Shown one piece after another: positions 1 to 64,000 of a stretch of DNA of 64,000 nucleotides (within the stretch, counting starts at the first letter, position 1; each line of letters begins with the position of its first letter). Made by a program: the position numbers and the translations under genes. Source of the stretch: Rhodococcus jostii NBRC 16295 (GTDB lineage Bacteria > Actinomycetota > Actinomycetes > Mycobacteriales > Mycobacteriaceae); NCBI RefSeq assembly GCF_001894825.1, contig NZ_BCWY01000032.1, positions 1 to 64,000 of the forward strand, written 5' to 3'. The notes under the pieces were generated by a model that made no database searches, was not told the origin of the DNA, and worked only from the letters and a program-made list of their open reading frames with translations.

Positions 1-156
1 CTTCCCGGACCGCAACTTGATAACGCTGCGGTAACGTCCCCACGGTTCGCCTATGGCGACTCGTTCGCCTGCGTAACGTGGCCCGGGCAGATCCGGTGGG
101 ATCGTGCCGTGCGGTGCGCACCCTCCCGGATCGCCCGAGGTGACGAAGGGGAATCT

Positions 157-1056
157 GTGGTGACGAGCACGATGTCGAAACAACGTCCGACGGTCAGAGC
201 CGCTGTTGCCCTCGCCGGCCTGGTGGTGGCGGCCGGTTCCCTGTCAGGGTGCACGAAGACCGACACGGCCAGTGGCGGATCACTCCTCCAACAACTGCAG
301 GACAGCGGAACGGTGACCGTCGGCTTCGCCGGCGAAGCGCCGTACAGCTTCGAGCAGGACGGACAGTTGACCGGCGCAACCGTCGCGCTGCACCGGGAGA
401 TCTTCAAGAACCTGGGCATCGACAACGTCGAAGGGGTGAGTACCGACTTCGGCGCACTCATCCCCGGGCTGCAGGCCCGGCGCTTCGACGTCGTCAGCGC
501 CGGTATGTCGATCCTGCCGCAGCGATGCGAACAGGCCGCGTTCAGTGAGCCGGAATTCAACTACACGACGGCGCTGATGGTCCCCAAGGGCAATCCCGCG
601 AAGCTCACGGACATGCAGTCGGTGCAGCAGAGCGGTGTACGTATGGCCGCGATGACCGGGGCGATCGAATCGGACTACGCGCAGCAACTGGGGATCGACG
701 CGATGCAGGTGGCGTCGCCGCAGGACGGGATGGACGCCGTCGCCAACGGGCGAGCGGATGTCTTCGCGCTGACCGGAATCTCCCTGAACTGGCTGGCACA
801 GAACAACCCGCAGGTTCCAGTGGAGGTGACCAACTCGTTCGTCGCCGTGATCGACGGGGTTCCCCAGGTCGGTGCCGGCGGCACGGTCTTCCGCAAGGAG
901 GACACGGAGCTGCGGGACGCCTACAACGCCGAGCTTGCCAAGATCACCTCCGACAAGGACAAGTACCTGTCCATCGTCGGACCCTTCGGATTCACCGCGG
1001 AGGAACTGCCCGATCCGAACCTGACGACGGCCAAACTCTGCGGAGGGGCCGGCTGA
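157..1056 (+). CDS. ehuB: ABC transporter substrate-binding lipoprotein (EhuB-like)
   Basis: Predicted solute receptor (299 aa) of a polar amino acid/ectoine-type ABC importer, anchored outside the membrane. A hydrophobic signal segment ends in the lipobox LSGC with lipidated Cys32; the rest has the type-II binding protein pattern (GTVTVGFAGEAPYSFEQDG near residues 55-75). GTG at 157 is chosen because AAGGGG lies 6 nt upstream; GTG 160 is equivalent and ATG 172 is too far from that site. It is followed 22 nt later by two permease genes and an ATPase, a complete importer. Ectoine/hydroxyectoine is the closest family match I recall, but no ectoine synthesis or degradation gene is nearby, so the substrate is inferred only. 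Confidence 0.85.
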   Translation: MVTSTMSKQRPTVRAAVALAGLVVAAGSLSGCTKTDTASGGSLLQQLQDSGTVTVGFAGEAPYSFEQDGQLTGATVALHREIFKNLGIDNVEGVSTDFGALIPGLQARRFDVVSAGMSILPQRCEQAAFSEPEFNYTTALMVPKGNPAKLTDMQSVQQSGVRMAAMTGAIESDYAQQLGIDAMQVASPQDGMDAVANGRADVFALTGISLNWLAQNNPQVPVEVTNSFVAVIDGVPQVGAGGTVFRKEDTELRDAYNAELAKITSDKDKYLSIVGPFGFTAEELPDPNLTTAKLCGGAG

Positions 1057-1078
1057 GCGTCGTAGCGGTCGGCTGCCT

Positions 1079-1810
1079 GTGAAGGAGAACATCGACGCTC
1101 TGCTGGATGCGTGGCCGAGCATCCAGGAGGGCATCGTCGTCACGCTCGAGCTGACGGCGGGCGGTGCACTCCTGGCCTTCTTACTTGCGCTCGCGCTCGG
1201 GCTGGCGGCGCGTGCGCACAACATCGTGATCAGAGGGTCGGCTCGCGCGTTCATCGAATTCTTCCGGGGCACTTCGCTGTTGGTGCAGCTGTTCTGGTTG
1301 TTCTACGTGGTGCCCCTGTTCGGCTACCTCATCGACCCGGTGCTGTGCGGGATCCTCGCGCTCGGACTGAACTACGGGGCCTACGGAGCCGAGGTGGTCC
1401 GCGGCGCGATCAACTCGGTGCCGCAGTCTCAGTGGGAGGCGGCGACGGCACTGGACTTCAGCCACTGGCAGCGGCTGCGCCGGGTGGTCCTCCCGCAGGC
1501 GTGGGCGGAGATGATTCCCCCACTGACGAACCTTCTGATCCAGCTCCTCAAGGGCACGGCCCTCGCGAGCTATATCCTTCTGCAGGACTTGACCTTCGAG
1601 GTCGACCAGCTCCGGCAGACGACCGGGAACACCCTCTTCGCGTTCGGCGTCGGACTCGTCATCTACTTCGTCATCGGATACGTACTGACATTGCTGATGA
1701 ACGCGCTCGAGGTGCGGGCGAAGAATCGTCTCGGCACGGGACCGTCGCTGCGTGAGATCTTCAGCCTCGCCCCCTCCGATCCACGAGGACTGGAGGCCGC
1801 GAAGCAATGA
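1079..1810 (+). CDS. ehuC: ABC transporter permease (EhuC-like)
   Basis: Inner-membrane permease subunit, 243 aa, of the polar amino acid/ectoine uptake family. The HisMQ-type N-terminal region, several hydrophobic helices and the EAA-type cytoplasmic loop (QWEAATALDFSHWQRLRRVV, near residues 120-140) that docks to the ATPase are visible. Start is GTG 1079, without a strong Shine-Dalgarno, so translation may depend on the gene 22 nt upstream. Its ATGA overlaps the next permease gene. It should form a heterodimer with the product of that gene. Confidence 0.83.
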   Translation: MKENIDALLDAWPSIQEGIVVTLELTAGGALLAFLLALALGLAARAHNIVIRGSARAFIEFFRGTSLLVQLFWLFYVVPLFGYLIDPVLCGILALGLNYGAYGAEVVRGAINSVPQSQWEAATALDFSHWQRLRRVVLPQAWAEMIPPLTNLLIQLLKGTALASYILLQDLTFEVDQLRQTTGNTLFAFGVGLVIYFVIGYVLTLLMNALEVRAKNRLGTGPSLREIFSLAPSDPRGLEAAKQ

Positions 1811-2451
1811 GCGTCCACTGGAGCTGGGATCGAGCGTTCGAGGCTCTGCCCGTGCTGCTCGACGGATTCAAGATCACCCTGATCGCAACCGTTCTCGGGT
1901 TTCTGATCTCCGCCGTCCTCGGACTCGTCATCGCGTTGATCCGAAACGCCGCACCGCGATGGGTAAGTGTGCCGGTCCGGGCGGTCAGCGAGTTCATCCG
2001 GCTGACTCCGCTCGTCGTGCAATTGCTGTTCGTGTACTACACGTTCACCGGACTCTCGCCGCTGCAGATCGGAGTGGCGGTGCTCGGGATCCACTACTCG
2101 ACCTACATGGCGGAGGTATACCGGGCGGGGATCGAAGCAGTCCCTGTCGGGCAGTGGGAGGCGGCTCGGGCGCTGTCCCTGGCACCTGCCCGGACGTGGC
2201 GGGCGATCATCCTGCCGCAGGCCATCCGTCGTGTCGTCCCGGCGCTGGGCAACTACGCGGTGTCGATGTTCAAGGACACCCCGTTCCTGTTCGCCATCAC
2301 GGTGGTGGAGATGGTGACGGCCGCGCAGCAGTTCGGCGCCCGGCATTTCCAATACCTCGAACCACTGACCCTGGCAGGGGTGATCTTCCTGGTGGCCAGC
2401 TACCCGACGTCCCTGCTCATACGGCGATTGGAGAGACGTCTTGCCCGATGA
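1807..2451 (+). CDS. ehuD: ABC transporter permease (EhuD-like)
   Basis: Second permease subunit, 214 aa, of the same importer. It carries the family EAA loop (GQWEAARALSLAPARTWRAI, around residues 118-137) and about five membrane helices. ATG 1807 overlaps the previous stop by 4 nt (ATGA), indicating translational coupling. The ATPase gene starts 11 nt inside its 3' end. Confidence 0.83.
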   Translation: MSVHWSWDRAFEALPVLLDGFKITLIATVLGFLISAVLGLVIALIRNAAPRWVSVPVRAVSEFIRLTPLVVQLLFVYYTFTGLSPLQIGVAVLGIHYSTYMAEVYRAGIEAVPVGQWEAARALSLAPARTWRAIILPQAIRRVVPALGNYAVSMFKDTPFLFAITVVEMVTAAQQFGARHFQYLEPLTLAGVIFLVASYPTSLLIRRLERRLAR

Positions 2452-3232
2452 TGCGAGCGCAGCAACCCCGATGATCCGATTCGACGACGTCGTGAAGCAG
2501 TTCGGCGACCACGTCGTGCTCGACCACCTGGACTTCCAGGTCGCACGCGGCGACCGCGTGACCCTGATCGGTCCGAGCGGATCGGGCAAGACGACCATCC
2601 TGCGATTGGTCATGACCCTCGAGAAGGTGAACGACGGCGTCATCTGGGTCGACGGGGAGCGCCTGACGCACGAGGAGAAGGGAAGCAAACTCGTTCCGGC
2701 GTCGGAGAAGTACACACGCCGGATACGTCGCCGGATCGGAATGGTGTTCCAGCAGTTCAACCTGTTTCCCAACATGAACGTGATCGAGAACATCACCGAG
2801 GCGCCCATCCACGTTCTCGGGCTCGACAAGGCGGCTGCCGTGAAGCGGGCACGCGAGTTGCTCGAGATGGTCGGGCTCTCGGAAAAGGAGACTGCTCATC
2901 CGACGCAACTGTCCGGTGGCCAGCAGCAGCGGGTCGCGATCGCGAGGGCCTTGGCGATGGATCCCGACATCCTGCTGCTCGACGAGGTCACGTCGGCGCT
3001 GGATCCGGAACTGGTGGCGGACGTCCTCGATGTGCTGAGGAACGTCGCGCGCACCACGGACATCACGATGCTGATCGTCACGCACGAGATGCAGTTCGCG
3101 CGGGACGTGTCGAACCGGGTGATGATGTTCGACGCCGGCCGGATCGTGGAAGAGGGAGCCCCGGCCGCGATCTTCACCGCACCGCAGCACGAGCGAACCA
3201 AGACCTTCCTGAAGGCAGTGCTGGCCGACTGA
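2441..3232 (+). CDS. ehuA: ABC transporter ATP-binding protein (EhuA-like)
   Basis: Cytoplasmic ATPase of the importer, 263 aa. Walker A GPSGSGKT is at residues 44-51, the Q-loop QQFN follows, the signature LSGGQQQR is at 157-164, and Walker B LLLDE with the H-loop THEM complete the nucleotide-binding domain. TTG 2441 is preferred because GGAGAG ends 5 nt before it; ATG 2471 is an in-frame alternative. It overlaps ehuD by 11 nt and is the last gene of the operon, ending 8 nt from the convergent SBF transporter gene. Confidence 0.85.
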   Translation: MPDDASAATPMIRFDDVVKQFGDHVVLDHLDFQVARGDRVTLIGPSGSGKTTILRLVMTLEKVNDGVIWVDGERLTHEEKGSKLVPASEKYTRRIRRRIGMVFQQFNLFPNMNVIENITEAPIHVLGLDKAAAVKRARELLEMVGLSEKETAHPTQLSGGQQQRVAIARALAMDPDILLLDEVTSALDPELVADVLDVLRNVARTTDITMLIVTHEMQFARDVSNRVMMFDAGRIVEEGAPAAIFTAPQHERTKTFLKAVLAD

Positions 3233-3240
3233 TCTCCGGA

Positions 3241-4248
3241 CTACGGGGCACTGGTGGCGAGTTCCGATTCGTCGGCGGCTGCGGCACGCCGCGCCAGCCT
3301 GCCCGCCATCCATGCGCAGACCAGCAACTGCAACTGATGAAACAGCATGAGCGGCAGCACGATCAGGCCGATCGGCTGACTGGCGAACAGGACGGTGGCC
3401 ATCGGTAGACCGGTGGCGAGGCTCTTCTTCGATCCGCAGAACGTGATCGTGATCTGGTCGGCCCGGTCGAAACCGAGACGCTTCGATCCGAACCAGGTGA
3501 GGGACAGGACGATCGCGAGCAGCGCCGCGCACACCGCGAGCAGTGCGAGCAACCGTCCGACTGACAGCGTGCCCCAGATGCCCTCGTTCATTCCTTCGCT
3601 GAACGCGACGTAGACGACAAGCAGGATGGACCCGCGGTCGACGAGTTTGAGTGGCGCGCCGTGCTTCTTCACCCAGGGTCCGATCCACCGTCGCACCGAC
3701 TGGCCGGCAATGAACGGGAGCAGGAGCATGACGAGGATGCCGAGAGCAGAGGACGCGTCGAAACCCGCCCCCTCACTAGTCATCAGCAACGCGACGAGCA
3801 GCGGTGTGACGAAGATGCCGAGGATGTTGGAGAACGAGGCGCTGACGATCGCCCCGGGCACGTTGCCGCGGGCGATGGACACGAAGGCGATGGACGACTG
3901 GACAGTCGACGGTAGGAGGCAGACGTAGAGGAGTCCGAGGTACAGCGGTTGGGTCAGGACCGTCGGGACCAGCACGCGCGCAGCGATTCCGAGTAGCGGG
4001 AAAGTCACGAACGTCGCCGCGAGGATGGTGACGTGCAGACGCCAGTGACGCAGGCCGTGCAGCGCCTCCTGCGTGGAGAGTCGGGCGCCATAGAGGAAGA
4101 ACAGAATTCCGACGGCCACCTTCGTGGCCCAGGTGAACGCGGTCAGGGCCGTGCCGTCCGCGGGGACCAGGCTGGCGATCCCGACGGTGATCAGGATGCC
4201 GAGAATGAAGGGATCGAGTTTTCCGAGTAGCGGGATCTTCGTCAGCAT
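3241..4248 (-). CDS. Bile acid:sodium symporter family (YfeH-like) transporter
   Basis: Integral membrane protein of 335 aa with about ten hydrophobic helices and the SBF-like pattern (FLYGARLS near residue 55; LLPSTVQSSIAFVSIARGNV near 112-131). YfeH-type members transport organic anions, probably with sodium; the substrate is unknown. The start ATG at 4248 lacks a Shine-Dalgarno. A TACGGT -10-like hexamer (minus strand of 4255-4260) lies 6 nt upstream, so the mRNA may be leaderless. The gene is divergent from a LysR regulator, the usual arrangement for a regulator and its target. Confidence 0.82.
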   Translation of the reverse strand: MLTKIPLLGKLDPFILGILITVGIASLVPADGTALTAFTWATKVAVGILFFLYGARLSTQEALHGLRHWRLHVTILAATFVTFPLLGIAARVLVPTVLTQPLYLGLLYVCLLPSTVQSSIAFVSIARGNVPGAIVSASFSNILGIFVTPLLVALLMTSEGAGFDASSALGILVMLLLPFIAGQSVRRWIGPWVKKHGAPLKLVDRGSILLVVYVAFSEGMNEGIWGTLSVGRLLALLAVCAALLAIVLSLTWFGSKRLGFDRADQITITFCGSKKSLATGLPMATVLFASQPIGLIVLPLMLFHQLQLLVCAWMAGRLARRAAAADESELATSAP

Positions 4249-4274
4249 GATTCGACCGTAGGCAAGCAGGAGAT

Positions 4275-4313
4275 ATTCCGAAAGACGATAGTCGCGTTTA
4301 CTGTGATTCCGAA
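4275..4313. promoter_or_regulatory. Direct repeats in the LysR/SBF divergent promoter
   Basis: ATTCCGAA occurs at 4275-4282 and again at 4306-4313, 31 bp apart (three helical turns), in the 83-bp gap between the divergent genes. This suits binding of the LysR protein to one DNA face. The repeats are seen; binding is inferred. Confidence 0.35.
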
Positions 4314-4331
4314 CCGTGATAACAATGGGTC

Positions 4332-5192
4332 ATGTTCGATCCGGTGCACCTTCGGAGCTTTCTGGCGGTCGCGCGCACCCGCAGTTTCACCGCTGCGGCC
4401 CGGCGGCTGAATCTGCGGCAATCGACGGTGAGTCAGCATGTGGGGAAACTGGAAAACGCCGCGGGGCGGCGACTGTTTCTGCGCGACACACATTCGGTCG
4501 AGTTGACCGCGGACGGCTCCGTGATGGTGGGTTTCGCGACGTCGATTCTGGAGCGGCTCTCGGACGCCGAGCGCTATTTCACTCAATCCGGTGTGCGGGG
4601 ACGAGTCCGGTTCGGAGCGTCCGAAGATCTGGTTCTGCACGAGCTTCCTCGAATCCTGGGCGAGTTTCGACGCAGCCATCCGCTCGTCGACCTCGAACTC
4701 ACGGTCGCGTTGAGTGAGGTGTTGTTCCGGCAACTGCACGAAGGCCAGCTGGATCTGGTTTTCGGGAAGCGCCGCCGCGGGGACCGGCACGGCGAACTGG
4801 TGTGGACCGATCGGCTGGCGTTCTTCGCCGCACCCGACTTCGTTCCGGACGCAGAGGGGCCGGTGCCGTTGGTGACGTATCCGCCGCCGTCGATCACGAG
4901 GGAAGCGGCGCTCGACGTCCTGGAGAAGTCCGGCAGGGGTGCGCGCATCGCCTGCGTGACCGACAGCCTGAACGGGTTGCGGGCCGCGTGCCTCGCGGGC
5001 CTCGGCGTCGTGTTCCACGCGGAGACGCTTCCGCCCGCGGGGTTGGCCCCGGTGCGGATGCGCTCGCGCGACGAGTGGGGGTCCGCGGTCGCCGTCGAAT
5101 TCGTGCTGGAGGCCCGCCGGAGTGTGCTCACCGAGCCCGAGCAGGCGCTGCGCGGCGCCATCCTCGAGAATGCGGATCGGTTGCGCGCGTGA
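4332..5192 (+). CDS. LysR family transcriptional regulator
   Basis: DNA-binding regulator of 286 aa with the LysR N-terminal winged helix-turn-helix (FLAVARTRSFTAAARRL, residues 10-26, then STVSQHVGKLE) and a C-terminal periplasmic-binding-like effector domain starting near residue 90. It is divergent from the SBF transporter gene and probably controls it. A terminator-like hairpin follows its stop directly. The effector cannot be read from sequence. Confidence 0.88.
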   Translation: MFDPVHLRSFLAVARTRSFTAAARRLNLRQSTVSQHVGKLENAAGRRLFLRDTHSVELTADGSVMVGFATSILERLSDAERYFTQSGVRGRVRFGASEDLVLHELPRILGEFRRSHPLVDLELTVALSEVLFRQLHEGQLDLVFGKRRRGDRHGELVWTDRLAFFAAPDFVPDAEGPVPLVTYPPPSITREAALDVLEKSGRGARIACVTDSLNGLRAACLAGLGVVFHAETLPPAGLAPVRMRSRDEWGSAVAVEFVLEARRSVLTEPEQALRGAILENADRLRA

Positions 5193-5220
5193 CCTCGGCG
5201 GGGAATCCGCCCCACCGAGG
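5193..5220. terminator. Hairpin between convergent genes
   Basis: CCTCGG (5193-5198) pairs with CCGAGG (5215-5220), extended inside by GGGG/CCCC around AATC. It starts at the base after the LysR stop and ends 12 nt before the stop of the convergent transporter gene, so it may act both ways. No U-tract follows. Confidence 0.5.
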
Positions 5221-5231
5221 CCGTCGCGAGG

Positions 5232-6827
5232 TCAGAAGATGAGCACGGACAGCGCGGTGGACAGGACCAGGCCCGACACGACGGGCACGAAACATTTCCG
5301 GGCCAGTTCGAGGACGGGCACACGGGCGAATCCGGCCACCGCGATCAACGACGACCAGGCGACGAGCGTTCCGCCGCCGGACCAGATGTTCCCCATCTGA
5401 CCGATCGCGGCGAGGGTGGCGGGGTCCATGCCCACCGCGGGCCCGAGCGCGCCGGCGAGTGAACCGGTGAGCGGCAGTCCGGTGAATCCGGAGCCTTCGA
5501 GGCCGGCGATCATGCCGATGGCGAGAATGCCGAACGACGTGACGAACGCGTTCTGCGGCAGGTGGGATTGTGCGGCGTTCACCAGGTCGAAGAGCAACGT
5601 CGGACCGGCCGCGTCCGCGGGGAGACCGAGAATGGCGGCGGAGAAATCACCGTTGCCGATGAAGAAGAAGCCGGCGATCGGGATCACGATGCCCATCGCC
5701 TTGAATGCGAAGACCAGGCCGTCGATGAGGTGCTCGGACGTTGTTTCGAGGAAGCCCTTCTTGTCGTTGGTCGCGGCAGCGGCGAACAGGATCAGTGCTG
5801 CGATGCCGCCCACCATCGCCGCCGCGTCGCCGCCCTTGAGGTCGGGCACGAGATCGGTGAACTTGCCGACCATGAGGTAGACGATGAATGCGAGATACGC
5901 GGTGGGCACGAGCACTGCAAAAGTCTTTGCCGCACGGATGCTCTTGAACGTGTCGTCGATGACCTGCCGCGCGGACGCCGTGACCGGTTCCGCCAGAACC
6001 GTCGACGTAGTGGTGGACGTCGTCGCGACCGCGCCGGTGGTGACGGCCGCCTCGGCCTCGGCCGGTCGCCGGTCGCTCGCACCGCCGCCGGTGGGCATCG
6101 AGTCGCCCTCGGGTGCGCTGCCACCGGGCTTGCCGAAGTCGCTCTCCGCGCGGGCCTCCCAATCGGTGAGCAGTTCCGGTGCCGGGCGGCGCATGTGCCT
6201 GCGTTGCGTGAAGTACGCGATGAGGAGCGCGGTGAGACCGACGATCAGGGACATCACCAGGGCGCGGTCCGCGACGACGTCCGGGTCGACACCCGCCGAC
6301 TTCGCCGACAGGCCCGGTGCCACCTTGATGATGTAGTCCGAGGACAGCGCCATTCCCTGCCCGCAGATGGCGATCGCCATGCCGACGGCCATCGGGGGAA
6401 GCCCGGCGCGAATGGCGACGGGAATCAGGACCGCCCCGATCAGGGGAACGGCGGGGGTGGGCCAGAAGAACAGCGAGATCGTGTAGGTGACGACGGCCAG
6501 CACGATGAAGCTGCTCGTGCCGCCGCGCATCACGCGCCGGAACGGGGCGACCATCAACCGGTCCGCCCCCATCTGCCGCAGTGCGCCGAGCATCGCCGTC
6601 ACCAACGAGATGATGAGGAAGATGTTGAACAGCTCGCGAGCAGCGACGAGGCTCGCGTTGAAGATCGACGCGAGACCGGTGACGAGGCTGTCGGAGAACA
6701 CGAACGCGGTCAGGAAGGTGCCGATGACCGCGGGGACGACGATGTTCTTCCGCATGAGCATCGTCCCGAGGATGACAATGATGCCCCCGAGATACACCCA
6801 GTGTGCGGCGGTGAGACTTACATCCAC
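5232..6827 (-). CDS. Large ion-transporter-like membrane permease
   Basis: Polytopic membrane protein of 531 aa with roughly 11-13 hydrophobic helices, interrupted near residues 215-280 by a hydrophilic, Ala/Thr-rich cytoplasmic loop. The paired halves with Gly/Pro-rich re-entrant segments (SLFFWPTPAVPLIGAVLIPV near 150; PQNAFVTSFGILAIGMIAG near 420) resemble the ion-transporter superfamily of carboxylate and gluconate permeases. I cannot name the substrate. A perfect FadR-type palindrome lies 26 bp upstream of its start, so control by a GntR-family repressor is likely. Confidence 0.7.
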   Translation of the reverse strand: MDVSLTAAHWVYLGGIIVILGTMLMRKNIVVPAVIGTFLTAFVFSDSLVTGLASIFNASLVAARELFNIFLIISLVTAMLGALRQMGADRLMVAPFRRVMRGGTSSFIVLAVVTYTISLFFWPTPAVPLIGAVLIPVAIRAGLPPMAVGMAIAICGQGMALSSDYIIKVAPGLSAKSAGVDPDVVADRALVMSLIVGLTALLIAYFTQRRHMRRPAPELLTDWEARAESDFGKPGGSAPEGDSMPTGGGASDRRPAEAEAAVTTGAVATTSTTTSTVLAEPVTASARQVIDDTFKSIRAAKTFAVLVPTAYLAFIVYLMVGKFTDLVPDLKGGDAAAMVGGIAALILFAAAATNDKKGFLETTSEHLIDGLVFAFKAMGIVIPIAGFFFIGNGDFSAAILGLPADAAGPTLLFDLVNAAQSHLPQNAFVTSFGILAIGMIAGLEGSGFTGLPLTGSLAGALGPAVGMDPATLAAIGQMGNIWSGGGTLVAWSSLIAVAGFARVPVLELARKCFVPVVSGLVLSTALSVLIF

Positions 6828-6852
6828 GGTGCGCCCCTTCGAAATAGGTACA

Positions 6853-6869
6853 GACTAGTGGCACTAGTC
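6853..6869. promoter_or_regulatory. FadR/GntR-type operator (perfect palindrome)
   Basis: GACTAGT-GGC-ACTAGTC is a perfect inverted repeat 26 bp upstream of the permease start. Its core TAGTGGCACTA (6856-6866) fits the FadR-subfamily consensus T-N-G-T-N3-A-C-N-A. No GntR gene is adjacent; the nearest is at 17289. Confidence 0.5.
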
Positions 6870-7041
6870 ACAGTGCAGTGATAGTGCGCGGGGCGTTTTC
6901 CAGGGTCAACGTCCAGAGTGCACATCGATAACCAGCGTATTTGTGCATTGTGCCCGGCATTTTTCGCCAGGATTGCTTGTTGTCACGCACAAGTAAAGGA
7001 ATGCTCGACGGAAGCCATTTCTCGGAATGTTGCGTTCATAA

Positions 7042-7060
7042 TCAGGTTTGCCTAACCAAA
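7042..7060. promoter_or_regulatory. IdeR/DtxR-like iron box
   Basis: The 19 bp starting at 7042 (TCAGGTTTGCCTAACCAAA) match the actinobacterial IdeR consensus TTAGGTTAGGCTAACCTAA at 15 positions, including the AGGTT and CTAACC half-site cores. It lies 81 bp upstream of the MFS start, a position suited to iron-dependent repression. IdeR binding is inferred. Confidence 0.55.
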
Positions 7061-7140
7061 GTAATTTGGCGGGTGCGGCAGGGGTTCGCGGCGAGAACTG
7101 GCATCGCCGGAACACGAATTCTCGGACGAAAGCGGACTCT

Positions 7141-8523
7141 ATGAACACGGCGGTCGGTCAGGCTCGGATTGCATCCACCGGTGACGAACGCGGACCCGGC
7201 ACGTCGCCCGCACTGGCGGCGCTGCTGGCCGGAACCTTCGTCGGCACCGTCAGCAACAACATCGTCAACGTGCCGTTGAACGCGATCCTCACGGACTTCG
7301 ACGCCGGACTCGGAAGAGGGATCCTCGTCGTCGTCGGATTTCTCCTGACCTTCGCGGCGACGATGCCGCTGGCCGGATGGATCGGTGATCGGTTCGGTCG
7401 CCGGCGTGTCTACTGCGCCGCGTTGCTCGGCACCGCGGTCTGTTCCCTCGGCGCGGCACTCGCACCGTCGCTGCCGGTGCTCGTGCTCTGGCGGTCGCTC
7501 GGCGGAATCGCCGCGGCCGCGTTCGCGCCGGCCGTCATGGGCCTGATCGCGTGGCTGTTCGGGCCTGCGCGACGGGCGCGCGCCGTGGGCGCCTGGGCGG
7601 CGGTGAACGGGATCGGTCAGGCCGTGGGGCCGTCCATGGGCGGAATCGTCAGCGACTGGTGGGGCTGGCGGTGGGCGTTCGTGCCACTGGTCCCGGTGGC
7701 CCTGATCGGGTTTGCGGCGACCCTCCGCTACATTCCGCGGTACCCCGGCAAGAAGATGCGACTCGACGTGATCGGGGCGTCGACCATCACGCTCGGGGCG
7801 GTGCTGCTGATCCTCGGCATCACCACGGTCTCGCAGGACCAGATTCCCGTCTGGGCCAGAATCGCCACCCTCGGGGGCGGGGTCGTCGTCCTGGCCGGGT
7901 TCGTCCTCCATTGCCGGCGGACTTCGAATCCGTTCGTGCCCATCGACCTCGTAATCGAGTCGAGGTTCCTGCGGAGTGCGCTCGCCGCCTTCACCCAGAT
8001 GTTCGCTCTCGGAGCGGTGCTGCTGGCGCTGCCGCTCTACCTGACCGGCTCGGGCAGTTCGACGACGCAGGCCGGGTTGATGCTGTTCGTGCTGCCTGTC
8101 GTCATGACCTGCGTGGCGCCCGTCGTCGGGCGTCTCGTCGACAGGATCGGGGCCCGTGTGGTGATGCGTTCCGGTCTTGCCGTCCTGATAGGTAGTCAAG
8201 TGGCACTGGCGATCACGCTGTCCTACGGCATCCGGAATCCGTTCGCCGTCGGCGCGGTGCTCGTGGTGGCCGGAGTGGGAATCGGGATGGTCCAGACGCC
8301 GGCGGCCGCCGGTTCGACTCGATCGCCGGCGGGGGCGGTGGGAACGGGTCTGGGACTGTTCAACCTGATCCGGTTCGGCGGCTCGGCCGTCGGCGCCGCC
8401 TGGGTGGGCGTGGCGGCGCACCTGGCGGCCGATCCGTACGGACTGCTGTTCGCGGTGGCTGCCGTCGTCGCGCTGGCCGGATTGGCCGGGACATTCGTCG
8501 GTGCGGACCCGGTGGCCGCCTGA
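7141..8523 (+). CDS. MFS transporter (possible iron-regulated exporter)
   Basis: Major facilitator superfamily protein of 460 aa with about 14 predicted helices. MFS motif A (GWIGDRFGRRRV) lies in the first cytoplasmic loop, and TM5 carries a Gly/Pro-rich stretch (NGIGQAVGPSMGG) of antiporter type. These point to drug/metabolite efflux. ATG 7141 is chosen because the open frame upstream runs through the iron box. If IdeR represses the gene, siderophore export is attractive, but no siderophore synthetase gene is in the window. Confidence 0.8.
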   Translation: MNTAVGQARIASTGDERGPGTSPALAALLAGTFVGTVSNNIVNVPLNAILTDFDAGLGRGILVVVGFLLTFAATMPLAGWIGDRFGRRRVYCAALLGTAVCSLGAALAPSLPVLVLWRSLGGIAAAAFAPAVMGLIAWLFGPARRARAVGAWAAVNGIGQAVGPSMGGIVSDWWGWRWAFVPLVPVALIGFAATLRYIPRYPGKKMRLDVIGASTITLGAVLLILGITTVSQDQIPVWARIATLGGGVVVLAGFVLHCRRTSNPFVPIDLVIESRFLRSALAAFTQMFALGAVLLALPLYLTGSGSSTTQAGLMLFVLPVVMTCVAPVVGRLVDRIGARVVMRSGLAVLIGSQVALAITLSYGIRNPFAVGAVLVVAGVGIGMVQTPAAAGSTRSPAGAVGTGLGLFNLIRFGGSAVGAAWVGVAAHLAADPYGLLFAVAAVVALAGLAGTFVGADPVAA

Positions 8524-8525
8524 AG

Positions 8526-10217
8526 CTAGCGGGTCACGATCTCGTGGTTGACGGTGTCCTGCACCTGCGACAGCAGGTCGAGCCGAAGCGCCAGCCACAG
8601 GGTGAACTGGTTCTCGGGTTCCCGGATGTCCATGCCGATGAGTCGTGACGTGCGATCGAGCTTGGCGATCATGGTGTTCCGGTGAATCCGCAGGCGCCGC
8701 GCGGCCGCATTGATGTTGCCGCCCTCTTCGAGATAGGCGAAGAGCAACTCCTCGGTGTCGGCGTGCGAACCCGACGCCCGGAGGGGGCCGAGGACGTCCC
8801 GGATGAGTCGACGACTCTCGTCGGTGTCGGTCGCGCGGGCGAGCACACTGAACCCACGCAGCTCGTTGTAGGCCACCGAACCGGACAACCCGAGCCGCTG
8901 GGCGATGCCCAGGGTGATGCGGGCCTCGCGGTAACTCTCCCCGATATCGCGAGCGCCTGCCGCGGGACGGCCGTGGGCCACCGGAATCCGCTGCCCCAAC
9001 CTGGTTTCCAGATCGAGGGACATGGCGTGCGCGTACTCGCTGATCTCCGATTCGACCGCTGGTGCGTCGGCGGAACTCAGGGAGCGGATCACCACGAGCA
9101 CGTCTCCGATGACGGTGACGTGCGAACGGACATCCGGCCGGGGCAACACACCGGCGGCGTACCGCGCGAGCCGGACCATGCTCGCGCCGGGCCGTCCCGC
9201 CGCCCGGTCGACGAGACCGGGAGCGACGAAGACGATGTAGTGCAGATCCAGATCGATCTCGTGCAGTGCGGCCCGGGTGCGCAGGTCGTGGTCGTTGGCG
9301 AAGTTGCCGTGCACGAGGGCCTGGACGAAATCGCCGCGCGCCCGCTCCTCGGCCTCGTCCACGCTCCGCTGCCGGAGCATCTCGGTGCCGATGATCGTCC
9401 CCGCCTGCTCGACGACCACCCGGTGCTGCGCGATGTCGTGCCGGCGTGGATTCGCCCCGGGCACGACGACCACGACCCAGCCCTCGTAGCGGCCCGCGAG
9501 TTGCATGGCCCCGGCGACCGCGGTGGTGGGTGCGAACAGTCCGTCCGGATGCTCCAGTCGGATCACGTGAACGTTGTGCATCCGTGCCGGTGGTGATTCC
9601 TCGAGCCGCGGCAGCGCGTCCGCGAGAGCCTCCAGCAGGGCGACGGTGCCCGCCGCCTCGGCGTCCGGTAGACCGGCGTGGGCGAGAAGACGTCCCCGCA
9701 CGTCGAGGGCGACGGCGACGTCCGAGGTCAGAGCCGCGACCTCGCGAATCAGCATCGGCAGGCCCGCTCCGCGGTGCAGCAACCCCGCGAGCGACTGGTG
9801 CACGGTGAGGGCATAGCGCATCACGTGCGCTTCCTGGGTGAGTGCGCGCTCGGCGAGGAGTCGGTTGAGAGCGGTGAAACCGACGGGAAATCCCAGTTCC
9901 ACCACGGTGAGTCCGGTCGGCCAGACCGTGCCCGCGGGCGCCGACCCGTCGACGAGGAGAACGCCGGCGCCCCGCGCCACCAGCGACTCGAGTTCACGTC
10001 CGTGCGCGGACAGCGTTTCGGGCCGCGTGTACACGGCGACCTCGGCGAGGGAGTCGGGGCGGCTCATCACCTCCCCCCAGGGCAGGCACCACGTCACCGG
10101 CCCGCTCAGGGCATCCGTGCCCGACAGCAGGCGCGCCGACGCGAGCAGGGGTTCTTCCAGCAGGCCGCGTAACGACAATCGCTCGTCGTCCGCGTTCGGT
10201 GTCGTGGTGTCTTCCAC
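8526..10217 (-). CDS. PucR/CdaR family transcriptional regulator
   Basis: Regulator of 563 aa with an N-terminal PucR-type sensor region (about 20-150), a central GGDEF-like fold and a C-terminal helix-turn-helix (NINAAARRLRIHRNTMIAKL) of the HTH_30 type. The frame is open 54 codons further upstream, but GTG 10217 has AGGAGGGG 6 nt before it and the residues ahead look non-coding. It is divergent from the HbpS-like gene at the head of the catabolic cluster and is likely its activator. PucR proteins commonly govern nitrogen-compound catabolism. Confidence 0.85.
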   Translation of the reverse strand: MEDTTTPNADDERLSLRGLLEEPLLASARLLSGTDALSGPVTWCLPWGEVMSRPDSLAEVAVYTRPETLSAHGRELESLVARGAGVLLVDGSAPAGTVWPTGLTVVELGFPVGFTALNRLLAERALTQEAHVMRYALTVHQSLAGLLHRGAGLPMLIREVAALTSDVAVALDVRGRLLAHAGLPDAEAAGTVALLEALADALPRLEESPPARMHNVHVIRLEHPDGLFAPTTAVAGAMQLAGRYEGWVVVVVPGANPRRHDIAQHRVVVEQAGTIIGTEMLRQRSVDEAEERARGDFVQALVHGNFANDHDLRTRAALHEIDLDLHYIVFVAPGLVDRAAGRPGASMVRLARYAAGVLPRPDVRSHVTVIGDVLVVIRSLSSADAPAVESEISEYAHAMSLDLETRLGQRIPVAHGRPAAGARDIGESYREARITLGIAQRLGLSGSVAYNELRGFSVLARATDTDESRRLIRDVLGPLRASGSHADTEELLFAYLEEGGNINAAARRLRIHRNTMIAKLDRTSRLIGMDIREPENQFTLWLALRLDLLSQVQDTVNHEIVTR

Positions 10218-10315
10218 TACGAGCCCCTCCTCGGGTGACGTCGAAAGTGCAGTATGGCCCCGCGCTCGTCTGCGTTGCCTATGCACTATGCCCTGATATT
10301 CGAGTTTTCGCCGGA

Positions 10316-10326
10316 TAGTTTGACTA
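10316..10326. promoter_or_regulatory. TAGT-N3-ACTA operator candidate
   Basis: TAGTTTGACTA in the PucR/HbpS divergent region fits T-N-G-T-N3-A-C-N-A and has the same half-sites as the palindrome at 6853-6869. It lies 70 bp before the HbpS-like start. A FadR-type GntR repressor, perhaps the one encoded at 17289, is the natural candidate. Confidence 0.4.
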
Positions 10327-10395
10327 TGTTCCGCCGGCGATGCCGATGATAGAAATCGGTGCATCACTTCCTCCCGCAACGCAACGGAGAAGACA

Positions 10396-10842
10396 ATGCA
10401 TCAGGTTCACCGAATCACCCTCGACGACGCACTCCCACTGCTCGCCGCGGGACGCGCGAAGGCCGAGGAAATCGGCGTCAAGCAGACTCTCTGCGTCTGT
10501 GACGACGGCGGCAACGTGCTGGCCCTGCACCGACTGCCGGGTGCGCGCCTCACCGGCGTCGACATCGCGATCGCCAAGGCGTTCACTGCGGCCGGCCACG
10601 AGCGGGCCACCCACCTGTTCAACGAGGCGCCCGACGGGCCGGCGCTGCCCGGGAACGAAGCCTTCGGCATCAGCCAGATGCTGCCGGGCAAATTCGCGGT
10701 CTTCGTCGGCGGATTTCCCCTCGTCTTCGACGGCCAGATCGTCGGCGGAGTGGGCATCAGCGGCGGAAACGGCAAGCAGGACAAAGCGGTCGGAGCGGCA
10801 ATGCTGGCCGAGTTCGAGGCGCTCGCCGTAGTGCCCAGCTGA
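10396..10842 (+). CDS. HbpS/GlcG (DUF336) family protein
   Basis: Small protein of 148 aa in the GlcG/HbpS/PduO-C fold, recognised by the ITLDDALPLLAAGRAKAEEIG start, the DDGGNVLALHR turn and the Gly-rich C-terminal segment GQIVGGVGISGGNG. Some members bind heme or corrinoids; many sit in catabolic operons with unproven roles. It is the first rightward gene of the cluster and may be a cofactor-handling partner of the oxidase downstream. There is no signal peptide, so it should be cytosolic. Confidence 0.85.
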   Translation: MHQVHRITLDDALPLLAAGRAKAEEIGVKQTLCVCDDGGNVLALHRLPGARLTGVDIAIAKAFTAAGHERATHLFNEAPDGPALPGNEAFGISQMLPGKFAVFVGGFPLVFDGQIVGGVGISGGNGKQDKAVGAAMLAEFEALAVVPS

Positions 10843-10849
10843 TCGTCCG

Positions 10850-10874
10850 CGATGTGCCGACACTGTGCACATCG
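10850..10874. promoter_or_regulatory. 8-bp inverted repeat upstream of the diiron oxidase
   Basis: CGATGTGC (10850-10857) and GCACATCG (10867-10874) form perfect 8-bp arms with a 9-bp spacer, just after the HbpS-like stop and about 120 bp before the next start. It could be an operator (two helical turns between arm centres is close) or an RNA hairpin. Confidence 0.4.
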
Positions 10875-10994
10875 AAACCGTTGGAACACAGTCATTTCGA
10901 ACGTGGTCGCGACGATCGCGAGTCGGTACCGTCGAATTCACTCCAGTCGGAGCATCCCCATCCATTCCCATTCTCGAGGAAGACGAGGCACATC

Positions 10995-11714
10995 ATGACC
11001 GAACTTCTAGGCCGGGACGAATTCCGCACAGCCCTGGAGAACGCCATCAAGGGCCGCGAGGCGAAGAACGCATCGTTCAGCAAGGCGTGGGCCGAGGGCA
11101 AGCTCGAGAAGCACCACTTCGCACGCTGGGCGGAGAACCACTACCACTACGTCGGCCCCTTCGCCGACTACCTGGCGAACATCTACTCGAATACTCCCGA
11201 CACCTTCACCAATGCAAAGGATTTCACCCTCCAGAACATGTACGAGGAGGAGCTGGCCGACATCCGGCACACCGACCTCCTCATCAAGTTCGCCGAGGCG
11301 TGCGGCACCACGAAGGAGCGCGTCGAGGATCCCTCGAACATGAGCGCGATCACCCGCGGTCTGCAGTCCTGGTGCTACGCGGTGTCGCAGCGCGAGCACT
11401 TCGTCGTCGCCACCGCGGCGCTCGTCGTCGGACTCGAATCGCAGGTTCCCAGCATCTACAAGAAGCAGATCATCCCACTGCGCGAGGTGTACGGATTCAC
11501 CGAGGACGAGATCGAGTTCTTCGACCTGCACATCACGTCCGACGTCGTGCACGGTGAGCGCGGATACCAGATCGTGCTCGACCACGCGGACACGCCGCAG
11601 CTACAGCAGCGTTGCCTGCAGCTCGTGCAGTGGGGAGCCGAGATGCGCTTCTCGTACACGAAGGGGCTCTACGACACCTACGTGGCACCCGACCTCGAGC
11701 TCGCGACCGCCTGA
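10995..11714 (+). CDS. Heme-oxygenase-like diiron oxidase (HDO; TenA/CADD fold)
   Basis: Cytosolic all-helical protein of 239 aa in the TenA/PqqC/CADD superfamily. It shows the full HDO metal set with family spacing: Glu47, Glu85, His92 (7 apart), Glu148, and His179-Asp183-His186 (4 and 3 apart). TenA thiaminases and PqqC lack this set. HDOs use a non-heme diiron centre and O2 for N-oxygenation, desaturation, C-C cleavage or decarboxylation. The two Rieske proteins and the ferredoxin reductase downstream would supply electrons. ATG 10995 is chosen as the start; the frame upstream is open but non-conserved in character. The substrate is unknown; ALDH, RidA and GGT-family neighbours suggest an amine or amide. 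Confidence 0.8.
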   Translation: MTELLGRDEFRTALENAIKGREAKNASFSKAWAEGKLEKHHFARWAENHYHYVGPFADYLANIYSNTPDTFTNAKDFTLQNMYEEELADIRHTDLLIKFAEACGTTKERVEDPSNMSAITRGLQSWCYAVSQREHFVVATAALVVGLESQVPSIYKKQIIPLREVYGFTEDEIEFFDLHITSDVVHGERGYQIVLDHADTPQLQQRCLQLVQWGAEMRFSYTKGLYDTYVAPDLELATA

Positions 11715-11724
11715 GCGTGCGAAC

Positions 11725-11752
11725 GGAGGGGCCCGGGCGATCGGGCCCCTCC
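11725..11752 (+). terminator. Strong hairpin between oxidase and ferredoxin genes
   Basis: An 11-bp perfect stem, GGAGGGGCCCG (11725-11735) with CGGGCCCCTCC (11742-11752), has a 6-nt loop 11 nt after the oxidase stop. There is no U-tract. It may attenuate transcription or protect the upstream mRNA, so that oxidase outnumbers ferredoxin. Confidence 0.5.
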
Positions 11753-11785
11753 AGGCGCAGGCATCTCGCCCGACAGGAGAGAACG

Positions 11786-12142
11786 ATGGATACGAACTGG
11801 ACCCGGCTGGTCACCGTGCGTGAACTCGGCCGACGCCGGAAGCTTCGAGTCGAGGTCGGGGACACCGCGGTCGCGTTGTTCCAGGCCGACGATCGGATCT
11901 ACGCCTTTCGCGACCTGTGCGTCCATCAGGATCGGTCACTGGCGAAAGGCACCCTGCTGCACGGTCGCGTCATCTGCCCAGGTCACCAGTGGGCCTTCGA
12001 CCTCGACACCGGCTACGAGGAAGACCAGGACCTGTGCCAACCGACCTACGCGGTGAAGGTCGAGGACGACGTCGTCTACGTGGATCTCACCCGCAGCCCC
12101 GATTACGCCGAGACCGCGGCCTCGCCCGCCGAAGTCGACTGA
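11786..12142 (+). CDS. Rieske-type [2Fe-2S] ferredoxin (low-potential type)
   Basis: Soluble electron carrier of 118 aa. The cluster ligands are Cys45-X-His47 (CVHQD) and Cys64-X2-His67 (CPGH), the spacing of dioxygenase ferredoxins such as BphF, and it lacks the extra disulfide cysteines of bc1-type Rieske proteins. ATG 11786 follows AGGAGAG by about 5 nt. The ferredoxin reductase gene begins 16 nt downstream, so NAD(P)H to reductase to this ferredoxin to the diiron oxidase is the likely chain. Confidence 0.88.
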   Translation: MDTNWTRLVTVRELGRRRKLRVEVGDTAVALFQADDRIYAFRDLCVHQDRSLAKGTLLHGRVICPGHQWAFDLDTGYEEDQDLCQPTYAVKVEDDVVYVDLTRSPDYAETAASPAEVD

Positions 12143-12158
12143 GAGAGCGAGTGACACC

Positions 12159-13400
12159 ATGACGCTGAACACCATCGTCACCGTCGGCGCCGGCCAGACC
12201 GCCGCCGTTGCCGCGCGCACACTGCGGCGCCGAGGATTCGACGGCAGGATTCTGCTCGTCGGCGACGAACTGCACGCGCCGTATCAGCGCCCACCTCTGT
12301 CAAAGGAATTCCTTGCCGGGCAGGAGGACCGAGAATCCTTGATGCTCCTTCCCGACGCATGGCGCGAGAAACAGGACGTGGAACTCCTCACCGGAACCGC
12401 GGTGACCCGGATCGACTCGCAGGCCGGGGCGGTGGAATTGTCCGACGGACGGCGAATCTCGGCCGATGCCGTGCTCTTCGCGACGGGCGGGCGGCCGCGG
12501 ACGATGCCGGTGACCGGTTCGGCGCCCGAACGGGTGCACTACCTGAGAACGATCGACGACGCCGAGCGGCTGGCCGACGGGCTCCGCCCCGGCGCGCGGC
12601 TGGTGCTGATCGGCGGAGGATTCGTCGGGCTCGAAATCGCCGCTACCGCACGAACCCTGGGAGCCGAGGTCACGGTTCTCGAAGCGGACCCGGTGCCGCT
12701 CGCTCGTATCCTCGGACCCGAGATGGGCGAGGTCTGCACTCGGTTGCAGCGGGACAACGGAGTCACCGTCCGCGCCGGTGTGCGAGTCGACACCGTGACG
12801 ACGCGACCGGAAGACGTACTCATCACACTGGAGGGCGGAGAAGTGGTTCCGGCCGACGTCGTGGTGGTGGGAATCGGGATCGTCCCCAACGTCGAGGTCG
12901 CGCAGGCCTCCGGATTGGCAGTCGACGGCGGAATACTCGTCGACGCACAGGGCCGGACGTCGGTTCCGCACGTGTACGCCGCCGGCGACGTGGCAGCACG
13001 ATTCTCCGACGCGGCCGGCAGGCACGTGCGCGTCGAACACTTCGACAACGCGAGCAAGCAGGGCGCGGCGACCGCGAATCTGATGCTGGGACGCGTCGGT
13101 GTCGTGGACCCCGCCCACTGGTTCTGGTCGGATCAGTTCGGCAAGAACCTGCAGTTCGCCGGCACCGCCCGCTACACCGACCTGGTGTTCCGCGGCAGCG
13201 TCGACAACGGCGAGTTCACCGCCTTCTACATGGACGGCGGGGTGGTCCGCGGCGCCTTCGCGCTCGACCGTGGCGAAGAAATCAGTGCGGCAAGGGAACT
13301 GATCGGACGGTCGATCGAGCCGTCGCGGCTCGCGGACGAAGACGTCGACCTGTTCGACCTGATGGATGAAGACGACGAGGAACTGGTGACGGTGTCATGA
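12159..13400 (+). CDS. FAD-dependent NAD(P)H:ferredoxin reductase
   Basis: Flavoprotein of 413 aa in the BphA4/ThcD/rubredoxin-reductase family. The FAD motif is GAGQTA (residues 10-15), the family mark YQRPPLSKEFL follows near residue 44, the NAD(P)-binding motif LIGGGFVG is at 150-157, and VYAAGDVA contacts FAD near 270. It should reduce one or both Rieske proteins of the cluster. It starts at ATG 12159 and overlaps the aldehyde dehydrogenase gene by 4 nt (ATGA). Confidence 0.88.
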   Translation: MTLNTIVTVGAGQTAAVAARTLRRRGFDGRILLVGDELHAPYQRPPLSKEFLAGQEDRESLMLLPDAWREKQDVELLTGTAVTRIDSQAGAVELSDGRRISADAVLFATGGRPRTMPVTGSAPERVHYLRTIDDAERLADGLRPGARLVLIGGGFVGLEIAATARTLGAEVTVLEADPVPLARILGPEMGEVCTRLQRDNGVTVRAGVRVDTVTTRPEDVLITLEGGEVVPADVVVVGIGIVPNVEVAQASGLAVDGGILVDAQGRTSVPHVYAAGDVAARFSDAAGRHVRVEHFDNASKQGAATANLMLGRVGVVDPAHWFWSDQFGKNLQFAGTARYTDLVFRGSVDNGEFTAFYMDGGVVRGAFALDRGEEISAARELIGRSIEPSRLADEDVDLFDLMDEDDEELVTVS

Positions 13401-14839
13401 TCGAAGGACTCAATCTCGTCGACGGGCAGTGGGTCCCGTCGTCGTCCGGGGCGACGTTCGAGCGACGCAACCCCGCCGACCACGACGACGTGATCGGTGT
13501 GTTCCCCGATTCGACGGCGGCGGACGTGGATGCCGCCGTGAGCGCGCTGGCCAAGGCGGCGCCGCAGTGGGCGGCGACACCCCCGGAGCGCCGTGCCGCA
13601 ATCCTCGAGGCCGCGGCCGCGCACCTCGAGGCCCGGGCAGGCGAACTCGTCGACGAACTCGTCCGAGAAGAGGGCAAGACCCGCGCCGAGGCCACCATGG
13701 AAGTCGGTCGTACCCCGATGAACCTGCGTTTCTACGCCGGTGAGGCGCTTCGCACCACCGGCAGTACCTATCCCACCCCGGGCGACGGACTCGTCATCAC
13801 CCTGCGTGAACCCGTCGGCATCGTCGGAGCGATCACCCCGTGGAACTTTCCGCTCAACATTCCCTCACGCAAGCTCGGACCTGCTCTCGCGGCGGGAAAT
13901 GTCGTGGTGTTCAAGCCGTCCGAACTCACACCGCTGATGGGACAGCGTCTCGTCGAGGCGTTGCTCGCAGGTGGGCTTCCGGCCGGGGTCATCGCGCTGG
14001 TCCAGGGTTCCGGGCGGGCCGGAGCGGCAGTCGCGGCGGACGAGCGCATCGATGCCGTCACGTTCACCGGTTCCACCGCGGTGGGTCGCTCGATCCACGC
14101 GGCGGTCGGACCGTCTCGCCGCAGTCAGCTCGAGATGGGGGGAAAGAACCCCGTCGTGGTGCTCGACGACGCCGACGTGGACACGGCGGCGGCGCTGATC
14201 GTCAAGGGAGCCTTCGGGTTGTCCGGGCAGGCGTGCACGGGCACCAGCCGGGTGATCGCGGTGGACGAGATCCACGACCGGCTACTGGACCGCGTGGTGG
14301 AGCTCGCCGGAGGGATCTGCGTCGGCCCGGGCGCGGACCCGGGTGTGGAGATGGGTGCGCTGGCGAGCGCGGGGCAACTCGCGAAGTTCCTCGAGTACGT
14401 GCAGATCGGTCACGACGAAGGTGCCGAACTGGTCTGTGGCGGAGTGAGTCTCGACGAGAGGAACGGCTATTTCGCCGTCCCGACCGTATTCGCCGGCGGC
14501 AGACCGGACATGCGGGTGGTCACCGAAGAAGTGTTCGGACCGCTGCTGGTCTTCCTGCGGGCGTCCGGCTTCGAGGAGGCGGTCGCGCTGGCGAACGACA
14601 CGGAATTCGGCCTCAGTGCCGGAATCGTCACCAACGACGTGACCAGGGCCCTCGCGTTCGCCGGCCGGTCCGAATCGGGTCTGGTGAAGATCAACCAGCC
14701 CACCACCGGCATGAGCATGAACGCGCCGTTCGGCGGTTACAAGTCATCGAGCACCCAGACCCACAAGGAACAGGCAGGGGACTCGATGATGCAGTTCTAC
14801 CAATCCGAAAAGACCGTCTACCTCAGCCCTTCGGCCTGA
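13397..14839 (+). CDS. NAD(P)-dependent aldehyde dehydrogenase
   Basis: Cytosolic enzyme of 480 aa oxidising an aldehyde to the acid. The catalytic residues are Cys280 (GQACTG) and Glu246 (LEMGGK); the cofactor-binding segment TPWNFPLNIPSRKLGPALAAG and FTGSTAVG are present. Length and motifs suit a class-3-like/succinate-semialdehyde-type ALDH. ATGA couples it to the reductase. Its presence indicates that the oxidase pathway releases an aldehyde. Confidence 0.9.
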   Translation: MIEGLNLVDGQWVPSSSGATFERRNPADHDDVIGVFPDSTAADVDAAVSALAKAAPQWAATPPERRAAILEAAAAHLEARAGELVDELVREEGKTRAEATMEVGRTPMNLRFYAGEALRTTGSTYPTPGDGLVITLREPVGIVGAITPWNFPLNIPSRKLGPALAAGNVVVFKPSELTPLMGQRLVEALLAGGLPAGVIALVQGSGRAGAAVAADERIDAVTFTGSTAVGRSIHAAVGPSRRSQLEMGGKNPVVVLDDADVDTAAALIVKGAFGLSGQACTGTSRVIAVDEIHDRLLDRVVELAGGICVGPGADPGVEMGALASAGQLAKFLEYVQIGHDEGAELVCGGVSLDERNGYFAVPTVFAGGRPDMRVVTEEVFGPLLVFLRASGFEEAVALANDTEFGLSAGIVTNDVTRALAFAGRSESGLVKINQPTTGMSMNAPFGGYKSSSTQTHKEQAGDSMMQFYQSEKTVYLSPSA

Positions 14840-14868
14840 GACCTACCTGTCGACAGAGGGAGAAGACC

Positions 14869-15231
14869 ATGGAATTCACTCGCGTTGCGCGCTCCGGACA
14901 GGTTTCCGAAGGCATCGTGCGCCGCTTCTTCGCCGGCGAACACGAGTTCGCCGTGGCGCGCCTGAACGGGAAGGCCTACGCCACGTCGAACTACTGCACG
15001 CACCTGGACTGCCTGCTGTCTTCGGGGAAACTCGTCGACGACGGCATCGGATGCTCCTGCCACGGAAGCGTATTCGACCTGGAGACCGGCGAACCCGTGT
15101 GCCCGCCGGCGACCGTGGCCATCAAGACGTATCCGGTGGAGGAACGGGACGGCGAGATCTTCGTCGGCATCGATCCCGACGACACCAGTTCCATCCCGCG
15201 CCGGCGGGCCGCGCGGGGGTGCATGAAGTGA
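14869..15231 (+). CDS. Second Rieske [2Fe-2S] protein (bc1-like cysteine pair)
   Basis: Soluble protein of 120 aa. Ligands are Cys43-X-His45 and Cys62-X2-His65. It also has Cys48 (CTHLDC) and Cys64 (CSCHGS), which in bc1/b6f Rieske proteins form a disulfide that raises the redox potential, and Ser67 at the position that hydrogen-bonds the cluster. There is no Tat signal or anchor. It therefore probably works at a higher potential than the ferredoxin at 11786. ATG 14869 follows AGAGGGAGAAG. Its TGA overlaps the GTG of the next gene. Confidence 0.85.
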   Translation: MEFTRVARSGQVSEGIVRRFFAGEHEFAVARLNGKAYATSNYCTHLDCLLSSGKLVDDGIGCSCHGSVFDLETGEPVCPPATVAIKTYPVEERDGEIFVGIDPDDTSSIPRRRAARGCMK

Positions 15232-16820
15232 ACCCGCGACCGTCCACTCTCTCCGCCGACGGCATGGTCTCGTCCAGTCATCCCGCGGCGAGCACGGTAG
15301 GTGCGCGTGTGCTGGCCGACGGAGGCAACGCGATCGATGCGTCGCTGGCCATGGCCGCGATGACCTGGCTGACGTTGCCGGGACAGTGCGGGATCGGCGG
15401 TGACGCATTCGCCGTCGTTCGCGAACCGGACGGATCGGTGTGGACGGTCGGCGGCAGCGGCTTCGGTCCCGACGGCGGCGACGTGGAGTTCTACACCGAA
15501 CGCGGGTTGCGGACTATTCCGTTGGACGGGGCGCTGGCGGTGGCCGTGCCCGGAGCCCCGGCCGCCCTCGGCGCGCTGCACGCCGGTGGCGCGACCCGCT
15601 CGCTGGAAGATCTCTGGGCGCCTGCGGTGCGCGCGGCAGAGAACGGGCTGCCCTGCTCGGCCAAGACCCGTGAGGACGTGCGAGAAGCGCAGACCGCGAT
15701 CGCCGCCGACCCCGGACTGCGTGCGGTGTACCTCCCCGACGGCCGGTTGCCGCAGGTCGGGGAGTTGCTGCCGCAGCGCGACCTGGCCAGGTCGATCCGT
15801 TCGCTCGCGCGCGATATTCACGGCTTCTACACCGGCTCCTTCGCGCAGCGAGCCGTCGAGGCGCTGCGCGGCGGAGGGGCACCGTTCAGCGGGGAGGAGT
15901 GGGCGGCCGGCGCCGACGTGCGGGCGGAGGCCGCGATCAGCGGGCACTACGCCGGTGCGGTCATCCACCAGACTCCGCTGCCCACACCCGGATGGATGGT
16001 CCTCCAACAGGCGGCGCTGTGCGACGGCGTGGTGGGCTTCTCGCCGTGGCTCACCGCCCCGGCAGTCGATCGCATGGCGCGGGCCGCGCGACTCGCCTTC
16101 GAGGACCGGCTCGCGACCTGCGGTACCGGCAACGACGGGTGGAAGGCGGTGCTGGAGCCCGCAGCGGTCGGGGCGGCGAGAGCCCGGCTGGACGGCCACC
16201 GGGCGTCGTCGGGGGCCTTCAGCGTGACCGCCGGCGACACCACCTCGACAGTCGCGGTGGATTCCGAAGGCCGTGCCGTCAGTTTCATCCACTCGCTCGC
16301 CTTCACGTTCGGCGCGAAGACGACCGTCCCCGGCACCGGAGTGGTGCTGAACAACCGATACGGCCGCGGGGCCTACCTGATCCCGGGACATCCCAACGCG
16401 GCGGCGCCCCGCCGCAAACCGCTGCACACCCTCAACGCATGGGTGATCACCGATACGTCCGGGAACCTCCTGCACGTCGGCAACACCCCGGGCGGCGACG
16501 GCCAGGTGCAGTGGAACATGCAGCTGATCTCCCACCTGCTCGACCACGGACTCGGCCCGGCGGAGGCCGTCGCGGCGCCACGTTTCACGGTCTTTCCCGG
16601 AAGCGACGCCGATGTGGTCGGTCGCCCGGCGGAACTGCGGTGCGAGTCACGAGTGCCCGAAGAAGTGCGCAGTGAACTCCGGGCCCTCGGACACGACGTC
16701 ACACTGCAGGGGCCGTGGGCCGCAGGCGGAAGCGCTCAGATCATCTCGGTCGACCCCGGGCGCGGTCTGCTGTCCGGCGCCGCGGACCCTCGTCAGGAAG
16801 GAATCGCGCTCGGTGTCTGA
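15228..16820 (+). CDS. Gamma-glutamyltransferase family Ntn-hydrolase
   Basis: Protein of 530 aa in the GGT family, which self-cleaves before a catalytic Thr. The cleavage motif DTTSTVAVD gives Thr338 as nucleophile, and GTGVVLNNRYGRGAYL matches the oxyanion/LNN region. The start region SADGMVSSSHPAASTVGARVLADGG is typical. No signal peptide is seen, so unlike E. coli Ggt it should stay in the cytosol. It may hydrolyse a gamma-glutamyl amide or another amide in the pathway. GTG 15228 overlaps the Rieske stop (GTGA). Confidence 0.82.
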   Translation: MNPRPSTLSADGMVSSSHPAASTVGARVLADGGNAIDASLAMAAMTWLTLPGQCGIGGDAFAVVREPDGSVWTVGGSGFGPDGGDVEFYTERGLRTIPLDGALAVAVPGAPAALGALHAGGATRSLEDLWAPAVRAAENGLPCSAKTREDVREAQTAIAADPGLRAVYLPDGRLPQVGELLPQRDLARSIRSLARDIHGFYTGSFAQRAVEALRGGGAPFSGEEWAAGADVRAEAAISGHYAGAVIHQTPLPTPGWMVLQQAALCDGVVGFSPWLTAPAVDRMARAARLAFEDRLATCGTGNDGWKAVLEPAAVGAARARLDGHRASSGAFSVTAGDTTSTVAVDSEGRAVSFIHSLAFTFGAKTTVPGTGVVLNNRYGRGAYLIPGHPNAAAPRRKPLHTLNAWVITDTSGNLLHVGNTPGGDGQVQWNMQLISHLLDHGLGPAEAVAAPRFTVFPGSDADVVGRPAELRCESRVPEEVRSELRALGHDVTLQGPWAAGGSAQIISVDPGRGLLSGAADPRQEGIALGV

Positions 16821-17253
16821 GCAGGAATCCGTCGCGGCGGCCCCGCGACCCCAGGGCCGCTACATTCCCGCCGTCGTGCACGGCGGAATCGCCTACAGCG
16901 CCGGGATGACACCACGCCGCGGCGGTGAACTGACCGTCACCGGCATCGTCGGAAGGGACGTGGACATTCCGGAGGCCCGGGAGGCCGCAGGGTTGGCGGC
17001 GAGAAATGCGATCGCCGCCATTTCCGCGGCCGTCGGCGGCACGGCGGCCATCTCCCGTTGCCTGCGCATGAGCGTCTTCATCGCGTGTACGCGGGACTTC
17101 CACGAGCTGTCCGCGGTGGCCGACGGAGCGTCCGACGCGCTGGTCGAGAGCCTGGGATCAGAGGCTCTGCCGGTGCGCAGTGCGATCGGCGTGTACGCCC
17201 TGCCGTCCGGTGCGCCCGTGGAGATTGAGCTCACAGTGGCCGTATCTCCGTAG
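16813..17253 (+). CDS. RidA family (YjgF/UK114) protein
   Basis: Protein of 146 aa with the RidA chorismate-mutase-like fold. The Arg that binds the carboxylate of the imine is kept (PVRSAIGVYALPSGAPVEIE, near residues 126-143). RidA enzymes hydrolyse reactive enamines/imines to ketone and ammonia; divergent subfamilies occur in amine catabolic clusters. GTG 16813 lies 11 nt after AGGAAGG and overlaps the previous gene by 8 nt. Its presence supports an imine intermediate. Confidence 0.82.
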   Translation: MSEQESVAAAPRPQGRYIPAVVHGGIAYSAGMTPRRGGELTVTGIVGRDVDIPEAREAAGLAARNAIAAISAAVGGTAAISRCLRMSVFIACTRDFHELSAVADGASDALVESLGSEALPVRSAIGVYALPSGAPVEIELTVAVSP

Positions 17254-17288
17254 ACCCGGTACCGGGCACTCGGGTATAAATACATCTT
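17251..17288 (+). promoter_or_regulatory. GntR gene promoter with palindrome; leaderless start
   Basis: A weak -35 (TAGACC, 17251-17256) and -10 TATAAA (17275-17280) are spaced 18 bp and place the transcript start at about 17287-17289, on the GTG start codon. Between them is a perfect 12-bp palindrome CCCGGTACCGGG (17255-17266), a possible autoregulatory operator. Confidence 0.45.
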
Positions 17289-17942
17289 GTGTCTATGTTG
17301 TATTCCGCCGCGGAGCAGGCCTACCGCGAGGTCAAGGAGCTCATCCTGTCGGGCGGTCTGCCCGGCGGTGAACTGATCAGCGAGGGCGAGATCGCCGGAC
17401 GGATGGGCCTGAGCCGCACCCCCGTGCGCGAGGCCTTCCTCCGGCTCGAGGCCGAGGGTTGGATGCGGCTGTACCCGAAGCGCGGCGCCCTGATCGTGCC
17501 CGTCGCGGACGGCGAGGCGGAACACGTGGTCGACGCCCGGCAACTCGTCGAGACGCACAGCGTCCGGCTGCTCGCCGACCAGCCCCGCACCCGCGAACTG
17601 CTCGTTGCGCGCCTCCGCGAGAACCTCGTGGAGCAGCAGGAGATCGCGGAGCGAGGTGACGTCGCCGCGTTCAGCGCCGCGGACGCCGACTTCCATCGGA
17701 TGATCGTCGAGGCCGGGGAGAACCCGCTGCTCGCAACGTTCTACTCCAGCATCCGTGAACGGCAGCGCCGGATGACGGCCCACTCGATCACCCGCGATCC
17801 GGGCCAACTGCCCCGGATCATCGCCGACCACGAGAACTTGACCGAGCTCGTCGAAGCGGGTGACGCCGCCGGGTTCGACGCCGCGGTGCTCGTCCACATG
17901 CGGCAGGTCCACGCACTCAATCCGAGAGGAGTCGCGCGATGA
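17289..17942 (+). CDS. GntR family (FadR/FCD) transcriptional regulator
   Basis: Regulator of 217 aa with an N-terminal winged helix-turn-helix (SEGEIAGRMGLSRTPVREA, residues 34-52) and an all-helical FCD ligand domain with metal-binding-type residues (DADFHRMIVEA; HENLTELVEAGD). GTG 17289 is probably the first transcribed codon; ATG 17295 is the alternative. It overlaps the MFS gene by ATGA and likely represses the catabolic cluster and its transporter until the substrate appears. Confidence 0.87.
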   Translation: MSMLYSAAEQAYREVKELILSGGLPGGELISEGEIAGRMGLSRTPVREAFLRLEAEGWMRLYPKRGALIVPVADGEAEHVVDARQLVETHSVRLLADQPRTRELLVARLRENLVEQQEIAERGDVAAFSAADADFHRMIVEAGENPLLATFYSSIRERQRRMTAHSITRDPGQLPRIIADHENLTELVEAGDAAGFDAAVLVHMRQVHALNPRGVAR

Positions 17943-19276
17943 CCGTCGTCCGGGACAACCCCGCGGACACTGCCGTCGAGCCGGTGTCGTCGCCGCGGCA
18001 CTGGATGCTGGTGGCCGCGACGATGTTCGCGGTGGCGTGGGGCGGCAACGAATTCACCCCGCTGCTCGGGATGTACCGCACGGACCACGGCTTCTCGGCG
18101 GTGACCGTCGACCTGTTCCTGTTCGCGTACGTGCTGGGGATCGTCCCCGCACTGCTGCTCGGCGGGCCGTTGTCCGACCGCCTCGGGCGGCGTCCGATCC
18201 TGCTGCCCGCCCCCGTTCTGACGATCGTCGGGTCGATGCTGCTCGCGTTCGGCTCCGACTCGGCGGCCCTGCTGATCGTGGGACGCATCCTGTGCGGCGT
18301 CGCGCTCGGGCTCGGCATGGCCGTCGGCGGCAGCTGGGTGAAGGAACTGTCGACCGCGCCGTGGGATCCCGCCGCCACCGACGGCGCCGGCGCACGCCGG
18401 GCAGCGATGAGCCTGACCGGCGGATTCGGTCTCGGCGCGGGCGTCGCCGGTGTTCTCGCCCAGTGGGCGCCGCTGCCGAGCGTGCTGTCCTACGCCGTGC
18501 ACGGCGCGATCGCCATCGCTGCTGCGGTCGCGCTGTGGCGGGCCCCCGAGACCCGCACGGCCCAGCCCGTGTCCGAACGAGTCTCCCTCGTCCGCGACCT
18601 CGCGATCCCGTCCGCCTCCCACAAGCGGTTTCTCTTCGTGATCGCGCCGCTCGCACCGTGGGTGTTCGGGACGGCGGCCGCCGCCTACGCGGTGCTGCCG
18701 TCGCTGATGTCCGGCCACACCGGTGGGCTGCCTCTCGCGTTCTCCGCGCTCATGTGCATGGTCGGCCTCGGGGCGGGCTTCGCCATCCAGGCACTCGGTC
18801 GCAAGATCGACACGCCCCGCAACGCGCGCGCCGTCGTGGTGTCGCTCGTCTTCGTCCTCGCCGGAATGGTCGCGGCCGTCGTCGCGGCGTCCGCGCTGAC
18901 CGTTCCGCTCGCGCTCGTCGCCGCCGTCGTGCTCGGCTGCGGATACGGCATGGCCATGGTGTCGGGACTGCAGGAGATCCAGCGGATCGCGGGACCGGAC
19001 GACCTCGCCGGACTCACCGCGGTCTTCTACTCGCTGACGTATCTGGGATTCGGGACGCCCGTCGTGATGGCATACCTGTCCGAGACGTTCCCGGCGGTGA
19101 CGTATCCGAGAATGTTCGTCTTCGGCGCGGTCGCGGCCGCGGGATGCCTCGCGCTGGCACTCACCAAGTGGCGGTCGTACCTCCCGAACTCGGAGGTGAC
19201 GGCAGATCACATCGGTGGCAGCGTCTTCTCCCCGAGCCAGGAATCCCACAGCCGGCGCAGTGGTTCGTCGGTGTAG
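17939..19276 (+). CDS. MFS transporter, aromatic acid/sugar-porter type
   Basis: Twelve-helix major facilitator of 445 aa. Motif A (GGPLSDRLGRRPIL, near residue 75) and a large central loop are visible. It is coupled by ATGA to the GntR regulator, so it is probably the uptake system for the substrate of the catabolic cluster. Its last 70 nt overlap the convergent M1 peptidase gene, and the terminal 25-30 residues look unconserved. Confidence 0.82.
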   Translation: MTVVRDNPADTAVEPVSSPRHWMLVAATMFAVAWGGNEFTPLLGMYRTDHGFSAVTVDLFLFAYVLGIVPALLLGGPLSDRLGRRPILLPAPVLTIVGSMLLAFGSDSAALLIVGRILCGVALGLGMAVGGSWVKELSTAPWDPAATDGAGARRAAMSLTGGFGLGAGVAGVLAQWAPLPSVLSYAVHGAIAIAAAVALWRAPETRTAQPVSERVSLVRDLAIPSASHKRFLFVIAPLAPWVFGTAAAAYAVLPSLMSGHTGGLPLAFSALMCMVGLGAGFAIQALGRKIDTPRNARAVVVSLVFVLAGMVAAVVAASALTVPLALVAAVVLGCGYGMAMVSGLQEIQRIAGPDDLAGLTAVFYSLTYLGFGTPVVMAYLSETFPAVTYPRMFVFGAVAAAGCLALALTKWRSYLPNSEVTADHIGGSVFSPSQESHSRRSGSSV

Positions 19277-20523
19277 TGGGTTGCCAGGTCGGTGAACTGC
19301 TCACTCGTGACCGTGGAGTGGCGATGGACCAGCGTCCACTGCCGCAGCAACGCGAAGAACTTGTCGTCGCCGAGCCGGCGTCGTAATGCGTGAAGTGTGA
19401 GAGCGCCGCGCTTGTAGACGCGGTCGTCGAACATCAACTGCGGTCCCGGATCGGCGATCACCAGATCCTGCGGTTTCCGGGCCAAGCCCTGATGCGCCTG
19501 GACTGCGAGTCGGTGCGCCGACGGCCCACCGGAGTTCTCCGACCAGATCCACTCCGCGTAACAGGCGAATCCCTCGTGCAACCAGATGTCCCGCCACTGG
19601 CCGAGCGTCAGGCTGTTGCCGAACCACTGGTGGGCGAGTTCGTGCGCCACCAGTCGTTCGGACCAGCGCCGCCCGGTGCAATGGTTGGCGCCGAAGATCG
19701 ACAGCCCCTGCGCCTCGAGCGGGATCTCCAACTCGTCGTCGGTCACGACCACCGTGTAGTCGGCGAACGGGTAGGGGCCGAACAACCGGCCGAACACGTC
19801 CATCATCTGAGGCTGGCGGCCGAAGTCCACGTCGAACGACGCACGCAGTCGCGGCGGGTGGACGGCGAACATCGGAACACTCCCCGACGCGAAGCTGCGG
19901 CGTTCGTACGGTCCGATCTGGATGGTGGCCAGGTAACTCGGCATCGGCTCGGTCTGCTCGTAGACCCACGTCGTTTGACTGGCCCGGGTCTGCTTGCCGA
20001 CCAGGGCCCCGTTGGCCACGGTGTAGTACGGCGAATCGGTGGTGATCGCGATGCGGTAACTAGCCTTCGAACTCGGATGGTCGTCGCAGGGAAACCAGGA
20101 CGCCGCCCCGTTGGGCTGGCTCGCGACGAGCGCTCCTTCCGACAGTTCCTCCCAGCCGACCTCGCCCCACATGCTGCGGATCGGTTTCGGGGAACCCCCG
20201 TATTGAACGGTGAGCACCAGGGCGCCACCCGCCGGGATCTTCTGGGCGGGCGTGATGATCAGCTTGCCGTTCCGGTGCAGCCACTTCGTGTTGCGGGAAC
20301 CGTTGGCCGCGACCTTCGTCACGTGCAGGTTGGACGCCAGGTCCAGGGCGAACCGGGACCGTGCCTCGGTGGTCACCGCGGTGATCGTGGCCTTTCCTGC
20401 CAAGCGGTTGCTGTGGACCTTGTACGCGAGTTCGAGGTCGTACCGCGACACCCGGTATCCGCGGTTGCCGTTCTGGGGGAGGTACGGATCGACCGGTTCG
20501 TCGATCCCCTTGCCGGGCTTCAC
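19207..20523 (-). CDS. M1 family zinc metallopeptidase
   Basis: Aminopeptidase-like protein of 438 aa. The zinc site HELAH (in VAHELAHQWFGN) and the downstream Glu in WLHEGFACYAEW give the HExxH-X18-E pattern; the substrate-anchor motif equivalent to GAMEN reads EAQGL, and a catalytic Tyr is present (RVYKRGA). No signal peptide is seen. GTG 20523 is chosen because it overlaps the NRPS stop by 4 nt (GTGA); GTG 20559 is possible. Tight coupling to a Pls/PosA synthetase suggests it trims or degrades that enzyme's polymer. Confidence 0.85.
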   Translation of the reverse strand: MKPGKGIDEPVDPYLPQNGNRGYRVSRYDLELAYKVHSNRLAGKATITAVTTEARSRFALDLASNLHVTKVAANGSRNTKWLHRNGKLIITPAQKIPAGGALVLTVQYGGSPKPIRSMWGEVGWEELSEGALVASQPNGAASWFPCDDHPSSKASYRIAITTDSPYYTVANGALVGKQTRASQTTWVYEQTEPMPSYLATIQIGPYERRSFASGSVPMFAVHPPRLRASFDVDFGRQPQMMDVFGRLFGPYPFADYTVVVTDDELEIPLEAQGLSIFGANHCTGRRWSERLVAHELAHQWFGNSLTLGQWRDIWLHEGFACYAEWIWSENSGGPSAHRLAVQAHQGLARKPQDLVIADPGPQLMFDDRVYKRGALTLHALRRRLGDDKFFALLRQWTLVHRHSTVTSEQFTDLATHYTDEPLRRLWDSWLGEKTLPPM

Positions 20524-23500
20524 GTGCCCGGCCACGGGGCGATCGGGTTGCCCTGCCACCGCGTGGACGGCGGCACCGTGTCGCCGCGCATGACGAGGGA
20601 GGCCGGACCGACCGTGGCGCCTTCGCCGATCCGGGCGGCGGGCAGCGCGACACAGTGCGGGCCGAGGGTGGCGCCGGCTCCGAGGATGACGGTGTCCATG
20701 GACATGATCCGATCATGGAACAGGTGAGTCTGCACGACGCACCCCCGTTCCACGGTCGCGCCGTCGCCCAGCGTCACGAGATCGGCCTCGGGGAGCCAGT
20801 AGGTTTCACACCACACACCCTTGCCGATGGTGGCGCCGAGGCCCCGCAACCACACGTTGAGTACGGCGGTGCCGGTGGCGGCGCGCGCGAACCAGGGCGC
20901 GGCGACGGTCTCCACGAAAGCGTCCGACACCTCGTTCCGCCACACGAACGAACTCCACAGCGGATGCTCGATCTTCCCGATCCGTCCCACCACCAGCCAT
21001 TTCGCGATCACGGAGATCAGCCCGGCGACCGCACCCGCGACGAGGAGGACGATCCCGCTGGTGAGCGCCGCGAGCCAGAAACCGACGAGGTCGGTCATCA
21101 CCTCCAGCGCGAACAACACGCCGAGGCCGATCCCGAACGTCACGATCACCGGAATGAGGCGGCACGTTTCGACGACGGCGCGAGCGACCTTGAGCCGGAA
21201 CGGCGGACGGAACGTGCGGCTCGCGTCGGTGTCGCCGGGCGCACGGCGGAGGCGGACCGGGGGACTGCCCAGCCAGGAGGAACCGGATTTCGCCTTCGAC
21301 GGAGTGGCCGAGAGCACCGCGACGAGTCCGTTCTTGGGAACCCGCCGACCGGGACCGGTCATCCCGGAGTTGCCGAGGAAGGCGCGCTTGCCGATCTTCG
21401 CGTGTTCGATGTGCATCCAGCCGCCGCCGAGTCCGTAGCTCGCGATCATCGTGTCGTCGGCGAGAAACGCGCCGTCGGCCACGGTGGTGAACTTCGGCAG
21501 CATGAGGACGGTCGACGCTTCCACGTTCTTGCCGATCCGGGCGCCGAGCAACCGCAGCCATCCCGGCGTCAGCAGGCTCGCGTACAGCGGGAACAGGAAG
21601 GTGCGGGCGGAGTCCATCAGTCGTTCGGTGGCCCACACCTGCCAGCCGATGCGACTGCGCACCGGGTGATACCCCTCATGCAGTCCGATGGACAGCAGCC
21701 GAACGGACACGACCGTCAGGACGGCGAACACGGCGAGGCTGACGAGCGTCGCGACGGGCAGGATCACCACGGACTGGAGTACTGCGGACCCGAGCGTGCC
21801 TGCGCTGCGGATCCACCACCCGATCACCACGATTCCGGCGACGAGCGCGAAGATCGGCAGCCCGGCGATGAGCATCGACGTCACACCGAACACGGGAACC
21901 CAGTACGACGCGCGCCGCGGCGTCTCCTCCGGCCACGGGTGGACGGCCTTGCCCACCTTGACCGCGGGCGAACCGGCCCAGTGCTGATTGGCCTTGACCC
22001 GTCCGAACACGGCGGAACCGGCCTCGACTTCGGCGTTACGCCCGATGGTGGCGCCGGGCAGCAGTGTCGACCGCGCGCCCACCGAGGCGCCGGGACCGAT
22101 TTTGATCTCGCCGATGTGGACGACGTCGCCGTCGACCCAGTGCCCGGACAGATCGACCTCGGGTTCGACCGAGCAGCCTTCGCCGAGTTCGAGCATGCCG
22201 GTGACCGGTGGCAGCGTGTGCAGGTCCACACCCTTGCCGACCGTGGCGCCGAGCGCCCGCGCGTAGTAGAGCATCCACGGGGCGCCGGACAGGTTCGCGG
22301 CGCCGCTGGCCTCGGTGAGGCGCAGTGCCACCCACAGTCGCACGTGTTCGCTGCCCCCTCGGGGATACGTTCCCGGCTCGAGTCCGCGCAGCAGGATCCG
22401 TGAGCCGATCACCGAGATCGCCATCCGGCCGACCGGGCTGATGAACGCGAAGAAGGCGAGCAGAATCCACAACCACGACACCGTCGGCGCCCACGGCACG
22501 GCCGCGAACCACGAGAAGGCGTTGTTCGCGATCGCCAGCCACGTGACCCACTGCAGGCCGGTGAGGGTGGTGAGCGGAACGGTCGCCGCGATCTGCGCGA
22601 GCTGGCTTCGCCGCGGAGTCGGGGTGACCTCGCGGGGTTCGGCGGCGTCGATCGGCGCCAGCTCGTCGAGGTATTCGGCGAGTGAACCGAGCCGTGGATG
22701 GTCGTAGAGCTGGGCGACCGTCACCTCGGGGAACCGTTCGCGCAGCGCCGTGACCAGCTGGGCGGCGGACAGCGATCCGCCGCCGAGTTCGAAGAAGTCG
22801 TCGTCGGACCCCGTGATCTCGGCGCCGAGAATCGACGTCCACAACCCGGCGACCCACGCCTGCGTGCCCTCGAGACCCAATTTCTCCGCGGCGTCGTCGA
22901 CACCCGGCGGAGGCCAGGGGAGTGCGTTGCGGTCGACCTTCCCCGACGTTCGGGTGGGGAGTTCGTCGACCAGCACCAGCCGCGGGACCAGCGCCGCGGG
23001 GAGTTGCCCGGTGAGCGCGGCGTGCGCCGCCTTGAGGTCGAAGTCGGGGTTGGTACTGGCCAGGTAGCCGACGAGGACCTGGTGACCGGCACCGGTCCTG
23101 CGTACGGCCGCGGCCGCGCCGCCGACGCCGGGAAGGTTCTGCAGGGCGTTGTCTACCTCGCCCAGTTCGATCCGCCTGCCACCGAGTTTCACCTGATCGT
23201 CCGCGCGACCCTGGAAGAGGAGTCCGCTGCGGTCCAGGCGGACGAGGTCGCCGCTGCGGTAGGCGCGATCCCAGCCGAGCGTCGGCATCGGGGCGTACTT
23301 CTCGGCGTCCTTCGCCGGGTCGAGGTACCGGGCCAGGCCGACACCGCCGATCACCAGTTCGCCCACCTCGCCCTCGGGCACGGGTTCCCCGGCCGCGTCG
23401 ACCACTGCGAGATCCCAGCCGTCCAGCGGGAGGCCGATGCTGACCGGACTCTTGCCGTCCATCAGCGCGCCGCAGGCCACGACCGTCGCTTCGGTGGGCC

Positions 23501-24410
23501 CGTACGTGTTCCACACCTCGCGCCCGTCGACGGCGAGCCGCTCCGCCAGTTCGGGTGGGCAGGCCTCGCCGCCGAAGATCAGCAGTCGCACCGCCTCGAG
23601 CGCTTCGGCAGGCCACAGCGACGCCAGGGTCGGCACAGTCGAGACGATGCTGACGTCGCGTGCGACGAGCCACGGTCCGAGGTCCATACCGCTGCGTACC
23701 AGGGACCGGGGCGCGGGAACGAGGCAGGCACCGTGACGCCACGCGAGCCACATCTCCTCGCAGGACGCGTCGAACGCCACCGACAGTCCGGCCAGCACCC
23801 GGTCTCCGGGCCGGATCGGGTCTTCCTGCAGGAACATCCGGGCCTCGGCGTCCACGAAGGCCGCTGCGTTGCGATGGTTCACGGCCACGCCCTTGGGGGT
23901 GCCGGTGGACCCGGAGGTGAAGATGATCCAGGCGTCGTCGTCGACGGTCGGCGGACGGGCGCTCGGCGACTCTTCCCTCTCCGGGGCGGTGCCCGAGGAG
24001 ATGCCCGTGCCGGTCACCACGCACCGCACCTGCGCCTCACCGAACACGAGTTCGGCGCGTTCCTCGGGGTCGTCCGCGTCGACCGGTACGTACGCGGCGC
24101 CGACGGCGAGCGTCGCCAGGATCGCGACATACAACGAGCAGGACCCCGAGGGCATGCGGATACCGACACGATCGCCGGCCCCGACGCCCGATTCGGCGAG
24201 GACCTCGGCGGTCTGCCGGATCTCCTCGAGCAGTTCGCGGTACGTCAGCGACGTCGTACCGTCGTCGACCGCCGGGGCTTCGGGGTTCGCCTCGGCAGTG
24301 GCGACCAGGATGTCGACGAGGGTGCGCGGCGCCGGCGCGAATTCGCGGCGGAGGAATTCCCGGGGTATACGGAGCGACAGGTCCGAATCCGTCGGCGACT
24401 GGAGAGACAA
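20520..24410 (-). CDS. Pls/PosA-family membrane nonribosomal peptide synthetase
   Basis: Single-module enzyme of 1296 aa. An adenylation domain (about 20-500) carries TSGSTGTPKGVAVNH, FDAS with the Asp that binds an alpha-amino group, NTYGPTEATV and GRADDQVKLGGRRIE. The carrier domain has its phosphopantetheine Ser546 in LGGGSLS. The remaining 700 residues alternate three pairs of membrane helices (about 620-690, 850-920, 1100-1160) with three left-handed beta-helix hexapeptide domains. That is the layout of epsilon-poly-L-lysine synthetase Pls and relatives, which make isopeptide homopolymers without condensation domains. TTG 24410 has AAGGA 8 nt upstream. The monomer cannot be read confidently. 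Confidence 0.88.
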   Translation of the reverse strand: MSLQSPTDSDLSLRIPREFLRREFAPAPRTLVDILVATAEANPEAPAVDDGTTSLTYRELLEEIRQTAEVLAESGVGAGDRVGIRMPSGSCSLYVAILATLAVGAAYVPVDADDPEERAELVFGEAQVRCVVTGTGISSGTAPEREESPSARPPTVDDDAWIIFTSGSTGTPKGVAVNHRNAAAFVDAEARMFLQEDPIRPGDRVLAGLSVAFDASCEEMWLAWRHGACLVPAPRSLVRSGMDLGPWLVARDVSIVSTVPTLASLWPAEALEAVRLLIFGGEACPPELAERLAVDGREVWNTYGPTEATVVACGALMDGKSPVSIGLPLDGWDLAVVDAAGEPVPEGEVGELVIGGVGLARYLDPAKDAEKYAPMPTLGWDRAYRSGDLVRLDRSGLLFQGRADDQVKLGGRRIELGEVDNALQNLPGVGGAAAAVRRTGAGHQVLVGYLASTNPDFDLKAAHAALTGQLPAALVPRLVLVDELPTRTSGKVDRNALPWPPPGVDDAAEKLGLEGTQAWVAGLWTSILGAEITGSDDDFFELGGGSLSAAQLVTALRERFPEVTVAQLYDHPRLGSLAEYLDELAPIDAAEPREVTPTPRRSQLAQIAATVPLTTLTGLQWVTWLAIANNAFSWFAAVPWAPTVSWLWILLAFFAFISPVGRMAISVIGSRILLRGLEPGTYPRGGSEHVRLWVALRLTEASGAANLSGAPWMLYYARALGATVGKGVDLHTLPPVTGMLELGEGCSVEPEVDLSGHWVDGDVVHIGEIKIGPGASVGARSTLLPGATIGRNAEVEAGSAVFGRVKANQHWAGSPAVKVGKAVHPWPEETPRRASYWVPVFGVTSMLIAGLPIFALVAGIVVIGWWIRSAGTLGSAVLQSVVILPVATLVSLAVFAVLTVVSVRLLSIGLHEGYHPVRSRIGWQVWATERLMDSARTFLFPLYASLLTPGWLRLLGARIGKNVEASTVLMLPKFTTVADGAFLADDTMIASYGLGGGWMHIEHAKIGKRAFLGNSGMTGPGRRVPKNGLVAVLSATPSKAKSGSSWLGSPPVRLRRAPGDTDASRTFRPPFRLKVARAVVETCRLIPVIVTFGIGLGVLFALEVMTDLVGFWLAALTSGIVLLVAGAVAGLISVIAKWLVVGRIGKIEHPLWSSFVWRNEVSDAFVETVAAPWFARAATGTAVLNVWLRGLGATIGKGVWCETYWLPEADLVTLGDGATVERGCVVQTHLFHDRIMSMDTVILGAGATLGPHCVALPAARIGEGATVGPASLVMRGDTVPPSTRWQGNPIAPWPGT

Positions 24411-24550
24411 TCCAGGATTCCTTCTCTGAGCGGTGGTGGTGCGTACGGCTCGTTATCTCACGATCAAGTGACCAGATGGTGAACAGTTGGTGGTGCGTAG
24501 GGCTTCTTCGACCATTCTTCACCCGCAGTTCGCATGTTTCGCGCCGCACA

Positions 24551-24580
24551 TGTCGAAGTTCCTCCGACTTCTTCGTCGTC
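24551..24580 (+). promoter_or_regulatory. Candidate ECF42-dependent promoter
   Basis: TGTCGA (24551-24556), 17 bp, then CGTC (24574-24577, repeated at 24577-24580) matches the -35 TGTCGA and -10 CGA/TC type motif reported for ECF42 sigma factors. It lies 50 bp before the DGPF gene that precedes the sigma factor, so the pair is probably autoregulated. Confidence 0.55.
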
Positions 24581-24629
24581 TGGTCAGAAGGAGCACCCGA
24601 GTTCCTTCTTTTCGAGGAAGGATGACCTC

Positions 24630-25331
24630 ATGTACTACCTGGCATTGCTGGCGGACGAGAAGAACGCCACCGAATGGGCACCGGACAGTCCGGAGTTCGC
24701 GGTGGCCGTTGCGCGCCACGAGGCGTTCACGGAGAGTGCGGGCTCCGCGATCGTCGGAGGTGGTGCGCTGTATCCGAGCGCGGAGGCGGCGACCATCCGG
24801 AACGAGGACGGCCGCGCGCTGATCACGGACGGTCCGTTCGCGGAGACCGCGGAGGTGGTCGGCGGTTTCTACGTCCTCGAGGGACCGGACCTGGACGAGG
24901 TGCTCACTGTCGCGCGGCACATCCCCGAGGCGATCATCGAGTTGTGGCCGATGTTCGAGTGGATGCCCGTGACCGATCAGAAAGGTTGCTGGATGGCGCT
25001 GCTCCGCGAACCGGTGGCGGCGGCGGTGGCGCCGGGCACACCCCAGTGGGACGAGGGAATGGCCGAGCACGAGAAGTTCGGTCGGCTCGCCGGGGCCGCG
25101 GTGCGTGGCGGCGGAGCCCTCTATCCGCCGGACTCCGCGACGACGATCCGCGTTCGCGACGGGGAACTTCTGCTCACCGACGGCCCCTTCGCCGAGACAG
25201 CCGAGGTCGCGAACGGTCTGTACGTGCTGGCTGCCGACGACCGGGAGAGTGCGATCGCGTTGTCGGCGAAGATCCCGGTGACGCCGAAAGGCTGCATCGA
25301 ACTCCGGCAGATCGTCGGCTACGCCGAGTAA
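24630..25331 (+). CDS. DGPF (YciI-related) domain protein, tandem
   Basis: Protein of 233 aa made of two YciI/DGPF domains; the signature TDGPFAETAEV appears twice, near residues 70 and 180. DGPF proteins accompany ECF42 sigma factors across actinobacteria; their biochemical role is unknown. ATG 24630 follows GAGGAAGG. Its stop overlaps the sigma factor start (TAATG). It may modulate the sigma factor's C-terminal extension or be its main target. Confidence 0.85.
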   Translation: MYYLALLADEKNATEWAPDSPEFAVAVARHEAFTESAGSAIVGGGALYPSAEAATIRNEDGRALITDGPFAETAEVVGGFYVLEGPDLDEVLTVARHIPEAIIELWPMFEWMPVTDQKGCWMALLREPVAAAVAPGTPQWDEGMAEHEKFGRLAGAAVRGGGALYPPDSATTIRVRDGELLLTDGPFAETAEVANGLYVLAADDRESAIALSAKIPVTPKGCIELRQIVGYAE

Positions 25332-26566
25332 TGGACGGCGACACGCTGAGCCGCGTCTTCCGGGACGAGTCCGGTCGGGCGCTGGCCACCGTGGCACGGA
25401 TGGTCGGCGACCTGTCCCTCGCGGAAGATGCGGTGCAGGACGCGTTCGCCGAGGCGATCCGCAGCTGGCCGGATTCGGGTCTGCCGCGGAACCCGGGAGC
25501 CTGGATCACGACCGTTGCCCGCAACCGGGCGCTGGACCGGTTGCGCCGGGAGTCGTTGCGCGGCGACAAGGAGCACGACGCGGCGCGGCTCGTTCCGCCT
25601 CCGGACCTGGAAGAGGTGTGGCCGGTGCGTGACGACCAGTTGCGGCTCATGTTCACGTGCTGCCACCCCGCGCTGTCCCCGGAGTCGCAGGTCGCGTTGA
25701 CTCTCCGGCTGGTGGCCGGACTGCGGCCCGCGGAGATCGCCCGGTTGCTTCTCGCCCCGGAACCGACCGTGTCCCAGCGACTGACCCGCGCCAAGTCGAA
25801 GATCCGGACAGCCGGTATCCCGTTCCGGGTCCCGCCCGACCATCTGCTGCCCGAGCGCACCCCGCAGGTGCTCGCCTGCATCTACCTGGTGTTCACCGAG
25901 GGTTACTCGGCCACGGCCGGCGACACCGCGATCCGGGACGAACTCTGCGACGAGGCGCTGCGGCTCGGCAGGCTGCTGTGCGAGCTGATGCCGGACGAGG
26001 GGGAGGCGTGGGCGCTGATGGCGCTCATGCTGTTCCACGACAGCAGGCGCGCCCAGCGCACCGACGACGCCGGCGATCTCGTCTCCCTCGAGGACCAGGA
26101 CCGTCGGCGATGGGACCGGACGAAGATCGCCGAAGGCGTCGTCTGCCTGCGGGCCGCGCGGCGCAGGGGAGGCGGACCCTACGGCGCGCAGGCCGCGATC
26201 GCGTCCGCCCACGCGACCGCACCGAACTGGGCGGCCACCGATTGGGACGCCGTCGTCGCCGGATACGACGAACTCGGCACGTACGGTGACTCGCCCGCAG
26301 TCCGCCTCAACCGCGCTGTCGCGGTGGGATTCCGAGACGGCCCCGACGCCGGTCTCGCAGAGTTGGACGCGCTCGCCGGCAACCCGAGGCTGGCGCGGAC
26401 GCACACCCTGCACGCCACCCGTGCCGATCTGCTGCGCAGAGCAGGCCGGACCGCCGAGTCGACGGTGGAGTACCGCGCCGCGATCGGGCTGGCGGCGAAC
26501 GAACCGACCCGCCGTTTCCTCGCGAGGAGGCTCGCGGAAGTGGACCCGGCGAACAGTGCCTCCTAG
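25331..26566 (+). CDS. ECF42-type RNA polymerase sigma factor
   Basis: Extracytoplasmic-function sigma factor of 411 aa. Region 2 (LSLAEDAVQDAFAEAIRSW, about 28-46) and region 4 (LRPAEIARLLLAPEPTVSQR, about 130-150) are followed by a 240-residue C-terminal extension with helical, TPR-like character (DUF6596-like). This extension and the adjacent DGPF gene define the ECF42 group, which lacks a classical anti-sigma factor. It begins at ATG 25331 inside the DGPF stop. Its stop overlaps the convergent agmatine deiminase gene by 4 nt. Confidence 0.87.
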   Translation: MDGDTLSRVFRDESGRALATVARMVGDLSLAEDAVQDAFAEAIRSWPDSGLPRNPGAWITTVARNRALDRLRRESLRGDKEHDAARLVPPPDLEEVWPVRDDQLRLMFTCCHPALSPESQVALTLRLVAGLRPAEIARLLLAPEPTVSQRLTRAKSKIRTAGIPFRVPPDHLLPERTPQVLACIYLVFTEGYSATAGDTAIRDELCDEALRLGRLLCELMPDEGEAWALMALMLFHDSRRAQRTDDAGDLVSLEDQDRRRWDRTKIAEGVVCLRAARRRGGGPYGAQAAIASAHATAPNWAATDWDAVVAGYDELGTYGDSPAVRLNRAVAVGFRDGPDAGLAELDALAGNPRLARTHTLHATRADLLRRAGRTAESTVEYRAAIGLAANEPTRRFLARRLAEVDPANSAS

Positions 26567-27588
26567 ATCCGCCCGCGCGGCTGGTGCTGGGTGATGCAGT
26601 GGATGCCGCCGCCCCGGGCGAAGATCTGCCGCGCATCCACCGTGACGACGCGGCGGCCGGGGTAGACACTGGACAGGATGTCGCGGGCGAGGGAATCGTG
26701 GGGGTCGTCGAAGCCGCACGCGATGACGCCGCCGTTGACGACGAGATGGTTGATGTAGCTGTAGTCGACCCAGCCCTCGTCGTCGCGCAGGACCGTCGGG
26801 GCAGGCACCTCGACGATCGTCCACGGCGCACCGGACCGGTCGCGGCTGTCGGCCAGCACCTTCTGGATCTCGTCGGTGACCTCGTGATCGGGGTGGGATC
26901 GGTCGCGCTGGGAGTGCAGCAGAGCCACCCCGGGCGCAGGCAGCGCCGCGACGATGTCGACGTGTCCCCTGGTGCCGAACTTCTCGGAGTCCCGCGTCAG
27001 TCCGCGAGGAAGCCATACGACGTGCTCGGCGCCGATCGTGCGCGCGAGTTCGGCCTCGACGCCCGCCGCATCCAGTTCCGGGTTGCGCAACGGGTCGAGT
27101 TGCACGGTCTCGGTGACGAGTACGGTTCCGCGCCCGTCCACCTGAATTCCGCCACCCTCGTTGACCATCGACGACGGCACCGGCCGGGCCCCGGACCACG
27201 CCGTGACGGCCGCGCCGATCGACCGGTCGTGGTCCCAGCTTGCCCAGTCCTGCTGTCCCCAGCCGTTGAACGTCCAGTCCACGGCACCGAGGCGGTCCTC
27301 GTCGTCCAGGACGAACGTGGGACCGATGTCGCGCATCCAGGCGTCGTCGAGGGGAGCCTCGACCACGTCGACGTCCGAGGACAGGTACTGCCGCGCGGTG
27401 TTCCGGTCTGCCGGATCGACGACCATCGTGACCGGTTCGAATTCGGCGATCGTGTGGGCGACGGCCGTCCACGCGGTTCGCGCCTCGTGGGCGTCGGCTG
27501 CGGTTGCGGTCATCGACGCCCCGAGGGGCGGGAACGCCATCCACACCCGCTCCTGCGGTTCCGTCTCGCTGGGCATCCGCCAGGTCAT
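26563..27588 (-). CDS. Agmatine deiminase family protein
   Basis: Enzyme of 341 aa in the guanidino-group-modifying superfamily, converting agmatine to N-carbamoylputrescine. The catalytic Cys331 lies in GGGIHCITQ at the C-terminus, and PLDDAWMRDIGP (near 80) and the GHVDIV His/Asp pair (near 220) are present. ATG 27588 overlaps the stop of the carbon-nitrogen hydrolase (ATGA). The two enzymes would be successive steps from agmatine to putrescine. Confidence 0.88.
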   Translation of the reverse strand: MTWRMPSETEPQERVWMAFPPLGASMTATAADAHEARTAWTAVAHTIAEFEPVTMVVDPADRNTARQYLSSDVDVVEAPLDDAWMRDIGPTFVLDDEDRLGAVDWTFNGWGQQDWASWDHDRSIGAAVTAWSGARPVPSSMVNEGGGIQVDGRGTVLVTETVQLDPLRNPELDAAGVEAELARTIGAEHVVWLPRGLTRDSEKFGTRGHVDIVAALPAPGVALLHSQRDRSHPDHEVTDEIQKVLADSRDRSGAPWTIVEVPAPTVLRDDEGWVDYSYINHLVVNGGVIACGFDDPHDSLARDILSSVYPGRRVVTVDARQIFARGGGIHCITQHQPRGRI

Positions 27589-28583
27589 GACCGGGTCTCC
27601 GCGGCGGCGACCGTCGTCGGAAGTCCGTAGGGGTGTTCGTGGTCGACGGCGTCCCTGAGCCGGGCGTACGTGTCGGGCCTGCGGGTGGTCAGGAACGGGA
27701 AGAGATCGAGCCAGTCCTTGCGCTGATCCAGGTCGAGATCGGCCAGCAGGACCGCCTCTTCGTCGCGGGGCGCGGACACCAGCACACGGCCGTACGGGTC
27801 GGAGATGAACGAGGAGCCGTAGAAGTCGATGCCGCCCTCGTTGCCGCAGCGGTTCGGGACGACCATGAATGTGCCACTGGCGATGCCGTTTCCGACGATC
27901 ACGTGCTGCCAGATCGGTTGCGTGTCGAACGCGGGGAAGCTCGGTTCCGACCCGATCGCGGTGGGGTAGACCAGGATTTCCGCGCCGCCGAGCGAGTACA
28001 TCCGGGACACCTCGGGGAACCACTCGTCCCAGCAGGTCGGTAGCCCGATGGCGGCGCCGCCCAGTTCGGCCGGCCGGTAGACGGGGTAGGCGTCGTCGGC
28101 GGGACCGCCGCGGAAGTAGGTGTCCTCGTAGTAGCCGGCGCTGACGGGGATGTGCAGCTTGCGTGTCCGGGAGAGCAGTTCCCCGGACGGGGCCACGAGG
28201 ATGGCGGTGTTGAAACCGAGACCGTCCGGACCGTCGGCCTTCTCGTAGAGCGAGGCGTGGACGCAGACCTGGTGACGGGCAGCGGCGGCGGCCGCGAATT
28301 GGTAGGTGGGTCCGGACGTCAGGTCCTCGGCGTCGCGACCGGGTGTACCGGTTGCGCGGACGTCGGCCGGGTACTTCGACAGCGTGAGTTCCGGCAGGAA
28401 CACCACCGCCGCGCCGAGTGCTGCCGCCGCGCCGATCGCGTCGGTCAACCCGGTGCGCAGTGCGTCTGCATCGGCCTGCCAGCGGTGCTGCACCAACCCG
28501 ACCCGCAGCGGAGTGCGCGCGGATGCTGCGGAGCGTGCCGGGGAGGAGGGCGCCGGCAGTGCGGTGATCGTGCGAATGGTCAT
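27585..28583 (-). CDS. Carbon-nitrogen hydrolase (N-carbamoylputrescine amidase-like)
   Basis: Nitrilase-superfamily amidohydrolase of 332 aa. The Glu-Lys-Cys triad is Glu65 (FLPELTL), Lys142 (RKLHIP) and Cys184 (PTCWDEW). The CWDEWFPE signature is that of AguB-type N-carbamoylputrescine amidases, which yield putrescine, CO2 and ammonia. ATG 28583 has GAAGGAAC 5 nt upstream and overlaps the tetR stop (ATGA). Confidence 0.85.
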   Translation of the reverse strand: MTIRTITALPAPSSPARSAASARTPLRVGLVQHRWQADADALRTGLTDAIGAAAALGAAVVFLPELTLSKYPADVRATGTPGRDAEDLTSGPTYQFAAAAAARHQVCVHASLYEKADGPDGLGFNTAILVAPSGELLSRTRKLHIPVSAGYYEDTYFRGGPADDAYPVYRPAELGGAAIGLPTCWDEWFPEVSRMYSLGGAEILVYPTAIGSEPSFPAFDTQPIWQHVIVGNGIASGTFMVVPNRCGNEGGIDFYGSSFISDPYGRVLVSAPRDEEAVLLADLDLDQRKDWLDLFPFLTTRRPDTYARLRDAVDHEHPYGLPTTVAAAETRS

Positions 28584-29206
28584 CGTTGTTCCTTCGGTCT
28601 GGATGGGGCGGGGGTCTCGGTGGTGCGGTGGGGGGACTCGGACATCACGACGTCGATCGCGCCGAGCAGGTGGGAGTGGGCGTCCTCGGTGGTGATCTCC
28701 TTGCAGAGCCACCGCCCGGACAGTCCCTCGACGAGGGCGGTCATCGTGACCGCGGTGCGCCGGGGGTCGAGCGAGGGGGAGATCTCGCCGGTGGCCTGCG
28801 CCTGCCCGATCGCGTCGGCGATCTCGGCGACCCAGGCCGCGGTGGTGCGGGCGAGCGGTTCCCGCAGTGCCTCCTCGTATACCGCGGCGGCGCGTAATTC
28901 GTTCCAGGCCAACGAGTTCTCCACCACCTCGGGGCGGTCCTGGATCTCCCCGAGGAGGGAGCGGGTGAGCCGGTCGCGGGCGGAGTCGCTCGATCCCTCC
29001 CCCTCGCTGCGGTAGGCGCGGGCGCGGTCGTTGATGTAGTTCAGGGCCGCTTCGAGGAGGCCGATGCGATCCTTGAAGTGGTAGTACAGGAGGCCCGGCG
29101 ACACGCCGGCGACTTCCGCGACATCGTTGACCCGCAGTCCGCGGATGCCTCGTTGTGCGATGGCCGTGGCGCTGGCCTTCAGAATCGCATCTCGTCGCTC
29201 GCTCAT
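28580..29206 (-). CDS. TetR family transcriptional regulator
   Basis: Regulator of 208 aa with an N-terminal TetR helix-turn-helix (LRVNDVAEVAGVSPGLLYYHF, about 24-44). It is the second gene of the operon NCS1 permease, tetR, hydrolase, agmatine deiminase, lying 29 nt after the permease stop and sharing an ATGA with the hydrolase. It probably binds the palindrome in the operon promoter at 30785-30798 and responds to a polyamine-related or guanidino compound. Confidence 0.87.
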   Translation of the reverse strand: MSERRDAILKASATAIAQRGIRGLRVNDVAEVAGVSPGLLYYHFKDRIGLLEAALNYINDRARAYRSEGEGSSDSARDRLTRSLLGEIQDRPEVVENSLAWNELRAAAVYEEALREPLARTTAAWVAEIADAIGQAQATGEISPSLDPRRTAVTMTALVEGLSGRWLCKEITTEDAHSHLLGAIDVVMSESPHRTTETPAPSRPKEQR

Positions 29207-29235
29207 CGGTGAATCTCCCTTCGGTTCGTGTCGTC

Positions 29236-30753
29236 CTAGGACGTCGGCGCCTCGACCGGGGCCACATGTTCGGGCCACAGTCGCAGCGCGACGAGGTAGC
29301 CGGCCACGGCGATGGCCGACGATCCGACAAGACTGACATCGACACCGTGCGCGAGGTCGGCAAGGGGGCCGGAGTACAGCGACGTGTCGACGGCGAGAAC
29401 GCCGAACACCGATCCGGCTGCCCAGGGGACGACGGCGCGCAGATTCCAGCCGCGGGTGAACCAGTACCGCCCGCCCTTCCGGCCCAGGTTGAAGACCTGA
29501 AGATCGACGGGGTCGTACTCCCCGCGCCTCGCCACCAGGAAGCCGACCACGTTGATCGCCACCCACGGTGCCGCGAAACCGTTGAGCACCAGGGTCATCG
29601 CGGTGATGGAATCGACGGCGTCGACGACGAAAACACCGATGTAGAGCAGTGCCACGGCGAGCGCAGACGTGATCAGGGTGGTGTGGACGCGTCGCAACCG
29701 GGGGATCAGCGCCTCCAGGTCGAGCCCGCTGGCGTAGACGTTGAGGACGCCCTGGCCGAGGCCACCCGCGAGGGCGACGAGGACGATCGGCAGCACGTAC
29801 CAGCCGGGTGCCTCCGCGACCAGGTCGGCGACGTACGAGTCGCTGAGCGTGGTGAACGTCGAGGCGGTGAACGACCCGAACGCCGCGGTCAGGAACAGTC
29901 CGAAGAAGATGCCGGCCATGGTGGCCGCGACGATCGAACGGTCGCTGAACCGCACCCGGGAGATCCGCCTGCTGTAGTCGCCCAGCGTGGGGGCGTACGA
30001 CAGCGGGCCGCCGACGGCCAGGACCACGGCCAGGATCCAGGTGGGCCAGAACCCGCCGAGCAGATAGTCGCCGCCTCCGGCCCCGCCGTCGAAGCGCCCG
30101 CCGAACGCGAACACTCCGAGTAGGAGCAGGACCGCGACGACGGGCAGCACGAACTTCTGGAGCGCGACCACCGTGCCGTGACCGAACAGCGCGACGGCCA
30201 CGATCTCGGCGGCGATGATGCCGTAACCGAGGGCGAGCATGCCGTTGTCGATCGGGGTGCCGAGCAGTCGGTGCGCGGCGGCGATCAGCGCATCACCCGA
30301 GGTCCAGACCGCGATCGCGGCATACGCGAGGGCGAACAGGAGGGTGAGGCCGGAGCCGATCATCCGCCCGCTGACTCCGAAGTGCGCACCACTCGACACG
30401 GTGTTGTTCGTGCCGGTGCGCGGGCCGAGGAGCGACAGCGGACCGATGAGGAGCGTGCCGAGTCCGATGCCGACGGCGCTGGCGGCGATCGCGCTGCCGA
30501 AGCCGAGACCGAACGTGATGGGGAGCCAGCCGAACACGATCACCGAGAACGCCAGATTGCCGCCGAAGAACACCGCGAGCATGTTGAGCGGTCGCGAATC
30601 ACGCTCGGATTCGGGGATGTACTCCACGCCGATCGTTTCGACGTGCCCGAATCGGTCCTCGGGCGGGGAGGGAGCGGGGTCGTCGAGAGGCGTTGTCGGG
30701 TCGAGATTCGTGGACACTGCGGACCTCACTTCTGCGGCGGAGGTGACCGGCAT
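29236..30753 (-). CDS. NCS1-family (purine/cytosine permease-type) transporter
   Basis: Membrane symporter of 505 aa with about 12 helices. The N-terminal block IGVEYIPESERDSRPLNM, the FFGGN turn and the PRTGTNNTVSSGAHFGV segment are NCS1 marks. Its operon partners suggest import of a guanidino or carbamoyl compound rather than a nucleobase. ATG 30753 follows AGGA by 4 nt and lies 13 nt after the predicted transcript start. GTG 30717, with GTGAGG 6 nt upstream, is an equally possible start. Confidence 0.83.
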   Translation of the reverse strand: MPVTSAAEVRSAVSTNLDPTTPLDDPAPSPPEDRFGHVETIGVEYIPESERDSRPLNMLAVFFGGNLAFSVIVFGWLPITFGLGFGSAIAASAVGIGLGTLLIGPLSLLGPRTGTNNTVSSGAHFGVSGRMIGSGLTLLFALAYAAIAVWTSGDALIAAAHRLLGTPIDNGMLALGYGIIAAEIVAVALFGHGTVVALQKFVLPVVAVLLLLGVFAFGGRFDGGAGGGDYLLGGFWPTWILAVVLAVGGPLSYAPTLGDYSRRISRVRFSDRSIVAATMAGIFFGLFLTAAFGSFTASTFTTLSDSYVADLVAEAPGWYVLPIVLVALAGGLGQGVLNVYASGLDLEALIPRLRRVHTTLITSALAVALLYIGVFVVDAVDSITAMTLVLNGFAAPWVAINVVGFLVARRGEYDPVDLQVFNLGRKGGRYWFTRGWNLRAVVPWAAGSVFGVLAVDTSLYSGPLADLAHGVDVSLVGSSAIAVAGYLVALRLWPEHVAPVEAPTS

Positions 30754-30772
30754 CACGTCCTGTTGAGTACCG

Positions 30773-30801
30773 AACCTATTCCAAACTGAAAATTCAGTCA
30801 A
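30773..30801 (-). promoter_or_regulatory. Polyamine-type operon promoter with TetR operator
   Basis: Read on the minus strand, TTGACT (-35, 30796-30801), a 17-bp spacer and TAGGTT (-10, 30773-30778) form a good promoter. The inverted repeat ACTGAA-N2-TTCAGT (30785-30798) covers the end of the -35 and the spacer, an ideal repressor position. The operon's own TetR is the obvious ligand. Confidence 0.6.
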
Positions 30802-30865
30802 GACCGTCGAGTGATGTCCACCACCTCGGGTGGTGAGGAGTTTGCGCTGCTACGGGCCCCGGACC

Positions 30866-30898
30866 AGATATATGTGTGACCCATTGTTTCATGTATCT
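30866..30898. promoter_or_regulatory. Imperfect inverted repeat before the mce gene
   Basis: AGATATATG (30866-30874) and CATGTATCT (30890-30898) are complementary at 8 of 9 positions with a 15-bp spacer, in an A+T-rich patch upstream of the rightward genes. A CACCACC-TCG-GGTGGTG hairpin lies at 30819-30835. Either may serve the divergent promoters. Confidence 0.3.
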
Positions 30899-30911
30899 CT
30901 CACCCATCGGA

Positions 30912-31016
30912 GTGCCCGTGACTACCGCCGAGTTCAGCCGCCGTCTCGCGAGCCCGCGCAGGCTCATCGCACCGGGAACGGCGTTCGGTCGACCCGGTGC
31001 CGAGGGCAAGCAGTGA
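30912..31016 (+). CDS. Possible 34-aa coupled small ORF
   Basis: A GTG-initiated frame of 34 codons encodes a basic peptide (many Arg/Lys, no Cys) and ends in TGA overlapping the GTG of the Mce gene (GTGA). The overlap is typical of real coupled genes in this genome, but the Shine-Dalgarno is weak and I recognise no family. It may be a short N-terminal coupling ORF or chance. Confidence 0.3.
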   Translation: MPVTTAEFSRRLASPRRLIAPGTAFGRPGAEGKQ

Positions 31017-32260
31017 GGTCGCCGCTCGTCCGGTGGCAGCTGATCGGCTTCGTCCTCGTGGCCCTGGCGGGACTCGTCTACGTCGGTGCCAACTACGTGC
31101 GCCTCGACAACCTCCTCGGGTTCGGCGAATACACCGTGAACCTCGAGTTGGAGACGTCGGGTGGCGTCTTCACCAACGCGGAAGTGACGTACCGCGGCGT
31201 GCCGGTGGGGCGCGTCGGAAACATGTACCTGACCGCGGACGGCGTCGTCGTCGAATTGAAGATCGAAAAGAATGCGCCCGACGTTCCCGCGTCCGCGAAA
31301 GCCGTTGTGGCGAACAGGTCGGCGATCGGCGAGCAGTACGTCGACCTCCGGCCCGACACCGACCGCGGGCCGTTCCTGGCGAACGGATCCCGCATCGCCG
31401 CGGCCGATGCCGAGACACCCGTACCCGTCGAAGAATTGCTTGCCAGCACGCAGGGATTGACGCAATCGGTGCCGATCGATGCGCTCCAGACGGTAGTGAC
31501 GGAACTCGGTGCGGCATTCGACGGTAAGGGTCAGGACCTCCAGTCGCTGGCCGACTCGTTGTCCGGGCTGTCGGCGTCGGGCACCGAATCACTCGATCGC
31601 ACGGTGGATTTGGTGCGCGACAGTCGGACTGTGCTGAACACGCAGTCCGAACAGTCCTCGGCGATCGAGAATTTCAGCGCGGACCTGGACTCGCTCGCGG
31701 ATCGGCTGCGCACCAGCGATCCGGATGTGCGGCAGCTGATCGACAACGGAAACTCTGCGAGTGGGCAACTGGGACAGCTCGTCTCGGAGATCGGACCGGG
31801 AACCACCGCGAACCTCGCCACCCTGTCCGCCGCCGCGAAGGCGATCCGTCTGCAGGCCGCCGCCCTGCAGACGCTGTTCGTGTATCTGCCGGGGGTGGCG
31901 GCGGCGTCGTCGACCATCGCGCCCGACGACGGGACCGTCCACCTCGGCCTGGTGGCCGAGACGAACAACCCCCCGTCGTGCACCGTCGGTTACGAGGGCA
32001 CCCAGGCGATCCTCGCCGAGATGAAGCGGAAGGACCCGAACTTCGACGACACGCAGCAGGACTTCCCACAGAACACCGCGGCGTCCTGTGACGCTCCGCA
32101 GGGCAGTCTCACCGGTGTCCGCAGTGCGAACCGGATCGTGTTCGGAGACCCCGCCACCGTGCAGCCGTGGGACTCCGAACCCAAGAAGGACCCGAAAAGA
32201 CTGGACCTCAACCCGATTGCGAATCAGCTCGCCCCGCTCCTCGGGGTGACACCCCACTGA
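31013..32260 (+). CDS. Mce/MlaD family protein (orphan)
   Basis: Protein of 415 aa with one N-terminal membrane helix (about 8-27), an MlaD/Mce domain (about 37-115; TSGGVFTNAEVTYRGVPVGR) and a long helical region. Mce proteins form hexameric tubes that move lipids or steroids across the envelope, normally as six genes with two YrbE permeases. Here the gene stands alone, so it either joins a complex encoded elsewhere or has another role. GTG 31013 follows GAGGGC; no lipobox is visible. Confidence 0.85.
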   Translation: MRSPLVRWQLIGFVLVALAGLVYVGANYVRLDNLLGFGEYTVNLELETSGGVFTNAEVTYRGVPVGRVGNMYLTADGVVVELKIEKNAPDVPASAKAVVANRSAIGEQYVDLRPDTDRGPFLANGSRIAAADAETPVPVEELLASTQGLTQSVPIDALQTVVTELGAAFDGKGQDLQSLADSLSGLSASGTESLDRTVDLVRDSRTVLNTQSEQSSAIENFSADLDSLADRLRTSDPDVRQLIDNGNSASGQLGQLVSEIGPGTTANLATLSAAAKAIRLQAAALQTLFVYLPGVAAASSTIAPDDGTVHLGLVAETNNPPSCTVGYEGTQAILAEMKRKDPNFDDTQQDFPQNTAASCDAPQGSLTGVRSANRIVFGDPATVQPWDSEPKKDPKRLDLNPIANQLAPLLGVTPH

Positions 32261-32303
32261 CGCGAGATCTGGGGCCGGATACCGGGCCCTTGCGGGTTTC
32301 GGG

Positions 32304-32332
32304 TTGACAACGGCGCGCCGATCCTGCAATCT
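32304..32332 (+). promoter_or_regulatory. Promoter of the SAM-IV leader
   Basis: TTGACA (32304-32309) is a perfect -35. CAATCT at 32327-32332 with a 17-bp spacer is the likely -10 (TGCAAT at 32325 is an alternative). The transcript would start at about 32339-32341, exactly where the riboswitch begins. Confidence 0.6.
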
Positions 32333-32340
32333 TCGAAACA

Positions 32341-32456
32341 GGTCACGAGTACCAGCGTCAAGCCCCGGCTAGCTGGTCGGCAACCCTCCACCGCGGCGGG
32401 GTGCTCCGGGTGACGACCAGGCTGAGGTTCACACCGAACCCGGCAAGCGCGGACTC
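32341..32456 (+). promoter_or_regulatory. SAM-IV riboswitch aptamer
   Basis: The 116-nt leader follows the SAM-IV consensus of actinobacteria closely: GGTCACGAGTACCAGCGTCA at the 5' end, the AGCCCCGGCT core stem, CGGCAACCCTCC, the GGGGTGCTCCGGGTGACGAC return strand, a GGTTC/GAACC hairpin (32426-32438 region) and the terminal GGCAAGCGCGGACTC. It lies directly before a cysteine desulfurase-like gene. Such riboswitches turn off sulfur genes when S-adenosylmethionine is plentiful. The fold is assigned by resemblance to the mycobacterial aptamer as I remember it. Confidence 0.88.
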
Positions 32457-32479
32457 CGAGAGGGCACCGACCCTGCGAC

Positions 32480-32499
32480 GAGTCCCTGACTACGAGGGA
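32480..32499 (+). promoter_or_regulatory. Riboswitch expression platform (SD hairpin)
   Basis: The Shine-Dalgarno AGGGA (32495-32499) can pair with TCCCT (32483-32487), hiding it. GAGTCC (32480-32485) can instead pair with GGACTC at the aptamer 3' end (32451-32456), which would free the Shine-Dalgarno. This suggests translational control by SAM. Confidence 0.5.
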
Positions 32500-32506
32500 T
32501 GTCGTG

Positions 32507-33802
32507 ATGACTGCTGTATTGACCGCTGACGTGTGTGTTGCCCCGCTGGCCCAGGTTTCGGGCTCCGACCTGCGGGTTCCGCTGGTTCAGGGTGGCGACT
32601 GCGCCTACGTCAACTTCGACTACGCGGCCAGTGCGCCGGCGTTGGCGCAGGTGACCGACCGCATCGGGGCCCTGCTGCCCACCTATTCGAGCGTGCACCG
32701 CGGCGCCGGCTACGCGTCGCGGATCTCGACCGACTGCTACGAGAAGGCCCGCGACTCGGTTGCCCGGTTCGTCGGTGCGGACGACGACCAGGTGGTGGTG
32801 TTCACCCGGAACACGACCGACTCGCTGAATCTGCTCGCCGGCTGCGTCCCCGGCAGCACCGTCGTCCTCGACATCGAGCACCACGCGAATCTGCTGCCCT
32901 GGAAGAACTCTCGCGTCGTGAGGGCGGCGGACACGCTGGCCGAGACCGTGCGGCTCCTCGTCGCCGAACTGTGCTCCAAGCCCACCGCACTGCTCGCGGT
33001 GACCGGTGCGTCCAACGTCACCGGTGAGGTGCTGCCGATCGCAGTCCTCGCCGACGTGGCACATCGTTGCGGCGCACGGATTCTCGTCGATGCCGCGCAA
33101 CTCGCACCGCATCGCCGCATCGACCTCGCAGAGTGCGGTGTCGACTACCTCGCGTTCTCCGGGCACAAGCTGTACGCCCCCTTCGGCGCCGGAGTGCTGG
33201 TGGGCCGCCGGGACTGGCTCGACGCCGCCGATCCCTACCTCGCGGGCGGCGGAGCGGTACGAAACGTGACCGTCGAATCCACCCAGTGGGCGCCCGCCCC
33301 TGCCCGGCACGAGGCCGGCAGCCCCAACGTGCTCGGTGCGGCAGCCCTCGCCGCCGCGTGCGACGCGCTGTCCGAGCTGGACTTCGGAGCCGTGGCCGAA
33401 CACGAGTCGGCCCTCACCGCCCGGCTCCTGGACGGACTCGGCTCCGTCGACGGCCTGGAGTTCCTGCGCCTGTGGTCGGATGCCCCCGACACGGTCGGGA
33501 TCGTGACGTTCACGATCGACGGCTTCGAGCCGGGGGAGATCGCCGCCTACCTGTCCGCCGAACACGGCATCGGGGTTCGTGACGGACGCTTCTGCGCCCA
33601 TCCGCTGCTCGGGCGCCTCGGCCGGCCTGACGGTGCCGTCCGGGTGAGTGTCGGGCTCGGCAGCTGCTCCGAAAACGTGGACCGGCTGGTCGAGGCCGTG
33701 CACGCCCTGGTGGCGGGATGCCGAAACTGGGCCTACGCCAAGGAGAGCGGCCAGTGGAATCCGGTGCCGGAGACCCGTTTTTCGCGGGACGCGCTAGTAT
33801 GA
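32507..33802 (+). CDS. Cysteine desulfurase-like class V aminotransferase
   Basis: PLP enzyme of 431 aa. Lys221 in FSGHKLYAP forms the Schiff base, His in VLDIEHHANLLPW stacks on the cofactor, and Cys363 (DGRFCAHP) sits where SufS/CsdA carry the catalytic Cys. It may release sulfur from cysteine or a related amino acid. ATG 32507 (or GTG 32504) follows GAGGGA. Control by a SAM-IV riboswitch ties it to sulfur amino acid metabolism. The exact substrate is not known. Confidence 0.82.
   Translation: MTAVLTADVCVAPLAQVSGSDLRVPLVQGGDCAYVNFDYAASAPALAQVTDRIGALLPTYSSVHRGAGYASRISTDCYEKARDSVARFVGADDDQVVVFTRNTTDSLNLLAGCVPGSTVVLDIEHHANLLPWKNSRVVRAADTLAETVRLLVAELCSKPTALLAVTGASNVTGEVLPIAVLADVAHRCGARILVDAAQLAPHRRIDLAECGVDYLAFSGHKLYAPFGAGVLVGRRDWLDAADPYLAGGGAVRNVTVESTQWAPAPARHEAGSPNVLGAAALAAACDALSELDFGAVAEHESALTARLLDGLGSVDGLEFLRLWSDAPDTVGIVTFTIDGFEPGEIAAYLSAEHGIGVRDGRFCAHPLLGRLGRPDGAVRVSVGLGSCSENVDRLVEAVHALVAGCRNWAYAKESGQWNPVPETRFSRDALV
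33795..33800 (+). promoter_or_regulatory. -10 element before the cysteine leader
   Basis: TAGTAT lies over the last codons of the upstream gene, about 31 nt before the leader peptide ATG. No good -35 is seen at 17 bp. It would give the leader its own transcript. Confidence 0.35.
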
Positions 33803-33830
33803 GCGCATGGCATCGCAGGCTGGGAGCACA

Positions 33831-33899
33831 ATGATTGCTCACTGGTGCCGTCGGCATGTCGATCTGTGCCGAACCGCCTCGGGTATGTGTTCGAGCTGA
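33831..33899 (+). CDS. Cysteine-responsive leader peptide (putative attenuator)
   Basis: A 22-codon ORF begins MIAHWCRRHVDLCR and ends MCSS, with Cys at 6, 13 and 20. The RRHVDLCR core is that of the actinobacterial leader-peptide family found before sulfur assimilation genes. GGGAG lies 4 nt before ATG 33831. The stop is 49 nt before the next start. Ribosome pausing at Cys codons could alter access to the downstream Shine-Dalgarno. Translation is not shown by sequence alone. Confidence 0.65.
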   Translation: MIAHWCRRHVDLCRTASGMCSS

Positions 33900-33948
33900 C
33901 CGTTCTTCCAGCTCCGTTTCATTCACACGTCATTCCCGAGGAACCCCA

Positions 33949-34575
33949 ATGTCTCGAGACAATGCCTTCGTTTCCCGTCCCCTTCGCGTCGCCGTCGAGC
34001 TGACCGGATCGGGCCACCACCCGGCGGCCGAGGGCGCCGCCGGCACCCGCCCGATCAACGGTGCCGACTACTGGGTGGACCTGACCGCCGCCTCGACGGA
34101 TCAGCTCGACCTCACGTCGTTCCCGCCGAACGTCGTCCGGATCCGGGCCTCCGATCTGCGTGAGGCGCAGCAGGAACGCGCACGGATCCGCGCCGAAATC
34201 GTCGCGGACGGCCGTGACCCCGACAGCGTCACCGTGCTGGTGGACCTCGAGGTGCTCATCGCCGCCGAGGCCCGTGCCGCGCGCAAGGAGCTGGCGCTCC
34301 TCGACAGTGCGCTGGAGACCCCGCGTGTGCCAGTGTCCTTGCAGTACATCGGAACTCCGGCCGGGCTCGCCGGGCTCATCGCCGACATCCAGGCGGCCGG
34401 TGTCGCCGACGGAGTGACGCTGCTGCCGCTGTCGCTGCCCAGGGTTCTGGAACAACTCGTCGACGGCACCCTTCCGTGGCTGGAGGAGCGAGGCCTCGTC
34501 ACCTCGGCCGACGCCGTCGACGAAGCGCTGCGCCGCTTCGACCTGCCCAGCCGCGAGCGGGTGCTGGCCTCCTGA
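33949..34575 (+). CDS. Luciferase-like monooxygenase C-terminal half (standalone)
   Basis: Protein of 208 aa resembling only the C-terminal part of NtaA/SnaA/DszA-type flavin monooxygenases: ADGRDPDSVTVLVDLEVLIA, then GTPAGLAGLIADIQAAGVAD, then a TLLPLSLPRVLEQLVDGTLP block and a WLEERGLV end. The N-terminal half of the TIM barrel is missing and the upstream DNA does not encode it. GAGGAA lies 5 nt before ATG 33949. A cysteine leader precedes it and a flavin reductase gene converges on it, so a sulfur role is likely. It may be a relict or a partner subunit. Confidence 0.6.
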   Translation: MSRDNAFVSRPLRVAVELTGSGHHPAAEGAAGTRPINGADYWVDLTAASTDQLDLTSFPPNVVRIRASDLREAQQERARIRAEIVADGRDPDSVTVLVDLEVLIAAEARAARKELALLDSALETPRVPVSLQYIGTPAGLAGLIADIQAAGVADGVTLLPLSLPRVLEQLVDGTLPWLEERGLVTSADAVDEALRRFDLPSRERVLAS

Positions 34576-34580
34576 GCCGG

Positions 34581-35165
34581 TCAGTTGCCGTTCTTCGCTG
34601 AACCCAGCGGAGTGGGCCGGTAGTACCTGCCCTCGTGGTAGAGCAGGGGCGCGGACGCAGAATCGTCGTCCGCGTCGGCATGGACGCGAGTGACGAGGCC
34701 GATCACGAGGGTGTGATCGCCGACGGGAATCAACTGGTCCACGACGACTCGCAACCAGCTGGGAGTTCCGTGGAGGACCGGTTCGTTGGTGTCGAGCCGC
34801 GCCCAGAGCGACTCGTCGGAGAACCGCTGGTCGGCGCTGCGCGAGAACCGCTGGGCCAGGTGCTGCTGGTGCTCCCCGAGAAGGTGGATCACCAGCGAAT
34901 CCGCTGAGTGCAGCGCCTCGATGCTCGACGAGGTGTTCGCGATGTTGAACGACACCAGCGGCGGATCCAGGGACACGGACGAAAACGAGGATGCGGTGAA
35001 GCCGACGGGGCCGGATCCCGCGTCGAGGGTCACGATGGTGACGCCCGCCGGGTGACGACGCAAGGCTGCGCGGTAGTCGTCCGCGCTGATTCCGGGCGCG
35101 GGTGCGGGGTCGCGGGGGAGACGCGAACCATCGACGGTATCGGCGTTCTCGGCTCTGTCGGACAC
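34581..35165 (-). CDS. Flavin reductase family (FMN-binding split barrel)
   Basis: Protein of 194 aa with the flavin reductase pattern [12 protein letters not shown], then [20 protein letters not shown] (about 55-74) and a [11 protein letters not shown]-terminal strand. Such enzymes feed reduced FMN/FAD to two-component monooxygenases, including desulfonating ones. GTG 35165 has GGAGA 5 nt upstream. It ends 5 nt from the convergent half-monooxygenase gene; a full-length monooxygenase partner must be elsewhere. Confidence 0.85.
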
Positions 35166-35247
35166 ATCATTCTCCGGGTCGGCCCGTGTGGGTCACTCGC
35201 GTTCACGAGATGTGCCGTCAACTATAGGGGCGCGGCCGGCCGGGGAT

Positions 35248-35721
35248 TCAGTCGACGTCGATCGCCAGGCCGGCGGTGATCCGCACCAACTCCGAGAACG
35301 ACGTGCGGAAGACGGTGTCCGGGTGCCCGGCGGCCGCCCACAGTTCCGCGTACTCCGACAAGGCGTTGTCGACGTAGGTCGGGAGATTCGTGGGATGGCC
35401 GAGCGGGGCGATACCGCCGATCGGCTGGCCGGTGGCGATCCGCACCATGTCGAGAGGCGCCTGGGTCAGATTTCCCTGCAGACGTTTGCCGGTGTTCGCC
35501 AGATCCACCTCGTGCGCCCCCGACACGAGGAGCAGGATCGGGTCGTCGTCGAGGAGGAACACCAGCGACTTGGTGATGGACCCGATATCGACCCCCAGGG
35601 ACTCCGCTGCCTCGGCCGCGGAGTGGGTGGAGTCGGGCTGGGTCACGATCACCCCATGGTGCCCTCGCGCGATCAGAGTCTCGGCGACATGCGCGGCGTG
35701 GGGGTGCAGGGGCGTCGGCAT
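35248..35721 (-). CDS. YbaK/EbsC family aminoacyl-tRNA deacylase
   Basis: Editing-domain protein of 157 aa. The conserved Lys in SITKSLVFLLDD and the C-terminal GGIAPLGH loop mark the YbaK/ProX fold, which hydrolyses mischarged tRNAs such as Cys-tRNA(Pro). ATG 35721 gives the family's usual length; an upstream ATG at 35781 would run into the preceding gene. Its cysteine-related activity fits this sulfur-rich neighbourhood. Confidence 0.8.
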   Translation of the reverse strand: MPTPLHPHAAHVAETLIARGHHGVIVTQPDSTHSAAEAAESLGVDIGSITKSLVFLLDDDPILLLVSGAHEVDLANTGKRLQGNLTQAPLDMVRIATGQPIGGIAPLGHPTNLPTYVDNALSEYAELWAAAGHPDTVFRTSFSELVRITAGLAIDVD

Positions 35722-35755
35722 GAACCAAGAGTAGGTCCATTCCTCCGGAACGACA

Positions 35756-36847
35756 TCAAGAAGCGTCGTCCGACACGACATCGGAACGGGGCGTAGTCGA
35801 TTCCGCCTTCCGGAGACCTCGCGCGGTGAACCCGAAGAGCAGTCCGAGACCGATCACGGAGTACAGCGCGAGCGCGAGAGCCGGCTGCCCCAGCCCCACG
35901 CCGTCGAAGTACACGATGCTGCGGATTCCCTCGGTACCGGCGCCGGGGGTGATCCAGCGTCCGATGGCCGAGTAGAAGGCGGGGATGACGTGGGAACCGA
36001 ACGCCCCGCCGGCGCTGGGATTGCCCAGAATCACGAAGACGGCGATCGCGAGGGGCACCGCCAGGACGCCGACCGCGGCGCGCAGTCCGAGGGTGAACAG
36101 GGCGGTGCCGAAGACGACACCGGTGCCGAGAAGCCACAGCGGGAACCAGTGGCCGGCGAACGTGCCGAGCACATGAGTGGTGATCAGGGCGCCGAGGGCA
36201 CCCGAGACCACGGCGTAACCGAAGAGGACTGCGGTGTGCGCGGCGGCCTGACGCAGGGTCCGCGGCGCGCCGATGAAGAGCCCGATCGCTGCCGCGAGGA
36301 GATAGCCGCCGACCACCCACCCGACCGCCAGGTAGAAACCGGACAGTCCGCGGTTGTCGTGCACGCCGACGGGAATCTCGTCGCGGACGGTGAACTGGCG
36401 ACCCTGACTGTTCTCCACCTGGGCGAACACCGATTCGAGCGCGCTGGAGATGGAGCTGCCACCGGCGCTCGCCGTGATCAGAGTGTCGGGCCCGGCCGAA
36501 TTCACGACGAACGCGCCCTGGATCTCGCGCTCGTGGAGGAGTCGCCGGGCTTCCGCGGTATCCGAGACGACACGTGCCCGGAGCGGGCCGCCGTCGATCG
36601 CATCGAGCCGGTCGGCGACCTGCTGGTCCGTACCGGCAGGCACTCCCTCCGACGCGACGACGGCGATCTCGATGTCACGCGGGGTGGGCTGATGGAACGC
36701 GGCCACGTAGCTGAGGATGAAGCCGAGCTGAAGGAGGAGGACCCCGAAGACCAGCGCGACCATCACCTTGGGTGCGCCGTATCGGGACACCGGACTGTCG
36801 TGGTGCGCGGGGGTGCGGCTGGTGGTGTCGCTGTCGGTCATGGTCAT
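35756..36847 (-). CDS. DUF3533/ABC-2-type membrane protein
   Basis: Protein of 363 aa with one N-terminal helix (about 28-48), an extracellular domain of about 150 residues, then five or six helices, as in YhgE/Pip and DUF3533 proteins related to ABC-2 exporters. ATG 36847 follows GAGGAC by 6 nt; ATG 36841 is possible. It is divergent from a TetR gene across a nested palindrome and is probably repressed by it. Substrate unknown; envelope lipid or drug export is a guess. Confidence 0.72.
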   Translation of the reverse strand: MTMTDSDTTSRTPAHHDSPVSRYGAPKVMVALVFGVLLLQLGFILSYVAAFHQPTPRDIEIAVVASEGVPAGTDQQVADRLDAIDGGPLRARVVSDTAEARRLLHEREIQGAFVVNSAGPDTLITASAGGSSISSALESVFAQVENSQGRQFTVRDEIPVGVHDNRGLSGFYLAVGWVVGGYLLAAAIGLFIGAPRTLRQAAAHTAVLFGYAVVSGALGALITTHVLGTFAGHWFPLWLLGTGVVFGTALFTLGLRAAVGVLAVPLAIAVFVILGNPSAGGAFGSHVIPAFYSAIGRWITPGAGTEGIRSIVYFDGVGLGQPALALALYSVIGLGLLFGFTARGLRKAESTTPRSDVVSDDAS

Positions 36848-36868
36848 CGGACGTCCTCGATCCTTGTC

Positions 36869-36899
36869 GATACCGCGGGTATTGAATACCCTAGGTATC
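36869..36899. promoter_or_regulatory. Nested palindrome, TetR operator candidate
   Basis: Two inverted repeats share one centre at 36884: GGGTATT-G-AATACCC (36877-36891) and, outside it, GATACC (36869-36874) with GGTATC (36894-36899). It lies directly upstream of the tetR start and within the promoter of the divergent membrane gene. Confidence 0.6.
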
Positions 36900-37547
36900 G
36901 TGACTGACGATCGTCAACCGGACAGTCGTCACACCGAATGGACGCCGGCGACGCGTCCCGGTCGTGACGTCGTGCGTCAACGCCTCCTCGACGCCGCGGC
37001 GGAGGAATTCGCAGAACGTGGTTTCAGCGCGGCCAGGCTCGCCGAAGTCGCGCGCAGGGCCGGGTTCACCAAGGGTGCGGTCTACTCGAACTTCGAATCG
37101 AAGCAGGACCTGTTCGCCGAACTCTTCGCGGCGCGCTCACTAGAACTCGCGGGACGGGTGCTCTCCGAGATCGCCGGAATGAACCCGTCGGACGCCGCGG
37201 GCAGAGGCGGCGAGGCCATCGCGTCGTGGATGGTGCGCGAGCCGGGATGGTCGCTGCTGGTACTCGAGTTCGGCGTGCTCGCCGCCCGGGACCCGCAGAT
37301 CGCGCAGGCCTACCTGCGGGAGCGGCGGCAGTTGCGGGGCAAGCTCGTCGAATTGATCGGTGAGCGGGCGCGGGAGTGGGGGGTGGACGACGCCTTCGAC
37401 GTCCGCACCACCGCCATCTCGCTGATGGCCCTCATCTCGGGACTGGTCCTCGAGCACTCCGTCGATCCGGAGGAAGTGGATCAGCCGACGATGGGAGCGG
37501 CCGTCACTGCGCTGTTCGCCGGGGCCGTCGCCCGCGCCGGGGCCTGA
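36900..37547 (+). CDS. TetR family transcriptional regulator
   Basis: Regulator of 215 aa. The helix-turn-helix is FSAARLAEVARRAGFTKGAV, followed by YSNFESKQDLF (about 40-72), with a TetR C-terminal helical domain. GTG 36900 abuts the palindrome at 36869-36899, so binding there would block its own expression as well as the divergent membrane gene. Its 3' end overlaps the convergent hydrolase gene by 67 nt. Confidence 0.85.
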   Translation: MTDDRQPDSRHTEWTPATRPGRDVVRQRLLDAAAEEFAERGFSAARLAEVARRAGFTKGAVYSNFESKQDLFAELFAARSLELAGRVLSEIAGMNPSDAAGRGGEAIASWMVREPGWSLLVLEFGVLAARDPQIAQAYLRERRQLRGKLVELIGERAREWGVDDAFDVRTTAISLMALISGLVLEHSVDPEEVDQPTMGAAVTALFAGAVARAGA

Positions 37548-38596
37548 ACGCCGTCGAGGAACTCGTCGATGTGCGCCCAGGTCGAGTCCTTGGCCTTCGG
37601 TCCCGCGACGAGACCCAGGTGGCTGCCTGGCGCGGACTCGAACCGCACCGACGGAGAACCGGTGAACACGTCCGTCGCCGCACGCACCGACGCGATCGGG
37701 GCGATGACGTCCTCGGTGCCTCCGATTGCGAGAACCGGCACCGCGAGATCGGCCAGCGTGATCGCGCCGTTCCGGGTCTCGAAACTCCCCGCGGCGAGCG
37801 CGTTCCCGAGGATCAGCTGGGTGCAGACCTGGCGGAAGAACCGGGCCGGATAACCCGGCATGTCGGCCATGAACCGGTCGATGGACTCCATGCGCGCGAG
37901 CGTCTCGGTGTCGTGCAGGTTCCTGGCGATGAACCACGGCTTGGTGAGCTCGCGCTGAAGCGCGGTGAAGCGGTAGCTCGCCTGGACCAGCGGAGCGGGC
38001 AGGCCGCCCATCGCCCGCGTCGCGGTGGTGAGGGGGCGATCGCCGGTGAACCGGCCGACGATTCGCAGCGGCGCGATCATGGTCACCGACTCGTAGTCGA
38101 TCGGTGTGCCGATCGCCGTCACCGAGCCGATCGGCAGATAGTTCCGGCCCGCGGCGGTCAGCAGTGACATCGTTCCCCCGAGACTCCAGCCGATCAGGTC
38201 GACGGGTGCGCCGTCGTGGAGCCGGGACACCCGGTCGACGGCCGCCGGGATGAAGTCGTCGATCCAGTCCTCGAACCCGAGGCCGCGGTCGGAGTAGCCC
38301 ATCGAGCCGTAGTCGACGAGATACACCGCTTTGCCCGAACCGACCAGGTGCGCGGCCAGGCTCTGGCCCGGCCGGAGGTCGAAGCAGTGCGCGGGCGCCG
38401 CGAGCGGGGGCACGAGAAGGACGGGCTGGCCACCGTCGGTCCCGTTGGTGTCGAACCGGGACAGGTCCTGATGGGGCGCCTCGTGGATGCGCGTCGACGG
38501 GGTTCGCTGGACCGGCGCGATTCCGCCGCCGAAGGACAGTCGCCAGGCGTTGCGGGTCAGCGTGTTCAGCGTCGGGTTCCAGACGATGTCGAGCAC
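37481..38596 (-). CDS. PhaC-like alpha/beta hydrolase
   Basis: Alpha/beta-fold protein of 371 aa related to polyhydroxyalkanoate synthases in its VYLVDYGSMGYSDRGLGFED and DLIGWSLGG segments. The nucleophile is Ser138 (G-W-S-L-G) where PhaC enzymes have Cys, and an Asp (GGTEDVIAP) and His (GSHLGL) complete a triad. It is therefore more likely an esterase, depolymerase or acyltransferase than a PHA synthase. GTG 38596 follows GAGAGGAAA. Confidence 0.72.
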   Translation of the reverse strand: MLDIVWNPTLNTLTRNAWRLSFGGGIAPVQRTPSTRIHEAPHQDLSRFDTNGTDGGQPVLLVPPLAAPAHCFDLRPGQSLAAHLVGSGKAVYLVDYGSMGYSDRGLGFEDWIDDFIPAAVDRVSRLHDGAPVDLIGWSLGGTMSLLTAAGRNYLPIGSVTAIGTPIDYESVTMIAPLRIVGRFTGDRPLTTATRAMGGLPAPLVQASYRFTALQRELTKPWFIARNLHDTETLARMESIDRFMADMPGYPARFFRQVCTQLILGNALAAGSFETRNGAITLADLAVPVLAIGGTEDVIAPIASVRAATDVFTGSPSVRFESAPGSHLGLVAGPKAKDSTWAHIDEFLDGVQAPARATAPANSAVTAAPIVG

Positions 38597-38671
38597 GGAT
38601 TTCCTCTCGTGGCGGCGCAGATCCTTAGGGTATCTGTGACGTCAACATACAGGTAATCTCGCGGTCGCCCG

Positions 38672-39991
38672 TCAGCGGGAGGCGAGCAGAACCCGCAGCA
38701 CTGTCGCCGGGCGCAGGAGTGTCCCAGGACGGTCGAGAAGATGCGTCACCCGGAGGAACGCGGACCCGACCGCCGGGTCGACGGACGCCGCCCGATCGAG
38801 CCGGGACGTGTACGCATTGACCAACCGGACCCGCGTCGACCGCCGTCCGGGCACGGCCGGAATCCGGAGATCGTTGTCGACGGTGAGCGTCCACGCGGCA
38901 TCGATACACCGGTTCGCCCCGCGGAGGAACCGGCGAGCGAGATGCGTCCTTCCCGATCGCAGGCAGTCCCGCAGGATCGTCGCCTCCACCGCGGCGACGC
39001 TCATGCCCTGGCCGTAGATGGGGTTGAACGAGCAGATCGCGTCCGCGAACGGCAGATAGTTCGACGGCAGATCGTCCGCAGAATAGTGCCGGCGGACGGT
39101 CGTCGGGATCCGGTAGCGCACGCCGTCGTCCACCGGTTCGGCCGTGCGCAGCGCGTCGTACATGTCCGGGGCGGGGAACGACTTCACGAAGTCGAGGAAC
39201 CCGCCCGGGTCCAGCGGCGGCACATCGTCCCTGTACCCGGCAAGGGTGACGATCCAGGTGCCGTCCTCCTGAACACCCATGAATCCGCTGCGTGGATGCG
39301 TCGGTCCCGGTGCCATCCCGATGCCGGAATCCCCGTCCAGGTGTGGTGGGTCGAGCCGGAAGTGCCTCGTCGCGTACGTGACGTCGACGGCCACCTGCGA
39401 CTCGGACGGGGGCGCGAACCCCAGCTCCCCGAGCCGGGCGACGCTCTGTGAACTCCGGCCGGACGAGTCCACGACGAGATCGGCCGGGGCGACCTCCGGC
39501 GGGACGCCGCCCCGGTGCTGCACGGTCACGCCGGTCACTCTCGCGCTCTCGGCGGTGAGACCCGTGACGTCGGATCGGTCCAGGATCCGCACGTTCGGCA
39601 AGGCCCGCACCCGCCGGCGCACCTGCCACTCGACGAGCGCCCGGCTCGCGAGAATCCCGGGAACCCCGCTGGTCTCGCGTGCCATTCGGTGCCCATCGAC
39701 GATCCATCGGATGTCGCCGAGTGCGTCACCCCCGGTGGCGCCGAGGGCGAGGAGTTCGGCCACGAAACCCGGCATGAGGTCCTCCATCGCGGACTGCCCG
39801 CCGGCGAGAAGGGCGTGCACGTGCCGGGCCTGCGGCACGCACCGGCGTGGGGTGGCCGTCTCGGGCAGGACGTCGCGCTCGAGGACGACGACGGTCCGGT
39901 AGGCATCGGCGAGAGCGGCCGCTGCCAGGAGTCCTCCCATTCCGGCACCGACGACTACCGCATTGCCGTTCGGGGCCGTCCGGTGAGTCAT
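38672..39991 (-). CDS. FAD-dependent oxidoreductase (monooxygenase-like)
   Basis: Flavoprotein of 439 aa. The Rossmann motif VVVGAGMGGLLAAAAL (residues 12-27), the DLVVDSSGRSS segment and the DAICSFNPIYGQGMSVAAVE segment match the squalene-epoxidase/geranylgeranyl-reductase-like class. ATG 39991 is chosen from the position of the FAD motif; GTG 40009 is possible. It is divergent from the crotonase gene; the substrate is unknown. Confidence 0.75.
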   Translation of the reverse strand: MTHRTAPNGNAVVVGAGMGGLLAAAALADAYRTVVVLERDVLPETATPRRCVPQARHVHALLAGGQSAMEDLMPGFVAELLALGATGGDALGDIRWIVDGHRMARETSGVPGILASRALVEWQVRRRVRALPNVRILDRSDVTGLTAESARVTGVTVQHRGGVPPEVAPADLVVDSSGRSSQSVARLGELGFAPPSESQVAVDVTYATRHFRLDPPHLDGDSGIGMAPGPTHPRSGFMGVQEDGTWIVTLAGYRDDVPPLDPGGFLDFVKSFPAPDMYDALRTAEPVDDGVRYRIPTTVRRHYSADDLPSNYLPFADAICSFNPIYGQGMSVAAVEATILRDCLRSGRTHLARRFLRGANRCIDAAWTLTVDNDLRIPAVPGRRSTRVRLVNAYTSRLDRAASVDPAVGSAFLRVTHLLDRPGTLLRPATVLRVLLASR

Positions 39992-40059
39992 CGAGCTGTC
40001 CGTTCGCACGACGGTGCAGAGACCTCCAGGGTATTTCGCCTGGCCTCCGCGAGCGGTGG

Positions 40060-40073
40060 TTACTCTTGAGTAA
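40060..40073. promoter_or_regulatory. Palindrome at the crotonase start
   Basis: TTACTC-TT-GAGTAA is a perfect inverted repeat whose last base is the A of ATG 40073. It may be an operator over a leaderless start region. Confidence 0.35.
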
Positions 40074-40903
40074 TGACCGAACAGAAGACCTGGAATGCGT
40101 TCACCGTCGAGCGCAAGGATCACGTCGCGCAGGTGACGCTCATCGGACCCGGAAAAGGCAACGCGATGGGCCCGGATTTCTGGAGCGAGCTCCCCGAGAT
40201 CTTCGGTGAACTCGACTCGGATCCGGACGTGCGCGCCGTGGTGATCGCCGGCTCGGGCAAGAACTTCTCCTTCGGTCTGGATCTGCCCGCCATGAGCGGC
40301 AGCTTCGGCTCCGTCCTCGCGGACAAGGCGCAGGCCGGGCCTCGTACCGCGTTCCACGACATGATCAAGCGGATGCAGTCGGGCATCAACGCGGTCGCCG
40401 ACTGCCGCAAGCCGGTGATCGCGGCCATCCAGGGCTGGTGCATCGGCGGCGGCGTCGACCTGACCTCCGCGTGCGACGTCCGCTACGCCAGTGCCGACGC
40501 GAAGTTCAGCATCCGTGAGGTCAAGGTCGCGATCGTGGCCGACATGGGCAGCTTCGCGCGACTGCCTGCGATCATCGGCGACGGCCATCTGCGGGAACTC
40601 GCCCTGACCGGCAAGGACATCGACTCCGGGCGCGCCGAGAAGATCGGTCTCGTCAACGACGTCTACGCGGACGCCGACGCCGTCCTCGCCGCCGCGCACG
40701 AGACCGCCGCCGAGATCGCCGCGAATCCGCCGCTCGTCGTGCACGGCATCAAGGACGTCCTCGACCACTCCCGCGCGGCCGCCGTCGACGACAGCCTGCG
40801 CTACGTCGCCGCGTGGAATGCCGCGTTCCTGCCGTCGCAGGACCTGACCGAGGCGATCACGGCCGTCTTCGAGAAGCGCACGCCCGAATTCAAGGGCGAG
40901 TAG
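40073..40903 (+). CDS. Crotonase family, dienoyl-CoA isomerase-like
   Basis: Enoyl-CoA hydratase/isomerase of 276 aa. The oxyanion-hole segments are KNFSFGLDLPAM (near 60-71) and IQGWCIGGGVDL (near 121-132). Glu149 and Asp157, in REVKVAIVADMGSFARLP, have the 8-residue spacing of the catalytic Glu/Asp of delta3,5-delta2,4-dienoyl-CoA isomerase. It probably acts in oxidation of unsaturated fatty acids. ATG 40073 has no Shine-Dalgarno. Confidence 0.85.
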   Translation: MTEQKTWNAFTVERKDHVAQVTLIGPGKGNAMGPDFWSELPEIFGELDSDPDVRAVVIAGSGKNFSFGLDLPAMSGSFGSVLADKAQAGPRTAFHDMIKRMQSGINAVADCRKPVIAAIQGWCIGGGVDLTSACDVRYASADAKFSIREVKVAIVADMGSFARLPAIIGDGHLRELALTGKDIDSGRAEKIGLVNDVYADADAVLAAAHETAAEIAANPPLVVHGIKDVLDHSRAAAVDDSLRYVAAWNAAFLPSQDLTEAITAVFEKRTPEFKGE

Positions 40904-41018
40904 TCCGAGCGCTGCGACGCCTATCCGCAGGTAAAGCCCAGTCCAACAGTTGCCCGAATCCTCGCTGCGCTCTCATACTTGCCGACTACAAGTAAACGAC
41001 CAGTGCAGCGAGGACACA

Positions 41019-42677
41019 GTGGCAAATTCGGTCGAAATGCCGGTGGCATACACCCACCGGCAGATCCTGGCTGTACTCAGCGGGTTGATGCTCGGCATGT
41101 TCCTCGCCGCGCTCGACCAGACGATCGTGGCCACGGCGATCCGCACCATCGCCGACGACCTCGACGGGTACTCGCTGCAGGCGTGGGCTACCACCGCGTA
41201 CCTCGTCACCGCCACACTGGCGACGCCGCTCTACGGCAAGCTGTCCGACATCTACGGCCGCAAGCCGTTCTTCATGTTCGCGATCTCGGTGTTCGTGATC
41301 GGGTCGGTGCTGTGCACGTTCTCGACGTCGATGTACGTCCTCGCCGCGTTCCGCGCAATCCAGGGACTCGGCGCGGGCGGCCTGTTCTCGTTGGCGCTCA
41401 CCATCATCGGCGACATCGTCTCCCCCCGCGAGCGGGCCAAGTACCAGGGGTACTTCCTCGCGGTGTTCGGGACGTCCAGCGTTCTCGGTCCCGTCCTCGG
41501 TGGCGTGTTCGCGGGGCAGGACGTGATCCTCGGAATCGACGGCTGGCGTTGGGTTTTCCTCGTCAACGTGCCGGTCGGGCTGGTCGCGCTCACGGTCGTC
41601 TCCCGGGTTCTGCATCTACCGAAACGCCCGAGCGGAGATCGGCGGATCGACTGGTGGGGCGCCCTCGCTCTCGCGATCGGTGTGGTGCCGTTGCTGGTGG
41701 TCGCCGAACAGGGTCACAGCTGGGGATGGGACAGCCCGAAGTCGTTGGCGTGCTACATCATCGGCGTGATCGGGGTGCTCGCCTTCATCCTGGTGGAACT
41801 GGCGATGAAGGACGCCGCACTCATCCCGATGCGGTTCTTCCGCAACAGCACGTTCGCGCTCGGCGTCGTGATCAGTCTCGTCGTCGGTGCCGTCATGTTC
41901 GGCGGCATCACCCTCCTGCCCCAGTACCTGCAAGTGGTGAAGGGCTCGAGTCCCACCCTCGCCGGGTTCCAGATCCTGCCGATGGTCCTCGGGCTGATGG
42001 CCGGATCGGTGGTCAGCGGTCAGATGATCTCGCGCACCGGGCACTACCGGTACTTCCCCATCCTGGGGACCGCCCTCATCGTGATCGGCGCATTCCTGCT
42101 GCACACCGTGGCCGCCGACACGCCCATGCCCGTCGTCATGGCGTTCATGCTCATCCTCGGGCTCGGACTCGGAAATCTGATGCAGCCGCTGACCCTCGCC
42201 ATCCAGAATGCGCTGCCCCCGCAGGACATGGGCGTGTCGACCGGAGCGGCCACGTTCTTCCGGCAGATCGGCGGAACCGCCGGCGTCGCGATCTTCCTGT
42301 CGATCCTTTTCTCCCGCCTCACCCCGGCCATCGGTGAACGCGTCACGGCGGCGGCCGGCACACCCGAGTTCCGTCGAGCCGTGGTGGCCGCAGCCCAGAG
42401 CAACGACCCCGCCGAAGCCGCCATGGGCCAAGGCATGCTCAGCCCCGACCACGCCGGGGTCAGCGGGGTCCTCACCGACAGTTCGGTGATCGGCACACTC
42501 GACGACGTCCTGGCCCTGCCGTTCAAGGAAGGATTCGCCGACGCGATCGGATCCGTCTTCCTCACCGTGTCGATGCTCGCCGTCGTCGCCTTCGTCCTCA
42601 CCGTGCTCTGGAAGGAGGTCCCGCTCCGCAGCGAGTCCGGACTCCAGGCCGCGGCGCGGGGAGAAGCGGAGGCCTGA
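41019..42677 (+). CDS. DHA2-family MFS drug exporter (14 TM)
   Basis: Efflux protein of 552 aa with about 14 helices. Motif A is GKLSDIYGRKPFF (near 70); TM5 carries the antiporter motif C (SSVLGPVLGGVFAG near 160). The start ALDQTIVATAIRTIADDL is typical of EmrB/QacA relatives. GTG 41019 has GAGGAC 5 nt upstream. A terminator-like hairpin lies just after the stop. Confidence 0.88.
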   Translation: MANSVEMPVAYTHRQILAVLSGLMLGMFLAALDQTIVATAIRTIADDLDGYSLQAWATTAYLVTATLATPLYGKLSDIYGRKPFFMFAISVFVIGSVLCTFSTSMYVLAAFRAIQGLGAGGLFSLALTIIGDIVSPRERAKYQGYFLAVFGTSSVLGPVLGGVFAGQDVILGIDGWRWVFLVNVPVGLVALTVVSRVLHLPKRPSGDRRIDWWGALALAIGVVPLLVVAEQGHSWGWDSPKSLACYIIGVIGVLAFILVELAMKDAALIPMRFFRNSTFALGVVISLVVGAVMFGGITLLPQYLQVVKGSSPTLAGFQILPMVLGLMAGSVVSGQMISRTGHYRYFPILGTALIVIGAFLLHTVAADTPMPVVMAFMLILGLGLGNLMQPLTLAIQNALPPQDMGVSTGAATFFRQIGGTAGVAIFLSILFSRLTPAIGERVTAAAGTPEFRRAVVAAAQSNDPAEAAMGQGMLSPDHAGVSGVLTDSSVIGTLDDVLALPFKEGFADAIGSVFLTVSMLAVVAFVLTVLWKEVPLRSESGLQAAARGEAEA

Positions 42678-42683
42678 CACGAC

Positions 42684-42716
42684 AACGGCGCCCTCCCCGC
42701 GGGGATGGACGCCGTT
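42684..42716. terminator. Bidirectional terminator-like hairpin
   Basis: AACGGCG (42684-42690) pairs with CGCCGTT (42710-42716), with an inner TCCCC/GGGGA stem around GC. It lies 6 nt after the exporter stop and beyond the repeat array downstream of ppa. Confidence 0.6.
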
Positions 42717-42732
42717 ACCCTGAACGTCGGGA

Positions 42733-42821
42733 GGCTCAGTGCCTGATGATTCGCCGCCGGCTCAGTGCCAGATGATTCGCCGCCGGCTCAGTACCAGATG
42801 ATTCGCCGCCGGCTCAGTGCC
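42733..42821. repeat. 26-bp tandem repeat at the 3' end of ppa
   Basis: Three copies of a 26-bp unit (GGCTCAGTGCCWGATGATTC followed by GCCGCC) occupy 42733-42758, 42759-42784 and 42785-42810, with single-base differences, and a fourth partial copy at 42811-42821. The partial copy contains the ppa stop (TCA at 42814-42816 on this strand), so the array looks like repeated duplication of sequence around the ppa stop. Confidence 0.85.
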
Positions 42822-43305
42822 CGCCGTTGTCCTTCAGACGCTTCAACGAAGCCTCGACCTCGGCCTTCGCCTCGGCCAGCCCGACCCAGTCGGCGGCCTC
42901 GACGTGCTTGCCCGGCTCCAGGTCCTTGTAGTGGACGAAGAAGTGCTTGATGGCGTCCAGCTCGAACTGCGGGACGTCGCCGATGTCCTGGATGTGGTCC
43001 CAGCGCGGGTCGCCGGCGGGAACGCACAGCACCTTGTCGTCGCCGCCGGCCTCGTCGACCATCTTGAACATGCCGACGGGACGTGCCTCGACGATGACGC
43101 CGGGGAACACGGACTCGGGGAGCAGGACCAGCGCGTCCAGCGGGTCGCCGTCCTCGCCGAGGGTGTTCTCGATGAAGCCGTAGTCGGCCGGGTAGCCGAA
43201 CGCGGTGTAGAGGTAGCGGTCCAGCTTCACGCGACCGGTCACGTGGTCGACCTCGTACTTGTTTCGCTGACCCTTGGGGATCTCGATGGTGACGTCGAAC
43301 TCCAC
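42814..43305 (-). CDS. ppa: Inorganic pyrophosphatase
   Basis: Family I soluble pyrophosphatase of 163 aa, hydrolysing pyrophosphate from biosynthesis. The Mg2+-binding signature [10 protein letters not shown] and the active-site residues in YGFIENTLG and DDKVLCVP are present. GTG 43305 has GAGGAA 5 nt upstream and gives the usual length. It is divergent from dacB, as in mycobacteria. Confidence 0.93.
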
Positions 43306-43344
43306 GCCGATTCCTCGCTGTCGTGTCGATGATGATTCGGGGAG

Positions 43345-43368
43345 AGGATATCGGGTCGAGGATAAGGT
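43345..43368. promoter_or_regulatory. Divergent -10 elements of ppa and dacB
   Basis: TATCCT on the minus strand (43345-43350) suits ppa, and TAAGGT on the plus strand (43363-43368) suits dacB. Both have the TANNNT form; -35 elements are weak. Confidence 0.4.
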
Positions 43369-43412
43369 TGGTTGTCTGACCACCCACGAATCACAGTGAA
43401 GACGGAGGCGCG

Positions 43413-44822
43413 TTGCCGGGCCAGGGAAAGAAGAAGATGGGCTCGTTGGCGGGACGCCACCGTCGGAACATGCGAATTCTGTTCGCGTCGGTCGTCGTCG
43501 TGGTGCTCGCGATGGCGGCTGTTCTGGTGGTCGCGGTGACTGCGCACAACGCGTCGGCGGGCCGCGGTGAGCTGACGATCGCCCCCGAACCGGCGCCGAT
43601 CACCGCGGCCCCGCAGGTCACGCCGGTCCCGGACGACGCACCCATGCCGACGGCGCAGGGAATCGCCGCGGCGGTCGGTCCGGCCGCCGCCAACCCCGAT
43701 CTGGGCAAGTTCAGCGGAACCGTGGCCGACGCGGTCACCGGTCAGGTGCTGTGGAGCGTCAACCCGCAGACCCCGATGACCCCGGCGTCGACCACCAAGG
43801 TCCTCACCGCGGGATCCGCGCTGCTGGCGCTACCGTCCGACCGTCGCGTGACGACGAAGGTGGTGCAGGGGGCGGCTCTCGGCGAGATCGTCCTCGTCGC
43901 GGGTGGTGATCCCACTCTCACCGCGAAGCCGGTCGGGGAGAACGGCTACTACCCGGGTGCCGCACACATCTCGCAACTGGTCGATCAGATTCGGAACGCG
44001 GGCATCCAGGCGACGAGCATCGTCGTCGACACCAGCATCTACTCGGGCGACACCATGGCGCAGGGGTGGTTCCCGACCGACGTCGGCGCCGGATTCATCA
44101 CCCCCACCGAACCGATCATGATCGACGGCGGACGGGCCGATCCGCTGGTCGACGAGTCGCCGCGTAGTTCGACGCCCGCCCTGGACGCCGGGCGAACGCT
44201 CGCCGGTGCGCTCGGCGTCGACCCGTCGGCGGTCACGTCGGGCGTCGCGGCGCCCGGTGCGGCCACCGTCGCGAGTGTGCAGTCGGCGCCGCTGCGCGAC
44301 CGTTTGCAGCAGATGATGGAACACTCGGACAATGTGCTTGCCGAAGCGATCGGGCGGGAGGTTGCCATGAATGCCGGCGCAGAAGCATCGTTCACGGGCG
44401 CCGTGGCGACCATCGGTCAGACACTGTCCGCCGCCGGATTCGAGCTGTCGGGGCTCACACTGCACGACGCGAGCGGATTGTCCGTCGACGACCGCATCGC
44501 GCCGCAACTGCTCGACCAGGTCCTCACGGCCGCCGCGGGGGACGGCAAGCCCGCTCTGCGGCCGATGCTCGACTACCTGCCCGTGGCCGGCGCCACGGGC
44601 AGCCTGTCGGACCGGTACGCGTCCGGGAACCGCACCGGTGCCGGATGGGTGCGGGCGAAGACCGGCACCCTGTCCACGGCCAGCGCCCTGGCCGGGTACG
44701 TGGTGGATCAGAACGGGCGGGTGCTCACATTCGCGCTGATGTCCAACGACCGTCCGCCGGAGGTCAGTCGTCCCGCCCTCGACGCGCTGGCGGCCGCGCT
44801 CCGCACGTGCGGGTGCCAGTAA
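43413..44822 (+). CDS. dacB: D-Ala-D-Ala carboxypeptidase/endopeptidase (PBP4, S13)
   Basis: Membrane-anchored low-molecular-mass penicillin-binding protein of 469 aa that trims or cleaves peptidoglycan peptides outside the cell. The N-terminal helix is at about 20-43. The catalytic motifs are Ser126-X-X-Lys129 (STTK), Ser305-Asp-Asn and Lys416-Thr-Gly. TTG 43413 follows GGAGG by 4 nt. Its stop overlaps the next ATG (TAATG). Confidence 0.9.
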
Positions 44823-45868
44823 TGGCCGCCGAGGGAAATGCGTTCCGCGGTGCCGTCGACTGGAACCTTGCGGCCAGGACGGGGGTGAAACTGGCGCGCA
44901 GCGGGCCCGCGACGTCGCGTTATACGGCCGAAACCGTGGTCGCGGAACTGGCCGACGCGTCGATGCGCGCCGAACTGCCCGTCCGGGAAGTGACGGGCCT
45001 CGCCGACGGACTGCCGGTGCCGACCGCGCAGATCCTCGACCGGGCCGGCTGGATCCACGCCGCCGCGCACTCGATGTCGCAACTCACGGGCGGCGACGCC
45101 GCACCCGGACTGCTGCTCGGCAAACCGGCCGGCATCCAGGCCGGGGCGATGCTCGCGTACCTGTCGTCGGCGATCCTCGGCCAGTACGACCCGTTCACCG
45201 GTGACAACGGAACCCTGCTGCTGGTGGCGCCCAACGTGGTGTCCGTCGAGCGGACGCTGCGGGTGCGGCCCAGCGACTTCCGGCTGTGGGTGTGCCTGCA
45301 CGAGGTGACGCACCGCGTGCAGTTCTCGTCTTCGCCGTGGCTCACCGGGTACATGCAGCAGTCGGTGGAGACACTCGGATCCGCAGACGACGAGTCCGTC
45401 ACCGACATGGTCGGCCGGTTGTCCTCCGCGCTGCGCGACCGCGGGCGCACCGAGCCGGACGAGTCGGGCGCACCGGGCGGCATCGTCGGACTGCTGCGCG
45501 CGACCCAGGCCGAGCCGCAGCGTGAGGCACTCGACCGCCTGCTGGTGCTCGGCACCCTCCTCGAGGGGCATGCGGACCACGTGATGGACGCGGTCGGCCC
45601 CGCGGTCGTGCCGTCGGTGGCCGCCATCCGGGCCGCGTTCGACCAGCGGCGCCGCCGCAAGAGCAACCCGGTGCAACGCCTCATCCGGGCGCTGCTCGGG
45701 ATGGACGCCAAAATGGCGCAGTACGTGCGCGGTAAGGCGTTCGTCGACGCCGTCGTGGACAAGGTCGGGATGGACCGGTTCAACGTCGTGTGGACCGGCC
45801 CCGACACCCTGCCCCGGCTCGCGGAGATCGACCGGCCCGACGCCTGGGTGTCCCGGGTTCTGGGCTGA
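44822..45868 (+). CDS. DUF2342 zinc-dependent metalloprotease family
   Basis: Protein of 348 aa with a zincin motif His160-Glu-Val-Thr-His164 (CLHEVTHRVQF) and a downstream EGHADHVMDAVG segment supplying a third ligand. It belongs to the actinobacterial family named after F420-biosynthesis association, of unproven function. ATG 44822 overlaps the dacB stop. It lies between dacB and tilS as in mycobacteria. Confidence 0.85.
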   Translation: MAAEGNAFRGAVDWNLAARTGVKLARSGPATSRYTAETVVAELADASMRAELPVREVTGLADGLPVPTAQILDRAGWIHAAAHSMSQLTGGDAAPGLLLGKPAGIQAGAMLAYLSSAILGQYDPFTGDNGTLLLVAPNVVSVERTLRVRPSDFRLWVCLHEVTHRVQFSSSPWLTGYMQQSVETLGSADDESVTDMVGRLSSALRDRGRTEPDESGAPGGIVGLLRATQAEPQREALDRLLVLGTLLEGHADHVMDAVGPAVVPSVAAIRAAFDQRRRRKSNPVQRLIRALLGMDAKMAQYVRGKAFVDAVVDKVGMDRFNVVWTGPDTLPRLAEIDRPDAWVSRVLG

Positions 45869-45891
45869 TTCGAGAAGGGCTGAGCCGGGCG

Positions 45892-46869
45892 ATGCTGCTT
45901 CCCGAGGAGCCGGCGATCCTCGAGGTTCGTCACGCCGTGCGGCGCTGGATCGCCGGGCACGCCCCGGACGGTGACGTCGCGGTCGGACTGTCGGGGGGCG
46001 CCGACTCGCTGGCGCTGACGGCGGCCGCTGTGGCCGAGGCGCGTTCGGTCCGTGCCCTGGTCGTCGATCACCGGCTGCAGCCGGGGTCGGCCGACGTGGC
46101 CGAGGAGGCGTCAGCGCGTGCGCGTGCCCTCGGCTGCACGTCCGCCGAGGTGCTCCCCGTCGACGTGACGGGGTCCGGCGGGCTCGAGGCGGCCGCCCGG
46201 CAGGCCCGGTACCGCGCGCTCGACGCCGCGCGCGGAACCCGTCCGGTGCTGCTGGGCCACACCCTCGACGACCAGGCCGAGACGGTGTTGCTGGGCCTGT
46301 CGCGCGGTTCCGGTGGCCGGTCCATCTGGGGGATGAGCGCCTACGACAGCCCGTGGGGGCGACCGCTGCTGGACGTGCGACGCGCGGTGACCCGGCAGGC
46401 CTGCGCGGAACTCGGCCTCGCCCCGCACGAGGATCCGCACAACTCGTCGCCCGACTTCGTGCGGGTGCGGTTGCGCACCGAGGTGCTGCCGCTGCTCGAG
46501 GACGTCCTGGGCGGCGGTGTGGCCGGGGCCCTGGCCCGCACGGGGGAGCACCTGCGGGAGGAGGGCGCCGTGCTCGACGCGGCGGCCGCCGACATCGCGG
46601 CGAAAGTCCTGGTGGACGGGGAGATCGACGCGGAACTCCTCGCGTCGTCGGCTCCACCCGTGCGCCGGCGGGTACTGCGCAGCTGGCTTCTCTCAGCGGG
46701 TGCGCGCGGGCTCGGAGACACCCAGTTACGGGCCGTGGACGACCTCGTCGCGCGGTGGCGCGGGCAGGGACAGGTGGCGATCGGGGGCGGAACACCGGAC
46801 GCGAGGTTGGTGGTCCGCCGACGACGTGGCAGGCTGAACGTCGGATTGGACGACCAACGAAGGGTTTGA
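45892..46869 (+). CDS. tilS: tRNA(Ile)-lysidine synthase
   Basis: Essential tRNA-modifying enzyme of 325 aa, converting C34 of the CAU-anticodon isoleucine tRNA to lysidine. The PP-loop SGGADS is at residues 34-39, followed by [10 protein letters not shown] and [14 protein letters not shown]. The C-terminal domain is short, as in other actinobacteria. ATG 45892 is favoured by family alignment though AGAAGGG lies 13 nt upstream. Confidence 0.92.
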
Positions 46870-46873
46870 TCGC

Positions 46874-47428
46874 GTGTACGAAGGCGACATCGCATCGGTA
46901 CTGATCTCCGAGGACGAGATTCGTCGACGGACCGTCGAACTGGCCGAGGAAATCGCCAAGCGCTACCCGGTGGGCGCCCCGGAAGGGGATTTGCTCCTGG
47001 TGGGTGTCCTCAAGGGCGCCATCTTCTTCATGACCGACTTCGCGCGGGCCCTCCCCATCCCCACCCAGATGGAGTTCATGGCCGTCAGCTCCTACGGCTC
47101 CTCCACGTCGTCCTCCGGCGTCGTGCGGATCCTCAAGGACCTCGACAAGGACATCGCCGGCCGCCACGTGCTGATAGTCGAGGACATTATCGACTCCGGT
47201 CTCACGCTGTCCTGGCTGATGCGCAACCTGTCGACGCGTAACCCGGCGTCGCTCGAGGTCGTCACGCTGCTGCGCAAGCCCGACGCCATCAAGGTCGACA
47301 TCAACGTCGCCAACGTCGGCTTCGACATTCCCAACGAATTCGTCGTCGGCTACGGCCTCGACTACGCCGAGCGCTACCGCGACCTGCCCTACATCGGAAC
47401 GCTCGAGCCGTCCGTCTACGGCGGCTGA
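46874..47428 (+). CDS. hpt: Hypoxanthine phosphoribosyltransferase
   Basis: Purine salvage enzyme of 184 aa making IMP and GMP from free bases and PRPP. The PRPP-binding motif [14 protein letters not shown] (about 97-110) and the substrate loop [11 protein letters not shown] are present. GTG 46874 starts 4 nt after tilS. In mycobacteria hpt likewise follows tilS and precedes ftsH; here a kinase and an amidase gene intervene. Confidence 0.93.
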
Positions 47429-47437
47429 GCTCGACAG

Positions 47438-49576
47438 TCACCGGACGGGGTCATGGGACACGGCGAGCTCCAGTGCCCGCAGGTCCTGCTCCAACTGCCG
47501 GAACAGCCAGTACACGCCGACGAACGCGAAGATGCCGCCGACGCACAGGATGCGGACCGCGATGATCACCAAGGTGATCTCGTCGGGTGACAGGAACGTC
47601 ACTCCGGCCACACCGGCCAGCGGAACCGACGCCGCGACGGCCAGGTACAGCGTGCTCCGGCGGTCGAGACCCCGAAGCTTGTGCGCGTCGGCGCTGCTGG
47701 CGATGTCCTGCGGCAGCAGGGTGGGGTAGATGCAGCGCACCGCGAAGAACGCGACCACGAAGAACGGGTACGCCACCGACACGGCACCGCACACGATGAG
47801 TGACGCGATGAAGTGCACGTACGCCCCCGGCGGCACGTTCCCCGCCGCGAGCTGCAGGGAAATCGGATAGGCGATGCCCGCGATGACCCACAACCCGAAC
47901 ACCACGAGCACGACCCGGTCGCCGAGCAGCAACGTGTCGGTGCGGGCCCGGGCCAGCGTCTGGCGGTCGTACGACTTCCCCTTACGCAGACCCCGCGGCA
48001 CGAGCAGCGGGTATCGGCACCAGTAGAGCAGCATGATCGCGCCCAACGGGAACGCGATCGAATTGATCACCAACTGGATTCCCTCGAACGAGTGCTGGGC
48101 CTCCGGCGTCAGGTTGCTGATGATCAGCATCTTGTTGTGGTGGTAGTTGTAGGCACCGGCGAGAGCATTCGGCACCGCGATGCCGAACACCAGAATCGGA
48201 AGCGCGAAGCGCCGCAGCCGCATGCGCCAACTGTTCGGCGGCGGATCGACGAGGTCGCGGGCCCGGGGATTGAGGCACAGGTCGAACTGCTGGGCCAGTT
48301 CGGCACCCGACGACCACCGGTCCTCAGGCTTCGGAGCCAAGCATGTCAGGAGCACCCGTCGCAGCGACGGGGGACAGTCGTGGGGCAACTGGTCGAGAAA
48401 TTCCGGGTCGATGTCGCGGCTGCGACGGTCCATCATCGCTTCGAGTGCCACGAGCGACTCGCTCGAGACTTCCTCGTCCTCGAACGGGCGCCGCCCGCAC
48501 ATCAGCTCCCACAGCATCACGCCCAGCGCGAAGATGTCGCTCCGGGTGTCGAGGTCCGCTGCCGTCCCCGGCATTTCGCGGTGGCACGCCTCGAGTTGTT
48601 CGGGGGACATGTAGGCCAGAGACCCACCGAAGTAGGCGAGCGGGGATGCCCCGGTGACGCTGTCGCTGAAACTGATGTTGAAATCCGCCAGCTTCGGCAC
48701 ACCCTCCGCCGTCAGCAGGATGTTGGCAGGCTTGATGTCGCGGTGCAGGACGCCGCGCTTGCCGGCGTAGTCCAGGGCGTCGGCCAGTCGACGCCCCAAC
48801 CATGCGATCGTCTCCGGCCAGGTGAGCGATGCGATCTCGTCCCGCACGCTGGAGTCGGTGGGCCTGATCTCGCCCTTCTCCCGCATCTCCTCGTCGACCA
48901 CATCCAGCAGAAGGCTGCCCGTGCGGTCCCGTTCCGGCGTGACGCGGACGCGGCGCAGCACCCGCAGCAGGGTGCCGCCCGGCAGGTACTGCATGTAGAG
49001 CAGGCGCAGCTGGCGGTCCTCGAGCAACCGCTGGTCGAACACGCGGACGATGTAGTTGTGGTCGAGTTTTGCGAGGGTCTGCGGCTCGTTCCCCTTGTCG
49101 TGCGAGATCTTCACCGCGACGAGTCGCTGCATCGACCGCTGGCGTGCCAGAAACACCCGGCCGAACGCGCCGCTGCCCAGACTCATCAGCAGATCGAAAT
49201 CGTCGACCTGCTGCCCGACCTCCACGTCGTCGAGAGCCGCGTTGCTCGGCGGCGTCGTGATGAGCGTGTCTGGTTGCCGGGCAGTCACCGTCGGACCGGC
49301 CTCCGCGGTCCGGTCGGCGTCAGCGGTCTGTTCGGCGGGCGCCGTTCGTTCGGCCGCGGCGGTCTGTTCGGCTGCGGCGGTTTGTTCGGCGGGCGCGGTG
49401 TGCTCGGAGGTCATCGTCCGTGCGGACACGGTTTGCTCAGCAACGACCGTCGACGGGCCGGCCGCGACCGTCGCTTCGCTGCTCTCGTGTTCGGAGTTCG
49501 TGACTCCGACGGTCCGTTCGGCAGAGTCCGATCCAGCGGCCGATCCGTCTCTGCCCGACCCGTTTCCTCTGGTCAT
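47438..49576 (-). CDS. Serine/threonine protein kinase, atypical, multi-TM
   Basis: Protein of 712 aa. The N-terminal 110 residues are low-complexity with repeats of the type AEQTAAAEQTAAAERTA. A kinase domain follows: Gly loop GSGAFGRV (134-141), Lys156 (VAVK), His278-Arg-Asp280 (HRDIKPANILL). The DFG motif reads Asp298-Phe-Asn300. After about residue 465 there are six membrane helices in place of the usual single helix and PASTA domain. It is probably active (Lys, HRD and Asp present). It is convergent with hpt, separating it from ftsH. Confidence 0.87.
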   Translation of the reverse strand: MTRGNGSGRDGSAAGSDSAERTVGVTNSEHESSEATVAAGPSTVVAEQTVSARTMTSEHTAPAEQTAAAEQTAAAERTAPAEQTADADRTAEAGPTVTARQPDTLITTPPSNAALDDVEVGQQVDDFDLLMSLGSGAFGRVFLARQRSMQRLVAVKISHDKGNEPQTLAKLDHNYIVRVFDQRLLEDRQLRLLYMQYLPGGTLLRVLRRVRVTPERDRTGSLLLDVVDEEMREKGEIRPTDSSVRDEIASLTWPETIAWLGRRLADALDYAGKRGVLHRDIKPANILLTAEGVPKLADFNISFSDSVTGASPLAYFGGSLAYMSPEQLEACHREMPGTAADLDTRSDIFALGVMLWELMCGRRPFEDEEVSSESLVALEAMMDRRSRDIDPEFLDQLPHDCPPSLRRVLLTCLAPKPEDRWSSGAELAQQFDLCLNPRARDLVDPPPNSWRMRLRRFALPILVFGIAVPNALAGAYNYHHNKMLIISNLTPEAQHSFEGIQLVINSIAFPLGAIMLLYWCRYPLLVPRGLRKGKSYDRQTLARARTDTLLLGDRVVLVVFGLWVIAGIAYPISLQLAAGNVPPGAYVHFIASLIVCGAVSVAYPFFVVAFFAVRCIYPTLLPQDIASSADAHKLRGLDRRSTLYLAVAASVPLAGVAGVTFLSPDEITLVIIAVRILCVGGIFAFVGVYWLFRQLEQDLRALELAVSHDPVR

Positions 49577-49728
49577 TGCACATCGAGGGTTCTACTGGGC
49601 GGGTTCTCTGGGCACATCGAGGTTGTCTGGAGCGGTGTGAAGAGTCCCATCCAGGGACAAGCGAATGGTAACCCCGCAGACCTACCGTATCCAGCACGAA
49701 TACTCGAAATGACTGCTTCCCTTCACCA

Positions 49729-49740
49729 TATACTCGGGTG
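49729..49740 (+). promoter_or_regulatory. -10 element giving a leaderless amidase mRNA
   Basis: TATACT (49729-49734) ends 6 nt before ATG 49741, so the transcript should begin at or next to the start codon. No clear -35 is visible. Confidence 0.45.
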
Positions 49741-51087
49741 ATGGGGGAGTCCCCGTTCACCTCAGCCGTCGTCGTCGCCGAGCAGGTTCGCTCGGGCGTC
49801 TCGAGCCCGATGGAGCACGTCGAGGCCGCGCTCGCCGCCATCGAAGAGCGTGATCCGAAGATCCAGGCCTTCGTCACCGTCCTTGCCGAACAGGCCCGAG
49901 CCGACGCGCTCGCCCTCTCCCACCGACCGGATCTGTCCACACTTCCGCTGGCAGGAGTGCCCGTCGCGATCAAGGACGTCATCCCCGTGGCCGGACTGCC
50001 GATGCGTGAGGGATCGGGCGCGACCAGCGCCGAACCGAAGGTTTCCGACCACCCGGTCGTCGCGCGACTGCGGGCGGCGGGAGCGGTGGTGGTGGGCCTG
50101 ACGACCCTCCCCGAACTCGCGGTGTGGGGAACCACCGACGCTCCCGGCCACATCACCCGCAACCCGTGGAATCCGTCCCGGACCTGCGGGGGCTCGTCCG
50201 GGGGAGCGGCCGCCGCCGTCGCCGCGGGGATGGTGCCCCTGGCTCACGGGACCGACGGTCTGGGTTCGATCCGCATCCCCTCCGCGAACTGCGGGGTGTT
50301 CGGCATCAAACCGGGCAGGGGTGTCGTGCCGTCCGAACTCGGGGCCACCTCCTGGTTCGGCATGGCCGAGAACGGACCCATCGCCACGACCGTCGACGAC
50401 GCCGCCCTCATGCTGTCCGTGCTCGCCGACCGTCCCGAACTCGCGCGGATCGGCGCATCGGAGCCACTGCGCATCGCCGTGGCGGCAGGGTCGCCGACAT
50501 TCCTGGCCACGGTGGACCCGCAGTGGCGGGACGCGGCGGTGCGCGCGGGAACGGAACTAACCGGTTCGGGACACGACGTCGAGCCTGCGACGTTGCCGTA
50601 CCCGGTCAACCTGCTCCCCGTGCTCGCCCGCTGGACCGCCGGAACGGCCGCCGACGCGAGAGGACTCGATCGGCGGCAACTTCAGCCGCGGACCCGGCGG
50701 CACGTCGCGCTGGGCCGAGCGCTGGGCCGGTTCGTCCGTCCGGAGCAGGTGAGCAGGCTCGAAGAGTCGCTGCGCGAATTCTTCGAGAACTACGACGTGG
50801 TGATCACGCCCGCTCTCGCGCAGCCGCCGCTCGCTGCGACGACGTGGAGCGAGCGGTCGTGGCTGTCGAACATCGTGGCCAACGTACGGTACGCCCCGCT
50901 CAGCGCGCTGTGGAATCTCGTCGGCTGGCCGGCGGCGAGTGTCCCCGTCGGCACGCACTCTCATTCGGGCACCCCGCTGGCCGTGCAGATCGCGGCGCCG
51001 CCCGGTGGCGAGGCCAGAATCCTGGCCCTGGCCGCTCACATCGAGCGGGTGGGCGGCGGCTGGCCGAGGGTCGCACCCGCACGGTGA
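49741..51087 (+). CDS. Amidase signature family protein
   Basis: Amidohydrolase of 448 aa with the Ser-cisSer-Lys triad: Lys in VAIKDVIPVAG, Ser in CGGSSGGAAAAVAAG and Ser in GLGSIRIPSANCG. The substrate is unknown; AS family members cleave many amides. ATG 49741 suits the leaderless promoter; GTG 49738 is just upstream. It lies alone between the kinase and ftsH. Confidence 0.87.
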   Translation: MGESPFTSAVVVAEQVRSGVSSPMEHVEAALAAIEERDPKIQAFVTVLAEQARADALALSHRPDLSTLPLAGVPVAIKDVIPVAGLPMREGSGATSAEPKVSDHPVVARLRAAGAVVVGLTTLPELAVWGTTDAPGHITRNPWNPSRTCGGSSGGAAAAVAAGMVPLAHGTDGLGSIRIPSANCGVFGIKPGRGVVPSELGATSWFGMAENGPIATTVDDAALMLSVLADRPELARIGASEPLRIAVAAGSPTFLATVDPQWRDAAVRAGTELTGSGHDVEPATLPYPVNLLPVLARWTAGTAADARGLDRRQLQPRTRRHVALGRALGRFVRPEQVSRLEESLREFFENYDVVITPALAQPPLAATTWSERSWLSNIVANVRYAPLSALWNLVGWPAASVPVGTHSHSGTPLAVQIAAPPGGEARILALAAHIERVGGGWPRVAPAR

Positions 51088-51212
51088 ACTGGCCCACATC
51101 GAGACTCGGATCGAGTCCGAGGGAACCGATGCGCCACCGCGTGCGTTGAAGGAAAAGAGACCGCTTCAACGGCGGTTGGCTGCTACCTGGAGTCGCCGGG
51201 GTGCCTTCGCGG

Positions 51213-51297
51213 TAACCTGGTTTGTCCGGTTGGCAGCCGGAAGGCGCACCCGGAAGACCCGCACTCTCGAAAGGACCGGCCATCTCGGCCGACCTGT
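51213..51297 (+). promoter_or_regulatory. ftsH promoter and 5' UTR with SD-hairpin-AUG layout
   Basis: TAACCT (51213-51218) is a likely -10. In the roughly 73-nt leader, AAGGA (51271-51275) is 22 nt from ATG 51298, too far for normal use. Between them CGGCC-ATCTC-GGCCG (51277-51291) forms a hairpin that would shorten the spacing to about 7 nt. Folding may thus be needed for translation. Confidence 0.45.
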
Positions 51298-53568
<2,271 letters not shown>

Positions 53569-53595
53569 TCCGCCCGACACTAGGCTTGTTGCTTC

Positions 53596-53610
53596 GGGAC
53601 GATCGGTCCC
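53596..53610 (+). terminator. Small hairpin between ftsH and folE
   Basis: GGGAC-GATCG-GTCCC forms a 5-bp stem in the 61-nt gap, 7 nt before the folE Shine-Dalgarno. A TAGGCT -10-like element lies just before it at 53581-53586, so folE may have its own promoter and this hairpin its leader. Confidence 0.35.
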
Positions 53611-53629
53611 GGTACTGGAGGAGTTTCGG

Positions 53630-54247
53630 TTGTCGGTGAATCATCTCGGTAGTGAGCCCGTGGCACTCGAGACAGGCCGGGTGTTCGATCAGCCGCGTGC
53701 CGAGGCGGCGGTGCGCGAACTGCTGATCGCGATCGGTGAAGACCCGGATCGTCCCGGACTCCGGGATACGCCCTCCCGCGTGGCGCGGTCGTACCGCGAG
53801 GTCTTCGCGGGCCTCTACACCGACCCGGACACCGTGTTGAACACGACGTTCGACGAGGGGCACCAGGAGTTGGTGCTGGTGCGCGACATCCCGCTGTACT
53901 CCACCTGTGAGCATCATCTCGTGTCGTTCCACGGTGTCGCCCACGTCGGGTACATCCCCGGCAAGACGGGCAAGGTGACGGGGCTGTCGAAGCTGGCCCG
54001 CGTCGTCGACCTGTATGCCAAGCGTCCGCAGGTCCAGGAGCGTCTGACCAGCCAGATCGCCGATGCGGTGATGCGCAAGCTGGATCCGCGTGGCGCCATC
54101 GTGGTCATCGAGGCCGAGCACCTGTGCATGGCGATGCGGGGTATCCGCAAGCCCGGTGCGAGTACCACCACCTCAGCGGTGCGTGGGCTGCTCCAGTCCA
54201 GCGCGGCCTCACGTTCCGAGGCTCTGGACCTTATTCTGCGGAAGTGA
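53630..54247 (+). CDS. folE: GTP cyclohydrolase I
   Basis: First enzyme of folate synthesis, 205 aa, forming dihydroneopterin triphosphate from GTP. Zinc ligands are in YSTCEHH and [12 protein letters not shown] 53630 follows GGAGGAG by 6 nt and is preferred; GTG 53636 is possible. GTGA couples it to folP. Confidence 0.95.
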
Positions 54248-55101
54248 CCGTGATCGAGCTGCCCTCGCCAGGCCGAACCGTGGTGATGGGTGTCCTGAAC
54301 GTCACCACCGATTCCTTTTCCGACGGTGGACGCTTCCTCGATCGGGACGCGGCGCTGCAGCGCGGTCTCGACCTGAAGCGTCTCGGCGTCGACATCGTCG
54401 ACGTCGGCGGCGAGTCCACCCGGCCGGGCGCGGCGCGGGTCGATCCCGACGTCGAGGCCGGGCGGGTCGCGCCGGTGATCGCTGACCTGGTGGCCGAGGG
54501 CATCTGCGTCAGTGTCGACACGATGCGGGCGTCCGTCGCGGAGGCCGCGATCGAGGCGGGCGCGTCGATCATCAACGACGTCGCCGGCGGTCGTGCGGAT
54601 GCGGCGATGGCCTCGGTCGTCGCGGACGCGGGGGTCCCGTGGATCCTGATGCACTGGCGTTCGGCGAGCGATTACGTGCACCGCGGCACCGCGGCCCATT
54701 ACGAAGACGTGGTCCGTGAGGTCCGGGACGAACTGATGACGCAGGTGGATCTGGCCGTGAAGGCGGGGGTGGACACTGCTTCGCTCGTGCTGGATCCGGG
54801 TCTCGGTTTCGCGAAGAACGCCGACCACAACTGGGCGCTGCTGAAGGCGCTGCCCGAGTTCAACGAGCTGGGTTTTCCCGTCCTGATCGGTGCTTCCCGC
54901 AAACGGTTCCTGGGTTCGCTGCTCGCCGACGCGGACGGTGAACCCCGACCACCGGCGGGCCGGGAGACCGCGACCGCGGTCGTGTCGGCGCTCGCCGCGA
55001 CGCACGGCGCGTGGGGAGTGCGCGTGCACGACGCGCAGGCTTCCCTCGACGCCATCGCGGTGGCCGAGGCCTGGGCAAAGGGTGCAGCCGGACGTGAATG
55101 A
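54244..55101 (+). CDS. folP: Dihydropteroate synthase
   Basis: Joins p-aminobenzoate to the pterin; 285 aa and the sulfonamide target. Family motifs [11 protein letters not shown] (about 17-27), [11 protein letters not shown] and [10 protein letters not shown] (near the C-terminus) are intact. GTG 54244 overlaps the folE stop; GTG 54250 is a close alternative. It overlaps folB by 8 nt. Confidence 0.95.
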
Positions 55102-55456
55102 TCGAATCGAGTTGCGCGGCTTGAAGGTTCGTGGCAACCACGGTGTCTTCGAACACGAGAAGCGGGACGGTCAGGACTTCTTCGTCGACATCACCGTCTG
55201 GATCGACCTGGCTGCCGCGGCCGCGTCGGACGACCTCGCCGACACCCTGGACTACGGCGGGCTGGCCGAGCGCGCGGCCGCGATCGTCGCCGGGCCGTCG
55301 CGGGACCTCATCGAGACCGTGGCCGCGGAGATCGCGGACGGGGTGATGGCCGACCCTCGCGTCCGGAGCACCGAGGTGGTGTTGCACAAGCCGTCCGCGC
55401 CGATCCCGCTGACCTTCGCGGACGTGGCGGTGGTTGCGCACAGGTCGAGGCCATGA
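55094..55456 (+). CDS. folB: Dihydroneopterin aldolase
   Basis: Cleaves dihydroneopterin to hydroxymethyl-dihydropterin; 120 aa. The conserved start [20 protein letters not shown] and the C-terminal [12 protein letters not shown] are family marks. GTG 55094 lies inside the folP end and its stop overlaps folK (ATGA). Confidence 0.95.
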
Positions 55457-55965
55457 GCCGCGCGGTGTTGTCGATCGGGTCGAACGTCGGCGACAGCCTC
55501 GCCCATCTGCAGTCCGTCGTCGACGGGCTGGGTGATTCGGTCGTGGCCGTCTCCGCGGTGTATTCGACGGCGCCGTGGGGCGGCGTCGAGCAGCAGGACT
55601 TCCTCAATGCGGTCCTCGTGGTGGACGACTCCGCACTCGACGGCTACGGCTGGCTGCGGCGCGGGCAGGAACTCGAGACCGCCGCCGACCGGGTGCGCAC
55701 CGAGCGGTGGGGTCCGCGCACGCTCGACGTCGACGTCGTCACCTGCGGCGACGTCCGCAGCGACGACCCCGATCTGATCCTGCCGCACCCGCGTGCACAC
55801 GAACGCGCCTTCGTCCTGATTCCGTGGCTCGATGTCGACCCCGACGCCGTGCTACCCGTCGACGGGGCGAGCACCCGGGTGGACGCGCTGCTGGCGCTGC
55901 TGGACGAGGACGAACGGGCCGGTGTGCACCGGACGGAACTGGTTCTGAATCGGCGGTCGCGATGA
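55453..55965 (+). CDS. folK: Hydroxymethyldihydropterin pyrophosphokinase
   Basis: Activates the pterin for FolP; 170 aa. Visible marks are SIGSNVGD at the start, the aromatic loop [14 protein letters not shown], and [12 protein letters not shown] binding ATP/Mg. ATG 55453 overlaps folB; ATGA joins it to the DUF3180 gene. Confidence 0.95.
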
Positions 55966-56453
55966 AACCGGAACCGACGGGCACGATGAAACCCACCCGC
56001 ATCTGGGATCTGCTGTTCCTGGCCGCACTCGCCGTCGCCGCCACCTGGATTCTGGTCCGCGTGTTCTACGGATCGTTTCCGCCCATTCCCGTGTACGCAG
56101 GGGCGTCGCTGTACCCGGTCGCGCTGATCGAGGTCGTTCTCGCGTTCATGGTGCGATCCCGGGTCCGCAATCATCAGGTGGGCGACGGCCCCCGTCAGCT
56201 GCACCCGATCACCGCCGCCAGAGTGGCTGCGCTGGCCAAGGCATCCGCGCTCGTCGGTGCCGCGACGGCCGGTGTGTGGGGCGGCTTCCTGCTGTACCTG
56301 CTTCCGCAGCGTTCCGTGCTCCGGGCCGCAGTCTCGGACAGTCCCGGAGCGTGGGTGGGTCTCGTCGCCGCATTGGCGCTCGTCGGCGCCGCGCTGTGGC
56401 TGGAACACTGCTGCCGCACCCCCGACGACCCCTCCGACGAGCCGGCACATTAG
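55962..56453 (+). CDS. DUF3180 membrane protein
   Basis: Protein of 163 aa with four hydrophobic helices (about 15-32, 44-60, 85-105, 122-142), the counterpart of M. tuberculosis Rv3605c, which follows folK there too. Function unknown; constant linkage to folate genes suggests a membrane role near that pathway. ATG 55962 overlaps folK; ATG 55986 is possible. Confidence 0.87.
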
Positions 56454-56509
56454 GGCATGAAAGATCGCCGCAGGTCCGATGGATGCGCGGCGCACCCTTG
56501 TGGGCCAAG

Positions 56510-56521
56510 TACCCTGGCACC
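56510..56521 (+). promoter_or_regulatory. -10 element, leaderless DUF6779 gene
   Basis: TACCCT (56510-56515) lies 6 nt before ATG 56522, the TANNNT spacing of leaderless actinobacterial transcripts. It breaks the fol operon from the downstream set. Confidence 0.45.
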
Positions 56522-57448
56522 ATGACGAATCCTGGTCGCCTCAAGTCTGCGCGCCGCAACAAGCGCAGCGCGAGCCAGATGATCGTTGCGGGGTTGCTGG
56601 CCCTCGCGGTGATCGCGTCCCTGTTCCTGATCTTCAGCGACAGCGTCCAACTCCTGAGAGTGGGCCTGGTGGCAGCACTCTGGGCTGCCACGGTCGGCGC
56701 CATCGCCATGACGAAGTACCGGCGCGAGTCGGCGCTCGACAAGGCGAAGGTCAACGATCTGCAGACCGTCTACGAGTTGCAGCTCGAGCGGGAGATCTCG
56801 GCGCGGCGCGAATACGAACTCACCGTGGAGAAGCGGGTACGCAGCGAGGTGCGCGCCGACGCCGAGGAACTCGCCGCGCTGCGTGCCGAGCTCTCCTCGC
56901 TCCGCAAGAATCTCGAGGCCCTGTTCGACGGCGCGATGCCGACCGAACGGATCGCGCTGCGTGCGGATTCGACGCGCGTGCAGGAACTCGCCGGCGGCTC
57001 GTACAGCAGCTATCAGCCTGCCGCGTCCGGCCTGTACATCCCGGGTGCGGGTCACGCCGCCGGGGCCGGGCATCAGAGCGGTGCGGCCCAGCAGGCGCAA
57101 CCGCTCGCGAATCCGGACGACGATCCGGTCACCGCCGAGACGTCGATCGTGGAGCCCGTCGACGCCGGCCGTGCCGAACCCGAGATCGAGGTCGAGCCGG
57201 AACCGGAGCCCGTCGCCGAGGTGGTGCCCGAACGCGCGCCGAAGCCCGAACCCGAGATCGAGGTCGAGGTCGAGCCCGAGCTGGAACCGGAACCCGAGGG
57301 GCGCCGGGGACGCCGACGGGCGTCCGAGGACGAAGAACCGTCCGGCGCGCACTCGAACGGGCTGTCCGTCGCCGAGATCATGGCCAACATGCAGTCGGCG
57401 TCGGGGTCCGGCCAGGGCTCCGGCGGCCGGCGGCGCCGCGCCGAATAG
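56522..57448 (+). CDS. DUF6779-like membrane protein (Rv3604c counterpart)
   Basis: Protein of 308 aa: a basic N-terminus, two helices (about 20-37 and 45-62), a helical coiled segment (about 75-135), then a long acidic region of Pro-Glu/Val-Glu repeats (EIEVEPEPEPVAEVVPE) and a basic Arg-rich end. Position and layout match M. tuberculosis Rv3604c. Function unknown. Confidence 0.75.
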   Translation: MTNPGRLKSARRNKRSASQMIVAGLLALAVIASLFLIFSDSVQLLRVGLVAALWAATVGAIAMTKYRRESALDKAKVNDLQTVYELQLEREISARREYELTVEKRVRSEVRADAEELAALRAELSSLRKNLEALFDGAMPTERIALRADSTRVQELAGGSYSSYQPAASGLYIPGAGHAAGAGHQSGAAQQAQPLANPDDDPVTAETSIVEPVDAGRAEPEIEVEPEPEPVAEVVPERAPKPEPEIEVEVEPELEPEPEGRRGRRRASEDEEPSGAHSNGLSVAEIMANMQSASGSGQGSGGRRRRAE

Positions 57449-57592
57449 GGCCGGACGCGCCCGGGACAACCCGCACGGTGTGAGGCATATATCACTCCGC
57501 CGGCGCATGGCGGGGTGAGCTCGACCCGGGCTATCCTCGCCTGGAACGTCTGGTACCCGCCGAGCGGGACTGGAACGAACGAGAGGACGAAG

Positions 57593-58519
57593 GTGACCTC
57601 TTTCGGGATCACTAATGGCCCTGCGCCTGCGCGATTGACGGTAGGAATCGTCTCCGCCGGCCGGGTCGGTACAGCTATCGGTGCCGCGTTGGAGCGGGCA
57701 GGTCACGTGGTCGTCGCCTGCTCGGCTGTCTCCGACACGTCACGTCACCGGGCACGCACCCGGCTCCCCGAGACCGAGGTCCTGCCGGTGGCGGAGGTCG
57801 CGGCCCGCTCCGAACTGCTCATTCTCGCCGTCCCCGACGCCGAACTGCCGTCACTGATCGCGGGGCTGGCCTCCACCCGCGCGGTGCCGAACCGCGCCAT
57901 CGTGGCCCACACGTCCGGCGCGAACGGCATCGGGATCCTCGATCCCCTCACCGAGCAGGGCATCGTGCCGCTCGCGATCCACCCGGCAATGACGTTCACC
58001 GGGCACGACGAGGACACCGTGCGTCTCGCATCGGCGTGTTTCGGCGTCACCGCCGCCGACGACATCGGCTACGCGATCGGGCAGTCGCTGGTCCTCGAGA
58101 TCGGCGGGGAACCCGTCCGGGTCCGCGAGGACATGCGGCCGCTGTACCACGCCGCTCTCGCCCACGGCAGCAATCATCTCGTGACGCTCGTCGTCGACGC
58201 CGTTGCCGCTCTGCGGGTCGCGCTCGAAGGCCAGGAACTGCTCGGTCAGGAACTGATCGGCGACGAGCCCAACGGTCTAGCCGAACGTGTTCTCCAGCCG
58301 CTGCTCTCGGCGGCACTCGACAACGCCCTGCGGCGCGGGCCAGCCGCGCTCACCGGACCCGTCGCGCGGGGCGACTCCGAGGCGGTGGCCACCCACCTGC
58401 GGGTTCTCGAGGAAGTCGATCCGCAGATCGCGGCCGGCTACCGCGCCCTCTCGCTGAGGTCGGCGCAACGCGCCGGCGCGTCAACCGAACTGCTCGACAT
58501 CCTGGAAGACCGGAGGTGA
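57593..58519 (+). CDS. Rossmann-like/DUF2520 domain oxidoreductase-like protein
   Basis: Protein of 308 aa with an N-terminal Rossmann fold ([21 protein letters not shown], about 17-37) and a C-terminal DUF2520 helical domain, related to ProC/HIBADH-type dehydrogenases. It matches Rv3603c and always sits before panC. A role in pantothenate supply (ketopantoate reduction) has been proposed for this class but is not proven here. GTG 57593 follows AGAGGAC. Confidence 0.8.
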
Positions 58520-58524
58520 GTTCC

Positions 58525-59460
58525 GTGAGCGATCTGCAAGGCGGATACAAGCGCGGCGAACTGACCGTGCACCACGACCCGCAGATTCTGACGCGGGTCT
58601 CGAAGGCGCTGCGCGGTGTCGGCCGTCAGGTCGCGCTCGTGCCGACGATGGGTGCCCTGCACACGGGCCACCTGGAGCTGGTCCGTCAGGCCAAGCTCAC
58701 CGGCGCGGTGGTGATCGTCTCGATCTTCGTCAACCCGTTGCAGTTCGGTGCGGGCGAGGACCTCGACGCCTACCCGCGCACCCTGGACGCCGACCTCGAC
58801 CTGCTACGTGAGGCCGGAGTCGAGCTGGCGTTCATTCCCACCGCGGCCACCATGTACCCGGCGGGCCCGCGGACGACGATCCATCCCGGACCGCTCGGCG
58901 CCGAACTCGAGGGCGCGTCCAGGCCGACGCACTTCGCCGGCATGCTGACCGTGGTCGCCAAGCTGCTGCAGATCGCCGCGCCGCACGTCGCGTACTTCGG
59001 TGAGAAGGACTACCAGCAGCTGACGCTGATCCGGCAGATGGTGACCGACCTGAACTTCGACGTCCGGATCTTCGGTGTGCCCACCGTCCGTGAGCACGAC
59101 GGACTCGCGCTGTCCTCGCGGAACCGCTACCTCGACGAGGCGCAGCGGAACGCGGCGACATCGCTGTCCGCGGCACTGATCGCGGGGGCGCACGCCGCCG
59201 CCGGCGGCGCCGAGGCGATCCTGGCCACCGCGCGCGAGGTGCTGGCGTCGACGCCGGAGGTCGACGTCGACTACCTCGAAGTGCGGGGCGTCGATCTCGG
59301 CCCCGCCCCCGAGCGGGGCGACGGCCGGCTGCTCGTCGCCGCCCGGGTCGGGACCACCCGCTTGATCGACAACGTCGGTGTCGCCGTCGGCACCGGATTC
59401 CTGGAACGTGACACCGAGGCGTCGGACGCGTCGGCGACAGACGAACTTCTTTCCCGCTAG
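58525..59460 (+). CDS. panC: Pantothenate synthetase
   Basis: Joins pantoate and beta-alanine using ATP; 311 aa. The HIGH-like motif is in [10 protein letters not shown], with [12 protein letters not shown] and [10 protein letters not shown] further on. GTG 58525 is chosen because GGAGG ends 8 nt before it; GTG 58516, which overlaps the previous stop, is too close to that site. Confidence 0.94.
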
Positions 59461-59478
59461 AAGAGTAAGGACCGGAAC

Positions 59479-59925
59479 ATGTTTCGCACAATGATGAAGT
59501 CGAAGATCCATCGCGCCACCGTCACGCACGCCGACCTGCACTACGTGGGTTCAGTGACGGTCGACCAGGATCTGATGGACGCCGCCGACCTTCTCGAGGG
59601 CGAGCAGGTGTGCATCGTCGACATCGACAACGGCGCGCGGCTCGAGACATACGTCATCGCCGGCGAGCGGGGGAGCGGCGTCATCGGAATCAACGGCGCG
59701 GCTGCGCATCTCGTCAAGCCCGGCGACCTCGTCATCCTCATCGCCTACGGCGTCATGAACGAGCAGGAGGTGCGCGACTACGAGCCGCGTGTCGTGTTCG
59801 TCGACGCCGCCAACAAGCCGGTCGAACTCGGCGCCGACCCGGCCCACGCTCCGGAGGGCTCCGGTCTGATCACCCCGCGCATGCTGTCGACGCTCGACGC
59901 CGAGCGCGAATCCAGCCTGGTGTAA
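59479..59925 (+). CDS. panD: Aspartate 1-decarboxylase proenzyme
   Basis: Makes beta-alanine for panC; 148 aa. Self-cleavage occurs at Gly24-Ser25 (YVGSVTVD) to give the pyruvoyl group. The proton-donor Tyr and Lys9 are in place. ATG 59479 lies 18 nt after panC, with AAGGACCGG upstream. Confidence 0.95.
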
Positions 59926-59928
59926 TCC

Positions 59929-60744
59929 ATGCTCCTCACCGTCGACGTCCGGAACACCAACATTGTTCTCGGACTGTTCACCGGTACCGGTGAACACTCG
60001 AAGTTGGTGCAGGACTGGCGGATGCGCACCGACGCGAGGATGACGGCCGATGAGCTGGCCCTCATCTTCCGGGGTCTTCTGGGCAGGCACACCGATCAGA
60101 TCACCGGTGTGTCCGCGTTGTCGACGGTGCCGTCGGTGCTGCGGGAGATCCGCGTGATGCTCACGCGGTACTGGGGACACGTGCCGCACGTGCTGGTGGA
60201 ACCCGGGGTGCGAACCGGTGTTCCGCTGCTCGTCGACAACCCCAAGGAGGTGGGCGCAGACCGGATCGTGAACAGTCTTGCGGCGCATCACCTCTACGAC
60301 GCACCGTGCATCGTCGTCGACTTCGGGACGTCCACGTGCGTCGACGTCGTGTCCGCGAAGGGCGAGTTCCTCGGTGGCGCGATCGCGCCCGGCCTCGAAA
60401 TCTCGTCCGACGCTCTCGCGTCGCAGTCGGCGGCGTTGCGCAAGGTCGAACTGGTGCGGCCCCGATCCGTCGTCGGCAAGAACACCGTCGAGTGCATGCA
60501 GTCGGGTGCGGTGTTCGGATTCGCCGGACTCGTCGACGGGCTGGTGCGTCGCGTGCGCAAGGAACTGCCCGCATTCTCCGGTTCCGACGTGGTGGTGATC
60601 GCGACCGGTGACCGTGCGCCGCTGATCATGCCCGAGACGGAGACCGTGGACGAGCACGAGCCGGACCTCACGCTGGAAGGGCTGCGCCTCGTGTACGAGC
60701 GGAATCAGGCTCGTCGAGGGGCTCGCCGCAGCCCGCTCGAGTGA
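59929..60744 (+). CDS. coaX: Type III pantothenate kinase
   Basis: First step of CoA synthesis from pantothenate; 271 aa. The ASKHA phosphate motif ([17 protein letters not shown]), the [13 protein letters not shown] segment and [11 protein letters not shown] are typical. It follows panD by 3 nt, completing a pantothenate-to-CoA operon. Confidence 0.94.
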
Positions 60745-60775
60745 CGGGTTCCCTCTTCGCAGAAGTTATGTCAGA

Positions 60776-60826
60776 ATGGTCCCCGTGAATCTCTGCACGA
60801 GTGCTCAGGAGTGTTGTCGAGGCTGA
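60776..60826 (+). CDS. Cysteine leader peptide before cysteine dioxygenase
   Basis: A 16-codon ORF encodes MVPVNLCTSAQECCRG with adjacent Cys-Cys codons near the end, like the cysteine-responsive leader ORFs of mycobacteria. The stop is 40 nt before the dioxygenase start. GCAGAAG lies upstream. Its place before a cysteine-degrading gene supports real function; expression is inferred. Confidence 0.6.
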   Translation: MVPVNLCTSAQECCRG

Positions 60827-60866
60827 ACGCTGCCTTGACCAATTCACACTTCTGGGAGTCTCTCTC

Positions 60867-61400
60867 GTGCTCGCAACATATTCTTCTGCATCTGTACCCA
60901 CCCGTCTCCGCCCGGCTGACCTGCTGCGCATCACCGATCAGGGTGCGTCCGAGGTCCTCGACGGCCGCCACGACGTCCTGCTTCCGCAGAGCTGGCCCAC
61001 CGACGAACGCTGGTCGACCCGCCTCTACTCGGACGACGACGTCGACGTGTGGTTGATCAGCTGGGTTCCCGACCGGAACACCGAATTGCACGACCACGCA
61101 GGCTCTTTCGGCGCGCTCACGGTCCTCAGCGGCGCGTTGTCCGAGTTCCGTTGGGCGGGTGACCAACTACGTCACCGCACCCTCGAGGCCGGCGATCAGG
61201 CCTCCTTCCCGCTCGGCTGGGTTCACGACGTGGTGCGGGCGCCGGACGCACCCGGGGCGGGGGTGGTGACGCCCACGTTGAGCGTGCACGCCTACTCGCC
61301 GCCGTTGTCGGCGATGTCCTATTACGAGGTCACCGATCACGGCACCCTGCGCCGTACCCGTACCGAGCTCACCGATCTCCCCGAGGGCGGTTCGAAGTGA
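60867..61400 (+). CDS. Cysteine dioxygenase (type I)
   Basis: Cupin iron enzyme of 177 aa oxidising cysteine to cysteine sulfinate. The 3-His site is His75 and His77 (ELHDHAGSFGAL) and His120 (GWVHDVV). GTG 60867 follows GGGAG; the frame is open further upstream but that would overlap the leader peptide region. GTGA couples it to a rhodanese gene, and a cysteine leader ORF precedes it. The pair would clear excess cysteine sulfur. Confidence 0.88.
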   Translation: MLATYSSASVPTRLRPADLLRITDQGASEVLDGRHDVLLPQSWPTDERWSTRLYSDDDVDVWLISWVPDRNTELHDHAGSFGALTVLSGALSEFRWAGDQLRHRTLEAGDQASFPLGWVHDVVRAPDAPGAGVVTPTLSVHAYSPPLSAMSYYEVTDHGTLRRTRTELTDLPEGGSK

Positions 61401-61819
61401 ACATCGACCAGATGCTCGAAGAGGCCCGCACCCGCATCGACCGCATGTACGCGTTCGAACTGCCCGAGGCGGTGGCGCGCGGCGCGATCGTCGTGGACAT
61501 CCGGCCGCAGGCGCAGCGGGCTGTCGAGGGGACGTTGCCCGGTGCGCTCGCCATCGAACGCAACGTTCTCGAGTGGCGGTGCGATCCCACCAGCTCGGCA
61601 CACCTGGCGCTGGCGGTGGACCACGACGTCGAGTGGATCATCGTGTGCTCCGAGGGCTACACCTCGAGCCTCGCCGCGGCGGCACTGCAGCAGCTGGGGC
61701 TGCACAAGGCGACCGATCTGGTCGGCGGGTACAAGGCGATCAAGGCGGCGGGGTTGCTGGGGTCGCTCATCGCGACGCAGCACTGCGCGCGGGAGCTGGC
61801 CACCGTCTCGGCTCACTGA
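61397..61819 (+). CDS. Rhodanese-like sulfurtransferase
   Basis: Single rhodanese domain of 140 aa. The active-site Cys84 lies in IVCSEGYTSS. Such proteins carry persulfide sulfur. GTG 61397 overlaps the dioxygenase stop (GTGA), so the two act in one sulfur pathway. The stop lies within a short duplication. Confidence 0.85.
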   Translation: MNIDQMLEEARTRIDRMYAFELPEAVARGAIVVDIRPQAQRAVEGTLPGALAIERNVLEWRCDPTSSAHLALAVDHDVEWIIVCSEGYTSSLAAAALQQLGLHKATDLVGGYKAIKAAGLLGSLIATQHCARELATVSAH

Positions 61820-61853
61820 CGGCGAGCCGTCTCGGCTCACTGACCTCACTGAC
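61803..61853. repeat. Short duplication at the rhodanese 3' end
   Basis: An 18-bp unit (CCGTCTCGGCTCACTGAC) occurs at 61803-61820 and 61827-61844, followed by a 9-bp part copy at 61845-61853. The first copy includes the gene's stop codon. GGCTC/GAGCC pairs within it can form small hairpins. Confidence 0.75.
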
Positions 61854-61883
61854 CTCTGAATAGGGGGACGCGGGGCTGTCGAT

Positions 61884-61897
61884 TAGGCTGGTGACCC
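61884..61897 (+). promoter_or_regulatory. -10 element, leaderless lysS
   Basis: TAGGCT (61884-61889) lies 8 nt before GTG 61898 and predicts a transcript starting at or within two bases of the codon. Confidence 0.45.
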
Positions 61898-63406
61898 GTG
61901 AGTGAAGTAGCAGCCCAGCCAGTTGACGACACCCCCGAGCAACTTCGGATCCGCCAGGAGAAGCGTGAGCGGATCCTCGCGGAGGGACGCGAGGCGTACC
62001 CGGTGTCGGTGGCGCGTACCCACTCGCTGGCGGAGATCCGGGCCAAGTACCCGGAACTCGAGCCCGACACGGCCACCGGTGACCAGGTCGGTGTCGTCGG
62101 CCGGGTGATCTTCGTGCGGAACACGGGCAAGTTGTGCTTCGCGACGCTGCAGGAAGGCGACGGCACCCAGCTGCAGGCGATGATCAGTCTCGCCGCGGTG
62201 GGTGAGGATGCGCTCGCGTCGTGGAAGGCGGATGTCGATCTCGGCGACTTCGTGTTCGTGCACGGTGAGGTGATCAGCTCTCGCCGCGGCGAGCTGAGCG
62301 TGATGGCCGATTCGTGGCAGATCGCGTCCAAGTCGCTGCGGCCCCTCCCCGTTGCGCACAAGGAGATGAACGAGGAGTCCCGGGTCCGGCAGCGCTACGC
62401 CGATCTGATCGTGCGCGCCGAGGCGCGCGAGAATGCGCGTAAGCGTGTGGCGGTGGTTCGCGAACTCCGGAACGCGCTCGAGCGCCGCGGGTTCCTCGAG
62501 GTCGAGACACCGATGCTGCAGACACTGCACGGTGGTGCCGCCGCGCGGCCGTTCGTCACCCATTCCAATGCGCTCGACATCGATCTCTACCTGCGAATCG
62601 CACCGGAGTTGTTCCTCAAGCGGTGCGTCGTCGGCGGTATCGAGAAGGTGTTCGAGATCAACCGGAATTTCCGCAACGAGGGTGTCGATTCGACGCATTC
62701 GCCGGAATTCGCGATGCTCGAGACGTACGAGGCATACGGCACGTACGACGATTCGGCTGTCATGATTCGCGAACTCGTACAGGAGGTGGCGCAGGCTGCT
62801 TTCGGTTCTCAGGTCGTCACTCTCGCGGACGGTACCGAATACGACCTCAGCGGTGAATGGAAGACCCTCGAGATGTATCCGTCGCTGTCGCAGGCGATCG
62901 GTGTCGAGGTGACCCCGGATACGACGGTCGAGGAATTGCTGGCTCTCGCCGAGAAGGTGGGCCTCGAGGTTCCCAAGGGCAAGGGTTACGGGCACGGGAA
63001 GCTCGTCGAGGAACTGTGGGAACACCAGTGCGGCGACCAGTTGTTCGAGCCGACGTTCGTCCGTGACTTCCCGGTCGAGACGTCTCCGCTGACCCGAGAC
63101 CACCGCAGCAAGGCGGGGGTCACCGAGAAGTGGGATCTGTACATCCGCGGATTCGAGTTGGCCACGGGCTATTCGGAATTGGTGGACCCGGTCATCCAGC
63201 GTGAGCGGTTCGTCGATCAGGCGCGTCTCGCGTCGGCCGGAGACGACGAGGCGATGGTTCTGGACGAAGAATTCCTCGCCGCAATGGAGCAGGGAATGCC
63301 GCCGACCACCGGTACCGGAATGGGAATCGATCGTCTGCTCATGGCTTTGACGGGTTTGGGAATCCGGGAAACAATCCTCTTTCCCATTGTTCGTCCTTCT
63401 CGTTGA
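61898..63406 (+). CDS. lysS: Lysyl-tRNA synthetase (class II)
   Basis: Charges tRNA(Lys); 502 aa. An N-terminal OB anticodon-binding domain (about 60-165) precedes the class II catalytic core with motif 2 ([20 protein letters not shown]) and motif 3 ([15 protein letters not shown]). GTG 61898 is probably leaderless. The order coaX, lysS, lsr2 is that of mycobacteria. Confidence 0.95.
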
Positions 63407-63474
63407 TTCACCAGGGTGAATTCGCGCGGATAAATTCGATTCATTCCTCGTATTCCTATTCGGAAGAACCGGGG

Positions 63475-63480
63475 TATGGT
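63475..63480 (+). promoter_or_regulatory. -10 element of lsr2
   Basis: TATGGT lies about 65 nt before ATG 63545 in an A+T-rich gap. The leader ends with GAGAGGAA before the start codon. No clear -35 is seen. Confidence 0.4.
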
Positions 63481-63544
63481 TACCTCCGGGTCGTAGCTCA
63501 CGTTGACGATGAGACGTCGCTTCATTCGAGAGGAATTCCATCCC

Positions 63545-63895
63545 ATGGCTAAGAAGGTCACTGTCACCTTGATCGACGATGTCGATCAAGAGGCGTCTGC
63601 CGACGAGACGGTCGAGTTCGGACTCGACGGTGTTCAGTACGAGATCGACCTTTCTTCGGACAATGCGGCGAAATTGCGCGAGCAGCTCGACGTGTGGGTT
63701 TCCCACGCCCGCAAGGTGAGCTCGCGCAAGCGCGGCAAGGCGGTGGCGGCTCCTGCGGCCACCAAGTCCCGAGTTTCGGTCGATCGTGAGCAGAGTGCCG
63801 CGATCCGTGAATGGGCGCGCAAGAACAACAAAAAGGTTTCTGCCCGCGGACGTATCTCCGCCGAAATTATCGACGCCTACAACAAGGCGAACTGA
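63545..63895 (+). CDS. lsr2: Lsr2 nucleoid-associated protein
   Basis: H-NS-like silencer of A+T-rich, acquired DNA; 116 aa. An N-terminal oligomerisation domain ([20 protein letters not shown]) is joined by a basic linker to the DNA-binding domain with the minor-groove Arg-Gly-Arg at 101-103. ATG 63545 is the conserved start. Confidence 0.95.
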
Positions 63896-64000
63896 AAGTT
63901 AGCTGGGAACAGAATTCTCTGATTCGCTCCGCGAAGCGACCTGGGCTGTTACCGTCCCGCTCTGATCCGATAATCGGTAAGGCCGGGGGTAGCTGTGCGT
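63896..64000. other. Region after lsr2 to the window edge
   Basis: These 105 bases hold no gene I can support. TTCGC-TCC-GCGAA (63923-63935) can form a small hairpin 27 nt after the lsr2 stop, without a U-tract. The rest may be the promoter region of the next gene (clpC by mycobacterial order), which is outside the window. Confidence 0.4.

Follow-up and report, generated by a model that had tools for sequence, protein, structure and literature searches.

Multicomponent oxygenases that are supplied by a Rieske ferredoxin and an FAD reductase include aromatic ring dioxygenases, bacterial multicomponent monooxygenases and MocDEF, and their oxygenase is either a Rieske/mononuclear iron or a ferritin-like protein. 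In the catabolism of pyridine, trigonelline, uracil (Rut) and 2-aminophenol, ring opening by flavin-dependent or extradiol-type oxygenases is followed by combinations of aldehyde dehydrogenase, amide hydrolysis and Rid-type deamination; we know of no heme-oxygenase-like diiron oxygenase (HDO), DUF336 protein or Rieske chain in these pathways. According to PMC13108848, known HDOs are mostly linked to biosynthesis, and amino or fatty acids are the main substrates of those characterised. MboA and MboB of mangotoxin biosynthesis, presented in PMC13185094 as perhaps the first characterised pair of an HDO and a dedicated redox partner, are the nearest precedent for the locus described here, since both combine an HDO with a dedicated NADH-linked partner. 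However, MboB is described there as a single flavin/Fe2S2 reductase encoded in a peptide biosynthesis cluster, whereas in the present locus the reductase is a protein of its own, accompanied by two Rieske ferredoxins and set among enzymes of catabolic type.

We analyzed a 64,000-nucleotide stretch of the Rhodococcus jostii NBRC 16295 genome (contig NZ_BCWY01000032.1), hereafter the window. Pfam matches, all eight above curated cut-offs, and ORF coordinates confirmed the eight co-directional genes and the families that a preliminary description had given them at 10396-17253, and the catalytic residues are intact. A tblastn search gave 507 relatives of the HDO, of which the best 80, every one at least 80% identical, served as loci for comparison. 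The first eight gene starts below were chosen from overlaps and ribosome-binding sites.

10396..10842, + strand: DUF336/HbpS-like protein (PF03928, 111 bits)
10995..11714, + strand: HDO (PF14518 Haem_oxygenas_2, 121 bits, cut-off 28.9)
11786..12142, + strand: Rieske ferredoxin 1 (PF00355, 54 bits)
12159..13400, + strand: FAD ferredoxin reductase (Pyr_redox_2, 236 bits, and Reductase_C, 74 bits)
13397..14839, + strand: aldehyde dehydrogenase, ALDH (Aldedh, 495 bits)
14869..15231, + strand: Rieske ferredoxin 2 (PF00355, 65 bits)
15228..16820, + strand: GGT-fold Ntn amidohydrolase (PF01019 G_glu_transpept, 290 bits)
16813..17253, + strand: Rid protein, nearest subfamily Rid1 (PF01042 Ribonuc_L-PSP, 49 bits)
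8526..10217, - strand: PucR-type regulator (HTH_30 and GGDEF_2; 72/83 loci), its start placed by a ribosome-binding site, with the longest ORF extending to 10379
7048..8523 (longest ORF), + strand: DHA2-type MFS transporter, MFS1 (MFS_1, 170 bits; 71/83 loci)
5232..6827, - strand: transporter, SLC13/INDY-like in its modelled fold (66/83 loci)
17295..17942, + strand: GntR/FCD regulator, local neighbour (7/83 loci)
17939..19276, + strand: MFS transporter, local neighbour (4/83 loci)

The eight genes belong to a conserved unit. Among 251 sampled genomes of the family, the HDO, the DUF336 gene and the 5232-6827 transporter were each patchily present in 26, and these were the same 26 genomes, indicating clustering beyond chance; the GGT-fold hydrolase occurred in those 26 and in one deletion remnant. 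We then examined gene order in 62 long loci, leaving out the 18 of 80 that were shorter than 18 kb. The whole gene set showed 17 arrangements, yet the HDO, Rieske ferredoxin 1, reductase and Rieske ferredoxin 2 kept order and strand in 62/62, with Rieske ferredoxin 1 following the HDO in each; since all 80 loci are at least 80% identical in the HDO, this invariance holds for close relatives. The co-occurrence of the oxidase with both Rieske genes, which the preliminary description had proposed to search for, was thus found in all 62. Scored by the single best tblastn match for each gene, the long loci lacked a match for the hydrolase in five cases, the ALDH in one, the DUF336 protein in four, the Rid protein in two and the transporter in ten, and the hydrolase was present in 67/83 loci overall. 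A more distant actinobacterial locus (L173) retained the HDO (75%), DUF336 protein (49%), ALDH (50%), hydrolase (30%) and one Rieske match, with no tblastn match for the reductase.

The conserved flank consists of the PucR gene, MFS1 and the 5232-6827 transporter. The conserved unit is therefore larger than the eight genes first described, real as these are. Of the frame originally proposed for them, every gene is present and PucR is conserved, but the GntR regulator and the downstream MFS transporter are local, and we rejected both as parts of the cluster. The gene set is common to many soil bacteria; in Rhodococcus, Mycolicibacterium, Gordonia, Streptomyces and others it probably confers a catabolic capacity.

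Model score, ligands and fold place the 10995 product in the HDO superfamily, and a two-iron, O2-dependent function is predicted. Alignment with CADD assigned the diiron ligands to E85, H92, E148, H179, D183 and H186 (three His, three carboxylates), present in 84/84 loci. The structural model (best of five, pLDDT 84) has the predicted seven-helix heme-oxygenase-like fold; its top Foldseek match was CADD (8va9, TM 0.79/0.87), and PqqC, UndA, HrmI and BesC were also matched. CADD/PabS is thus the nearest solved HDO in both sequence and fold and shares all six ligands. However, its sacrificed Tyr27 and Lys152 are replaced by Ser29 and Gln158 in 84/84 loci, and the cluster HDO scored 95.6 bits against the CADD family TIGR04305 (cut-off 200) and 46 bits against the PqqC family TIGR02111 (cut-off 240). 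On these residues and cut-offs, we rejected identity as a 4-aminobenzoate (pABA) synthase or PqqC. The fold and residues gave no pointer to which ferredoxin feeds the HDO, nor to hydroxylation, desaturation, N-oxygenation or cleavage.

Each of the four CxH...CxxH ligands of Rieske ferredoxin 1 was found in 80/81 proteins, and all four of Rieske ferredoxin 2 in 75/75. The two ferredoxins are 26% identical, and Ka was lower for Rieske ferredoxin 2 than for Rieske ferredoxin 1 in 6/6 comparisons. In NCBIfam, the ferredoxins are HcaC/AndAb-like and the reductase HcaD-like (371 bits, cut-off 450), all under equivalog cut-offs. A CxH...CxxH ferredoxin and an FAD reductase adjoin the oxygenase, as in the Rieske ferredoxin-dependent multicomponent oxygenases, and the modules are of the same kind; but the oxygenase here is an HDO, not a Rieske/mononuclear iron or ferritin-like protein, and it is accompanied by two different Rieske ferredoxins. 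The cluster oxygenase would work like those enzymes without belonging to their families.

Next, we considered the downstream enzymes. The ALDH was closest to 2,5-dioxovalerate dehydrogenase (NCBIfam, 509 bits, cut-off 750) and retained the catalytic Cys in 77/78 proteins; its identity fell to 38% among long loci, so another ALDH may serve in such loci. In the GGT-fold hydrolase, the N-terminal-nucleophile Thr338 was present in 67/68. GGT binds gamma-glutamate through an Arg, an Asp and a Ser-Ser pair. Where solved GGTs have NNExxDF and PLSSM, the cluster hydrolase has NNRxGRG and PLHTLN; the binding Arg falls in a gap of the alignment with Bacillus-type GGT, and the score against TIGR00066 is 220 bits (cut-off 358). 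The earlier assignment to the GGT family thus stands for fold and nucleophile but not for gamma-glutamate binding; by its residues, the 15228 hydrolase appears not to be a gamma-glutamyl enzyme. We rejected a gamma-glutamylation pathway because these residues are lost, and no gamma-glutamyl ligase was found among the neighbour genes scanned. Among solved GGT-fold enzymes, the nearest small subunit was 5hft_B (83 bits), from what we take to be HpxW oxamate amidohydrolase, an enzyme of purine breakdown; the large subunit of HpxW, however, was not the nearest.

The Rid protein matched PA0814 best in the PDB (96 bits). The equivalent of RidA Arg105, the residue given for imine-hydrolysing Rid proteins in PMC4433059, was found in 68/69 Rid proteins; for the conserved Glu there are two candidate positions, Glu137 (66/69, the other three lying outside the alignment) and position 139 (Glu in 36/69). 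For Rid1 proteins, hydrolysis of 2-imino acids in vitro is described in PMC5619798. Ka of the DUF336 protein was about as low as that of the HDO, and the three EfgA-type ligand residues (Lys, Ser and Asp) were kept in 72/72. EfgA is a DUF336 protein that senses formaldehyde, and, in PMC8153426, these residues are described as largely conserved across DUF336 proteins, so their presence is no proof of aldehyde binding.

The 5232-6827 gene had no sequence match in Pfam, NCBIfam or the PDB. As the PDB profile search led nowhere, we predicted the fold, and Foldseek matched the model to NaDC3, NaDC1, INDY and DiT1 with modest TM-scores (0.34-0.60 in the ten best rows). This unassigned membrane protein, a putative transporter, has an SLC13/DASS (INDY)-like predicted fold, which suggests an anionic substrate. 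In L110, L122 and L133, an amidase gene adjoins a second copy of this transporter gene. MFS1 scored 159 bits against the EmrB subfamily model (cut-off 230), and its resemblance to efflux pumps fits export or detoxification. The two divergent promoter regions carry four candidate operators of the form TGCAnTRTGnC.

10248..10258, + strand: candidate operator copy 1, TGCAGTATGGC
10282..10292, + strand: candidate operator copy 2, TGCACTATGCC, 34 bp from copy 1
6867..6877, - strand: candidate operator in the 5232/7048 intergenic region, TGCACTGTGAC, one mismatch in one search
6944..6954, + strand: candidate operator in the 5232/7048 intergenic region, TGCATTGTGCC

The motif had five exact matches in the 64 kb against 0.39 expected, a ratio to be read in light of a degeneracy broadened after sequence inspection. 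Four of the five lie in the two divergent promoter regions and the fifth inside the hydrolase gene. PucR may control both divergent promoters through this site.

A second version of the locus occurs in Betaproteobacteria. Three inspected loci kept the HDO (66-71%), ALDH (46%), DUF336 protein (53-58%) and transporter (47-50%). All three encode a BenC-like reductase, unrelated to that of the cluster, with two Fer2-type ferredoxins, and an ornithine cyclodeaminase (OCD)/mu-crystallin relative that is ketimine-reductase-like. Parts have thus been exchanged for functional analogues, with the number of two ferredoxins maintained. GGT and Rid had no match in these three loci, so the hydrolase and Rid steps are not universal; a ketimine-reductase-like protein where a Rid match is absent points to an imine. 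The proteobacterial spread is known from plasmid-collection records alone, seven with a match: four from Cupriavidus, two from Caballeronia and one from Azospirillum.

From these data, we propose, with a probability of roughly 60%, that the cluster breaks down an anionic N-containing carbon source by means of a four-component oxygenase and the enzymes that act after it. The substrate would enter through the SLC13-like transporter (5232). Electrons would pass from NAD(P)H through the FAD reductase (12159) and the Rieske ferredoxins (11786, 14869) to the diiron HDO (10995), which would activate O2 on the substrate. The product would carry or become an aldehyde for oxidation by the ALDH (13397). 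The GGT-fold hydrolase (15228) would cut an amide bond left or made, and the Rid protein (16813) would hydrolyse a 2-imino or enamino acid. The DUF336 protein, constrained like the oxygenase, would be a close partner that most probably deals with a reactive aldehyde intermediate. The aldehyde, imine and amide steps previously suggested are compatible with the intact catalytic residues and with the ketimine-reductase-like protein in 3/3 betaproteobacterial loci, whereas the predicted fold of the conserved transporter favours an anionic N-containing compound over the amine or amide substrate then envisaged. A cluster of O2-using and catabolic-type enzymes without a described pathway, as claimed at the outset, agrees with the open-access literature: among the matches listed (titles and abstract starts), none described the gene set or a matching pathway, and homarine catabolism was discarded since no such operon appeared among the titles listed.

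By analogy with the ring opening of pyridine, trigonelline and 2-aminophenol, it is possible, though tentative, that the HDO opens an N-heteroaromatic carboxylate; the proposed order of ring opening and processing follows the same logic as in those pathways and Rut. Doubtful, but of wider consequence, is the idea of a new class of multicomponent oxygenase in Actinomycetota and some Betaproteobacteria, in which an HDO, served by two ferredoxins and dependent on a DUF336 protein, opens such a ring. If true, the chemistry of ring opening would be new, the HDO would be the first in catabolism, and a DUF336 protein would for the first time have an enzymatic role. The conserved linkage of HDO, two ferredoxins and reductase makes HDO electron supply directly testable. 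The cluster also offers a partner with which the DUF336 protein can be tested, points to a transporter family that lacks a sequence-family assignment, and would extend to catabolism a group whose characterised members are mostly biosynthetic (PMC13108848, PMC13185094).

Simpler chemistry was also considered. The HDO could act by oxidative N-dealkylation, cleaving a C-N bond in an N-substituted amino acid such as an iminodiacetate- or betaine-like compound; the ALDH would remove the aldehyde, the Rid or OCD homologue would handle the imine, and no ring would be opened. Such a route needs no more than an anion transporter fold, an ALDH, a protein that handles imines and a DUF336 protein associated with aldehydes, and the genes identified in the betaproteobacterial version add little to these; yet this leaves no role for the hydrolase present in 67/83 loci or for the amidase beside the second transporter copy, and we consider it rather unlikely. 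Alternatively, oxidative decarboxylation or fragmentation could yield an amide or alkene from an amino acid, as by biosynthetic HDOs, with the hydrolase cutting the amide. This would accord with the main use of amino or fatty acids by characterised HDOs (PMC13108848) and with BesC and HrmI among the fold matches. It is unlikely, however, because redox partners invariant in 62/62 long loci suggest another kind of reaction than that of known HDOs, for which MboAB is perhaps the first characterised dedicated pair (PMC13185094).

Biosynthesis or detoxification, with the product exported by MFS1, would suit the efflux-like character of this transporter and the mostly biosynthetic roles reported for HDOs (PMC13108848). 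Against this, the recurring neighbours scanned (a DUF1275 protein, a sulfatase and its modifying-factor relative, an amidase, a peptidase and a TerC protein; six recurring ORF clusters, 16-18 and 20-22, of 8-9 loci each were left out) included no carrier, ligase or synthetase; an uptake-type transporter fold, ALDH, Rid protein and amidohydrolase point to breakdown; and presence is patchy. We find this decidedly unlikely. A role of the HDO in pABA or PQQ synthesis, with the neighbouring genes unrelated to it, is hardly credible: its best PDB sequence matches are 4-aminobenzoate synthases, CT610 and PqqC, but the Ser/Gln replacements, the sub-threshold scores and the linkage in 62/62 long loci contradict it. 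Catabolism of an anionic N-containing compound remains our preferred reading.

Among the plasmid-collection matches, that from Azospirillum is an annotated pqqC (24% identity). The Cupriavidus locus is neighboured by regulators, a PhyH protein, an AAA ATPase, a transglutaminase and an MFS transporter, none of which gave a substrate clue. Recurring ORF cluster 12 was dismissed as a gene, being antisense to the DUF336 gene in 18/18 cases. ORF cluster 10, in contrast, is a real gene for a DUF1275 membrane protein, which by ORF clustering accompanied 33 of the 83 loci and was not seen in the cluster of the window.

Eight genes lie on the + strand at 10396-17253 with short gaps or overlaps, and the family names proposed for them in the preliminary description were confirmed, each match exceeding its curated Pfam cut-off. 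The source genome comprises 9.7 Mb in 286 contigs, with the window on contig C32. The genes and their neighbors are:

5232..6827, -, membrane protein, hereafter transporter
7048..8523, +, DHA2-type MFS protein (MFS1)
8526..10217, -, PucR regulator
from 10396, +, DUF336 protein
from 10995, +, heme-oxygenase-like diiron oxygenase (HDO)
from 11786, +, Rieske 1
from 12159, +, FAD ferredoxin reductase
from 13397, +, aldehyde dehydrogenase (ALDH)
from 14869, +, Rieske 2
from 15228, +, GGT-fold hydrolase (GGT homolog)
from 16813, +, Rid protein
17295..17942, +, GntR regulator
17939..19276, +, downstream MFS protein

A scan of an 84,980-species collection for HDO relatives yielded 507 stretches, of which the best 80, including some metagenome assemblies, were kept. 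Among these 80, the closest relatives were Rhodococcus records, and the taxa comprised Rhodococcus, Mycolicibacterium, Gordonia, Nocardia, Streptomyces, Actinomadura, Pseudonocardia, Amycolatopsis, Nocardioides, Blastococcus, and others. Adding three betaproteobacterial loci from a plasmid collection (two Cupriavidus, one Caballeronia) gave 83 mapped loci, which carried HDO (83), Rieske 1 (80), the reductase (79), ALDH (77), Rieske 2 (74), DUF336 (71), Rid (68), and the GGT homolog (67), together with PucR (72), MFS1 (71), and the transporter (66). GntR was found in 7 and the downstream MFS gene in 4. ORF clustering placed a DUF1275 membrane protein in 33 of the 83, often adjoining the transporter (e.g., L099 2524-3252 and L162 8099-8851); none was seen in the window's cluster.

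The expected co-occurrence of the oxidase with both Rieske genes held in all 62 long loci (62 of the 80, each at least 18 kb), where HDO, Rieske 1, reductase, and Rieske 2 kept a fixed order on a single strand. The whole set showed 17 arrangements among these loci, one of them common to 36. ALDH sits between the reductase and Rieske 2 in 48 of the loci and at other positions in 13; one locus gave no ALDH match. Such tight core linkage amid rearrangement is the pattern expected of a multicomponent enzyme. The two Rieske proteins share only 26% identity. The three betaproteobacterial loci retained HDO, ALDH, DUF336, and the transporter, and yielded no match to either the Rieske proteins or the ferredoxin reductase. 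Each instead encodes a pair of related Fer2-type ferredoxin ORFs (31-39% identity between the two) together with a BenC-like reductase scoring 207 bits against a cut-off of 430. That two Fer2 ferredoxins and an unrelated reductase take the place of the Rieske pair and its own reductase argues that electron supply via two carriers is required rather than incidental. HDO and its electron chain form the center of a conserved, exchangeable module, a real finding and a stronger one than first stated. The predicted oxygenase acts like a Rieske-ferredoxin-fed oxygenase while standing outside both classic oxygenase types. MboAB, the HDO and reductase of mangotoxin biosynthesis, is presented as possibly the first characterized dedicated HDO-redox partner pair (PMC13185094), and a review puts the number of functionally validated HDOs at about a dozen (PMC13108848). 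Full-text searches of an open-access library with few subscription papers, aimed at the gene set and at its parts, listed no title or abstract opening that describes the set.

Within the family, HDO occurred in 26 of 251 sampled genomes, DUF336 and the transporter in the identical 26, and the GGT homolog in these plus G134 (27 of 251); the 26 genomes are related to each other, and the counts are not independent events. HDO, DUF336, the GGT homolog, and the transporter are a set gained or lost together. In the stretch fetched from the congeneric G134 (L171), only the Rieske 2 3' end and the hydrolase (82%) remain of the eight genes (contig C1, 5289-6992), with flanking genes retained at both ends. 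The distant actinobacterial locus L173 (G281) combines HDO (75%) with a luciferase-like monooxygenase, MFS, DUF336, ALDH, and a 30% GGT homolog, and is a version assembled differently.

The HDO ligands E85, H92, E148, H179, D183, and H186 were present in 84 of 84 loci. Five HDO models gave pLDDT values of 84, 81, 71, 49, and 37, and the closest fold to the best was CADD, a pABA synthase, followed by PqqC, UndA, HrmI, and BesC. CADD is described as sacrificing a Tyr and a Lys (PMC13108848); these are Ser and Gln in 84/84 loci, which rules out a pABA synthase of the CADD kind. The window's genome encodes a second HDO-family protein (G000:C36:26642-27172; L056 8571-9836, -; 421-aa ORF, PF14518 180 bits), whose gene lies next to genes for a wax ester synthase/DGAT and a family 20 glycosyltransferase.

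We computed Ka and Ks for the window paired with each of six loci. Among the five pairs at greater distance, Ka was 0.03-0.11 for HDO and likewise for DUF336 (four pairs; DUF336 was not found in the fifth); the reductase, ALDH, GGT homolog, and Rid gave 0.17-0.41. Ks, saturated for some genes in L127, differed less than Ka, with a tendency toward lower values in HDO and DUF336 (L091: 0.63-0.65 vs. 0.84-1.07). Median identity in the long loci was 91% for HDO, 89% for DUF336 (58 loci), and 57% for the reductase. Low Ka and high identity indicate that DUF336 is no casual passenger, and its Lys/Ser/Asp, equivalent to the ligand residues of the formaldehyde sensor EfgA, were found in 72/72. Catalytic residues were similarly retained elsewhere: each Rieske 1 ligand in 80/81, Rieske 2 ligands in 75/75, the ALDH Cys in 77/78, the GGT nucleophile Thr in 67/68, and the Rid Arg in 68/69.

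The hydrolase has the GGT fold and scores 220 bits, under the GGT equivalog cut-off of 358. In it, NNRxGRG and PLHTLN replace the gamma-glutamate-binding segments of GGTs. Its closest solved small subunit is 5hft_B, which we take to be oxamate amidohydrolase HpxW, and its closest large subunit is another protein, 2i3o. It is better read as a putative amidohydrolase acting on an acid. The closest match to the Rid protein was PA0814 (96 bits), a Rid1 protein reported to accelerate hydrolysis of several amino acids' imines in vitro (PMC5619798). Rid had no match in the three betaproteobacterial loci, all of which carry an ornithine cyclodeaminase/mu-crystallin relative. Since members of both kinds use 2-imino acids as substrates, this gene content suggests a 2-imino acid intermediate.

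Sequence searches of the transporter against Pfam, NCBIfam, and PDB found no match, and its predicted fold appears SLC13/INDY-like. A second copy occurs in several genomes, adjoining an amidase-signature protein in three loci seen: L110, L122 (Mycolicibacterium), and L133 (Actinomadura). At G214:C2:42978-44645, the transporter homolog is in two fragments with a break between.

TGCASTATGVC has two mismatch-free occurrences in the window, at 10248 and 10282, which lie 34 bp apart between pucR and DUF336. The core TGCASTATG recurs at equal spacing in 8 of 12 loci examined (L086, L087, L088, L089, L127, L032, L033, and L036, with L087 and L032 on one contig), as a single copy at that place in L103, L038, and L092, and not at that place in L097. 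A widened motif matched the window five times, where 0.39 matches would be expected; four of these fall in the two divergent promoter regions and the fifth within the hydrolase gene. As the widening followed inspection of the sequence, this candidate operator is a lead.

Farther along the window, a carbon-nitrogen hydrolase (nitrilase superfamily) ORF adjoins a cytosine/purine/allantoin-type permease (27585-30801, -), a candidate second nitrogen-compound catabolic pair. A 1296-aa ORF (20520-24410, -) resembles, by eye only, an adenylation domain that precedes a membrane part and a C-terminus of hexapeptide-repeat type; the M1 peptidase next to it also accompanies the cluster in four other loci. 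A sigma-70-like ORF with a DUF6596 domain lies at 24674-26566 (+).
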